The position numbers and the translations under genes are program-made. 64,000 nucleotides of DNA from Haliclystus octoradiatus. Lineage: Eukaryota > Cnidaria > Staurozoa > Stauromedusae > Haliclystidae. Positions within the stretch are counted from its first letter, which is position 1, and each line of letters opens with the position of its first letter. Below, piece by piece: positions 1 through 64,000 of the stretch. Location of the stretch: assembly GCA_916610825.1 (NCBI GenBank), contig OU744450.1, forward strand, positions 20,762,814 to 20,826,813, read 5' to 3'. Below the pieces are notes generated by a model. That model had not been told where the DNA came from, did not search any database, and was given only the letters and a program-made list of their open reading frames with translations.

Positions 1-956
1 GTTATTTTTTTATCAAACGCCCATAAATCAACATATGCCCTCTTGCCGGGAGTGTTAGAATGGACGGCAAAAGAACTATCTGAAGGCGTGTCAGACGAAT
101 CAGAATCGGAATAAACTACTGCTGCCGCTCTTTCTGAGCGGGATTTAGATTTCGACTTGCTATTACGTTTATCAGATTTCTTATTATCATATTTATGTTT
201 ACTTGATGTAGATGCATCACGGTTATCAAATCTATCACGCGAGTGTGACGACACTTTTGATTTTGATAGACAAACAGAATTAAAATGGTTTAATCGACCA
301 CATTTTGAACACGTTTTACGATATGCAGGACATTTACCTCTTACTTGATTTTTACCGCAATATTTACAATCATCTATGACTGCGTTTGTATCGGATGTAG
401 ATGGCGTTAAAACGGTATCGCTTACCGTTTCGAAAGTAGATATTAAACGCATACATTGATCAATTTCTAAATTATCAATATCTTGTTGTAAAACGAGGCG
501 TTTCGCGTCGTCGTTTTTAATGCCTCTAATCAGTAGATCACGAATTAATAGTTCACCTGTGAGATTTCTGTCTGTATAACCAGATTCCTGATACAATGCT
601 CGTAATTGCTGTAGAAATTCATGTATTGTTTCATCATGTGTTTGTTTCAAATCTAACAATCGACACCGATATTCCAGGTTCCGTCTTTGAGGTTTCAATA
701 TTCGTTCAATTTCGGTAAGCACGTTTGTCGAGTTTTCAACCAGTTGTCCAAATTGACAATTTTTTTTAGCAAATCTTCTGAAATCATCTCCAGCCACGTT
801 GTATAATATAGCCAGTTTCTTTTCTTCTGACTTTTCATCAAGGTCTGTTGCAAGCATATAATTTGAAAATGTTGCCTTCCATTTTGTAAAGCGGTCATAA
901 GCGTTACGTTGTCCAGGGTCAAATTCGGGTGGCAATCGACCGCGAAAAGTAGCCAT
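1..956 (-). CDS. Gag of a Ty3/gypsy-like LTR retrotransposon (cut by window edge)
   Basis: Read on the minus strand, ATG at 956-954 opens a frame of 318 codons with no stop before the left edge, so the 3' part lies outside the window. The protein starts MATFRGRLPPEF, has a helical capsid-like body, and then a nucleocapsid region with two zinc knuckles. The first reads C-K-Y-C-G-K-N-Q-V-R-G-K-C, with Gln where the usual His would be; the second (CSKCGRLNHFNSVC) is a standard CX2CX4HX4C. A Ser/Lys/Arg/Asp-rich linker follows. This layout is that of Gag in Ty3/gypsy elements, which package the element RNA. The frame is fully open, so the copy may be fairly young. Protease and pol would lie to the left and cannot be judged here. 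The family (Mag-like or other) is uncertain. Confidence 0.8.
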   Translation of the reverse strand, partial: MATFRGRLPPEFDPGQRNAYDRFTKWKATFSNYMLATDLDEKSEEKKLAILYNVAGDDFRRFAKKNCQFGQLVENSTNVLTEIERILKPQRRNLEYRCRLLDLKQTHDETIHEFLQQLRALYQESGYTDRNLTGELLIRDLLIRGIKNDDAKRLVLQQDIDNLEIDQCMRLISTFETVSDTVLTPSTSDTNAVIDDCKYCGKNQVRGKCPAYRKTCSKCGRLNHFNSVCLSKSKVSSHSRDRFDNRDASTSSKHKYDNKKSDKRNSKSKSKSRSERAAAVVYSDSDSSDTPSDSSFAVHSNTPGKRAYVDLWAFDKKI

Positions 957-994
957 TCTCACAAATATGAAGAAAATCCTATCAACTGCGCCAA

Positions 995-1213
995 TGTAGA
1001 GTTCTGTATTAACTCTAGCCAGAGAATGGTAACAACAATAAGTAGTCAATTGTATAAAGTCAAAGATATAATTAATAACATACAGCATATAACACTGCTT
1101 GAATAACACTCTATCTAAACTAAATGATTACAAAGCTATTTATACTACACGATTACGAGGTTACATACAAAAGAGACTAATAACTAATTATGCTAATTAT
1201 TATGAATACTACA
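995..1213 (-). repeat. Probable 5' LTR of the gag-bearing element
   Basis: On the minus strand this stretch begins TGTAGTATTC and ends ACTCTACA, the usual TG...CA form. One base later comes TGGCGCAGTTGATAGG, a good candidate tRNA primer-binding site, 38 bp upstream of the Gag ATG. A TATAAATAG box lies inside it. The partner LTR is outside the window, so the outer end (1213) is inferred from the terminal TG only. Confidence 0.5.
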
Positions 1214-1249
1214 AATAGACAAGCAAATTTTGCTTACGAGATGACGTCA

Positions 1250-1352
1250 ACCACTGTATATCATATTTCATAAATCAATGTCTTTAGTCTGTAAATATTT
1301 TTTTTATCATGTGGTTGAAATAAAACTCTATTCTATTCTATTCTATTCTATT
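1250..1352 (+). repeat. Probable LINE 3' end with (TTCTA)n tail
   Basis: A short AT-rich stretch ends in AATAAAA followed by about five TTCTA units (1328-1351). Simple pentamer tails after an AATAAA-like motif are common at 3' ends of 5'-truncated LINEs. No coding part remains, so this is a weak call. Confidence 0.35.
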
Positions 1353-1988
1353 CACTATAGGCACTCATCAAAATATCTCTTTTCAGCCATTGAGTCAATC
1401 AAAATCCAGATATATGTCCGATGCTAAAAATAATAGTAACTTCAATAGTATTTCCATAGCCGGAATTATACCTTCATAGAATTATCTGTATTATCAAATC
1501 TATTGTAAAAAGAATTGTTTTGCATAAAAGATATTTAATTCTATTATTCTGTTGCAGTAGTTTAGATTATATTTAATATTGCTGATTTGAATGATTTGAT
1601 TATTGAAGAAAACGAAGATGTCTACTATATAAGTTTCGTTGACATTCAAACCAAATCAAGCAAATAGAAAAAATAATAATTTTGTAGAGACAAAAGTTTA
1701 AAACATTGCAATCTTGGCACTTCTAGCAAAACAAATACCGTTAGCCTTGCCTGGATGACTTCAAAGTATAAACTCACTTCAGATGCATACGCTTTAAAAA
1801 CAATAACAAGTTAGTATGTACATCAATTTCTTACAAATTAATTGTCGGAAACAGTATCAAGATGCTAGCACAGCACATAAAGGTCCTAATGTTGGTACTA
1901 CAACTTTGCATCATACTCGGAAGCATGTAACAGAACTATATATTGCACACAAATCTACAGTTTTAAATCAAGATATTTAGATGACCAT
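1353..1988. other. Intergenic DNA downstream of transporter 1
   Basis: AT-rich DNA with no convincing ORF, RNA gene or repeat. It probably includes the 3' UTR of the minus-strand transporter gene that ends at 1989. Confidence 0.4.
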
Positions 1989-3344
1989 TCATTCAGGCTT
2001 CAGTAAATGTTTTTTCCTCAAAATCAGAGCACAAGATAATAGACCTGTAATTGTAGCAAACGTAATACTTGTTATTATTGTACTATTAAACCAAAGTGAA
2101 GTAACAAACCCAGAAAATAATATACCAATTGAGCGTGGAATTAATCGAACACCTTCAGAAATTCCTTGCAGCTCAAGAGGTACCAATCTAGCAACTAATG
2201 TTCTACTATGCACAGTATCTATTATCCAAGTCATTGCAATAAGTCCTGCCCATATGTAAGTCAACCATTTTACACCAGGAAAATTGTACATACAAAGTAA
2301 TATACACGATGCCAATGTTGGACCAAATGAAGTAATAACAGTAGAATAATAGACGTCTAGTCTACTACCACATATAATAAAAAACAAGTTGATGATTGAA
2401 TCAGCCATTCCAGTTATGAAATAACAAATTCGAATCTGATCAACACTGAAATTCTCCCATTCAACTCCAACCAATGGGATCAAAGCTTCACATGCCATCA
2501 AAATCATTCCCCAAACAAAAATGCATACATACAACAATAATAAGTTAGGATTGGATAGTAATATAAAACAGCTTCTTGAAAATAAGGTGCTATTTTGAGG
2601 TAAGTTTTGAGGGGTCTGTTTATTGTTTTCATTGTTAATTTCAAGAAGTCTATTACTGTCATATAGATCTGACATCAATGCACTACTTTCAGGATAATTG
2701 TTTTTTGACTTTTCAATATCTTCACTGTTATGCAGAAATGGAATGATCAAAATTTGAATAATTAGCAATAAACCACACGTGAGAAATCCAGGAGCATTTG
2801 TTGAATGAATATAAAAGCCACGAAATTCAAAATTAATATCATTAAGTGCAAAGTTTAATAAAGGGCCAAATGTATTTCCAAGTGCTAGACCAAGATTGAT
2901 AGCACTAATAGCTGTAGTCAAATGACGTGGTTCCACCATGCGTGCCATTTCTGATGTACTGATTGAAGACATACCATGAAAACCACCGCGTATCGTTAGA
3001 CCAAATAGCATAACAAATACATTTGAAGGGATACTGTAGATAAATGTTCCGATAATACCACACGCCGTCGAAAAAGATATCCAATATTTTGCCTTGCCAA
3101 AACGATCACATAAATATCCAAATAATAGTGAGAAAAAAGCTCCGGTGACAGGACTATTAGCTGTTAAAAGTCCTGCATACAATGGAATATTTTGAGCTTT
3201 GATTTCTTTCAGATAGAATACCATCTGAATTAATCGCATGGCGAAGTCCATGCCAAGCGCAAAGTTTAACAATGAATAGATGATGCAGGTGGAATATATT
3301 TTGTAGTTTGCATTTTTGCAACATAATGTTGCAAATCTTTTCAT
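1989..3344 (-). CDS. MFSD8/CLN7-like major facilitator transporter, copy 1
   Basis: An intact intronless frame of 451 aa with about 12 hydrophobic segments in two halves joined by a polar loop (roughly residues 210-265), the major facilitator superfamily plan. An MFS motif-A-like stretch, GYLCDRFGKAKYW, lies after TM2 (about 76-88). The blocks SEMARMVEPRHLTTAIS and MACEALIPLVGVEW match the pattern I know from MFSD8/CLN7, a lysosomal membrane transporter; the substrate cannot be read from sequence. The start is the first ATG and aligns with an internal ATG of the paralogue at 13073-14461. The absence of introns in both copies hints at retroposition or an intronless expanded family. A 155 bp segment (2818-2972) is identical to the paralogue while both sides diverge, suggesting gene conversion. 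Another MFS subfamily is possible. Confidence 0.7.
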   Translation of the reverse strand: MKRFATLCCKNANYKIYSTCIIYSLLNFALGMDFAMRLIQMVFYLKEIKAQNIPLYAGLLTANSPVTGAFFSLLFGYLCDRFGKAKYWISFSTACGIIGTFIYSIPSNVFVMLFGLTIRGGFHGMSSISTSEMARMVEPRHLTTAISAINLGLALGNTFGPLLNFALNDINFEFRGFYIHSTNAPGFLTCGLLLIIQILIIPFLHNSEDIEKSKNNYPESSALMSDLYDSNRLLEINNENNKQTPQNLPQNSTLFSRSCFILLSNPNLLLLYVCIFVWGMILMACEALIPLVGVEWENFSVDQIRICYFITGMADSIINLFFIICGSRLDVYYSTVITSFGPTLASCILLCMYNFPGVKWLTYIWAGLIAMTWIIDTVHSRTLVARLVPLELQGISEGVRLIPRSIGILFSGFVTSLWFNSTIITSITFATITGLLSCALILRKKHLLKPE

Positions 3345-4622
3345 TTGATTATGTATGTTGATTCTACAATTCTAGTCGAGAGCGGACAACTGCGAGCCAG
3401 CGTGTCATGAAATTAGTCGAGTCGTATCCAACATATGAAAGCAAATTGACCATCATTCATACGAGTCATTCTCAAGCGATTCGATGAATTCAAAAGGCAA
3501 ACAACCCTATCTGTAACAATTAAATCCAACAATGCAGGACACTAGTGTTTAAAACCTTGTAGTGTAGATAACAAATCAAGATACATACTTCTGTTAAGTT
3601 AAAAATATTCAAATTGATCTATATATCGGAGCGCGTTTTGTGACGCTTCGAACAAATTTCTTTAACATAAACAAAAATAGCAGTGAAATTAAATGATTAA
3701 ATGCATGAGAAAGCAAGAAACATTATGCTAAAGAAAACTATCTTCAGAATCTTTAGAAATCACTGTCGGAATCATTTAAATGGAAAGAAAGAAAGCATTC
3801 AATTAAGGAAACATACAAACGCATGACTGATCAAATTAAAAACATGTAAAATGCCTGTGTGTTTATTGATAAGTTATGTACGGTGGTTCACAACTGTCAC
3901 GGTACAAACTTTACAGAACGCATAAAACAATAGAAAAAACACACGACATGAACTTATTTTACGACACAAATAAAAAAAGTCACTCGCGAAAATGAGGCTA
4001 TGGTAAGGAGGGCTTGCCTAAGTATCAATTTATGGACTATAGTAAGCAGCTCTTACTGTTGAACAAGGTAATTAAGAAGAAGTTGAAGTATATTGAGTTA
4101 TGGCAAGAAAAGCATTGCACTCAGGAACAATCTAATCGTGACTGGCGGTTGGAGCAATATCAGCTTATCCCTACCTGTCCTCGGTCTTACTCTTAGCACG
4201 AAATACTATCAAATGACCTTCAAACCACTGCCAAGACGCATTAAAAGTAAACAACAAACAAATGATTCAATTTATACCTGTTTACAGAATAACGAAGATT
4301 ATCCTTGGACCATCTTTGATAATACCATCGTTTAATTCGTTTTGGGCTAAGGAATTATGCAGAGAACTTGAGTACGGGGACATGATTTTTGTGAAGGTGA
4401 AAGCTGATCCATAAAGTGGTCCTGCATTACTTAGGATTGGACATGCTATTCAGCCTGCAGTTCGAACGTGGATTGCACAGGTAAATTTTATGCAAAAAGT
4501 AAACAGTGAAATTAAACGACGGTGGAAATTCAGTGGAAATTGGGCAGCATTGCCTATGCAGTCAATCAGAATATGAATTGATGTTGGCATGTGATGCAGA
4601 AAAATAATGTAGTTTAAAATGC
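3345..4622. other. Upstream region of transporter 1 and unassigned ORF fragments
   Basis: 3345-4000 is non-coding; the stretch around 3460-3500 (with CATTCTCAA and ATGAATTCAAA) resembles 14598-14640 upstream of the paralogue, so some 5' flanking sequence may be duplicated. 4014-4450 holds two short overlapping plus-strand frames and a possible continuation in another frame up to about 4410 (containing FWAKELCRELEYGDM). It could be a broken gene or exon remnant, but I do not recognise it. Confidence 0.35.
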
Positions 4623-5612
4623 TTTGCCGATGACACAAAATTATATCACCATCGCTCTGATGACAACAATTTGGATTTTTTAACATCAATCGAGAAGTTT
4701 TGTTCCGGGGCTGAAAAATGGCAACTATCTATCGCTTTTCACAAATGCTACTCTATTTCTTTTGGAAATTTAAAGCTTTCTTCATTTCAATATAATTTAT
4801 CAAATGTTAATTTGCAAGCCGTCAAAGTAATCCGTGATATCGGTTTTCATGTTTCATCGGATTTAAAGCCTAGCGCTCATTGTCGATATATTGCCTCAAA
4901 AGCATATCAAAGATCCTATACTTTGTTGAAAATATTTCTATCAAACGATGCTGCATTATTAACAAGAGCTTACTGCACATATAGTCGTCCGATTCTCGAA
5001 TCCAATTCACCAACGTGGAATCCATGGCTTGTAAATGATATCCAAGCAATGGAAAGGGTGCAGAGATTCTTTTCTCGACAAATTTGCAAACGTTCGACCA
5101 TTCCATATGCATGCTATAAAGATCGATTTAAAATTTTAAATATCCAATCTCTGGAATAACGACGTATATATTTTGATCTTTGTATGACTTTTAAGATAAT
5201 TCATAATCTCGTTATTTAAATTTCAATGATTTCTTTACATTTCGAAATAATATTTATCCATCGCGTGGACATCATCTTCAACTGGTAACAAACGAAAAAA
5301 ACAAATTTTGACTGCAGGAAACATTTCTTCTCCCTCCGCGTTATCAGATTCTGGAACTGTGTGCCCATGGACATTGTTCAATCTTCAAATATATATAAAT
5401 TTAAATCACTTTTATCAAATTTTAATATCTCGTCATTTTGTAAATGTTTTTAATCAAGGCTATACGTAAGTGCTACATTTTTTGTAATCTGTAGCCAATG
5501 CTTGCCTTATTCACATATATAATTAATAATAATTCAACCTATTGTATGTAGGCCCACGCCTATTAGTAACTTTTTTTATATGCTGAATAAAACAAACAAA
5601 CAAAACAAATGG
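4623..5612 (+). mobile_element. 5'-truncated, degenerate CR1/Jockey-like LINE (3' part of pol)
   Basis: The reading frame starts inside the reverse transcriptase at the catalytic FADDTKLY motif (codons from 4623) and runs open to a TAA at 5157-5159. It includes AEKWQLS, the connection region and the RT-thumb signatures SRPILESNSPTWNP and MERVQRFFSRQIC. After the stop, the usual C-terminal blocks of this LINE group (RRIYFDL, RGHHLQL, RVIRFWN) continue with further stops and frameshifts to about 5453. A 3' UTR follows and ends at 5583-5612 in AATAAAACAAACAAACAAAAC. The endonuclease and the first half of the RT are missing, so this is a dead, 5'-truncated copy. The exact clade is uncertain. Confidence 0.8.
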
Positions 5613-6224
5613 TTCTTTCTAGATGAGTTGATCTTTCTACTGGAACTTATAAATAGCTCCGTCCAAAATGTATATATTTGCAAAATTGCAATAATTGTCA
5701 ATTGGATTAATTTCTCGAACATCCATCAAGCAGAAGCAATGAAAACTTTCGTTACATGCTGATATGCTCTTTCCCCGGGCTCTTTGATTTACTTTGGCAA
5801 AATGTATTTCAGAAGCCAGAAGATGATTATATCTGTCGTGTATTATAATTTGAACAGTTATTCGTGTATTTTTTAGTTTCACATAATATATACCGAAACG
5901 TTTTCTTTAATTTACAGAATATCACTCAGCTTTTAATATTTTAGTGTTGGGGATGTAAGTTGAACCATACCCGAGGAGCGGGGAAAGCAACATAATGTAA
6001 CAAATAGAAAATGTTACATTCCCGCTAAATCCAACTGTGCCCCGGGGTTGGGGGCGGGCTATCATTTGACTGGTGCATAAGCCCTCGCTTACTGAGATCA
6101 GTTACAATAGTTGGTAATGTAAGTTTTACACCAGTTTTGAATCTAGTGTTATTCAGTGATCGTGGAGGGGTGGTCAGCGTCACTTATTACCATAAAACAT
6201 GGGATACCTTAGTTTCTATGGGAT
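5613..6224. other. Intergenic DNA with a small hairpin
   Basis: No convincing coding region. Around 5993-6020 an AATGTAACA / TGTTACATT inverted repeat can form a short hairpin, next to an unusually GC-rich stretch (about 6010-6060). The last five bases, GGGAT (6220-6224), are the target duplication of the BEL/Pao element. Confidence 0.4.
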
Positions 6225-6472
6225 TGAAATGTCACTTCAAACTTGTGACTTTGAGAGCTAGGAGCTAGGTTTAATACGCAGTAATAACAACCATGTAATA
6301 CTTTGAACATGAATATAAGTATAATAACATCAAAATGGCTATATAAACTGGTTAAAAACATGTGCTACTACAAAATTGGATATGCCCACCTAACCTCTGT
6401 TTCAAACTGTTATTAAAGAGGCTAGTCAATAATGGCGAATTAAATAAAATAAATTTTCACACTGTCATAACA
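6225..6472 (-). repeat. 3' LTR of the BEL/Pao element (248 bp, 45 bp deletion)
   Basis: Nearly identical to the 5' LTR except for about five substitutions and one 45 bp deletion. In the intact LTR the missing segment lies between two AAAAAC hexamers, of which one remains here. That pattern fits slippage or microhomology-mediated loss. Confidence 0.88.
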
Positions 6473-6528
6473 GTCCTTCTCAGCAAAGTGATTCTAACAA
6501 CGCGTAATATAACATTGACAGTTGAACA

Positions 6529-9500
6529 TCAGTCGTTATTATTGTACTTTTTCTCTACTTTCATTCTCAACACTTGGTCATCTTTCAATTCATCAGCAGT
6601 GGCAATCAGGACCAGTTTATGAATTGGTCTGGTAAAGTAACCCTTCTTTGTTTTGATTTTTACCGTGCGTACCAATCCATCTTTTCCTCCTTTTTTAACC
6701 TCTATAACATAATCACCGACTTGTAAATTTGCCCGAGCATGGTACCAGCGGTTTCTAATATTTAATTGTGGAGGCATGTACTTCTGCCATTCTTTCCAGA
6801 ATACGGTGATTCGGCTTTGCACTAAATCCATTCTTTGTTTTGGATTCAAACGTTCTTGCTGTAAAAGTGGCTGATCTACTGTGATATTGTTCCCATGTAA
6901 AATACTGTTTGGTGTTATAAATCCAGCCTCATCTAATGGGTCGATTGAATTGGATGGAAATAATGGCCTCGAATTTACAAGATATGATACTTCATAAAGT
7001 ATGGTAGACCACTCATCTGGCATCAGTTTTCTATTGTCATCGCTCATAATAAGCTCCATTGCCTTCCTCACACTGCGTATCAATGACTCTACTGCCCCAT
7101 TCATGTGAGATGCAGTAGGTGGATTCCACATCCAATCAAGATCTTTGTTTTTCATATTATTTTCCTTTAAAATTTCATCCCAATTATCAATCATCTTTTT
7201 CCACAATGGTGCTGCACCTGTCAAATTGGTACCTCCGTCTGTGTACATAATGTTTGGTCTGTTTCCTCTAATTGATACAAATCTTCTCATTGCCAAGAGT
7301 AACTTTTCTGTCGTTAGCCCTACTCCTCCTTCTGTTTGGTCATATAAAAGCTCTAGAAGAATTGCACGTGTCGTTAGGCAAGTAAATATAACGACATTTC
7401 CTTGACTACTTTTGTTTCTTGTTAATTTGACTGAAAATGGTCCAAAGCAGTCTGCTGCAGTTGACTCGAATGGAGCTAATTCTTTCATCATGCGAAATGT
7501 CGGTATTTCACCCATCTTTTGTTCTAATAATGGTCTGTTTACAACTCTGCATTCTAAGCATTCTTTGCCAACTGTAAATAGATATCTGGAAATTCCAATG
7601 ATCCAATAGCCATCTGCTTCAATTGCTGCTTGTATCCTACGTTTTCCTCCATGTCCAGTCTTTGTATGGTAATGTGATGCTATCTTTTTGCAATGTTCCC
7701 TTTTGGTACAATGATTGGTGCAACTGCTTCTTTGGGTAGCCAGGTGATTTTGCCAAGACGTCCACCAACTCTGTAAACTAGATCATCATTATCTAAGGTT
7801 GGACAAAGTTTTTTGTATGTCTTACTGTTGAAATCTACATTCTGCTGTAAGCTTTGCATGATGATATTACCAGACTTTTCACCATTTCCCAGTTCTTTCT
7901 CAACTGCAGATATGGCATCTGGCCAGGTGAGTTGTTTCTCTGCAATTGTTAATATCTTTTGGGTCTTCAACACATCTAGTTTCACCATTGCCAATTTTGC
8001 ACATTTTTGCTTAATCTTCGATTTCTTCTTTTTGCCAGTTGTATCCATTCTAACTTCTTTATCTTCTTCATCTTGACTGGACAGCAGAAGTTCAGAAGGC
8101 CAGTTTTCTTCATCTTCTTCCAAGAATTTTGGTCCCTTCTTCCATTATTCAAGTTTGTCAAGTGGTATTGGCTTTGTGAGTTCATCTGCTGGATTCATCG
8201 GGCCAGGAACATAACGAAAGTGCTCAGGCGACAACGTTTCTTGAATTTCGGAAACTCTAGCTTGCACAAATGCTTTAAATTTCTTTGAGCTTGATCTTAT
8301 CCATTGTAATGCAGTTAGTGAATCCGACCAACATGTGACTTTCTCAATCTTTGTCTTCAAAGACTTCATAACCAAATCTACCAATCTTGTCATAATTACA
8401 GTACCAACCAGCTCAATACGTGGAATACTTCGCATTCGTAATGGTGTAACGAGAGCTTTGGCACAGACAAATACAATTTTGAAAGTTCCATCTACCATTG
8501 GCCATCTTAAATATATTACAGCCCCATACGCGTCTAAACTTCCGTCAGAGAATGCATGAACTTGAGGGACATCCATTGCAGAACCAGGCTTTAGACATCT
8601 TGCAGTGATGATGTCATCGATTGGTTGTAGGTCATTCAGTCTTTTCTTCGATAATTCTTGTTCTTCATTTGGTAGCATGGCATCCCATCCAACTCCTCTC
8701 TCCCCGAGCTTCTGTAGTTCAATTTTTGGACCAATAGTTACAGCAGCTTCAAATCCAAATGGATCCCAGATTTTTGCTAATTTGCTCAAGATAACTCTCT
8801 TTGTGATTACTTCAGGAGCATCGCTTCTGCTTACACCAAGTTTGATAGTGTCTTCATCTTTGTCCCACAAATGACCCAATATTTTCACTTTTCTTTCATC
8901 TTTCTGTTGATCAATTGTTTCCAATTCTTTAACATTGGAATGCCAGCCTTTAACTTTGAATCCACTTTTTTGTAATACGTAGTCAACTTCTACGATTGTT
9001 TGTTTAGCTCCTTTGATGCTTTGATTCGATGTAGCGATATCGTCAACATATATGTCATTTTGTTTTGCTGCTTGTAAAGTGTCAATAAATATGGATTTCC
9101 AACAGAAGTAGTCTTTTAAATCACCATTCCATGTGTCAGGCTGAATTGCTCCAAGACGTACAGAACTTTTGTCTTTTGCTTTAACTTTGGATAGTTCAAG
9201 AAATATTTTTTGATTGAAATCATTCACATCCTTTTGACCTTGTGCTAATTCAGTGAGCTTGTTCAATGCATCACTGATATCACTTACATTACTGTTACTA
9301 CTTTTGCCAAATTCTGAAACTGATTCAATTGCAACAATTTCTTCTGTTACAAGATTATCTGTACTGTTTGTATTTACTTCTACTACATCGTCCTTCTCTT
9401 TATTAGATTTGTCTTGTGCATTGATACTTTCAACACATACAGTTTTGTCTGTAATCATAGTTTCTGCAATAACAGTTTTTTCTTTTAAACTTAATGTAGC

Positions 9501-9885
9501 TAAAAGTTCTTCATGTTGTCTTTGCCTTTCTCGCTCAGACCTTATGATTCTTTGTTCTTCTTGAGATTGTTGCACAACAGCTTTCTTAATTCTGGCCATA
9601 CACAATCTTCCTGAAGTTAAATCACTTTTGTATTTTGAAACTAAATCTTCATAATTTTCAGTTTCTTCCTCTTGTATTGTGCCCAAAGTTGTGGCATTCT
9701 GAATATATTCCTTTGTGCACTCTTCAAATTTCTCCACAAGGGCATTAAATTCCTTCCACAAGTACTCTAGAGCATCAATATCTAGCTTCTCATCAATTTC
9801 CAGATTAAAATTCTCTCTAGATCTTAGTAGTTTTTTCTCAACTTTGTTAACTTTTTTGAGATCTTTCTTGTTGAATTCCAGTCAT
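6529..9885 (-). pseudogene. BEL/Pao gag-pol pseudogene with deleted gag-protease-RT segment
   Basis: Minus-strand open stretches 9761-8145, 8123-7680 and 7515-6529 belong to one gag-pol. The first carries a coiled-coil, Glu/Lys-rich Gag N-terminus and a Gag WNGDLKDYFCWKSIF block, then jumps directly to the RT core at NDIYVDDIA. The rest of Gag, the protease and the first part of RT are therefore gone, in frame. RNase H follows (AFSDGS, PRIELVG, CWSDS). A TAA at 8147-8145 interrupts the frame; the same frame then continues to a TAG at 7682-7680, which appears to result from a one-base change in an A-run near 7685-7690. After that the zinc-binding HHCC region and integrase core are readable, with the DDE residues present (AADCFGPF, MYTDGGTNL, GAVESL). 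The ATG at 9885 also lies one base out of frame with the downstream Gag. Confidence 0.85.
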
Positions 9886-9921
9886 GTTTAACTTCTTTAT
9901 AGTAAACCTTTCGTTTTTAAC

Positions 9922-10214
9922 TGAAATGTCACTTCAAACTTGTGACTTTGAGAGCTAGGAGCTAGGTTTAATACGCAGTAATAACAACTATGTAATACTT
10001 TGAACATGAATATAAGTATAATAACATCAAAATGGCTATATAAGCTGGTTAAAAACGAGTGTCTCACTCCTATCTTGAGCTCACAAATTAACATAAAAAA
10101 CATATGCTACTACAAAATTGGATATGCCCACATAACCTCTGTTTCAAACTGTTATTAAAGAGGCTAGTCAATAATGGCGAATTAAATAAAATAAATGTTC
10201 ACACTGTCATAACA
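9922..10214 (-). repeat. 5' LTR of the BEL/Pao element (293 bp)
   Basis: Full-length LTR in minus orientation with TG...CA ends. It includes a TATATA stretch near 10036-10042 and the 45 bp segment (10057-10101) missing from the other LTR. GGGAT follows directly at 10215. Confidence 0.9.
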
Positions 10215-10301
10215 GGGATCAACAACCTCCCCATTCTAATCACTCTTCAATTAGCCTTAAGCGCTAGAACCACATGGCATAGAACATATATGTAAATCTA
10301 A

Positions 10302-10590
10302 ATAAAAGCAATTTGGGAAGCATATGCGGTAGAGGTTGAGCAAAAACTTATCCAATCAAAAAACCGTAATGAACTACCAGGAGAAATGGATAAAGCTCAA
10401 AAATTGCTACGCTGTGTACTGTTGAATCCAGAAGCACATCATATCCCCATTGGCAGACACAAACTGAATATGAATCATATTGCTAGTGAAACAGCTACAC
10501 TTATTAGAGAAAGAGATAGTCTACATTACATGAATCCTATATCATCGAACATCGCAATATTGAAACTTACGAATATATATTTATTCTATT
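10302..10590 (+). pseudogene. Unidentified coding-like fragment
   Basis: An open plus-strand frame starts after a TAA at 10299-10301 and runs past 10590 into the adjacent hairpin repeat, where any coding sense ends. It encodes a soluble, charged segment (AIWEAYAVEVEQKL, MDKAQKLLRCVLLNPEAHHI, TLIRERDSLHYMNP) with a composition unlike random translation. It begins 87 bp beyond the BEL/Pao element, so the insertions on both sides may have broken an older gene or transposon. I do not recognise the family. Confidence 0.35.
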
Positions 10591-10599
10591 TAACAATTA

Positions 10600-11306
10600 G
10601 ACAACGAGCCCGAGTTGGCTACCGTCGAATAGTCACCGAGGTCCTCCGAGGTGACTATTCAGGACGGTAGCCAACAAGGGCGAGTTGTCTGATTGTTTTA
10701 ATAGAAACCAACTAGTGGTACAAGCCAAACACATAAAAAGAAATAAATTCAACCATTTATTCGCTCCTTGCATAATTAACTTTTAATACAACCGTCAATC
10801 AAAGGCATCCATGACGACTGCAGCGTCGTGATTTGGAGGATGAATTTTAATTTGACTTGATTCAGATTTAATTTTTAAAACAAGAAAAGTTGGGTATTGA
10901 TACTGGATACAAATTTACAGCCCCACAACATAGCAGCAAACTTGAGCAAGGTAACTATTGAATATCTAAAAATACATAAATGTTTGCAGTTTGTAGTATA
11001 AACATTTGTTGTTTATAAACTTTTGCTGACTAGTGAACTAATTTATATCTGCAATAAAGTAGTGACGAAAAAATTGCGAGAAGATTGTTAAATAAGATTA
11101 AAATTAAACAACTTCATCTCATATTTTGTTGCCTGCTTTGTTTTCTCGGTCACGGAATTTATAAGACTCGACTCGTATAAAATTGATTCAAAAAAATTTG
11201 CGAATCGCTTGTTTACTTTAGAATTTTGCGAGGGAACTTGCCAGCGTTCACTATGAGAAAATAGTGAACGATTGAGCAACCAATCAGAATGCAGATCATC
11301 GAATAG
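10600..11306 (+). repeat. Hairpin-headed repeat, copy A (~710 bp)
   Basis: The first 90 bp (10600-10689) form a strong imperfect hairpin: a left arm starting GACAACGAGCCCGAG and a right arm ending GGGCGAGTTGTC, sharing TTGGCTACCGTC and GAATAGTCACC in inverted form. The following ~610 bp align along their length with copy B, in the same orientation. The short minus-strand frame 11088-11279 has a counterpart in copy B, but with indels, so I read it as chance. Probably a non-autonomous mobile element of unknown class. Confidence 0.7.
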
Positions 11307-11969
11307 TAGCCTAGTCGGTTTTGACTAATAGCAATTAGACAACGAATGTAACAACCTCTATACAGGCGACTATGAGTTAAGATGGGGACGGGCTGTAGAG
11401 ACCCCGCAATCCTGAATAGCTGATTGGTATATTTGATTGTGGTAATTGTGAGCCGTTTTACAATAACGATAATACAAATCGGAACGCACTCACCGAACTA
11501 ACGAAGTATAAGAAACAGAGGAGTTGATTGATCAATCTCGAGTACCATTGAAGAGACACACCAAATTCAGTAATGACACGTCTTTATATTTCTCAAATGT
11601 AGTTCATGAATATTCAGTAAAATTGAATACAATGGACTAAAACTTGTAATAATGATAATATAAAACTATATAACTGTGATAAATTTGACAACTCTAAAAC
11701 AACAACTGGTAAATATTACATTTACATGAACTTTTATAGTATATTCTAGGTTACGTTGCAAAAAGTGCTGCAATATTAATTTTGATTACATAAACATTAA
11801 TATTGCTGAATCATACACTAATTTGCTTTTCTAATTACTTTTACTCTATATTTAACTAATAACATAAGATTTATTCTAGATTATGACGTTTATGATATGT
11901 AAAATGATTACGTCATCTTGAAATGGAGGCTACTGGTAAATGTGCTATTGTAAGCGTATGTCGCCAACA
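11307..11969. other. Spacer between hairpin repeat copies
   Basis: AT-rich DNA without a convincing gene. A fragment at about 11331-11346 (CAATTAGACAACGA) matches the start of the hairpin repeat and may be a truncated third copy. Confidence 0.35.
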
Positions 11970-12681
11970 ACAACGAGCCCGAGTTGGCTACCGTCGAATA
12001 GTCACCGAGGTCTTCCGAGGTGACTGTTCAGGGCAGTAGACAACAAGGGCGAGTTGTCTAATAGTTTTAGTAGAAATCAACTACTGGTACAAGTAAAACA
12101 TATCAAAAGAAATCAATTCCAACTATTTATTTGCTTTCTGCATAATTAATTTCAAGTACAACGGTCAATCAAAGGAACCCATGACGACTGCAGTGTCGTG
12201 ATTCGGAGGACGAATTTTATTTTGTCCTGTTTCAGATTTAATTTTTAAAACAAAGCAGTTCGATATTAGTACTGGCTACAAAATACAACCCCACAAAATA
12301 GCAAACTTGAGTATTGGTAACTATTGAGTATCTAAAAATATATAAATGTTTGCAGTTTGTAATATAAAAGTTTGAGCTGACTGCTGACTAGCGAACTGAT
12401 GAATCTGCAATAAAGTAGCGAGGAAAAAAGTGTGAGAAGATTGTTAAATAAGATTAAAATTGTGTACGCATGGCCTACCATTAAACAACTTCATCTCATA
12501 TTCTGTTGCTTGTTTTGTTTTCTCTGGCACGGAATTTAAAAGACTCTCGAATAAAATTGATTCAAAAACATTTGCGAATCGCTTGCTTACTTTTTGAAAT
12601 TTGCGATGGAACTTGCAAGCGTTCACTATGAGAAAGTAGTGAAAGATTGAGCAACCAATCAAAATGCAGATCATCGCATAG
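11970..12681 (+). repeat. Hairpin-headed repeat, copy B (~710 bp)
   Basis: Direct-orientation homologue of 10600-11306, beginning with the same hairpin (11970-12058, somewhat more mismatched) and ending at the same GCAGATCATCG motif. The two copies differ by many substitutions and small indels, so they are old relative to each other. Confidence 0.7.
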
Positions 12682-13072
12682 TTCAACTTTCAAAAATCGA
12701 AATTTGAGACCAGACCTCAAAAAAGTGTCATAGGATCAACATCTAATCCCACGTGATAAAATACCGCCCCGTGATTGGCGAAGTAGATTTTTTCTGCTTC
12801 GCAACAGATCACTTTAAAGTTTATACCATCGAGTTTGAGTAGGCCCTCATCGGATCTTCTGAGTGGGGTCTAACTTATAAAGGGAGTGAATTAAATTAAA
12901 AACAATGAAAAGAGAATTTTACAATAATTTATTCCAATTAATTTAAATATTACTAAGAAACTCGGGAAGAAACTATAGCACACAAAAAACAGAAAGTAGA
13001 AGGTTTGACCTTCGGATCATGCGTTTGAAAAGAATCATAATTATGTTGCATATAAATATTTACATTTCTAAT
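12682..13072. other. Intergenic DNA downstream of transporter 2
   Basis: No gene seen. It likely includes the 3' UTR of the minus-strand transporter ending at 13073. Confidence 0.35.
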
Positions 13073-14461
13073 TCAAGAAAATTGGATAACCATTTTTCTA
13101 GGCTTTACTAAGTCTTTTCTCCTCCTAATCAAAGCAAAAGATAGGAGACCAGTAATAACAGCAAACGTGATACTTATTAAGATTGTATGATTAAACCAAA
13201 GTGAAGTAGCAACCCCTGCAATTACTACCCCAGTTGAACGGGGAATTAAACGAATGCCTTCGGAAAGTCCTTGTAGTTCAACAGGGACTAACGTAGAGAT
13301 CAATGCCCTACTTAGTACAGAATCTACCATCCAACCCATTGAAAGAAGTGCTGCCAATATATAAATTAACCACTTTGTATGAGAAAAATAATAAATACAG
13401 AGTAACATACATGATACTAATGTTGGACCAAATGATGCCACCACAGTAGCATAATACACATTAATTCTACTTCCATTTATGACAAATAGAATGCTAATGA
13501 TTGAATAAGCAATCCCGGTTATGAAATAGCAAATTCGAATCTCATCAGCACTGAAATTCTCCCATTCAACGCCAACCAATGGGAGCAAAGCTTCAGATGA
13601 CATCAAAATTAATGCCCCAAAAAAAACGCATGTATACAATAATATTAGATTAGGATTGGATAATAAAGGACGACATCTTGAAAAGAAGGTGCTATTCTGA
13701 GGTAAATTTTGAAAAGATTTCTTTGTCAATAGAAAATTCTTTCCATTGTTAACTTCAATTGTGTAATTCTCGTTTCCTTCGTCTGGAATCAATGCGGTCC
13801 TTTCAGTACAATTGTTGTTGTATTTATCTAGTAGATCTTCGCTGTTGTGTAGAAATGGAATAATCAACATTTGAATAATTAACAATACTACACATATAAG
13901 GAATCCAGGAGCATTTGTTGAATGAATGTAAAATCCACGAAATTCAAAATTAATATCATTAAGTGCAAAGTTTAATAAAGGGCCAAATGTATTTCCAAGT
14001 GCTAGACCAAGATTGATAGCACTAATAGCTGTAGTCAAATGACGTGGTTCCACCATGCGTGCCATTTCTGATGTACTGATTGAAGACATTCCAAGCAAAG
14101 CACCACGTATTATCAAGCCCAATAGCATAACAAATACATTTGAAGGGATACTGTAGATAAATATTCCAATGAATCCACCCATAGTTGAAAACGATATCCA
14201 ATATTTTGCTTTGCCAAAACGATCACATAAATGTCCAAACAAAACAGAGAAAAGAACGCCGGTGATAGCACTGCTAGATGATAAAATTCCCTGATATAAA
14301 GGAATATTTTTGGCTTTAATTTCTTTTAGATAAAACACTATTTGAATTAATCGCATGCTAAAATCCATACCAAGGGTAAAGTTTAGTAAGGAATAGATAA
14401 TACAACTGGAATATATTTTGTATTTTGTACTTTTGAAATAAGCTGTTGCAAGTCTTTTCAT
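13073..14461 (-). CDS. MFSD8/CLN7-like major facilitator transporter, copy 2
   Basis: Full-length paralogue of the 1989-3344 gene with the same ~12-TM plan, motif-A-like stretch (GHLCDRFGKAKYW) and second-half signature (MSSEALLPLVGVEW). The open frame extends upstream to an ATG at 14548, giving 491 aa, but homology with copy 1 begins at the ATG at 14461 (MKRLAT versus MKRFAT). I therefore prefer that start, giving 462 aa; the upstream 29 residues are unsupported. The loop between the halves and the last ~12 residues differ most from copy 1. A 155 bp block (13935-14089) is identical to copy 1. No intron is visible. It is likely a lysosomal or vesicular transporter by family; the substrate is unknown. 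Confidence 0.7.
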   Translation of the reverse strand: MKRLATAYFKSTKYKIYSSCIIYSLLNFTLGMDFSMRLIQIVFYLKEIKAKNIPLYQGILSSSSAITGVLFSVLFGHLCDRFGKAKYWISFSTMGGFIGIFIYSIPSNVFVMLLGLIIRGALLGMSSISTSEMARMVEPRHLTTAISAINLGLALGNTFGPLLNFALNDINFEFRGFYIHSTNAPGFLICVVLLIIQMLIIPFLHNSEDLLDKYNNNCTERTALIPDEGNENYTIEVNNGKNFLLTKKSFQNLPQNSTFFSRCRPLLSNPNLILLYTCVFFGALILMSSEALLPLVGVEWENFSADEIRICYFITGIAYSIISILFVINGSRINVYYATVVASFGPTLVSCMLLCIYYFSHTKWLIYILAALLSMGWMVDSVLSRALISTLVPVELQGLSEGIRLIPRSTGVVIAGVATSLWFNHTILISITFAVITGLLSFALIRRRKDLVKPRKMVIQFS

Positions 14462-15739
14462 AAACATTTCAAGCCGATTTATGTTGAATTCAAGTTGATA
14501 GTAGAATAACCGTGAAATAAAAATAAATACATTTTTTGATCCATTCAACTTAAGTCATTTAATGCCATATTTAAAAATGGAAGTCATCGCGTCTTTCAAA
14601 GAGAGCCATTCTCAAATGGTGCAATGAATTCAAATGGAATACAAGCCCTTGTGCCATACTTCCAAAGAGGAGAAACTTCGCTTTGTAGAACAACATTGAA
14701 TACGGTATTGTACTGTAGATAATACATACAAGATAAACAGTCTGAAATATCGAAATATGTAGGTAATAATAATTGCATATAGTGCAAATAGTTATGTTTA
14801 GTATATGTGAGGAGGCCCTCTCAGAGTCTCAGGCAGGGGCGAATTCAAAGGTGGTCGAGTCGAGTAGATCGATCGACCCCCATAATATTTTCCAAAATTA
14901 TGTCTCAGTTTTAAAATGTTTTTAACAATGTGGTAAGTTTTATTGTAAAATCTATTGTCTAGTAAAGCTAGAAAATGAAAGTCGAGGAAAGTGTTGATTA
15001 ATGTGTCACGGGTGACGTATTTCGTGCAATTGAAGGATCGATTGACCACCGACATTGAATCACAACAATACTTACAATAGATTCGAAAATTTAGACAACT
15101 GACCGATCAGGGTTGAAGATAAGCTTTGATTGGCTAGAAAACAATGAAGCATCCCGGTGCTTCTCCCAGTTGTAAGCTGGGATTGGTAACTTTTCTTTTG
15201 TTAAACAATTGCTCGATCTCCGACTCGAGTTGAGAATTTTGTAGATAAAAGTATGAAAAAACAATGTCACTGATTGGTGGAAAACAAAAACAATGGACCA
15301 ATCTGCACGACCTGAACTATCGGGAATTTTGTAGATTAGATTAATCAGATCAGTTCAGTCTTGATAATTGAAAGTGAGACTCCAAAAAATGGATTCTTCT
15401 TGTCTTTTCTTGAAGAAAATGGCTGCAACGAAATCTTCTGAATGCATTCTTCTTGCTTTTTCAAACGATAACAACCATGTTAGTCTATTGAAAGATATAG
15501 CAAATGATTAGGTTAAAGAACTGTTCTGTTTCTAATCATGACAATTCACTTGGAATATTTTCCTTGTTAGCAATGTTGTGTAAGTGTTTAGTACCAGTAA
15601 TGTGATTATGTTACATTAGATATAATATATTTGATAAATAAATATATCTCTTTTTATCAGTAGTTGAAAGAAAGTTATAGGCATACTGACAGATGTTAGT
15701 AGATTTGTCATAAATTAGCCTATAGATGTGTAAGAACTA
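14462..15739. other. Intergenic DNA upstream of transporter 2
   Basis: No convincing gene. 14598-14640 resembles sequence upstream of transporter 1. 14798-15055 is open on the minus strand for 85 codons without recognisable motifs. A 40-codon plus-strand frame (15389-15511) with internally duplicated codons has no other support. Confidence 0.35.
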
Positions 15740-16835
15740 TGAATGAATGAATGATATATTTGTCAATTGGAGTTTGACAGCCAAATAAAGGAAAAATTAA
15801 TTACACTTACATACAGCCTAAAAATAATTTTAAAATTGTGCTAATGATACGCTATTTAGACTAAATTTAAAAACAGCAAGTGAGGTTGCGCTAACCCCCT
15901 CCTCGGGTAAAGAGTTCCACACCGGTTTGGGAATGTATAAAATGATGCGTTAACATGCTGAATTGCTTTAGCTTTAAGTTTATGGGAATGTCCACGCATG
16001 TTATATTCAATTGTAATCCTAAGAAAATAATTCATCCTTTGAAAGGTCCACAATTCCATTTAATATTTTGAAGACCATGTGCAGGTCGCACTTCAATCTC
16101 CGCAGCTCGAGAGTTTCCAAGAAGACTTGTAATTTTCAAAATGTATACCAGATAAATAGCAAAGACGTTTCTGTAGGATTTAGTTATGATATTGTTTATG
16201 GTAACACGTCTTCCTGGTCTCAGTTGTATATCTGTGTGAAGTGTTGTAGCTACGAAATGTTGAATATGTGATGTCATGTAGTATTTTAGGTATTGTACAT
16301 GCTGTTTGTGATAATCAGTGATGTATTGTGATTGGTTAATTATGTCATCGTCTCAGCGGTATTGTGGTATTAGTTGTTGAGTGTTAATGTATTCGCTCTC
16401 TTACTTTTTGACTGTCGCGGAAGAACTATTAGAGTTATTATCGTGAAATTAACTGCGTGTTTTCTGTCTACTCCATGCCGACCCAATAAGAATCTTACAG
16501 TTTCGTAAAACGCTTTTTAACCTTCTCAACGATAGTAATGTCTTTTAACAGGTGAGGATTCCACACTGGAGAATTTGATTCAACTAAAGATCTTACGTAG
16601 GTCTTGTAAGCTTGTAACAATAAACTATTTGTGGTGAACCTTTTAAAAAGAAGAAACATTCTCGATTGGGCTTTTGCGATAATAGTTGTACAGTGGTATG
16701 AAAATTTCAAATAGGAAGTTAAAATAATTCCAATGTCACGGACTTTTTGTACCTCAGGGATTTGCTTGTCGAAAAGACAATATTGGTAAGAAGGAATGTT
16801 TTTATTTCCAACAGAGAGAGAAAAGCATTTTTATA
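15740..16835 (-). mobile_element. Degenerate CR1/Jockey-like LINE relic, interrupted
   Basis: Minus-strand fragments carry the same LINE signatures as 4623-5612: KVRDIGIIL, FKRFTTNSLLLQAYKTYVRSL and SPVWNPHLL (about 16832-16495), then LELRRLKCDLHMVFKILNGIVDL (about 16130-16065), MRGHSHKL and FPNRCGTLYP (about 15995-15895). Frameshifts and stops separate them. A CATTCATTCATTC tail at about 15742-15757 marks the 3' end. Between about 16240 and 16497 lies roughly 260 bp that does not fit the LINE, apparently a later insertion. Confidence 0.7.
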
Positions 16836-16854
16836 TTTGTATTCATTCATATAG

Positions 16855-17036
16855 AAGAATCTTTAAAGCAGTGTCCATTGGAAAAGAATGGAAATATACA
16901 TGATAAGACTGCTAAATCAAGAGCCAAAAGTGCAGAAAAAACGTCAAAGAAAAAAATTAAGCAAGAAAAGAAAGAAAAGATATCAAAGCAATTAAACAAA
17001 ATAGTACAGTCATTATATGAAATGACCCACCACTAA
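16855..17036 (+). pseudogene. Lysine-rich terminal-exon candidate split by the TIR transposon
   Basis: After a plausible 3' splice site (TATTCATTCATATAG, ending 16854) a frame of 60 codons encodes a strongly Lys/Glu-rich tail (EKTSKKKIKQEKKEK) and now stops at 17034-17036 inside the transposon's left inverted repeat. If the element and one TA copy are removed (joining 17003 to 27724), the same frame continues with 15 more codons of similar Lys/Asn-rich sequence, then stops at TAA. This supports a host coding exon that was interrupted. No upstream exon has been identified, so the gene is unknown; simple A-rich sequence remains an alternative. Confidence 0.4.
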
Positions 17037-17128
17037 TTGCAACAGAAATTATTTTTGCAGTTTCTAGTGTCAAATTTAATGTTTAATAACATATCAAAAC
17101 TCTAGAAAAATCTTTTGCGGCGAAATAG
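17004..17128 (+). repeat. Left terminal inverted repeat (125 bp)
   Basis: Starts GTACAGTCATT and ends GCGGCGAAATAG. It matches the reverse complement of 27587-27721, with about 94 percent identity over the inner 98 bp. Confidence 0.85.
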
Positions 17129-17672
17129 CCCAATTGCGCAATTTAGTTTTAGTTACTTCTGTATTAGCATGAAAGTGAGGTTACCCATGTTTAGCATACC
17201 CAGGTATTGAAATATGACAAAATAACACTTGATGTTACGAGTCTGGATGATTGGAGTCATATTAAATAAATAAAAATGATTTACATCGGCAACAAAAGAA
17301 ATCCTCAAAACGAGGCTACAGATTAGGACAAAGCAGGTGTACATTAAAATGAGACAAACAAGCATTCGCGATGTGCATTTTATTAACATAATAGGTAAAT
17401 TAGAAATAAATAAGAGGAATAGAACATTAATTTCAAAAATAGCATGAACTATTAACTCATATAGCCTATACATAATACATTGAGTTGCTACATAATCACA
17501 GAGATATTCACTACATGACAACAATCTTTTACAACCCGCAGATTGAACCTGAAGAAAATATAGAAAAATAAATGCAATGAAATAAAGTATAATCAAATCT
17601 TGAAGACTTCTATTGTCTCAAAGAATATTCTAATCAGATTTTCTTCCTATTTAACAATTATTTATAATAAAG
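17129..17672. other. Transposon 3' non-coding region
   Basis: Lies between the left TIR and the stop codon of the 1453-aa gene and probably holds its 3' UTR. A hydrophobic minus-strand frame of 147 codons (17153-17596) is open, but its composition looks like AT-rich chance translation with no motif, so I do not call it a gene. Confidence 0.4.
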
Positions 17673-20600
17673 TTATGTATCGAGTACTTCGTTACTGTCT
17701 GTTTTCATTGAATTTGCACATGCTACACCTTTGCATTGTCCGCAAGCAGAAGTGCATGGAAGGTTGTGCCGCTTACAATTACATCGTTTAGTTGTACAAC
17801 CAGTAGCGCAGGAACAACGAATTATTTTCAAAAGTTCATCAGGAGCTGGTGGTAAAGATGTTAGCACAGGTTTAAAATTATTGTCTTGAAGGTACCATCC
17901 CCAGTTGGAAGGGTCTATGTCGTCGTTATTCCTCCATACCTCAACTTGATAAAACACACGAAGGCTATGATTAGCAGCTGCTGCAGAAGTGGGGGGTAAC
18001 TGTTTAGGATGCAGCTGTTTTGAAAGATGTGTGACTTTATCTGAATATTTATGATATCTCAAATCATTGAGACTGCATCCTTCTTCACCTCCATATAGAC
18101 ATGACACCATCCTTTCTCCAGCCTCTATAACTTGATCCATCGTACTGCTGCTAGTGTTAAAAATTAAGGATTGTTTGCGAAAATATGCGGACTTGATAAA
18201 TAACTTCAATGCAGCTGCCTTTCCAATTCCAAATAATCGCGACGTTGTGTCACATCCTAGAATAGCATGGATTAAAAGAATATTTTTACAAATATCAGGT
18301 CCGAGTGAAGCAGTGACTGCCTTGATATCCCACGAACGGTGTATCTTAGTTTTTGCTTTTGGCTCAGGTCTAAAAAATAGTTTGTGTAAGTCAGGTGAAG
18401 AATAGTATAAAAGTAAAATGATAAGATCAGTGTCATCACCAACTAATGTAGTGTTCTTTAAACGTGCTCTTGCTATTGCGGTTTTGACAATTAATAAATC
18501 TGCATCATCTGCAGCATGTGCTGTTACAATTCCATTGGCACTTAACTTTTGACTAAGCAATAATATAAAAGATTGTTTGTTTGAAGTGTTTGTTAAAAAA
18601 GACTCTTTTGTGACAGTGAGATGTGTTTCACCAGTAAAAATAATGTCAGTACACGATTTACCCTTTGCTCGGCTGCTTTGTGTTGCACCTTTGACAGAAG
18701 CACCATGATAGCCATCAAATACAACAAAAACGTCTGAATACTTTTTTTTGACATAATTAACATAAATATCACAGATCTCATTAAAGCTTGAGCCTCTTGA
18801 CCATGGTAACTTATGCAGAAGAGCTCCTCCATCTAAAACATAACAAGAATCTGCGGGAACCTCACAACTTTTGACATTAGACATTTTCCAAATTGCATCA
18901 GCTAAAGCTGGCTTATCAGGCTTTCTCATTTGTAGATATTCATCAAATAGAGCAGGTGGGTAACTACATAACTCATATTTGAAGAGAGACGACACATCCT
19001 CTTGAGTATTTGTGACAATTAGAAGGCGCTGGAAAAGAAGCTGTGGATCAACATAAACTAGTTCACCATCGATTTGAATTGAATATTTCGCACCAAGTGT
19101 TACAGCTTGATTCATTTTCTTGAATGTATAACTTTCAACTTCTTTATCTAACATACCATCAATAATCTTCTTACCTATACTCAACGATGAATCTACATTA
19201 ACATTTGTATCCGCTACAACACCATTGACTATATTGCATAATGGTTTATCTTTTTCAAAGGGATTGTGTTCTTGTAATGCTTTGAGCAGAATCTTCATAT
19301 CATTATTGTCTCTGATGATTGTTGATGCAGAAATGTCTTGATTTTGTTCACTGGTAGCATATGAAACATCTGTAAATTCTAGCATAGCATCATTAATTTC
19401 AGCACATGCAGGCATTGACAGGAGCCAAATATTCCTCTGTTCCTCTGTCATTCCTCGCCCCCTGGTCAACCCACCGCTTGTTTTGAGACTCCTCATTAGT
19501 ACCTGCTCAATAACCAGGTCAGTAGAAAGTCCACCCCAATAACGTGAACTCCTCCGTGCAACATGATACCCTTTTTGCAATTTTAAGTACACATTTGAAT
19601 TTGAAGATTTTAATTGTACCATTGATTGAAGATACAACCATAATGATTTAACATATAAATTATGACCTGCAGCAGCAAGGTATGGCATCATACGGTTTAA
19701 GGCTTGCAAATGTAGGTTAAAATTACCAGTCCTTTCAGCTTTGATAAATTGAAGTAAAATTTCAACCATATCCATATATTGGAGCCATAAGCACGCAGTT
19801 CTAGTATTTTTGAATGTGTTTTTGAAGTCGAGAAGTTTACCTGATAATGTCTCAAATACTTCATTTTTACAGATTCCTTCCAATGTTTGAGATTTAGATA
19901 TTAAACTATTGTACAGGTCACAAAGTACTTTCAAAGTAGAATCACAATGGGTTTGATCTACAACTTCAGAAGATTGTTTAAAAATATTTGAAAAACATTG
20001 TGTATTTAAAGCAGCATACATCAATATGTGAGCTCTCACTCCCCGCCTTATAGCTTTGCCGGTCATCATATGGATCACAGCATTGGGTGCATAAATTAAT
20101 TCTAATATTTCTGTTAGACCTGACCCATTCATCAAATGTCCAATTGCACCAATATAACTCATTTCAGCATGGAAACCACCAATACGTAATATGATGTCAT
20201 TTAAACTACTAGTAGGTTCCTCACATGCAACAATATTGATAGCCTTCCACCATAGAGGTTGGTCAAAAGTTACAATGGGTGTTAAACCATGTCGCTTTGC
20301 ATGATCAGCAATAAATGTTAAACATGAATAAATACAAACGGGATCAGTTGATTTCAAATCAAGCATCGGTAAAAATTTAAATGATGACACTCCTGGATAG
20401 TCCCCAAATAAAAAACTTCTAAAAAAACCAGCCCAAGAAAGAATGTGCTCATCAAAAATCATTGAAACTCTCCAAAGTAAGTCTAAATTAGAAGTACTGT
20501 CGGGCACTTGAGGAATTGTGAGCTTTTTATATAAAAAAATTGTTTTAGCTCGCTGTGGTTGTGGGTATCTAATAGAAACTTTACCAATGTCAATAATATC

Positions 20601-22034
20601 TTTGTTTGGTATAAAAAGACGTGGTACAAAAAGGTTTGAATATACAGCTGGAGTGACAGTAGCAATCATTCCCATGCCATGGAAGGTATCATGACCATCT
20701 AATGTAACAATGTTATGGTCTACGTTATCTGCAACATATTGTAAAAATTCACCATTGTGATTGTGTATATCAATACCACCATAGACTGCAGCATTTCTAT
20801 TGAATTTTTGCACTTCATTATATGAACTGCAAAAGCCATGAGCATGCAAAGAATCAATTAAGAACCTAGACGCAAAATGGTGATGTAATTGAACACCTAG
20901 GCCAATTTGGAGTGGTGCCAATAATACACGAGGTCGAGCAGCTTGCATTATTGATTGACCAATAGAAGCAACTTTCTTCTTTGCTTTTTTGTTACAAATA
21001 ATACCATCGAGTAGTAGCTTCAAAGATGAAGGGAGATATTGCAATGAAGCATTTATGTCTCTCATTTCAGATGAACCTGGATATACTTGACAATTAGTAT
21101 CAACTGATTTGATATCACTAAGGATGAATTTGGCAGCAGCTTTAATGATATGTTCCTTTTCTGAGTCTTGATTGCTGTAATTGGATGAGTGAAATTTGTT
21201 CAAAATAGCATCAGCAGTACTTTTGAATGTTACTACGTTACTTTTACCATTAATTTCTGAAATAATCATCTCATTACCAAAACGTTCTAATAATTTCGAC
21301 TTCATATGAGTATGACCATAAGGCTGAGAATTGGAATTGGAAAGTTCTGTGTCCATGACAGCAATTAAATCAGTAACAGTAATCTGCTCGTCGTCATATT
21401 CTAAAATATAATCACAGACCTTGCTGAAAGCAAGATCTCTTGCAATACTTGCTGGCCTGCCAGATTTCTTCCTTTTTGCCAATGGTTCTTCTGTTTGAAA
21501 GTTGATAGGAATATCCTTTTTGGTTCTGAAATTCACACTACAACTGTTGTGATAGATGGCATCTGCTGCTGGTAAATCATGGACACTATCAAATCTAGTT
21601 TGAACCATTTTTGACCAAGAATCTTGACGATCTGCGCAGACAGTCTTCAAGCTTGCTTGTAAATCGATAGTTCGAACATACCATTTTCTCTTTCTTTTCC
21701 TTTCTTTTTCTATGTTGACATAATTACCACAAAAAAGGCAATCTGATTTGAAATTAAAAGCACTTGTACCAGATCTAAGTGGTTTTAAATTACTTGAGAT
21801 TGCAGAATCAATGTTTATATCGAGACGGTTTGATTGAATAATTTTGTTTGGATTACAATGCAATCTTCGGCATTCCTCATGTACCTTTTGCCCAGTAGCT
21901 GTATTTATTGTGGTATCATTTCTTTCTAAACTTGCTTTGTTAATCCCTATGCTACCTTTGTGCCCCAAAGTAGCAACATGTTGATTATCATCTAATTGTT
22001 TCTTGCAGATTACACAATAAATTGAAAAATCCAT
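17673..22034 (-). CDS. Transposon protein: Cys/His-rich N-terminus, RNase H-like core, FEN1/XPG-like nuclease, CXC domain
   Basis: Intact 1453-aa frame. The N-terminus has metal-ligand-like pairs (C7/C10, H52-C55, C99/C102, H162-C165). Residues ~440-640 contain VTLDGHDTFHG (D446, D449), IVTFDQPLWWKA (D591) and GGFHAEMSYIGAIG (H622, E624), a spacing that could be an RNase H-fold D-D-E transposase core; this is inference. A conserved-looking block RYWGGLSTDLVIEQVLMRS lies at ~832-850. Residues ~1060-1290 look like a FEN1/XPG/PIN nuclease: CYVLDGG (D1068), VFVVFDG (D1107), AADDAD (1175-1179), VGDDTD (1198-1203) and LGCDTTSRLFGIGKAAA, which mirrors the FEN1 GCDY...GIG helix-turn-helix. Residues 1407-1439 (CSCATGC...CNC...C...C..C) form one Tesmin/TSO1 CXC motif, a DNA-binding type. 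Similar proteins of unknown function are, from memory, widespread in invertebrates. A gypsy element lies 48 bp upstream of the ATG. Confidence 0.8.
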   Translation of the reverse strand: MDFSIYCVICKKQLDDNQHVATLGHKGSIGINKASLERNDTTINTATGQKVHEECRRLHCNPNKIIQSNRLDINIDSAISSNLKPLRSGTSAFNFKSDCLFCGNYVNIEKERKRKRKWYVRTIDLQASLKTVCADRQDSWSKMVQTRFDSVHDLPAADAIYHNSCSVNFRTKKDIPINFQTEEPLAKRKKSGRPASIARDLAFSKVCDYILEYDDEQITVTDLIAVMDTELSNSNSQPYGHTHMKSKLLERFGNEMIISEINGKSNVVTFKSTADAILNKFHSSNYSNQDSEKEHIIKAAAKFILSDIKSVDTNCQVYPGSSEMRDINASLQYLPSSLKLLLDGIICNKKAKKKVASIGQSIMQAARPRVLLAPLQIGLGVQLHHHFASRFLIDSLHAHGFCSSYNEVQKFNRNAAVYGGIDIHNHNGEFLQYVADNVDHNIVTLDGHDTFHGMGMIATVTPAVYSNLFVPRLFIPNKDIIDIGKVSIRYPQPQRAKTIFLYKKLTIPQVPDSTSNLDLLWRVSMIFDEHILSWAGFFRSFLFGDYPGVSSFKFLPMLDLKSTDPVCIYSCLTFIADHAKRHGLTPIVTFDQPLWWKAINIVACEEPTSSLNDIILRIGGFHAEMSYIGAIGHLMNGSGLTEILELIYAPNAVIHMMTGKAIRRGVRAHILMYAALNTQCFSNIFKQSSEVVDQTHCDSTLKVLCDLYNSLISKSQTLEGICKNEVFETLSGKLLDFKNTFKNTRTACLWLQYMDMVEILLQFIKAERTGNFNLHLQALNRMMPYLAAAGHNLYVKSLWLYLQSMVQLKSSNSNVYLKLQKGYHVARRSSRYWGGLSTDLVIEQVLMRSLKTSGGLTRGRGMTEEQRNIWLLSMPACAEINDAMLEFTDVSYATSEQNQDISASTIIRDNNDMKILLKALQEHNPFEKDKPLCNIVNGVVADTNVNVDSSLSIGKKIIDGMLDKEVESYTFKKMNQAVTLGAKYSIQIDGELVYVDPQLLFQRLLIVTNTQEDVSSLFKYELCSYPPALFDEYLQMRKPDKPALADAIWKMSNVKSCEVPADSCYVLDGGALLHKLPWSRGSSFNEICDIYVNYVKKKYSDVFVVFDGYHGASVKGATQSSRAKGKSCTDIIFTGETHLTVTKESFLTNTSNKQSFILLLSQKLSANGIVTAHAADDADLLIVKTAIARARLKNTTLVGDDTDLIILLLYYSSPDLHKLFFRPEPKAKTKIHRSWDIKAVTASLGPDICKNILLIHAILGCDTTSRLFGIGKAAALKLFIKSAYFRKQSLIFNTSSSTMDQVIEAGERMVSCLYGGEEGCSLNDLRYHKYSDKVTHLSKQLHPKQLPPTSAAAANHSLRVFYQVEVWRNNDDIDPSNWGWYLQDNNFKPVLTSLPPAPDELLKIIRCSCATGCTTKRCNCKRHNLPCTSACGQCKGVACANSMKTDSNEVLDT

Positions 22035-22082
22035 TACAATAAATTACACATTGAACTATTGAAGCCAAAACTGTCTGACGAG

Positions 22083-22239
22083 TGTAGTATTATGTGAATA
22101 AGCTAGAACTTGAGACGAGAGAATAAACGTTGTTGATCACAGAACAGTATATTAGAATCTAAACTAAAACTATAAATGACACGATTATGTTTACAGGAAG
22201 TATATCAATATTGTAATGTAAATAAGTTGTAATAGCACA
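22083..22239 (-). repeat. 3' LTR of the nested gypsy element (157 bp)
   Basis: Identical to the 5' LTR. Its outer edge abuts ACGAG at 22078-22082, matching the bases after the other LTR. Confidence 0.95.
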
Positions 22240-22252
22240 TGCCCTTTCTGGG
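22240..22252 (-). promoter_or_regulatory. Polypurine tract of the gypsy element
   Basis: Minus strand reads CCCAGAAAGGGCA just before the 3' LTR. The AGAAAGGG core fits a plus-strand primer. Confidence 0.55.
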
Positions 22253-22285
22253 AGATTATAGAAATATACATGTAATGAATATTGA

Positions 22286-25200
22286 TTATAAATTTAGTTT
22301 ATTAGTTTTGTTTTTCTTTCTAGTGCTGCGTCTAGGTGGTGAATGTAATGATGCACTAGATGTATTTGTTGATGGTTCTTCCTCCTCTGGGGTGGTTGAA
22401 GCAGCAGCTGTAGTTGATGTTGATGGACCATAGTACCGGCGGAGTTGACGGCGGTTGCGCCAGTAGAGTCGACCAGATTCGGTTTTTAGGCGATAGCTGC
22501 GTCCTCGAGGATCAATAGAGACAATTTCTCCAATGCGATCCCAATGTTTGGTATTCTGATTTTGGATGCGGACAATATCACCAGGAATGAATGGATCAAG
22601 GCGGCGAGCATGAAGGTCATGTTGTTGTTTTGCTTTTTCTTTTAGCGTGCTTGCTTTCTTGTCTGCAATAATAATTAGTTGCTTGATGTCATCAGTGAAT
22701 TGCGATGGATGAATTGGGATTCGTGACCGAAGAGGTTTGCCAAATAAACGCTGGGCTGGACTGATACCATCACTTCTTGGTGTATTACGGTATTCCAATA
22801 GAGCTTTGTAGAAGGCTTCTGTGTTGAGGTGTCCATTTGTTGTTACTTTGGCGACAATATTTTCCATAGCTTTGACAGCAGCTTCTGCATGTCCGTTGGC
22901 TTGATGATGGTATGGTGACGACGGGTCGTGAATTATGCCCCAATCTTTGCAGAATGCTGAAAATGCATGACTTGAAAACTGCGGTCCACCATCAGACGTT
23001 AAGCGAATAGGGACACCCATGCTACAGAACCAGCTGGATAGAATATCGACGACGGTGTCTGTATCGGTGCTCTTGCCACAGTGTACAACGTGAGGCCAAC
23101 CAGAGTACTTATCGGTGATGACAAGGAATTCGTGGCCATGGTGTGAGAAAATGTCTGTTGCAATCGCTTCACCAGGACGAGTTGGTGGTGTGTCTTGAAT
23201 AAGTGGCTCATGTGAGTTGGATGACAGTCTTTGGGCACATTCTTCGCATGACCGAATTCGATTTGTGACTTCGTTGGTCATATTTGGCCAAAAAATACAT
23301 TGTCGAGCTCGTGCAAGAGTTCGAGTTAGACCAAGATGAGATGTGTGGAGTTCATTCAGCATAGTCGATCGAAGAGATTTTGGGATAAGAATGCGATCTT
23401 GGTAGAGGATGATTGATGATTCCAAGAGTGACAGATCGTGACGTAGTGACCAATAGGGGTGAATGCTGATGTCCAGTTTTTCCTTCTGTTGTGGGAAGCC
23501 ATTAATGATCAGGTCAGCTAGCTTGAGATGTACTGCGTCATTTTCACCTGCAGATTTGACTTTGTTGAGAGTTGCGTCTGGTGGAAAGTTGGTAGCATCA
23601 GTTGATTGAAGACGAGTTTGGATGTGATTTACTTGGAAGCTTGAATCAGCATCTGTATCAATGTTGACATCGTCTGGACTTGGTTGATCAACTGGATGTC
23701 GTGAGAAGCAATCGACGACGGTGTGACTTGTACCAGCACGCCAGATAGCAGTGAATGAAAATGATGATAACTTTTCTTTGAGGCGAATGATTCTTGCACT
23801 TGGAATTTGGTGCAGACGCTTGTCATTGAGGATGGATATTAGTGGCTTGTGGTCGACAATTAGGTTAAATGATGACCCATGTAAAAACATTTTGCACTTC
23901 TGGGTTGCCCAAACGACTGCGGCCAATTCAATTTCAGTAGCAGAGTAGCGGGACTCTGCATCAGTGACAAAGCGTGAACCACATTGTAGGAGGCGCCAAG
24001 TTTTGTCATCTTGTTCGGACCATAGAGCATAGCCAAGTCCTTTAGATTGTGCAGCATCTGTTTCAAGTCGGAGTTGAGCTTGTGGATTGAAATGAGCAAG
24101 GATGCGTGGACTAGTTAGTTCATTGATGAGGCCTTTGAATGCATCTTGGTGGAGTTGATTCCAATAGAAAGATGTTGAAGGTGACAGTAGAGCTCGTAGT
24201 GGTGTTGCCAGTTGTGAAATTTCAGATGAAAATGATTCAAACTGTTGTACCAGACCAAGGAAAGAGCGTAGTTGCGTCAATGATGTTGGTTGTGGAAATT
24301 CTGTCAATGCAGTAACCAGGCGAGGATTTAACGTGTAACCAGTTGAAGTAATAACATACCCACACCATTCAGCAGATGATTGAGCAAAATGAAATTTCTT
24401 TTTATTCAAGGTGATACCATTATCAGAGCATCTCTTTAAGACGTCTTTGACTCGTTTGATGTGTGTGTCATAGTCTTTGTCGTAGATGATGACGTCTTCC
24501 ACCACTTTCTGTAGGTTGTCAATGCCAGCCAATGCTTCATCTCCACGTCGGTTGTGCTCATCGCCAGCGCTGATAAGACCCATGACATTCCTTCTAAAGC
24601 GGTAACAGCCCCAGGGTGTGATGAATGTAGTGAGCGGTCTTGATTCAGTAGCCAGAGGTACTTGCCAGTAGCCATGACGGGCGTCCAAGGTAGTGAAGTA
24701 TTTCATTCCAGGCGGGATGTTGGCGATCAGATCTCGTGGTGTGCGTGATGGATAACCAGGTCTTTTGACAAACCGATTTAGTGATGTGAGATCAACTGTG
24801 ATTCTTGGCTCTGTAGAGTTCTTCTTTGGAACGACAACCATAGGGTGAATCCATTGTGGTGATTCGTTCAAAGGAACTTTTTCTATGATGTCCTTTGTGA
24901 TCATCGAATCTAGTTGTGCTTGTACCAATTTCTGCCACTTAAACGGTATATTATACGCTTTGTATTGGCGAGTAGGTGTGGCGTCTTCGGTCAGCTCTAT
25001 CTTCATTGCAGGGCCATCCATTTTCCGTAGTGGTCCTGTGTCAGTGAAAACAGAAGAGAATTCCTTTATAAGTTGTGTGGCGTCATCGTTGGAAGATTGC
25101 TGTGTTGGTAGATTGATGTGATGAGCTTCTTGGTCAGTGCTTGCCAATAGAGACACAGTGTTGACAGGAGTAGCTGCTGATAAGTCTGGCCAGTTTTCAG

Positions 25201-26638
25201 GAATAAGACCCAACGCAATGCATCCTTTTTTGCTTAGTAATGGTGCATTGACAGCGTCCACCACATGAATGTCAGCAGTGTATTGATTGTTGTTAAGTTT
25301 GATTGTCAGAGAACAGCGACCAAGTGTTGATAGAGGTGTTGAATTAGCTGTAAATAGTTGATCAGTAGCTGGCTTCAACTTTAATAAAAGGTCACAGTTT
25401 AATGCCTTTAAATGTTGAACACTTAGGACGTCACATGCAGCACCAGTGTCAGGTAGCCAATGAAGGTATGAGGGTCCATGTTCATGTGTAGTTAGTAGCT
25501 TGATTGTATCAGTTGTATTTGACAATGCATTAAGATATACATGGTTAGTATTTGGTTGATGTGATGATCTTTTTTTTGCTTTGCAAACTGATTGATAGTG
25601 TCCTAACTTGTCACAAAATCCACATATAGCTTCTTTTGCTGGGCATTCGGCTCTTGAATGCTTTTGCTTGCCACAAAAATAACATTTAGGTGTATGTTCA
25701 TTAGAGCTGTTGTTGTCTTGACGACCAGTATTTGATTTTTCTGATTTCTTGTAAGGCTTCTTGCTTTTGATTGCTGAGACATTAATTGTTGAAGAGGTTG
25801 CTAACTTGTCTTGTGTTGTCTTACTTGCCTCGTGAGATGTACAAATGTCTAATGTTTTCTTTAATGTAAGCGTAGAAAATTTTTCTGCCAGGACTTTTTG
25901 TTGCGTGTCAACATCGCGGAGGCCACATATTAGACGGTCCCGCAGTCTTTCGTCCCGCATGTTTTGTGATATTCCTGTGTCTGCGTGACATGTTTCGCAT
26001 GTTAACTCAGGGGAAAACCCACAGCTTTCATCAAGCGTGCGTAGAACGGCGTAGTATTGATCTATCGTCTCATCAGGAAGTTGGTCCCTGTTGTGAAATT
26101 CTTTTCGATCAAGCAGTGGATTTCGTTTATCTCGAAGATAATGACTAAATTTGTCTATTATTGCGTCTGTATCATCGATATCGTTGACCAAGATTACTTT
26201 GGCTGTCCACAACTTTGACCAATCGTCGTGAATTGCAGATCTTAGTATGCCTCTTCGAGCAGCGAGATTGCAGTCTGTTGACAAACGTGTCGCAGCAGCG
26301 TAACCTGAAAATCGTTCTTCCCAATCACGAAAATCGGCAATAGTTATCTTCGAAGGACTTTTTAATGTTGGTATGTCCATTCTTTTGGCTGAACCCGAGT
26401 GAGATTCGTTATTTCTGTGTTTTGAAGTTGCTTTAGCGACGGATTGCAGAGCGGCGGTAAAAGCTTGTTGTTGTTGCTGTAAAATGGCGTTAAACCATGG
26501 CGGAATATCTCCTGAAGGTAGATTAATAGAAGATGCCAAAGGTATTATTGGATCGTGAGAATCAGAATTATCAGAGAATTCTTCATCACCAGCAGTGCTT
26601 GTGGAAGCTTTTTCATTCTGACGTGTCTCCATTGGCAT
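22286..26638 (-). CDS. Gag-Pol polyprotein of the nested Ty3/gypsy element
   Basis: 1450 aa in one frame. Gag includes two intact zinc knuckles (C319-C322-H327-C332 and C339-C342-H347-C352). The protease has LPDTGA (D397). RT has the LDARHGYWQ block (D652), but the catalytic box reads VVED (712-715) where Y/F-x-D-D is expected. RNase H has D861, the EIE at 902-904 and D929. Integrase has the HHCC zinc site (H1098, H1101, C1131, C1134) and a D1162, D1216, E1252 core with the DD35E spacing, followed by a basic C-terminal region (HWDRIGEIVSID) and a Ser/Thr/Lys-rich tail. Domain order PR-RT-RH-IN fits Ty3/gypsy. The ATG at 26638 is the first in frame, 108 bp past the primer-binding site region. 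The protein copies and inserts the element's own DNA. Confidence 0.93.
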   Translation of the reverse strand: MPMETRQNEKASTSTAGDEEFSDNSDSHDPIIPLASSINLPSGDIPPWFNAILQQQQQAFTAALQSVAKATSKHRNNESHSGSAKRMDIPTLKSPSKITIADFRDWEERFSGYAAATRLSTDCNLAARRGILRSAIHDDWSKLWTAKVILVNDIDDTDAIIDKFSHYLRDKRNPLLDRKEFHNRDQLPDETIDQYYAVLRTLDESCGFSPELTCETCHADTGISQNMRDERLRDRLICGLRDVDTQQKVLAEKFSTLTLKKTLDICTSHEASKTTQDKLATSSTINVSAIKSKKPYKKSEKSNTGRQDNNSSNEHTPKCYFCGKQKHSRAECPAKEAICGFCDKLGHYQSVCKAKKRSSHQPNTNHVYLNALSNTTDTIKLLTTHEHGPSYLHWLPDTGAACDVLSVQHLKALNCDLLLKLKPATDQLFTANSTPLSTLGRCSLTIKLNNNQYTADIHVVDAVNAPLLSKKGCIALGLIPENWPDLSAATPVNTVSLLASTDQEAHHINLPTQQSSNDDATQLIKEFSSVFTDTGPLRKMDGPAMKIELTEDATPTRQYKAYNIPFKWQKLVQAQLDSMITKDIIEKVPLNESPQWIHPMVVVPKKNSTEPRITVDLTSLNRFVKRPGYPSRTPRDLIANIPPGMKYFTTLDARHGYWQVPLATESRPLTTFITPWGCYRFRRNVMGLISAGDEHNRRGDEALAGIDNLQKVVEDVIIYDKDYDTHIKRVKDVLKRCSDNGITLNKKKFHFAQSSAEWCGYVITSTGYTLNPRLVTALTEFPQPTSLTQLRSFLGLVQQFESFSSEISQLATPLRALLSPSTSFYWNQLHQDAFKGLINELTSPRILAHFNPQAQLRLETDAAQSKGLGYALWSEQDDKTWRLLQCGSRFVTDAESRYSATEIELAAVVWATQKCKMFLHGSSFNLIVDHKPLISILNDKRLHQIPSARIIRLKEKLSSFSFTAIWRAGTSHTVVDCFSRHPVDQPSPDDVNIDTDADSSFQVNHIQTRLQSTDATNFPPDATLNKVKSAGENDAVHLKLADLIINGFPQQKEKLDISIHPYWSLRHDLSLLESSIILYQDRILIPKSLRSTMLNELHTSHLGLTRTLARARQCIFWPNMTNEVTNRIRSCEECAQRLSSNSHEPLIQDTPPTRPGEAIATDIFSHHGHEFLVITDKYSGWPHVVHCGKSTDTDTVVDILSSWFCSMGVPIRLTSDGGPQFSSHAFSAFCKDWGIIHDPSSPYHHQANGHAEAAVKAMENIVAKVTTNGHLNTEAFYKALLEYRNTPRSDGISPAQRLFGKPLRSRIPIHPSQFTDDIKQLIIIADKKASTLKEKAKQQHDLHARRLDPFIPGDIVRIQNQNTKHWDRIGEIVSIDPRGRSYRLKTESGRLYWRNRRQLRRYYGPSTSTTAAASTTPEEEEPSTNTSSASLHSPPRRSTRKKNKTNKLNL

Positions 26639-26745
26639 AATGTAAACAACACGAACAGTAAGATGAATGAAAAATATGAACCAATAAATATACCAAACGA
26701 AGACGAAGGTATAAATAACAAATCAACAATAACAATCCCAAAGTT

Positions 26746-26763
26746 CGAATAATCGCAGCGCCA
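26746..26763 (-). promoter_or_regulatory. Primer-binding site of the gypsy element
   Basis: Minus strand reads TGGCGCTGCGATTATTCG immediately after the 5' LTR. The leading TGG is complementary to a tRNA CCA end; the tRNA identity is not resolved. Confidence 0.65.
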
Positions 26764-26920
26764 TGTAGTATTATGTGAATAAGCTAGAACTTGAGACGAG
26801 AGAATAAACGTTGTTGATCACAGAACAGTATATTAGAATCTAAACTAAAACTATAAATGACACGATTATGTTTACAGGAAGTATATCAATATTGTAATGT
26901 AAATAAGTTGTAATAGCACA
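26764..26920 (-). repeat. 5' LTR of the nested gypsy element (157 bp)
   Basis: Starts TGTGCTATTACAAC and ends ATAATACTACA on the minus strand; identical to 22083-22239. Short for a Ty3/gypsy LTR. Confidence 0.95.
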
Positions 26921-26925
26921 ACGAG

Positions 26926-27586
26926 TTAAATATCAATTTGATGCAATATATTTTGAAAGACATATGCCATAGGCTTTTACTGCTTTTCATAGCAATGATC
27001 AAGCCAAAATAAATTCAAGAAAATAACATTTATATAAAAATAGCAATAAATTTAGTAATAAAACATCATGGATGGAGGGGTGACATCCGACATTTTCAAG
27101 CTTAATAAACAGCCTGCAAATGACCAACAGGTATATGCAACAAGACAGCAATAGACAGCTAAATTTTCGGAGCTGCTTTTATTCTTATAATGGATACATT
27201 TTATGAATGACGAGTGCAATAATCGTCAGCTAGTTAATTGCCCAGGTGATCTACACAAATGTCAACGCCATTTGCCATGACGCCATCAGGTTTTCCCTTC
27301 TTTGTGAACGGTGAAAATAACCACTTTAGATAAAAACACAACACTGTAACTTACCTTGAGGTTGGCACTACGCTGTTTTATCCTTCAAAAACCTTTATGT
27401 GACATCTTTCCTCTGTAAATTGGTATTAAAAGAGCCCTAACAACCGCAAGTAAATAATAATCGCCTTCGTTTTTGACCAAACTGCCATTATGAATGTATT
27501 GTCTTGACTGCCATAATGGCGTCAGTGGTCATGGCAGAGAAGAGAAATTTGGATGAAAATTTGTCAACTTTAAACATGAAATAATG
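26926..27586. other. Transposon 5' non-coding region
   Basis: Sequence between the gypsy element and the right TIR. Before the gypsy insertion it was joined to 22082 and would hold the promoter and 5' leader of the 1453-aa gene. No ORF. Imperfect inverted motifs (GCCATGACGCCATCA near 27275 and TGGCGTCAGTGGTCATGGC near 27515) could be subterminal binding sites. Confidence 0.4.
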
Positions 27587-27721
27587 CTATTTCGCCGCAA
27601 AAGATTTTTCTAGAGTTTTGATATGTTGTTAAGCATTAAATTTGACACGAGAAACTGCAAATGTAGTTTCTGTTGCAATTAGTGATGGGTTGAGGTCTAT
27701 TTGGCCTTAAAATGACTGTAC
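27587..27721 (-). repeat. Right terminal inverted repeat (135 bp)
   Basis: Reverse complement of the left repeat, about 10 bp longer in the subterminal part near 27690-27710. Followed directly by the TA at 27722-27723. Confidence 0.85.
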
Positions 27722-27723
27722 TA

Positions 27724-28254
27724 AAAAGATCAAACAACAACCTAAAAAAGAAGAAAAATGAAAGTAAATAATAAAGTTTAATAGTTTAATAATGGACATG
27801 GCTGCAAACAATAGGTATTATATGATTTTTAAAATCTTTATTTGTGAAACTTTTTATCAGATAACAATATATAAATGTGATGTATATTTTAACTAAGTTA
27901 TCAATAAATGTAATAATGATTTATATCTGCAATGAATGGAATTTAAACGGAAATTGGATTTTATAGAATGGAAACGTTTTGAAATATCAAGTTAGCAACT
28001 GTATACGCGTGTGTGTTGTTAGGCTTTTTTGTAGAAATGTTCATAATTAGTATACATTTGTATTTGTACTTATGGTTAACATGCTTGAAGATACTTTATA
28101 GATCATTTATTTATAGCATTTGAATGCGTTCTGTTACCAACTATATGCTGTATAGTCAAATTCTAATTTCAATACAGTATAATCAATAATATTATAGCAG
28201 ATAAAAATATTATATATTCAGTACAGTTAAATCTGTTGTAGTGCACATTTCTAT
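27724..28254. other. AT-rich non-coding DNA
   Basis: The first ~50 bp continue the lysine-rich frame of the exon at 16855 (stop near 27769). Beyond that I see no feature. Confidence 0.35.
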
Positions 28255-28600
28255 ACAGACGATTCCTGTCTATGGTGTCTTCACTCTTGGAATAAAGTTT
28301 TCAATTGAATTAACCCTGTATATACCTGCTTATAGTATTCAATTTATCTACCTCTAGAGCTGGCTGTTATAAACAGGTTTCACTGCATGTCCAAAATAGT
28401 ATTTTCAAATTGAAACAACCCTGTATATAACGACCACATGCATATAGTATTCAAATTAGTTGCCTCTACAAATGGCTGTTATATACAGGTTTCACTGCAT
28501 GTCCAAAATAGTATTTTCAATTGAAATAATCCTGTATATAATGACCACCTGTATGTAGTATTCATCTTATCAACCTTTATAGCTTGTTGTCCCATACATG
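28255..28600 (+). repeat. Minisatellite, about three ~112 bp units
   Basis: Diverged tandem copies share GGCTGTTATAAACAGG, TTTCACTGCATGTCC and CCCTGTATATA. The best two units start at 28362 and 28474, giving a 112 bp period. No coding potential. Confidence 0.7.
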
Positions 28601-29238
28601 AGGTTTCACAGTTTTTCTATTACGGGGAAGAATTAGGTTAATGCCGTCTTCATCGAACTTTCTTTTAGAATTTCTTATTTCAATAATCCAATATTATTAA
28701 CACTTTCTTATTATTTAAATAACAAATATAGAATTTCAACTTTTAAACATTTAATACAATTGAAGTATCTGACCACCAATAAAGTTTCGTTAGGAAACTA
28801 GAAACACAAATGAAAATGATGAACTAAAAACTTTCCCAGGCCTGCATATCAGAGTATATATGAGCCTTCTTAGCAATTTAGGATGATGGCTATTGTAATA
28901 CTTTCTTACGAAGCACTGATTTCGATTTTAGTCATTGTTTTAATAAACTTATCAAATTAAATTGGAGCATGATTTAAGTAGGGGCTACGATTAAAATTTC
29001 TACAACGCCGTAATTAGAATTATAAGTTTTTTAATTATTTATATTTCCAAATTATTTAACTTTGTAGGTGTAGAAGTAATGAATAAAGAAATCATTGAAA
29101 TCATTTCGTTTCATTTTGCCGTTCTCAAAATAGGAGTAATAGTGCTACCTAAGTAAAAATATCTTGTTTTTCGGATAGCAAAACAGGTAAAATTTTCTCG
29201 TCCAGAACGGAATTTTTCTGTGTACAAACTTTTGGCCG
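28601..29238. other. Non-coding DNA before the satellite array
   Basis: AT-rich, with no gene or repeat recognised. Confidence 0.35.
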
Positions 29239-32200
29239 AAATATTGCAAATTTTCAGATATTCTTATTGAACCATTTTCCAATAACTAACTTGGAATCCT
29301 TTTAGTTTAAATAGACAGATCATCCTATAGACTTCATTTCAATCAAAATATTGCAATTCAGATATTCTTATTTAACCATTTTCCAATAAATGATTCGGAA
29401 TCCTTTTAGTATTCATAGACAGAGTATCTATAGACTTCATTTCAATCAAAATATTGCCATTCAGATATTCTTATTTAACCATTTTCCAATAACTAATTCG
29501 GAATCCTTTTAGTATTGATAGACAGAGTATCTATAGACTTCATTTCAATCAAAATATTGCCATTCAGATATTCTTATTTAACCATTTTCCAATACATGAT
29601 TCGAAATCCTTTTAGTATTGATAGACAGAGTATCTATAGACTTCATTTCAATCAAAATATTGCCATTCAGATATTCTTATTTAACCATTTTCCAAAAACT
29701 AATTCGGAATCCTTTCAGTATTGATAGACAGAGTATCTATAGACTTCATTTCAATCAAAATATTGCCATTTTCAGATATTCTTATTTAACCATTTTCCAA
29801 TAAATGATTCGGAATCCTTTTAGTATTGATAGACAAAGTATCTATAGACTTCATTTCAATCAAAATATTGCCATTCAGATATTCTTATTTAACCATTTTC
29901 CAATAACTAATTCGGAATCCTTTTAGTATTGATAGACAGAGTATCTATAGACTTCATTTCAATCAAAATATTGCCATTCAGATATTCTTATTTAACCATT
30001 TTCCAATACATGATTTGGAATCCTTTTAGTATTCATTGACAAAGTATCTATAGACTTCATTTCAATCAAAATATTGCCATTGAGATATTCTTATTTAACC
30101 ATTTTCCAATAAATGATTCGAAACCCTTTTAGTATTCATAGACAAAGTATCTATAGACTTCATTTCAATCAAAATATTGCCATTCAGATATTCTTATTTA
30201 ACCATTTTCCAATGAATGATTCGGAATCCTTTTAGTATTCATAGACAGAGTATCTATAGACTTCATTTCAATCAAAATATTGCCATTCAGATATTCTTAT
30301 TTAACCATATTCCAATAAATGATTCGGAATCCTTTTAGTATTCATAGACAAAGTATCTATAGACTTCATTTCAATCAAAATATTGCCATTCAGATATTCT
30401 TATTTAACCATTTTCCAATAACTAATTCGGAATCCTTTTAGTATTGATAGACAGAGTATCTATAGACTTCATTTCAATCAAAATATTGCCATTCAGATAT
30501 TCTTATTTAACCATTTTCCAATACATGATTCGGAATCCTTTTAGTATTGATAGACAGAGTATCTATAGACTTCATTTCAATCAAAATATTGCCATTCAGA
30601 TATTCTTATTTAACCATTTTCCAATACATGATTTGGAATCCTTTTAGTATTCATTGACAAAGTATCTATAGACTTCATTTCAATCAAAATATTGCCATTC
30701 AGATATTCTTATTTAACCATTTTCCAATAAATGATTCGGAACCCTTTTAGTATTCATAGACAAAGTATCTATAGACTTCATTTCAATCAAAATATTGCCA
30801 TTCAGATATTCTTATTTAACCATTTTCCAATGAATGATTCGGAATCCTTTTAGTATTCATAGACAGAGTATCTATAGACTTCATTTCAATCAAAATATTG
30901 CCATTCAGATATTCTTATTTAACCATTTTCCAATAAATGATTCGGAATCCTTTTAGTATTCATAGACAAAGTATCTATAGACTTCATTTCAATCAAAATA
31001 TTGCCATTCAGATATTCTTATTTAACCATTTTCCAATAAATGATTCGGAATCCTTGTAGTATTCATAGACAGAGTATCTATAGACTTCATTTCAATCAAA
31101 ATATTGCCATTCAGATATTCTTATTTAACCATTTTCCAATAACTAATTCGGAATCCTTTTAGTATTGATAGACAGAGTATCTATAGACTTCATTTCAATC
31201 AAAATATTGCCATTCAGATATTCTTATTTAGCCATTTTCCAATACATGATTTGGAATCCTTTTAGTATTCATTGACAAAGTATCTATAGACTTCATTTCA
31301 ATCAAAATATTGCCATTCAGATATTCTTATTTAACCATTTTCCAATAAATGATTCGGAACCCTTTTAGTATTCATAGACAAAGTATCTATAGACTTCATT
31401 TCAATCAAAATATTGCCATTCAGATATTCTTATTTAACCATTTTCCAATAACTAATTCGGAATCCTTTTAGTATTGATAGACAGAGTATCTATAGACTTC
31501 ATTTCAATCAAAATATTGCCATTCAGATATTCTTATTTAACCATTTTCCAATAAATGATTTGGAATCCTTTTAGTATTCATAGACAAAGTATCTATAAAC
31601 TTCATTTCAATCAAAATATTGCCATTCAGATATTCTTATTTAACCATTTTCCAATAACTAATTCGGAATCCTTTTAGTATTCATAGACAGAGTATCTATA
31701 GACTTCATTTCATTCAAAATATTGCCATTCAGATATTCTCATTTAACCATTTTCCAATAAATGATTCGGAACCCTTTTAGTATTCATAGACAAAGTATCT
31801 ATAGACTTCATTTCAATCAAAATATTGCCAGTCAGATATTCTTATTTAACCATTTTCCAATAAATGATTCGGAATGCTTTTAGTATTCATAGACAAAGTA
31901 TCTATAGACTTCATTTCAATCAAAATATTGCCATTCAGATATTCTTATTTAACCATTTTCCAATAAATGATTCGGAATCCTTGTAGTATTGATAGACAGA
32001 GTATCTATAGACTTCATTTCAATCAAAATATTGCCATTCAGATATTCTAATTTAACCATTTTCCAATACATGATTCGGAATCCTTTTAGTATTGATAGAC
32101 AGAGTATCTATAGACTTCATTTCAATCAAAATATTGCCATTCAGATATTCTAATTTAACCATTTTCCAATACATGATTCGGAATCCTTTTAGTATTGATA

Positions 32201-33539
32201 GACAGAGTATCTATAGACTTCACTTCAATCAAAATATTGCCATTCAGATATTCTTATTTAACCATTTTCCAAAAACTAATTCGGAATCCTTTCAGTATTG
32301 ATAGACAGAGTATCTATAGACTTCATTTCAATCAAAATATTGCCATTTTCAGATATTCTTATTTAACCATTTTCCAATAAATGATTCGGAATCCTTTTAG
32401 TATTGATAGACAAAGTATCTATAGACTTCATTTCAATCAAAATATTGCCATTCAGATATTCTTATTTAACCATTTTCCAATAAATGATTCGGAATCCTTG
32501 TAGTATTGATAGACAGAGTATCTATAGACTTCATTTCAATCAAAATATTGCCATTCAGATATTCTTATTTAACCATTTTCCAATAAATGATTCGGAATCC
32601 TTGTAGTATTCATAGACAAAGTATCTATAGACTTCATTTCAATCAAAATATTGCCATTCAGATATTCTTATTTAACCACTTTCCAATAAATGATTCGGAA
32701 TCCTTTTAGTATTCATAGACAAAGTATCTATAGACTTCATTTCAATCAAAATATTGCCATTCAGATATTCTTATTTAACCATTTTCCAATAAATGATTCG
32801 GAATCCTTGTAGTATTGATAGACAGAGTATCTATAGACTTCATTTCAATCAAAATATTGCCATTCAGAAATTCTTATTTAACCATTTTCCAATGAATGAT
32901 TCGGAACCCTTTTAGTATTCATAGACAAAGTATCTATAGACTTCATTTCAATCAAAATATTGCCATTCAGATATTCTTATTTAACCATTTTCCAATAAAT
33001 GATTCGGAATCCTTTTAGTATTCATAGACAAAGTATCTATAGACTTCATTTCAATCAAAATATTGCCATTCAGATATTCTTATTTAACCATTTTCCAATA
33101 AATGATTCGGAATCCTTTTAGTATTCATAGACAGAGTATCTATAGACTTCATTTCAATCAAAATATTGCAATTCAGATATTCTTATTTAACCATTTTCCA
33201 ATAAATGATTCGGAATCCTTTTAGTATTGATAGACAAAGTATCTATAGACTTCATTTCAATCAAAATATTGCCATTCAGATATTCTTATTTAACCACTTT
33301 CCAATAACTAATTCGGAATCCTTTCAGTATTGATAGACAGAGTATCTATAGACTTCATCTCAATCAAAACATTGCCATTTTCAGATATTCTTATTTAACC
33401 ATTTTCCAATAAATGATTCGGAATCCTTTTAGTATTGATAGACAAAGTATCTATAGACTTCATTTCAATCAAAATATTGCCATTCAGATATTCTTATTTA
33501 ACCATTTTCCAATAACTAATTCGGAATCCTTTTACTATT

Positions 33540-36500
33540 GCTAGACAGAGTATCTATAGACTTCATTTCAATCAAAATATTGCCATTCAGATATTCTTAT
33601 TTAACCATTTTCCAATAACTAATTCGGAATCCTTTTACTATTGATAGACAGAGTATCTATAGACTTCACTTCAATCAAAATATTGCCATTCAGATATTCT
33701 TATTTAACCATTTTCCAATAACTAATTCGGAATCCTTTTAGTATTGATAGACAGAGTATCTATAGACTTCATTTCAATCAAAATATTGCCATTCAGATAT
33801 TCTTATTTAACCATTTTCCAATAACTAATTCGGAATCCTTTTACTATTGATAGACAGAGTATCTATAGACTTCATTTCAATCAAAATATTGACATTCAGA
33901 TATTTTTATTTAACCATTTTCCAATAAATGATTTGGAATCCTTTTAGTATTCATTGACAAAGTATCTATAGACTTCATTTCAATCAAAATATTGCCATTT
34001 AGATATTCTTATTTAACCATTTTCCAATAAATGATTCGGAACCCTTTTAGTATTCATAGACAAAGTATCTATAGACTTCATTTCAATCAAAATATTGCCA
34101 TTCAGATATTCTTATTTAACCATTTTCCAATAACTAATTCGGAATCCCTTTAGTATTGATAGACAGAGTATCTATAGACTTCATTTCAATCAAAATATTG
34201 CCATTCAGATATTCTTATTTAACCATTTTCCAATAACTAATTCGGAATCCTTTTAGTATTCATAGACAGAGTATCTATAGACTTCATTTCATTCAAAATA
34301 TTGCCAATCAGATATTCTTATTTAACCATTTTCCAATAAATGATTCGGAACCCTTTTAGTATTCATAGACAAAGTATCTATAGACTTCATTTCAATCAAA
34401 ATATTGCCAGTCAGATATTCTTATTTAAATATTTTCCAATAAATGATTCGGAATCCTTTTAGTATTCATAGACAAAGTATCTATAGACTTCATCTCAATC
34501 AAAATATTGCCATTCAGATATTCTTATTTAACCATTTTCCAATAAATGATTCGGAATCCTTGTAGTATTCATAGACAAAGTATCTATAGACTTCATCTCA
34601 ATCAAAATATTGCCATTCAGATATTCTTATTTAACCATTTTCCAATAAATGATTCGGAATCCTTTTAGTATTCATAGACAAAGTATCTATAGACTTCATC
34701 TCAATCAAAATATTGCCATTCAGATATTCTTATTTAACCATTTTCCAATAAATGATTCGGAATCCTTGTAGTATTCATAGACAAAGTATCTATAGACTTC
34801 ATCTCAATCAAAATATTGCCATTCAGATATTCTTATTTAAATATTTTCCAATAAATGATTCGGAATCCTTTTAGTATTCATAGACAAAGTATCTATAGAC
34901 TTCATCTCAATCAAAATATTGCCATTCAGATATTCTTATTTAACCATTTTCCAATAACTAATTCGGAATCCTTTCAGTATTGATAGACAGAGTATCTATA
35001 GACTTCATTTCAATCAAAATATTGCCATTCAGATATTTTTATTTAACCATTTTCCAATAACTAATTCGGAATCCTTTCAGTATTGATAGACAGAGTATCT
35101 ATAGACTTCATTTCAATCAAAATATTGCCATTCAGATATTTTTATTTAACCATTTTCCAATAACTAATTCGGAATCCTTTCAGTATTGATAGACAGAGTA
35201 TCTATAGACTTCATTTCAATCAAAATATTGCCATTTTCAGATATTCTTATTTAACCATTTTCCAAAAACTAATTCGGAATCCTTTTAGTATTGATAGACA
35301 GAGTATCTATAGACTTCATTTCAATCAAAATATTGCCATTCAGATATTCTTATTTAACCATTTTCCAATAACTAATTCGGAATCCTTTTACTATTGATAG
35401 ACAGAGTATCTATAGACTTCATTTCAATCAAAATATTGACATTCAGATATTCTTATTTAACCATTTTCCAATAAATGATTTGGAATCCTTTTAGTATTCA
35501 TTGACAAAGTATCTATAGACTTCATTTCAATCAAAATATTGCCATTCAGATATTCTTATTTAACCATTTTCCAATAAATGATTCGGAACCCTTTTAGTAT
35601 TCATAGACAAAGTATCTATAGACTTCATTTCAATCAAAATATTGCCATTCAGATATTCTTATTTAACCATTTTCCAATAACTAATTCGGAATCCCTTTAG
35701 TATTGATAGACAGAGTATCTATAGACTTCATTTCAATCAAAATATTGCCATTCAGATATTCTTATTTAACCATTTTCCAATAAATGATTCGGAATCCTTT
35801 TAGTATTCATAGACAAAGTATCTATAGACTTCATTTCAATCAAAATATTGCCATTCAGATATTCTTATTTAACCATTTTCCAATAACTAATTCGGAATTC
35901 TTTTAGTATTCATAGACAGAGTATCTATAGACTTCATTTCATTCAAAATATTGCCATTCAGAAATTCTTATTTAACCATTTTCCAATAAATGATTCGGAA
36001 CCCTTTTAGTATTCATAGACAAAGTATCTATAGACTTCATTTCAATCAAAATATTGCCAGTCAGATATTCTTATTTAAATATTTTCCAATAAATGATTCG
36101 TAATCCTTTTAGTATTCATAGACAAAGTATTTATAGACTTCATTTCAATCAAAATATTGCCATTCAGATATTCTTATTTAACCATTTTCCAATAAATGAT
36201 TCGGAATCCTTGTAGTATTCATAGACAGAGTATCTATAGACTTCATTTCAATCAAAATATTGCCATTCAGATATTCTTATTTAACCATTTTCCAATGAAT
36301 GATTCGGAACCCTTTTAGTATTCATAGACAAAGTATCTATAGACTGCATTTCAATCAAAATATTGCCATTCAGATATTCTTATTTAACCGATTTCCAATA
36401 AATGATTCGGAATCCTTTTAGTATTCATAGACAAAGTATCTATAGACTTCATTTCAATCAAAATATTGCCATTCAGATATTCTTATTTAACCATTTTCCA

Positions 36501-39500
36501 ATAACTAATTCGGAATCCTTTTAGTATTGATAGACAGAGTATCTATAGACTTCATTTCAATCAAAATATTGCCATTCAGATATTCTTATTTAACCATTTT
36601 CCAATAAATGATTCGGAATCCTTTTAGTATTCATAGACAAAGTATCTATAGACTTCATTTCAATCAAAATATTGCCATTCAGATATTCTTATTTAACCAT
36701 TTTCCAATAAATGATTCGGAATCCTTTTAGTATTCATAGACAGAGTATCTATAGACTTCATTTCAATCAAAATATTGCCATTCAGATATTCTTATTTAAC
36801 CATTTTCCAATAAATGATTCGGAATCCTTTTAGTATTCATAGACAGAGTATCTATAGACTTCATTTCAATCAAAATATTGCAATTCAGAAATTCTTATTT
36901 AACCATTTTCCAATGAATGATTCGGAACCCTTTTAGTATTCATAGACAAAGTATCTATAGACTTCATTTCAATCAAAATATTGCCATTCAGATATTCTTA
37001 TTTAACCATTTTCCAATAAATGATTCGGAATCCTTTTAGTATTCATAGACAAAGTATCTATAGACTTCATTTCAATCAAAATATTGCCATTCAGATATTC
37101 TTATTTAACCATTTTCCAATAAATGATTCGGAATCCTTTTAGTATTCATAGACAGAGTATCTATAGACTTCATTTCAATCAAAATATTGCAATTCAGATA
37201 TTCTTATTTAACCATTTTCCAATAAATGATTCGGAATCCTTTTAGTATTGATAGACAAAGTATCTATAGACTTCATTTCAATCAAAATATTGCCATTCAG
37301 ATATTCTTATTTAACCACTTTCCAATAACTAATTCGGAATCCTTTCAGTATTGATAGACAGAGTATCTATAGACTTCATCTCAATCAAAACATTGCCATT
37401 TTCAGATATTCTTATTTAACCATTTTCCAATAAATGATTCGGAATCCTTTTAGTATTGATAGACAAAGTATCTATAGACTTCATTTCAATCAAAATATTG
37501 CCATTCAGATATTCTTATTTAACCATTTTCCAATAACTAATTCGGAATCCTTTTACTATTGCTAGACAGAGTATCTATAGACTTCATTTCAATCAAAATA
37601 TTGCCATTCAGATATTCTTATTTAACCATTTTCCAATAACTAATTCGGAATCCTTTTACTATTGATAGACAGAGTATCTATAGACTTCACTTCAATCAAA
37701 ATATTGCCATTCAGATATTCTTATTTAACCATTTTCCAATAACTAATTCGGAATCCTTTTAGTATTGATAGACAGAGTATCTATAGACTTCATTTCAATC
37801 AAAATATTGCCATTCAGATATTCTTATTTAACCATTTTCCAATAACTAATTCGGAATCCTTTTACTATTGATAGACAGAGTATCTATAGACTTCATTTCA
37901 ATCAAAATATTGACATTCAGATATTTTTATTTAACCATTTTCCAATAAATGATTTGGAATCCTTTTAGTATTCATTGACAAAGTATCTATAGACTTCATT
38001 TCAATCAAAATATTGCCATTTAGATATTCTTATTTAACCATTTTCCAATAAATGATTCGGAACCCTTTTAGTATTCATAGACAAAGTATCTATAGACTTC
38101 ATTTCAATCAAAATATTGCCATTCAGATATTCTTATTTAACCATTTTCCAATAACTAATTCGGAATCCCTTTAGTATTGATAGACAGAGTATCTATAGAC
38201 TTCATTTCAATCAAAATATTGCCATTCAGATATTCTTATTTAACCATTTTCCAATAACTAATTCGGAATCCTTTTAGTATTCATAGACAGAGTATCTATA
38301 GACTTCATTTCATTCAAAATATTGCCAATCAGATATTCTTATTTAACCATTTTCCAATAAATGATTCGGAACCCTTTTAGTATTCATAGACAAAGTATCT
38401 ATAGACTTCATTTCAATCAAAATATTGCCAGTCAGATATTCTTATTTAAATATTTTCCAATAAATGATTCGGAATCCTTTTAGTATTCATAGACAAAGTA
38501 TCTATAGACTTCATCTCAATCAAAATATTGCCATTCAGATATTCTTATTTAACCATTTTCCAATAAATGATTCGGAATCCTTGTAGTATTCATAGACAAA
38601 GTATCTATAGACTTCATCTCAATCAAAATATTGCCATTCAGATATTCTTATTTAACCATTTTCCAATAAATGATTCGGAATCCTTTTAGTATTCATAGAC
38701 AAAGTATCTATAGACTTCATCTCAATCAAAATATTGCCATTCAGATATTCTTATTTAACCATTTTCCAATAAATGATTCGGAATCCTTGTAGTATTCATA
38801 GACAAAGTATCTATAGACTTCATCTCAATCAAAATATTGCCATTCAGATATTCTTATTTAACCATTTTCCAATAAATGATTCGGAATCCTTTTAGTATTC
38901 ATAGACAAAGTATCTATAGACTTCATCTCAATCAAAATATTGCCATTCAGATATTCTTATTTAACCATTTTCCAATAACTAATTCGGAATCCTTTCAGTA
39001 TTGATAGACAGAGTATCTATAGACTTCATTTCAATCAAAATATTGCCATTCAGATATTTTTATTTAACCATTTTCCAATAACTAATTCGGAATCCTTTCA
39101 GTATTGATAGACAGAGTATCTATAGACTTCATTTCAATCAAAATATTGCCATTCAGATATTTTTATTTAACCATTTTCCAATAACTAATTCGGAATCCTT
39201 TCAGTATTGATAGACAGAGTATCTATAGACTTCATTTCAATCAAAATATTGCCATTTTCAGATATTCTTATTTAACCATTTTCCAAAAACTAATTCGGAA
39301 TCCTTTTAGTATTGATAGACAGAGTATCTATAGACTTCATTTCAATCAAAATATTGCCATTCAGATATTCTTATTTAACCATTTTCCAATAACTAATTCG
39401 GAATCCTTTTACTATTGATAGACAGAGTATCTATAGACTTCATTTCAATCAAAATATTGACATTCAGATATTCTTATTTAACCATTTTCCAATAAATGAT

Positions 39501-42500
39501 TTGGAATCCTTTTAGTATTCATTGACAAAGTATCTATAGACTTCATTTCAATCAAAATATTGCCATTCAGATATTCTTATTTAACCATTTTCCAATAAAT
39601 GATTCGGAACCCTTTTAGTATTCATAGACAAAGTATCTATAGACTTCATTTCAATCAAAATATTGCCATTCAGATATTCTTATTTAACCATTTTCCAATA
39701 ACTAATTCGGAATCCTTTCAGTATTGATAGACAGAGTATCTATAGACTTCATTTCAATCAAAATATTGCCATTCAGATATTCTTATTTAACCATTTTCCA
39801 ATAAATGATTCGGAATCCTTTTAGTATTCATAGACAAAGTATCTATAGACTTCATTTCAATCAAAATATTGCCATTCAGATATTCTTATTTAACCATTTT
39901 CCAATAACTAATTCGGAATTCTTTTAGTATTCATAGACAGAGTATCTATAGACTTCATTTCATTCAAAATATTGCCATTCAGAAATTCTTATTTAACCAT
40001 TTTCCAATAAATGATTCGGAACCCTTTTAGTATTCATAGACAAAGTATCTATAGACTTCATTTCAATCAAAATATTGCCAGTCAGATATTCTTATTTAAA
40101 TATTTTCCAATAAATGATTCGTAATCCTTTTAGTATTCATAGACAAAGTATTTATAGACTTCATTTCAATCAAAATATTGCCATTCAGATATTCTTATTT
40201 AACCATTTTCCAATAAATGATTCGGAATCCTTGTAGTATTCATAGACAGAGTATCTATAGACTTCATTTCAATCAAAATATTGCCATTCAGATATTCTTA
40301 TTTAACCATTTTCCAATGAATGATTCGGAACCCTTTTAGTATTCATAGACAAAGTATCTATAGACTGCATTTCAATCAAAATATTGCCATTCAGATATTC
40401 TTATTTAACCGATTTCCAATAAATGATTCGGAATCCTTTTAGTATTCATAGACAAAGTATCTATAGACTTCATTTCAATCAAAATATTGCCATTCAGATA
40501 TTCTTATTTAACCATTTTCCAATAACTAATTCGGAATCCTTTTAGTATTGATAGACAGAGTATCTATAGACTTCATTTCAATCAAAATATTGCCATTCAG
40601 ATATTCTTATTTAACCATTTTCCAATAAATGATTCGGAATCCTTTTAGTATTCATAGACAGAGTATCTATAGACTTCATTTCAATCAAAATATTGCCATT
40701 CAGATATTCTTATTTAACCATTTTCCAATAAATGATTCGGAATCCTTTTAGTATTCATAGACAAAGTATCTATAGACTTCATTTCAATCAAAATATTGCC
40801 ATTCAGATATTCTTATTTAACCATTTTCCAATAAATGATTCGGAATCCTTTTAGTATTCATAGACAGAGTATCTATAGACTTCATTTCAATCAAAATATT
40901 GCAATTCAGATATTCTTATTTAACCATTTTCCAATAAATGATTCGGAATCCTTTTAGTATTCATAGACAGAGTATCTATAGACTTCATTTCATTCAAAAT
41001 ATTGCAATTCAGATATTCTTATTTAACCATTTTCCAATAAATGATTCGGAATCCTTTTAGTATTCATAGACAAAGTATCTATAGACTTCATTTCAATCAA
41101 AATATTGCCATTCAGATATTCTTATTTAACCATTTTCCAATAAATGATTTGGAATCCTTTTAGTATTCATAGACAGAGTATCTATAGACTGCATTTCAAT
41201 GAAAATATTGCCATTCAGATATTCTTATTTAACCATTTTCCAATAAATGATTCGGAATCCTTTTAGTATTCATAGACAGAGTATCTATAGACTTCATTTC
41301 AATCAAAATATTGCAATTCAGATATTCTTATTTAACCATTTTCCAATAAATGATTCGGAATCCTTTTAGTATTCATAGACAAAGTATCTATAGACTTCAT
41401 TTCAATCAAAATATTGCCATTCAGATATTCTTATTTAACCATTTTCCAAAAACTAATTCGGAATCGTTTCAGTATTGATAGACAGACTATCTATAGACTT
41501 CATTTCAATCAAAATATTGCCATTTTCAGATATTCTTATTTAACCATTTTCCAATAAATGATTCGGAATCCTTTTAGTATTGATAGACAAAGTATCTATA
41601 GACTTCATTTCAATCAAAATATTGCCATTCAGATATTCTTATTTAACCATTTTCCAATAACTAATTCGGAATCCTTTTACTATTGATAGACAGAGTATCT
41701 ATAGACTTCATTTCAATCAAAATATTGCCATTCAGATATTCTTATTTAACCATTTTCCAATACATGATTCGGAATCCTTTTAGTATTGATAGACAGAGTA
41801 TCTATAGACTTCATTTCAATCAAAATATTGCCATTCAGATATTCTTATTTAACCATTTTCCAATACATGATTTGGAATCCTTTTAGTATTCATTGACAAA
41901 GTATCTATAGACTTCATTTCAATCAAAATATTGCCATTCAGATATTCTTATTTAACCATTTTCCAATAAATGATTCGGAACCCTTTTAGTATTCATAGAC
42001 AAAGTATCTATAGACTTCATTTCAATCAAAATATTGCCATTCAGATATTCTTATTTAACCATTTTCCAATGAATGATTCGGAATCCTTTTAGTATTCATA
42101 GACAGAGTATCTATAGACTTCATTTCAATCAAAATATTGCCATTCAGATATTCTTATTTAACCATTTTCCAATAAATGATTCGGAATCCTTTTAGTATTC
42201 ATAGACAAAGTATCTATAGACTTCATTTCAATCAAAATATTGCCATTCAGATATTCTTATTTAACCATTTTCCAATAAATGATTCGGAATCCTTGTAGTA
42301 TTCATAGACAGAGTATCTATAGACTTCATTTCAATCAAAATATTGCCATTCAGATATTCTTATTTAACCATTTTCCAATAACTAATTCGGAATCCTTTTA
42401 GTATTGATAGACAGAGTATCTATAGACTTCATTTCAATCAAAATATTGCCATTCAGATATTCTTATTTAGCCATTTTCCAATACATGATTTGGAATCCTT

Positions 42501-45500
42501 TTAGTATTCATTGACAAAGTATCTATAGACTTCATTTCAATCAAAATATTGCCATTCAGATATTCTTATTTAACCATTTTCCAATAAATGATTCGGAACC
42601 CTTTTAGTATTCATAGACAAAGTATCTATAGACTTCATTTCAATCAAAATATTGCCATTCAGATATTCTTATTTAACCATTTTCCAATAACTAATTCGGA
42701 ATCCTTTTAGTATTGATAGACAGAGTATCTATAGACTTCATTTCAATCAAAATATTGCCATTCAGATATTCTTATTTAACCATTTTCCAATAAATGATTT
42801 GGAATCCTTTTAGTATTCATAGACAAAGTATCTATAAACTTCATTTCAATCAAAATATTGCCATTCAGATATTCTTATTTAACCATTTTCCAATAACTAA
42901 TTCGGAATCCTTTTAGTATTCATAGACAGAGTATCTATAGACTTCATTTCATTCAAAATATTGCCATTCAGATATTCTCATTTAACCATTTTCCAATAAA
43001 TGATTCGGAACCCTTTTAGTATTCATAGACAAAGTATCTATAGACTTCATTTCAATCAAAATATTGCCAGTCAGATATTCTTATTTAACCATTTTCCAAT
43101 AAATGATTCGGAATGCTTTTAGTATTCATAGACAAAGTATCTATAGACTTCATTTCAATCAAAATATTGCCATTCAGATATTCTTATTTAACCATTTTCC
43201 AATAAATGATTCGGAATCCTTGTAGTATTGATAGACAGAGTATCTATAGACTTCATTTCAATCAAAATATTGCCATTCAGATATTCTAATTTAACCATTT
43301 TCCAATACATGATTCGGAATCCTTTTAGTATTGATAGACAGAGTATCTATAGACTTCATTTCAATCAAAATATTGCCATTCAGATATTCTAATTTAACCA
43401 TTTTCCAATACATGATTCGGAATCCTTTTAGTATTGATAGACAGAGTATCTATAGACTTCACTTCAATCAAAATATTGCCATTCAGATATTCTTATTTAA
43501 CCATTTTCCAATAAATGATTCGGAATCCTTTTAGTATTGATAGACAAAGTATCTATAGACTTCATTTCAATCAAAATATTGCCATTCAGATATTCTTATT
43601 TAACCATTTTCCAAAAACTAATTCGGAATCCTTTCAGTATTGATAGACAGAGTATCTATAGACTTCATTTCAATCAAAATATTGCCATTCAGATATTCTT
43701 ATTTAACCATTTTCCAATAAATGATTCGGAATCCTTTTAGTATTGATAGACAAAGTATCTATAGACTTCATTTCAATCAAAATATTGCCATTCAGATATT
43801 TTTATTTAACCATTTTCCAATAACTAATTCGGAATCCTTTCAGTATTGATAGACAGAGTATCTATAGACTTCATTTCAATCAAAATATTGCCATTCAGAT
43901 ATTCTTATTTAACCATTTTCCAAAAACTAATTCGGAATCCTTTCAGTATTGATAGACAGAGTATCTATAGACTTCATTTCAATCAAAATATTGCCATTTT
44001 CAGATATTCTTATTTAACCATTTTCCAATAAATGATTCGGAATCCTTTTAGTATTGATAGACAAAGTATCTATAGACTTCATTTCAATCAAAATATTGCC
44101 ATTCAGATATTCTTATTTAACCATTTTCCAATAAATGATTCGGAATCCTTGTAGTATTGATAGACAGAGTATCTATAGACTTCATTTCAATCAAAATATT
44201 GCCATTCAGATATTCTTATTTAACCATTTTCCAATAAATGATTCGGAATCCTTGTAGTATTCATAGACAAAGTATCTATAGACTTCATTTCAATCAAAAT
44301 ATTGCCATTCAGATATTCTTATTTAACCACTTTCCAATAAATGATTCGGAATCCTTTTAGTATTCATAGACAAAGTATCTATAGACTTCATTTCAATCAA
44401 AATATTGCCATTCAGATATTCTTATTTAACCATTTTCCAATAAATGATTCGGAATCCTTGTAGTATTGATAGACAGAGTATCTATAGACTTCATTTCAAT
44501 CAAAATATTGCCATTCAGAAATTCTTATTTAACCATTTTCCAATGAATGATTCGGAACCCTTTTAGTATTCATAGACAAAGTATCTATAGACTTCATTTC
44601 AATCAAAATATTGCCATTCAGATATTCTTATTTAACCATTTTCCAATAAATGATTCGGAATCCTTTTAGTATTCATAGACAAAGTATCTATAGACTTCAT
44701 TTCAATCAAAATATTGCCATTCAGATATTCTTATTTAACCATTTTCCAATAAATGATTCGGAATCCTTTTAGTATTCATAGACAGAGTATCTATAGACTT
44801 CATTTCAATCAAAATATTGCAATTCAGATATTCTTATTTAACCATTTTCCAATAAATGATTCGGAATCCTTTTAGTATTGATAGACAAAGTATCTATAGA
44901 CTTCATTTCAATCAAAATATTGCCATTCAGATATTCTTATTTAACCACTTTCCAATAACTAATTCGGAATCCTTTCAGTATTGATAGACAGAGTATCTAT
45001 AGACTTCATCTCAATCAAAACATTGCCATTTTCAGATATTCTTATTTAACCATTTTCCAATAAATGATTCGGAATCCTTTTAGTATTGATAGACAAAGTA
45101 TCTATAGACTTCATTTCAATCAAAATATTGCCATTCAGATATTCTTATTTAACCATTTTCCAATAACTAATTCGGAATCCTTTTACTATTGCTAGACAGA
45201 GTATCTATAGACTTCATTTCAATCAAAATATTGCCATTCAGATATTCTTATTTAACCATTTTCCAATAACTAATTCGGAATCCTTTTACTATTGATAGAC
45301 AGAGTATCTATAGACTTCACTTCAATCAAAATATTGCCATTCAGATATTCTTATTTAACCATTTTCCAATAACTAATTCGGAATCCTTTTAGTATTGATA
45401 GACAGAGTATCTATAGACTTCATTTCAATCAAAATATTGCCATTCAGATATTCTTATTTAACCATTTTCCAATAACTAATTCGGAATCCTTTTACTATTG

Positions 45501-48500
45501 ATAGACAGAGTATCTATAGACTTCATTTCAATCAAAATATTGACATTCAGATATTTTTATTTAACCATTTTCCAATAAATGATTTGGAATCCTTTTAGTA
45601 TTCATTGACAAAGTATCTATAGACTTCATTTCAATCAAAATATTGCCATTTAGATATTCTTATTTAACCATTTTCCAATAAATGATTCGGAACCCTTTTA
45701 GTATTCATAGACAAAGTATCTATAGACTTCATTTCAATCAAAATATTGCCATTCAGATATTCTTATTTAACCATTTTCCAATAACTAATTCGGAATCCCT
45801 TTAGTATTGATAGACAGAGTATCTATAGACTTCATTTCAATCAAAATATTGCCATTCAGATATTCTTATTTAACCATTTTCCAATAACTAATTCGGAATC
45901 CTTTTAGTATTCATAGACAGAGTATCTATAGACTTCATTTCATTCAAAATATTGCCAATCAGATATTCTTATTTAACCATTTTCCAATAAATGATTCGGA
46001 ACCCTTTTAGTATTCATAGACAAAGTATCTATAGACTTCATTTCAATCAAAATATTGCCAGTCAGATATTCTTATTTAAATATTTTCCAATAAATGATTC
46101 GGAATCCTTTTAGTATTCATAGACAAAGTATCTATAGACTTCATCTCAATCAAAATATTGCCATTCAGATATTCTTATTTAACCATTTTCCAATAAATGA
46201 TTCGGAATCCTTGTAGTATTCATAGACAAAGTATCTATAGACTTCATCTCAATCAAAATATTGCCATTCAGATATTCTTATTTAACCATTTTCCAATAAA
46301 TGATTCGGAATCCTTTTAGTATTCATAGACAAAGTATCTATAGACTTCATCTCAATCAAAATATTGCCATTCAGATATTCTTATTTAACCATTTTCCAAT
46401 AAATGATTCGGAATCCTTGTAGTATTCATAGACAGAGTATCTATAGACTTCATTTCAATCAAAATATTGCCATTCAGATATTCTTATTTAACCATTTTCC
46501 AATAAATGATTCGGAATCCTTTTAGTATTCATAGACAAAGTATCTATAGACTTCATCTCAATCAAAATATTGCCATTCAGATATTCTTATTTAACCATTT
46601 TCCAATAACTAATTCGGAATCCTTTCAGTATTGATAGACAGAGTATCTATAGACTTCATTTCAATCAAAATATTGCCATTCAGATATTTTTATTTAACCA
46701 TTTTCCAATAACTAATTCGGAATCCTTTCAGTATTGATAGACAGAGTATCTATAGACTTCATTTCAATCAAAATATTGCCATTCAGATATTTTTATTTAA
46801 CCATTTTCCAATAACTAATTCGGAATCCTTTCAGTATTGATAGACAGAGTATCTATAGACTTCATTTCAATCAAAATATTGCCATTTTCAGATATTCTTA
46901 TTTAACCATTTTCCAAAAACTAATTCGGAATCCTTTTAGTATTGATAGACAGAGTATCTATAGACTTCATTTCAATCAAAATATTGCCATTCAGATATTC
47001 TTATTTAACCATTTTCCAATAACTAATTCGGAATCCTTTTACTATTGATAGACAGAGTATCTATAGACTTCATTTCAATCAAAATATTGACATTCAGATA
47101 TTCTTATTTAACCATTTTCCAATAAATGATTTGGAATCCTTTTAGTATTCATTGACAAAGTATCTATAGACTTCATTTCAATCAAAATATTGCCATTCAG
47201 ATATTCTTATTTAACCATTTTCCAATAAATGATTCGGAACCCTTTTAGTATTCATAGACAAAGTATCTATAGACTTCATTTCAATCAAAATATTGCCATT
47301 CAGATATTCTTATTTAACCATTTTCCAATAACTAATTCGGAATCCCTTTAGTATTGATAGACAGAGTATCTATAGACTTCATTTCAATCAAAATATTGCC
47401 ATTCAGATATTCTTATTTAACCATTTTCCAATAAATGATTCGGAATCCTTTTAGTATTCATAGACAAAGTATCTATAGACTTCATTTCAATCAAAATATT
47501 GCCATTCAGATATTCTTATTTAACCATTTTCCAATAACTAATTCGGAATTCTTTTAGTATTCATAGACAGAGTATCTATAGACTTCATTTCATTCAAAAT
47601 ATTGCCATTCAGAAATTCTTATTTAACCATTTTCCAATAAATGATTCGGAACCCTTTTAGTATTCATAGACAAAGTATCTATAGACTTCATTTCAATCAA
47701 AATATTGCCAGTCAGATATTCTTATTTAAATATTTTCCAATAAATGATTCGTAATCCTTTTAGTATTCATAGACAAAGTATTTATAGACTTCATTTCAAT
47801 CAAAATATTGCCATTCAGATATTCTTATTTAACCATTTTCCAATAAATGATTCGGAATCCTTGTAGTATTCATAGACAGAGTATCTATAGACTTCATTTC
47901 AATCAAAATATTGCCATTCAGATATTCTTATTTAACCATTTTCCAATGAATGATTCGGAACCCTTTTAGTATTCATAGACAAAGTATCTATAGACTGCAT
48001 TTCAATCAAAATATTGCCATTCAGATATTCTTATTTAACCGATTTCCAATAAATGATTCGGAATCCTTTTAGTATTCATAGACAAAGTATCTATAGACTT
48101 CATTTCAATCAAAATATTGCCATTCAGATATTCTTATTTAACCATTTTCCAATAACTAATTCGGAATCCTTTTAGTATTGATAGACAGAGTATCTATAGA
48201 CTTCATTTCAATCAAAATATTGCCATTCAGATATTCTTATTTAACCATTTTCCAATAAATGATTCGGAATCCTTTTAGTATTCATAGACAGAGTATCTAT
48301 AGACTTCATTTCAATCAAAATATTGCCATTCAGATATTCTTATTTAACCATTTTCCAATAAATGATTCGGAATCCTTTTAGTATTCATAGACAAAGTATC
48401 TATAGACTTCATTTCAATCAAAATATTGCCATTCAGATATTCTTATTTAACCATTTTCCAATAAATGATTCGGAATCCTTTTAGTATTCATAGACAGAGT

Positions 48501-51500
48501 ATCTATAGACTTCATTTCAATCAAAATATTGCAATTCAGATATTCTTATTTAACCATTTTCCAATAAATGATTCGGAATCCTTTTAGTATTCATAGACAG
48601 AGTATCTATAGACTTCATTTCATTCAAAATATTGCAATTCAGATATTCTTATTTAACCATTTTCCAATAAATGATTCGGAATCCTTTTAGTATTCATAGA
48701 CAAAGTATCTATAGACTTCATTTCAATCAAAATATTGCCATTCAGATATTCTTATTTAACCATTTTCCAATAAATGATTTGGAATCCTTTTAGTATTCAT
48801 AGACAGAGTATCTATAGACTGCATTTCAATGAAAATATTGCCATTCAGATATTCTTATTTAACCATTTTCCAATAAATGATTCGGAATCCTTTTAGTATT
48901 CATAGACAGAGTATCTATAGACTTCATTTCAATCAAAATATTGCAATTCAGATATTCTTATTTAACCATTTTCCAATAAATGATTCGGAATCCTTTTAGT
49001 ATTCATAGACAAAGTATCTATAGACTTCATTTCAATCAAAATATTGCCATTCAGATATTCTTATTTAACCATTTTCCAAAAACTAATTCGGAATCGTTTC
49101 AGTATTGATAGACAGACTATCTATAGACTTCATTTCAATCAAAATATTGCCATTTTCAGATATTCTTATTTAACCATTTTCCAATAAATGATTCGGAATC
49201 CTTTTAGTATTGATAGACAAAGTATCTATAGACTTCATTTCAATCAAAATATTGCCATTCAGATATTCTTATTTAACCATTTTCCAATAACTAATTCGGA
49301 ATCCTTTTACTATTGATAGACAGAGTATCTATAGACTTCATTTCAATCAAAATATTGCCATTCAGATATTCTTATTTAACCATTTTCCAATAACTAATTC
49401 GGAATCCTTTTACTATTGATAGACAGAGTATCTATAGACTTCACTTCAATCAAAATATTGCCATTCAGATATTCTTATTTAACCATTTTCCAATAAATGA
49501 TTCGGAATCCTTTTAGTATTCATAGACAAAGTATCTATAGACTTCATTTCTATCAAAATATTGCCATTCAGATATTCTTATTTAACCATTTTCCAATAAA
49601 TGATTCGGAACCGTTTTAGTATTCATAGACAAAGTATCTATAGACTTCATTTCAATCAAAATATTGCCATTCAGATATTCTTATTTAACCATTTTCCAAT
49701 AACTAATTCGGAATCCCTTTAGTATTGATAGACAGAGTATCTATAGACTTCATTTCAATCAAAATATTGCCATTCAGATATTCTTATTTAACCATTTTCC
49801 AATAACTAATTCGGAATCCTTTTACTATTGATAGACAGAGTATCTATAGACTTCACTTCAATCAAAATATTGCCATTCAGATATTCTTATTTAACCATTT
49901 TCCAATAAATGATTCGGAATCCTTTTAGTATTCATAGACGAAGTATCTATAGACTTCATTTCAATCAAAATATTGCCATTCAGATATTCTTATTTAACCA
50001 TTTTCCAATAAATGATTCGGAACCCTTTTAGTATTCATAGACAAAGTATCTATAGACTTCATTTCAATCAAAATATTGCCATTCAGATATTCTTATTTAA
50101 CCATTTTCCAATAACTAATTCGGAATCCCTATAGTATTGATAGACAGAGTATCTATAGACTTCATTTCAATCAAAATATTGCCATTCAGATATTCTTATT
50201 TAACCATTTTCCAATAACTAATTCGGAATCCTTTTACTATTGATAGACAGAGTATCTATAGACTTCATTTCAATCAAAATATTGCCATTCAGATATTCTT
50301 ATTTAACCATTTTCCAATAACTAATTCGGAATCCTTTTAGTATTGATAGACAGAGTATCTATAGACTTCATTTCAATCAAAATATTGCCATTCAGATATT
50401 CTTATTTAACCATTTTCCAATAACTAATTCGGAATCCTTTTACTATTGATAGACAGAGTATCTATAGACTTCATTTCAATCAAAATATTGACATTCAGAT
50501 ATTCTTATTTAACCATTTTCCAATAAATGATTCGGAATCCTTTTAGTATTGATAGACAGAGTATCTATAGACTTCATTTCAATCAAAATATTGCCATTCA
50601 GATATTCTTATTTAACCATTTTCCAATAAATGATTCGGAATCCTTTTAGTATTGATAGACAAAGTATCTATAGACTTCATTCAATCAAAATATTGTCATT
50701 CAGATATTCTTATTTAACCATTTTCCAATTAATGATTCGGAATCCTTTTAGTATTCATAGACAGAGTATCTATAGACTTCATTTCAATCAAAATATTGCC
50801 ATTCAGATATTCTTATTTAACCATTTTCCAATAACTAATTCGGAATCCTTTCAGTATTGATAGACAGAGTATCTATAGACTTCATTTCAATCAAAATATT
50901 GCCATTCAGATATTCTTATTTAACCATTTTCCAATAACTAATTCGGAATCCTTTTAGTATTGATAGACAGAGTATCTATAGACTTCATTTCAATCAAAAT
51001 ATTGCCATTCAGATATTCTTATTTAACCATTTTCCAATAACTAATTCGGAATCCTTTTACTATTGATAGACAGAGTATCTATAGACTTCATTTCAATCAA
51101 AATATTGACATTCAGATATTCTTATTTAACCATTTTCCAATAAATGATTCGGAATCCTTTTAGTATTGATAGACAAAGTATCTATAGACTTCATTCAATC
51201 AAAATATTGTCATTCAGATATTCTTATTTAACCATTTTCCAATTAATGATTCGGAATCCTTTTAGTATTCATAGACAGAGTATCTATAGACTTCATTTCA
51301 ATCAAAATATTGCCATTCAGATATTCTTATTTAACCATTTTCCAATAACTAATTCGGAATCCTTTCAGTATTGATAGACAGAGTATCTATAGACTTCATT
51401 TCAATCAAAATATTGCCATTTTCAGATATTCTTATTTAACCATTTTCCAATAAATGATTCGGAATCCTTTTAGTATTGATAGACAGAGTATCTATAGACT

Positions 51501-52821
51501 TCATTTCAATCAAAATATTGCCATTCAGATATTCTTATTTAACCATTTTCCAATAAATGATTCGGAATCCTTTTAGTATTCATAGGCAAAGTATCTATAG
51601 ACTTCATTTCAATCAAAATATTGCCATTCAGATATTCTTATTTAACCATTTTCCAATAAATGATTCGGAATCCTTTTAGTATTGATAGACAGAGTATCTA
51701 TAGACTTCATTTCAATCAAAATATTGCCATTCAGATATTCTTATTTAACCATTTTCCAATAAATGATTCGGAATCCTTTTAGTATTCATAGACAGAGTAT
51801 CTATAGACTTCATTTCAATCAAAATATTGCCATTCAGATATTCTTATTTAACCATTTTCCAATGAATGATTCGGAACCCTTTTAGTATTCATAGACAAAG
51901 TATCTATAGACTGCATTTCAATCAAAATATTGCCATTCAGATATTCTTATTTAACCGATTTCCAATAAATGATTCGGAATCCTTTTAGTATTCATAGACA
52001 AAGTATCTATAGACTTCATTTCAATCAAAATATTGCCATTCAGATATTCTTATTTAACCATTTTCCAATAACTAATTCGGAATCCTTTTAGTATTGATAG
52101 ACAGAGTATCTATAGACTTCATTTCAATCAAAATATTGCCATTCAGATATTCTTATTTAACCATTTTCCAATAAATGATTCGGAATCCTTTTAGTATTCA
52201 TAGACAGAGTATCTATAGACTTCATTTCAATCAAAATATTGCCATTCAGATATTCTTATTTAACCATTTTCCAATAAATGATTCGGAATCCTTTTAGTAT
52301 TCATAGACAGAGTATCTATAGACTTCATTTCAATCAAAATATTGCCATTCAGATATTCTTATTTAACCATTTTCCAATAAATGATTCGGAATCCTTTTAG
52401 TATTCATAGACAGAGTATCTATAGACTTCATTTCAATCAAAATATTGCAATTCAGATATTCTTATTTAACCATTTTCCAATAAATGATTCGGAATCCTTT
52501 TAGTATTCATAGACAGAGTATCTATAGACTTCATTTCAATCAAAATATTGCAATTCAGATATTCTTATTTAACCATTTTCCAATAAATGATTCGGAATCC
52601 TTTTAGTATTCATAGACAAAGTATCTATAGACTTCATTTCAATCAAAATATTGCCATTCAGATATTCTTATTTAACCATTTTCCAATAAATGATTCGGAA
52701 TCCTTTTAGTATTCATAGACAGAGTATCTATAGACTGCATTTCAATGAAAATATTGCCATTCAGATATTCTTATTTAACCATTTTCCAATAAATGATTCG
52801 GAATCCTTTTAGTATTCATAG
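33540..52821 (+). repeat. Higher-order repeats within the satellite (~4.02 and ~7.63 kb periods)
   Basis: Rare variants mark multi-kilobase duplications. TTGCTAGAC occurs with its G at 33540, 37561 and 45191 (spacings 4021 and 7630). GAATCGTTTCAG with GACAGACTATC occurs at 41461, 49091 and 53007 (spacings 7630 and 3916). Neighbouring variants repeat in the same order, so whole blocks of about 38-74 monomers were copied in tandem. Confidence 0.85.
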
Positions 52822-55800
52822 ACAGAGTATCTATAGACTTCATTTCAATCAAAATATTGCAATTCAGATATTCTTATTTAACCATTTTCCAATAAATGAT
52901 TCGGAATCCTTTTAGTATTCATAGACAAAGTATCTATAGACTTCATTTCAATCAAAATATTGCCATTCAGATATTCTTATTTAACCATTTTCCAAAAACT
53001 AATTCGGAATCGTTTCAGTATTGATAGACAGACTATCTATAGACTTCATTTCAATCAAAATATTGCCATTTTCAGATATTCTTATTTAACCATTTTCCAA
53101 TAAATGATTCGGAATCCTTTTAGTATTGATAGACAAAGTATCTATAGACTTCATTTCAATCAAAATATTGCCATTCAGATATTCTTATTTAACCATTTTC
53201 CAATAACTAATTCGGAATCCTTTTACTATTGATAGACAGAGTATCTATAGACTTCATTTCAATCAAAATATTGCCATTCAGATATTCTTATTTAACCATT
53301 TTCCAATAACTAATTCGGAATCCTTTTACTATTGATAGACAGAGTATCTATAGACTTCACTTCAATCAAAATATTGCCATTCAGATATTCTTATTTAACC
53401 ATTTTCCAATAAATGATTCGGAATCCTTTTAGTATTCATAGACAAAGTATCTATAGACTTCATTTCTATCAAAATATTGCCATTCAGATATTCTTATTTA
53501 ACCATTTTCCAATAAATGATTCGGAACCGTTTTAGTATTCATAGACAAAGTATCTATAGACTTCATTTCAATCAAAATATTGCCATTCAGATATTCTTAT
53601 TTAACCATTTTCCAATAACTAATTCGGAATCCCTTTAGTATTGATAGACAGAGTATCTATAGACTTCATTTCAATCAAAATATTGCCATTCAGATATTCT
53701 TATTTAACCATTTTCCAATAACTAATTCGGAATCCTTTTACTATTGATAGACAGAGTATCTATAGACTTCACTTCAATCAAAATATTGCCATTCAGATAT
53801 TCTTATTTAACCATTTTCCAATAAATGATTCGGAATCCTTTTAGTATTCATAGACAAAGTATCTATAGACTTCATTTCAATCAAAATATTGCCATTCAGA
53901 TATTCTTATTTAACCATTTTCCAATAAATGATTCGGAACCCTTTTAGTATTCATAGACAAAGTATCTATAGACTTCATTTCAATCAAAATATTGCCATTC
54001 AGATATTCTTATTTAACCATTTTCCAATAACTAATTCGGAATCCCTATAGTATTGATAGACAGAGTATCTATAGACTTCATTTCAATCAAAATATTGCCA
54101 TTCAGATATTCTTATTTAACCATTTTCCAATAACTAATTCGGAATCCTTTTACTATTGATAGACAGAGTATCTATAGACTTCATTTCAATCAAAATATTG
54201 CCATTCAGATATTCTTATTTAACCATTTTCCAATAACTAATTCGGAATCCTTTTAGTATTGATAGACAGAGTATCTATAGACTTCATTTCAATCAAAATA
54301 TTGCCATTCAGATATTCTTATTTAACCATTTTCCAATAACTAATTCGGAATCCTTTTACTATTGATAGACAGAGTATCTATAGACTTCATTTCAATCAAA
54401 ATATTGACATTCAGATATTCTTATTTAACCATTTTCCAATAAATGATTCGGAATCCTTTTAGTATTGATAGACAGAGTATCTATAGACTTCATTTCAATC
54501 AAAATATTGCCATTCAGATATTCTTATTTAACCATTTTCCAATAAATGATTCGGAATCCTTTTAGTATTGATAGACAAAGTATCTATAGACTTCATTCAA
54601 TCAAAATATTGTCATTCAGATATTCTTATTTAACCATTTTCCAATTAATGATTCGGAATCCTTTTAGTATTCATAGACAGAGTATCTATAGACTTCATTT
54701 CAATCAAAATATTGCCATTCAGATATTCTTATTTAACCATTTTCCAATAACTAATTCGGAATCCTTTCAGTATTGATAGACAGAGTATCTATAGACTTCA
54801 TTTCAATCAAAATATTGCCATTCAGATATTCTTATTTAACCATTTTCCAATAACTAATTCGGAATCCTTTTAGTATTGATAGACAGAGTATCTATAGACT
54901 TCATTTCAATCAAAATATTGCCATTCAGATATTCTTATTTAACCATTTTCCAATAACTAATTCGGAATCCTTTTACTATTGATAGACAGAGTATCTATAG
55001 ACTTCATTTCAATCAAAATATTGACATTCAGATATTCTTATTTAACCATTTTCCAATAAATGATTCGGAATCCTTTTAGTATTGATAGACAAAGTATCTA
55101 TAGACTTCATTCAATCAAAATATTGTCATTCAGATATTCTTATTTAACCATTTTCCAATTAATGATTCGGAATCCTTTTAGTATTCATAGACAGAGTATC
55201 TATAGACTTCATTTCAATCAAAATATTGCCATTCAGATATTCTTATTTAACCATTTTCCAATAACTAATTCGGAATCCTTTCAGTATTGATAGACAGAGT
55301 ATCTATAGACTTCATTTCAATCAAAATATTGCCATTTTCATATATTCTTATTTAACCATTTTCCAATAAATGATTCGGAATCCTTTTAGTATTGATAGAC
55401 AGAGTATCTATAGACTTCATTTCAATCAAAATATTGCCATTCAGATATTCTTATTTAACCATTTTCCAATAAATGATTCGGAATCCTTTTAGTATTCATA
55501 GGCAAAGTATCTATAGACTTCATTTCAATCAAAATATTGCCATTCAGATATTCTTATTTAACCATTTTCCAATAAATGATTCGGAATCCTTTTAGTATTG
55601 ATAGACAGAGTATCTATAGACTTCATTTCAATCAAAATATTGCCATTCAGATATTCTTATTTAACCATTTTCCAATAAATGATTCGGAATCCTTTTAGTA
55701 TTCATAGACAGAGTATCTATAGACTTCATTTCAATCAAAATATTGCCATTCAGATATTCTTATTTAACCATTTTCCAATAAATGATTCGGAATCCTTTTA

Positions 55801-58800
55801 GTATTCATAGACAGAGTATCTATAGACTTCATTTCAATCAAAATATTGCAATTCAGATATTCTTATTTAACCATTTTCCAATAAATGATTCGGAATCCTT
55901 TTAGTATTCATAGACAAAGTATCTATAGACTTCATTTCAATCAAAATATTGCCATTCAGATATTCTTATTTAACCATTTTCCAATAAATGATTCGGAATC
56001 CTTTTAGTATTCATAGACAGAGTATCTATAGACTGCATTTCAATGAAAATATTGCCATTCAGATATTCTTATTTAACCATTTTCCAATAAATGATTCGGA
56101 ATCCTTTTAGTATTCATAGACAGAGTATCTATAGACTTCATTTCAATCAAAATATTGCAATTCAGATATTCTTATTTAACCATTTTCCAATAAATGATTC
56201 GGAATCCTTTTAGTATTCATAGACAAAGTATCTATAGACTTCATTTCAATCAAAATATTGCCATTCAGATATTCTTATTTAACCATTTTCCAAAAACTAA
56301 TTCGGAATCCTTTCAGTATTGATAGACAGAGTATCTATAGACTTCATTTCAATCAAAATATTGCCATTTTCAGATATTCTTATTTAACCATTTTCCAATA
56401 AATGATTCGGAATCCTTTTAGTATTGATAGACAAAGTATCTATAGACTTCATTTCAATCAAAATATTGCCATTCAGATATTCTTATTTAACCATTTTCCA
56501 ATAACTAATTCGGAATCCTTTTACTATTGATAGACAGAGTATCTATAGACTTCATTTCAATCAAAATATTGCCATTCAGATATTCTTATTTAACCATTTT
56601 CCAATAACTAATTCGGAATCCTTTTACTATTGATAGACAGAGTATCTATAGACTTCACTTCAATCAAAATATTGCCATTCAGATATTCTTATTTAACCAT
56701 TTTCCAATAAATGATTCGGAATCCTTTTAGTATTCATAGACAAAGTATCTATAGACTTCATTTCTATCAAAATATTGCCATTCAGATATTCTTATTTAAC
56801 CATTTTCCAATAAATGATTCGGAACCGTTTTAGTATTCATAGACAAAGTATCTATAGACTTCATTTCAATCAAAATATTGCCATTCAGATATTCTTATTT
56901 AACCATTTTCCAATAACTAATTCGGAATCCCTTTAGTATTGATAGACAGAGTATCTATAGACTTCATTTCAATCAAAATATTGCCATTCAGATATTCTTA
57001 TTTAACCATTTTCCAATAACTAATTCGGAATCCTTTTACTATTGATAGACAGAGTATCTATAGACTTCACTTCAATCAAAATATTGCCATTCAGATATTC
57101 TTATTTAACCATTTTCCAATAAATGATTCGGAATCCTTTTAGTATTCATAGACAAAGTATCTATAGACTTCATTTCAATCAAAATATTGCCATTCAGATA
57201 TTCTTATTTAACCATTTTCCAATAAATGATTCGGAATCCTTTTAGTATTCATAGACAGAGTATCTATAGACTGCATTTCAATGAAAATATTGCCATTCAG
57301 ATATTCTTATTTAACCATTTTCCAATAAATGATTCGGAATCCTTTTAGTATTCATAGACAGAGTATCTATAGACTTCATTTCAATCAAAATATTGCAATT
57401 CAGATATTCTTATTTAACCATTTTCCAATAAATGATTCGGAATCCTTTTAGTATTCATAGACAAAGTATCTATAGACTTCATTTCAATCAAAATATTGCC
57501 ATTCAGATATTCTTATTTAACCATTTTCCAAAAACTAATTCGGAATCCTTTCAGTATTGATAGACAGAGTATCTATAGACTTCATTTCAATCAAAATATT
57601 GCCATTTTCAGATATTCTTATTTAACCATTTTCCAATAAATGATTCGGAATCCTTTTAGTATTGATAGACAAAGTATCTATAGACTTCATTTCAATCAAA
57701 ATATTGCCATTCAGATATTCTTATTTAACCATTTTCCAATAACTAATTCGGAATCCTTTTACTATTGATAGACAGAGTATCTATAGACTTCATTTCAATC
57801 AAAATATTGCCATTCAGATATTCTTATTTAACCATTTTCCAATAACTAATTCGGAATCCTTTTACTATTGATAGACAGAGTATCTATAGACTTCACTTCA
57901 ATCAAAATATTGCCATTCAGATATTCTTATTTAACCATTTTCCAATAAATGATTCGGAATCCTTTTAGTATTCATAGACAAAGTATCTATAGACTTCATT
58001 TCTATCAAAATATTGCCATTCAGATATTCTTATTTAACCATTTTCCAATAAATGATTCGGAACCGTTTTAGTATTCATAGACAAAGTATCTATAGACTTC
58101 ATTTCAATCAAAATATTGCCATTCAGATATTCTTATTTAACCATTTTCCAATAACTAATTCGGAATCCCTTTAGTATTGATAGACAGAGTATCTATAGAC
58201 TTCATTTCAATCAAAATATTGCCATTCAGATATTCTTATTTAACCATTTTCCAATAACTAATTCGGAATCCTTTTACTATTGATAGACAGAGTATCTATA
58301 GACTTCACTTCAATCAAAATATTGCCATTCAGATATTCTTATTTAACCATTTTCCAATAAATGATTCGGAATCCTTTTAGTATTCATAGACAAAGTATCT
58401 ATAGACTTCATTTCAATCAAAATATTGCCATTCAGATATTCTTATTTAACCATTTTCCAATAAATGATTCGGAACCCTTTTAGTATTCATAGACAAAGTA
58501 TCTATAGACTTCATTTCAATCAAAATATTGCCATTCAGATATTCTTATTTAACCATTTTCCAATAACTAATTCGGAATCCCTTTAGTATTGATAGACAGA
58601 GTATCTATAGACTTCATTTCAATCAAAATATTGCCATTCAGATATTCTTATTTAACCATTTTCCAATAACTAATTCGGAATCCTTTTACTATTGATAGAC
58701 AGAGTATCTATAGACTTCATTTCAATCAAAATATTGACATTCAGATATTCTTATTTAACCATTTTCCAATAAATGATTCGGAATCCTTTTAGTATTGATA

Positions 58801-59090
58801 GACAAAGTATCTATAGACTTCATTCAATCAAAATATTGTCATTCAGATATTCTTATTTAACCATTTTCCAATTAATGATTCGGAATCCTTTTAGTATTCA
58901 TAGACAGAGTATCTATAGACTTCATTTCAATCAAAATATTGCCATTCAGATATTCTTATTTAACCATTTTCCAATAACTAATTCGGAATCCTTTCAGTAT
59001 TGATAGACAGAGTATCTATAGACTTCATTTCAATCAAAATATTGCCATTCAGATATTCTTATTTAACCATTTTCCAATAAATGATTCGGA
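50521..59090 (+). repeat. Second higher-order repeat block tagged by 102 bp monomers
   Basis: The 102 bp variant followed by CCAATTAATGATTCGG recurs near 50680, 51194, 54596, 55110 and 58823. The pairs are 514 bp apart (five monomers) and repeat at 3916 bp; the last copy is 4227 bp further on and appears singly. This indicates recent block amplification followed by a deletion. Confidence 0.8.
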
Positions 59091-59760
59091 ATCCTTTTAG
59101 TATTCATAGGCAAAGTATCTATAGACTTCACTTCAATCAAAATATTGCCATTCAGATATTCTTATTTAACCATTTTCCAATAACTAATTCGGAATCCTTT
59201 TAGTATTGATAGACAGAGTATCTATAGACTTCATTTCAATCAAAATATTGCCATTCAGATATTCTTATTTAACCATTTTCCAATAAATGATTCGGAATCC
59301 TTTTAGTATTGATAGACTGAGTATCTATAGACTTCATTTCAATCAAAATATTGCCATTCAGATATTCTTATTTAACCATTTTCCAATAACTAATTCGGAA
59401 TCCTTTTACTATTGATAGACAGAGTATCTATAGACTTCATTTCAATCAAAATATTGCCATTCAGATATTCTTATTTAACCATTTTCCAATAAATGATTCG
59501 GAATCCTTTCAGTATTGATAGACAGAGTATCTATAGACTTCATTTCAATCAAAATATTGCCATTCAGATATTCTTATTTAACCATTTTCCAATAAATGAT
59601 TCGGAATCATTTTAGTATTGATAGACAAAGTATCTATAGACTTCATTTCAATCAAAATATTGCGATTCTGATATTCTTATTTAACCATTTTCCAATAAAT
59701 GATTCGGTATCCTTTTAGTATTCATAGACAGAGTATCTATACTTCATTTCAATCAAAATA

Positions 59761-60165
59761 AGGACATTTAAAACTTTCATTATTTTCAAAATGCCTAATT
59801 AGTATAACCCATGCTTTTTTTTTTTTCCGAAAATGGCCATTTTTGGATTTTCTTATTAACCATTTTCCAATAACTAAATCGTACTCCTTTTAGCTTTCAA
59901 AGACAGTTTTCATCATTTTTGAAAATGCCTTTGAAAAAACCCATGCTTATTTGCTGTAAATGGCTATTTTCAGATATTCTTATTTAACCATTTTCCAATA
60001 ACTAATTCGGAATCATTTTAGTTTTTATAGACAGAGGATCTATAGACTTCATTTCAATCAAAATATTGACATTCAAAATTTTCATTATTTTCAAAATTTT
60101 CATCATCATACCTTAGTATGCTTTTTGGGCAAAAAATGGCCAATTTTCAGATTTAATTTTCTTCG
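59761..60165 (+). repeat. Long-form (~175 bp) satellite relatives at the array edge
   Basis: After the last 103 bp unit, related but longer units appear. From 59692 to 59867 the spacing between CCAATAA motifs is 175 bp, because extra sequence (CATTATTTTCAAAATG ... ATGGCCATTTT) sits where the short monomer has only CCATTCAG. The next unit is 128 bp with a different internal loss, and a third long unit starts at 59995. They look like the precursor from which the 103 bp monomer arose by deletion. Confidence 0.75.
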
Positions 60166-60862
60166 TGTCGACCCTATCGTATGTATTGAGTTGGTTGATC
60201 TATAGAACAAACAGGACAGGATTTTGTGAACAAAGTTAAAACACAAATTTCAATTGAAACGGCAGTCAAAAAGTTCAAATCTATCCAATAACCGTTATAT
60301 TTAAATCTGTTTTTTCAAGTACAAATGAATTCAATGAAGACTAGAATAATTTAATTTGTTAATAACTTTGAAAGTTACATTTATACTATAAAGTACAGGC
60401 AGTAAAATTCTGCTTCTAGTCAATCAAATTATGTATTAAGAGAGAAGGAAGAATCAATACTGTTCTTTTAAAATGATTATTAAATAATTAGAAAAGGAAT
60501 TATGAAATCGCAGCAAATGATATATATCATCCTAATGATTTTTAATAATTAATAATTTTTCTATCAGAATGTTTCAATATCAACTTCGTAAATGGTAAAC
60601 TATTTTCTTGGTTATGTTGTCGATTGATAATATTTCTTGTACTGTAGTTACATGTTAACTAAATTCTATATTTTGTAAAATATTCCACGTGAATTCTTTA
60701 CATCAAGTTACAACTGTTGAATTGCATATAATTGTTGTTGTCGATGTTATCGAGTTATTACTTCGACGTAATTTGACGGAAAATATCCTTCCTAAAACAC
60801 AAGAACATTAGAACTGATTCTCAGGAATACACATCACAAAGAATAAAAAGGATGATATATAT
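60166..60862. other. AT-rich non-coding DNA after the satellite
   Basis: No gene or repeat recognised. Confidence 0.35.
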
Positions 60863-61049
60863 AAAGTTGAATCCGGCAATAACGGCATGCTATGGAGACA
60901 AATTATTTTACAGGGTTTGGCAGAATTCGTTGTTTGCGGTAAATATTTAGTAAAGTTTGATTGTAAATTACAGGGTATCGATTTTTTTGGGTTACTGTTA
61001 TTGACAGTATATCGTTAAAGTCGGAGCCATTATTGCCGGATTGTACTTT
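60863..61049. repeat. Small inverted-repeat element (187 bp)
   Basis: The ends are inverted copies: AAAGTTGAATCCGGCAATAA on the left and, reverse-complemented, AAAGTACAATCCGGCAATAA on the right, continuing into YGGC. No ORF inside. Size and structure suit a MITE. No clear target duplication. Confidence 0.55.
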
Positions 61050-61159
61050 GTTAACTATTTGCGTCTCCCAACAAACAAGCTGATTTGATTATGGGATAAC
61101 TTCAATCTACGTCACTTGTGTATACGATTTAAGAACATTGGAAATTTTGTTAACGTTAT

Positions 61160-61365
61160 GTAGAAATTTTATAGCGACAATATAATTTTTCTCAAGAAGC
61201 AAAAGTAAAACCAAACCAAAGCAAAACAATGAAATCAAAACATGTACTCCATGGTTCATGTTTCACGCCGAAAGGTGTTCCGAAACGAGGGGGTCAGTCA
61301 GAGCATAGGGGCTTCCCCAATGTGCAGAAGTGATGCGCAACGAGAAAGCTATACTCGTAGCTGTA
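61160..61365 (+). repeat. Partial copy of the MITE core found at 62142-62357
   Basis: Aligns in direct orientation with 62142-62357, sharing AGAGCATAGGGGCTTCCCC and CAGAAGTGATGCGCAA. Ends at CTGTA, just left of the foldback element. Confidence 0.75.
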
Positions 61366-61375
61366 TCGGTATTAG

Positions 61376-61950
61376 CAAGATATTATAATGGAACCAAGAT
61401 AGTCTAACTCAGATTTGGGTTTTAAAGAGTTTTAAACAGACCATAATATTATCTTACCTTTGTCTAAATCAACCAAATAAATTGTATTTAACATTCTCAA
61501 GCGTTGAATAATTCAAATTTAAAAACGACGTCTTTGTCCGACATCAATAACATCCTCAAAAGTCTATATTTGTTGACCCAATAAATGTTTTACTTTTCAC
61601 AAGAAGGAAAGTTTGCATCTTTGATAATCTGAGCCCCGGAAATTTTTTCGCATTGAAACGAGATGATCTTAAAATAGCTTTTGTGGCCAATTCTCGGTGA
61701 TTTTGCCGTGGCAAAACAGATCAAAATGTTTGGAATTGATCGATATTGGGTCAACAAATATAGACTTTTGAGGATGTTATTGATGTCGGACAAAGACGTC
61801 GTTTTTAAATTTGAATTATTCAATGCTTGAGAATGTTAAATACAATTCATTTGGTTGATTCTCACAATGTAAGATAATATTATGGCCTGTTTAAAACTCT
61901 CAAAAACACAAATCTGAGTTAGACTATCTTGGTTCTATTATAATATCTTG
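61376..61950. mobile_element. Foldback element, 575 bp with ~207 bp arms
   Basis: Left arm 61376-61583 and right arm 61744-61950 are near-perfect inverted copies starting CAAGATATTATAAT, around a ~160 bp centre. GTATTAG occurs directly outside both ends (61369-61375 and 61951-61957), a 7 bp (possibly 8 bp) target duplication. No transposase; the short frame 61590-61823 spans the centre and right arm and is not a gene. A hAT-like or other non-autonomous element is possible. Confidence 0.8.
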
Positions 61951-61956
61951 GTATTA

Positions 61957-62374
61957 GGGAGGTTTAGATTTAGTAACGGTAAAGGTCCAAGTTCATGTTT
62001 AGTCAACAAAAAGACTGGGTTATACCTGTACTCGTTCTTTCAAAACAAGACGTTTAGATTCAGTAACATAAAACCTCAGTTTCTGTTTTCCAGGTAAAAA
62101 CAAAATTCTGACTATTTGTTCAGGATTCATTTTGATTCTAGGTATAAATTTTATAGTGACAATAAAATTTCATTCAAAAAAGCTAAATTAAAACCAAAAC
62201 AATGCAAAACAACGAAATCAAAACATGCACTCCGTGGTTCATTTTTCGCGCCGAAAGGCGTTCCGAGACGAGGAGGTTAGTACAGGTTTCAGAGCATAGG
62301 GGCTTCCCCCAATGCGCAGAAGTGATGCGCAAAGAGAAAGCTGTACTCGTACCTGTACTAAATTTAAACCTCCC
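61957..62374. mobile_element. Mariner-type MITE candidate (418 bp, TA-flanked)
   Basis: The ends read GGGAGGTTTAGATTTAGT and its inverted near-copy, with TA directly outside each end (61955-61956 and 62375-62376). The core includes the GC-richer stretch repeated at 61160-61365. No transposase ORF. Confidence 0.6.
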
Positions 62375-63727
62375 TATTAAATCCAAACCTTCCTAATATT
62401 CAAAATGGCACCTCCTTGCGACATCTATTTGCCTCAATCCAAAGATTTCTCTCAACATTTTGTTTGTTAATAAAGCTACTAAATTACAAACTTTTAAACA
62501 AAACAATAATAATTCAAAATTCAATAGTTGAACACTTCTGTATTAATAATAATATTTTTCTCAAAGTTCCAGATGAAACGTTGAGCAAATGTCTCTCTTA
62601 TGCCTCCTGGTTTGTACAACAAAATATATTTCATGATCATTCCTTATGTTTACAGTAATTAACCTGCAAGCCATACATCATACTGACAATAAAAAAACAA
62701 AAATGATTTAATTACCTTGCCACGTACTAAACCATACCACCAATTACCAGACGAATTTGTCACCGTTATCCGATCATCAACCTTAATGCCAAAAATCAGA
62801 ATAAAACACCGTCGTCAATGCTATTTTGATCATATAAAATGAGTGATTATACTCCTAGAGAGAAGCGTCTCGTTTTTGCTACCTTATAGTTGCCTGTTTT
62901 CCAATTTCCTTCAGCAATTGCACTAGAGGACTAAAAGAAGCCATGCTTGATTTCAAGGAAACATTGATTCCAGTGCAACTCTGTTCTCTTCCATTACGAT
63001 TTCCCGTAATTAGTCTGATGTCATTTGCGATTGTTCAAATAATCTCGTACATCTCATATAGCTGTACATGTAAGTGATACGTGTGGATAGGATCAGCCGG
63101 GGTTGAAAACATTTTTCAGTGCCTGTGACTACATAATTTTACCTTAAGAGTGCCTGCAAATAATTTACCCAGAATTTTCCTGGTCAAGCAATTTAAGATG
63201 TCCTTATTTCGACATAGAGAAATTAGTTTCATACGTATGCACCTCTTATGCACTTTATGAGTTATCAATAGATTCAGAATGCTTTTGAATTTAAAATAAA
63301 ATGAGAATGCAGGAATTCTATTATTCAATAATTGTGCCTGCAGCCGCCGGTCCCAGTGGTCCTAACATTTTCTACCCCTGAGGATCAGATCTAAACTGAT
63401 TTGAATAGAGAATAGTTGTCATTGATATCTATCTGCTGTGTTATACGACATATAGCACAAATACACGTTTTGGTATAACTTTACTCGTTGGCCAAGCTTA
63501 CCACGGGGAATTGGTGATGTGTATAACATTGATTACAGAGAGCCTTTATGACAGGAACAAGCTTCCTTGGCGAACGTTAATATCGAAAAGATAGTATAAA
63601 GGAAATATAGGTTTAATATAACGATGCTTGATAAAAACGTCTAGAATTTTGAATTGTTTGGAATACTTTCTTAGGATCTCGGGACGTTCTCTATTACACA
63701 TCTATAAATCAAATGCTTACAGTATAT
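62375..63727. other. Non-coding DNA, no feature assigned
   Basis: Short frames exist on both strands (for example 62416-62658 plus and 63116-63328 minus) but have no motif, splice-site support or homology I recognise. Confidence 0.35.
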
Positions 63728-63750
63728 GGGTAGGTAGGTAGGTAGGCAGG
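63728..63750 (+). repeat. (GGTA)n microsatellite
   Basis: About five GGTA units, the last changed to GGCA. Confidence 0.8.
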
Positions 63751-64000
63751 AATATCCAATTAGTAGAATAATATAAAGAAAATGAAAATTTCTTGCATCA
63801 GAAACATATTTAGTGCTACCCTTTAATATTTGTTCGTATTCTGTGAGGTAGAATGCCAGGATTGAAATGGTTATAATGTATAGTAATTCTTTCGACATAC
63901 CTCAAAGGCAAGTTCTTCATCCTTTGCACTGCGATAGGGATAAAGCGCACGACAAACCATGCTCTTTGAGGGTGATTTATTTACTGTAATAAACATCAAG
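63751..64000. other. Non-coding DNA to the window edge
   Basis: No feature seen. Confidence 0.3.

Follow-up and report, generated by a model that had tools for sequence, protein, structure and literature searches.

The closest described systems are the Academ transposons. AcademH elements carry target duplications of 9 or 10 bp and AcademX elements of 3 or 4 bp, and these lengths have been related to the helicase and the nuclease that the elements encode (PMC10045372). In bivalves, 100 curated Academ consensus sequences average 5565 bp (PMC10294476). P and hAT elements duplicate about 8 bp (PMC3706591), and the target duplication of Kolobok is TTAA (PMC9587614).

We analyzed a 64,000-nt stretch of the genome of the stauromedusan Haliclystus octoradiatus (the window), for which a preliminary description had proposed an undescribed DNA transposon family with inverted ends, a TA duplication and a single giant gene. 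Judged by its content and its 3–4 bp duplications, and compared with AcademX by published description, the element is in our view very likely an AcademX-type transposon. Its lone 1453-residue protein is likely the transposase, in which a predicted DDE domain would cut and rejoin DNA while cleavage of the opposite strand would fall to a fused domain of FEN1/XPG type.

Extent of the element and its surroundings

The features lie in the window as follows, with the basis of each in parentheses.

16998..17001, plus strand: left copy of the target duplication AAAA, 3 or 4 bp (flank comparison)
17002..27723, no strand assigned: element, very likely AcademX-type, TAG...CTA, with a nested gypsy inside (terminal repeats, empty sites of sister copies)
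17002..17129, plus strand: left terminal inverted repeat, starting TAGTACAGTCATT (self-complementarity, genome matches)
17673..22034, minus strand: single-ORF gene, 1453 aa, likely transposase (ORF, homologues, alignment)
17712..17822, minus strand: C-terminal CXC cysteine cluster, residues 1405-1441 (sequence, alignment)
17910..18917, minus strand: FEN1/EXO1/XPG-type nuclease domain, about residues 1040-1375 (structure matches, alignment)
19455..20747, minus strand: predicted DDE-type catalytic domain, residues 430-860, DUF6589-like in relatives, with D436/D439, D591 and E843 (fold prediction, alignment)
21525..22034, minus strand: N-terminal cysteine/histidine motifs, residues 1-170, possible zinc fingers (sequence, alignment)
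22083..26920, minus strand: gypsy-type LTR element nested in the transposon (LTRs, flanking repeat)
27586..27723, minus strand: right terminal inverted repeat (self-complementarity, genome matches)
27724..27727, plus strand: right copy of the target duplication AAAA, 3 or 4 bp (flank comparison)

Terminal inverted repeats, an AcademX trait, are present much as first described: the arms at 17025-17129 and 27586-27690 span 105 nt with 93% complementarity, and the outer bases match as well. Two further statements of the preliminary description, that the 1453-codon gene is intact (ORF 17673-22034, minus strand) and that a gypsy element inserted later, also agree with our results. The gypsy LTRs (157 bp, at 22083-22239 and 26764-26920) are identical, and ACGAG stands on both sides of the insertion. 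One end of the gypsy lies 48 bp upstream of the ATG of the transposase gene, and its upstream position probably disturbs expression of the intact gene in this copy.

Elsewhere in the window, a satellite array of 30.5 kb (29253-59760) comprises about 296 copies of a 103-bp unit with 95% match. Two similar ORFs of 460 and 493 aa (1989-3371 and 13073-14554, minus strand) appear by eye to be duplicates with a putative transporter-like function, and two ORFs at 6529-9881 (minus strand) resemble, again by eye, pieces of an LTR retrotransposon polyprotein.

Copies, target duplication and empty sites

With the left terminal repeat as query, the genome (262 Mb) gave 40 scored matches among 234 candidates. 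The window and 20 fetched loci (L009-L028) account for 26 of the 40, two of these being the window's own ends. The pair of ends is thus not unique, and the same gene stands between both ends in five copies, namely the window, L009 (C8), L010 and L011 (both C5) and L012 (C10). Flanking DNA differs among all five. Piece by piece, the full copies align to L009 with 98.5-100% identity, indicating that movement was recent. The gene is uninterrupted in L009, has one in-frame stop in L012, lacks an inner part in L010 and is interrupted in L011. L009 is 5597 bp long, and no ORF >200 aa besides the gene was found in it (the listing ran down to 150 aa on the strand of the gene and to 100 aa on the opposite one).

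Three loci (L013-L015) have the gene and one end only, and 13 of the 20 fetched loci (L016-L028) have an end but no match to the gene by tblastn within the fetched stretch. Among the latter, L018 contains a 2.7-kb relative (6011-8683) whose inverted repeats, ~380 bp long, are 75% identical. It lacks a match to the gene, its flanks read TCA as judged by eye from its ends, and it is probably an old non-autonomous member. We also observed that 286 nt adjoining the left terminal repeat are absent from L009 and present in the other four full copies, reflecting either a deletion or a later gain.

All five copies read TA-GTACAGTCATT...AATGACTGTAC-TA. This pattern, seen in 5/5 copies, suggests a TA duplication, and it would fit a DNA transposon superfamily that is new and duplicates TA specifically, as would the fact that no FEN1/CXC transposon turned up in the literature among the matches listed. 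However, bases beyond the TA are also repeated in the five copies (AAAA, TTTT, TTA, CAA and TAA). With the termini set at TAG..CTA, direct repeats of 3-4 bp flank 8/8 two-ended copies, five of the window family and three of the L036 family described below, where a fourth place was left out of the count for want of a recognisable left end. The duplications in the eight copies are AAAA, TTTT, TTA, CAA, TAA, TAT, TTT and TTA; in the window the length is 3 or 4 bp, since one base may be masked within a run of A. In a control, mismatched flank pairings shared at least 3 bp in 4/56 cases.

We then searched for empty sites with joined flanks for L009, L011, L012 and L040/41; the boundaries in the window rest on sister copies. 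Of 40 scored places for L012, 16 agree with the query at 110/110 and the remaining 24 at 96-99%. Both fetched places read CCTAACC, compared with CCTAA[TAG..CTA]TAACC in the filled site; the duplicated bases are therefore TAA, and TA is part of the element. The L009 query is matched along its full length by four places, at 98-99%. In both that were fetched, a run of five T stands in place of the two runs of four in the filled site, and hence three bases were duplicated. The L011 search gave no empty site: good matches were confined to its own two flanks, the right one of which adjoins another repeat. At the L040/41 junction, related places differ by a small indel.

The empty sites of L012 and L009 decide the matter. 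TA as the target duplication is ruled out, since the empty sites place TA inside the element, and so is an insertion that duplicated nothing, since L009 and L012 gained 3 bp. The TA once taken for a duplication belongs to the terminal repeat, being the leading two bases of TAGTACAGTCATT; the element spans 17002-27723, and AAAA is what was duplicated. The earlier expectation of TA-flanked copies with empty sites thus held for the flanks and for the sites of L012 and L009, but not for the duplication. A TA-specific superfamily is contradicted by the L012 empty site, which lacks the TA and has one TAA instead of the two present when filled, and by the 3-4 bp repeats outside TAG..CTA in 8/8 copies, and we give it next to no credence. 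The comparison with Tc1/mariner falls with it, as the empty sites show no 2-bp TA duplication. P and hAT duplicate ~8 bp, compared with 3-4 bp here, and none of the eight duplications is the TTAA of Kolobok. The element itself has moved: near-identical copies lie in different flanks with 3-4 bp duplications, and two copies have paralogous empty sites.

As a separate observation, the L009 insertion stretch has four element-free occurrences on the same contig (C8:267920, 1280745, 1422182 and 2097961), at 98-99% identity. The target region of L009 is therefore a recent multi-copy segment.

The 1453-residue protein and a second family

The window protein has 474 relatives at E <= 0.001. Its middle part is predicted to adopt an RNase H fold, nearest to P element, Transib, Hermes and RAG1 by VIA-align, and D436, D591 and E843 are conserved in 164/164 aligned proteins. 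By this predicted fold and these acids, the DDD/E transposase characteristic of AcademX appears to be present. Foldseek searches of the transposase region against PDB and BFVD gave 0 matches at E <= 0.001. The predicted RNase H fold, with a long helical insertion before the last acid, is shared with the transposases of P element, hAT (Hermes), Transib and RAG1, although identity to the window protein is only 7-11%. We know of no fused FEN1-type nuclease in P, hAT, Transib or RAG1 transposases.

The nuclease of AcademX is XPG-type, and a nuclease domain beside the transposase is likewise present here. FEN1/EXO1/XPG nucleases share the fold and the active-site acids of the C-terminal domain of the window protein, with 12-16% identity among the matches listed, but they are separate repair enzymes rather than part of a transposase. 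All six tested nuclease acids apart from D1177 are kept in 163-164 of 164 proteins; D1177 is kept in 115/115 of the window group and is unevenly aligned in the other group. The cysteines of the CXC cluster are conserved across the aligned proteins. Near the N-terminus, H162 is kept in 164/164 and C165 in 162/164, and these cysteine/histidine motifs could possibly bind zinc. The original FEN1-like and CXC reading is thus upheld by the FEN1 matches and the conserved cysteines, though in Pfam neither a CXC nor an XPG family passed its cut-off with the window protein. NCBIfam gave no match for this protein or for P0003.

No relatives were confirmed by tblastn in viral_contigs or genome_contigs, and a second family of the same genome was therefore used to test the terminal repeats. 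It is represented by L036 (C10:6490500-6499500) and L037 (C7:11036500-11045500), elements of 6.6-6.7 kb that are 99.3% identical over 6 kb. Each has one frame of 1542-1544 aa with a CXC at its end, and their terminal repeats, TAGTAGGGGAGCCAGG, are unlike those of the window family. The protein shows homology to that of the window along most of its length (22% identity, hhalign E 3.8e-48); 74 relatives were found for it, and Oculina, Branchiostoma and Nucella are among their sources. Target duplications are 3 bp, and the layout is that of the window family.

The finding of different ends around the same kind of protein argues against a passenger gene. Were the gene a captured host gene in an element moved by another transposase, one could account for a FEN1 fold known from host repair proteins and for the many short end-relatives without the gene. 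Against this stand the full-length homologues of the same layout in two families with different terminal repeats, the lack of any other ORF >200 aa in L009, and the predicted transposase fold with its conserved triad, and we regard a passenger as very improbable. The locus is a DNA transposon, as originally suggested, with this protein family most likely serving as its transposase: the five copies, the empty sites of two of them, the second family with other terminal repeats and the predicted DDE-type fold all point this way.

Probable Academ classification, proposed mechanism and meaning

DUF6589 has 34 matches at E <= 0.01 in the H. octoradiatus genome, with no copy of the window family among them, compared with 0/14 control genomes. 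Two of the matching families were examined, L036/L037 and L038. The L038 family measures 6.9 kb, with TAGCCTGCGTGCAG ends and TAG...CTA termini, and is found at L038 1039-7911 and at about ten similar places. Its two strands encode different proteins: one carries DUF6589 (E 2e-23), and the opposite one carries a RecQ-type helicase (Helicase_C E 3e-14), for which the best PDB relatives are RecQ4, WRN and RecQ. With TA counted to the element, duplications are 8-9 bp in 7/7 two-ended copies; ten places were examined, three of which were left out for want of a recognisable end. A profile comparison (hhalign) of the window family with the L038 DUF6589 ORF gave a weak match, and kinship between the two accordingly rests on the partial DUF6589 matches that they have in common, on the termini and on the layout.

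AcademX, like the window element, has a transposase plus a nuclease and target duplications of 3-4 bp (PMC10045372), and no difference was found in this comparison by published description. L009, at 5597 bp, is close to the mean of 5565 bp given for bivalve Academ elements (PMC10294476). AcademH is represented here by the AcademH-like L038 family, which resembles the window family in its TAG...CTA termini and, within the same genome, in having a DUF6589 transposase ORF; in place of the nuclease it has a RecQ-type helicase, and its duplications are 8-9 bp compared with the published 9-10 bp (PMC10045372). The published AcademX/AcademH pattern is thus nearly repeated within one genome (3-4 and 8-9 bp), and on these grounds we file the element, by description, as AcademX-type.

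A lineage outside Academ, undescribed and with 3-4 bp duplications and the same kind of partner enzymes, is another possibility. The window family was compared with AcademX by description rather than through a reference Academ alignment, and at the sequence level it connects weakly with the genome's helicase family, both of which leave room for this reading. On the other hand, nuclease with 3-4 bp and helicase with 8-9 bp, both accompanied by DUF6589-like transposases, is the AcademX/AcademH pattern as published (PMC10045372), and a non-Academ origin seems unlikely. Under the AcademX assignment, the preliminary claim of an undescribed family divides in two: the lineage has very probably been described already, as AcademX, its published profile matching (PMC10045372), while the particular family in the H. 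octoradiatus genome may be undescribed. No FEN1/CXC transposon is described in titles or abstracts among the matches listed, and no mention of DUF6589 was found in the literature searched. We infer that DUF6589 is the Academ catalytic domain.

How might such a protein work? In Tn7, labour is divided between TnsA and TnsB, which offers a model for comparing a two-nuclease system. By analogy, the FEN1-type domain may remove the 5' strand, while the RNase H-fold domain (D436 or D439, D591, E843), if the predicted fold is correct, would make the 3' ends of the element and join them to target DNA with a 3 bp stagger. The cysteine-rich parts may bind the element ends or the target. More tentatively still, and with considerable doubt, one could propose a one-chain, two-nuclease transposase of the P/hAT/Transib/RAG clan, in which the DDE domain cuts and transfers one strand and a FEN1-type flap nuclease cuts the other. 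On this proposal, exchange of the nuclease for a RecQ helicase in a sibling line would shift the stagger from 3 to 9 bp, DUF6589 would be the catalytic domain of Academ, and hundreds of unnamed animal proteins of 1,400-1,550 residues would be transposases.

The TA duplication, now corrected, is easily misread because the element itself starts with TA. Nuclease- and helicase-bearing relatives with duplications of 3 bp versus 8-9 bp occur in one genome, which makes the effect of the partner enzyme on the stagger testable. The analysis links Pfam DUF6589 with a catalytic domain whose predicted fold is P/hAT/RAG-like, and many unannotated animal proteins (474 relatives in the search with the window protein, 74 in that with the L036/L037 protein) gain a likely identity, that of AcademX transposase.
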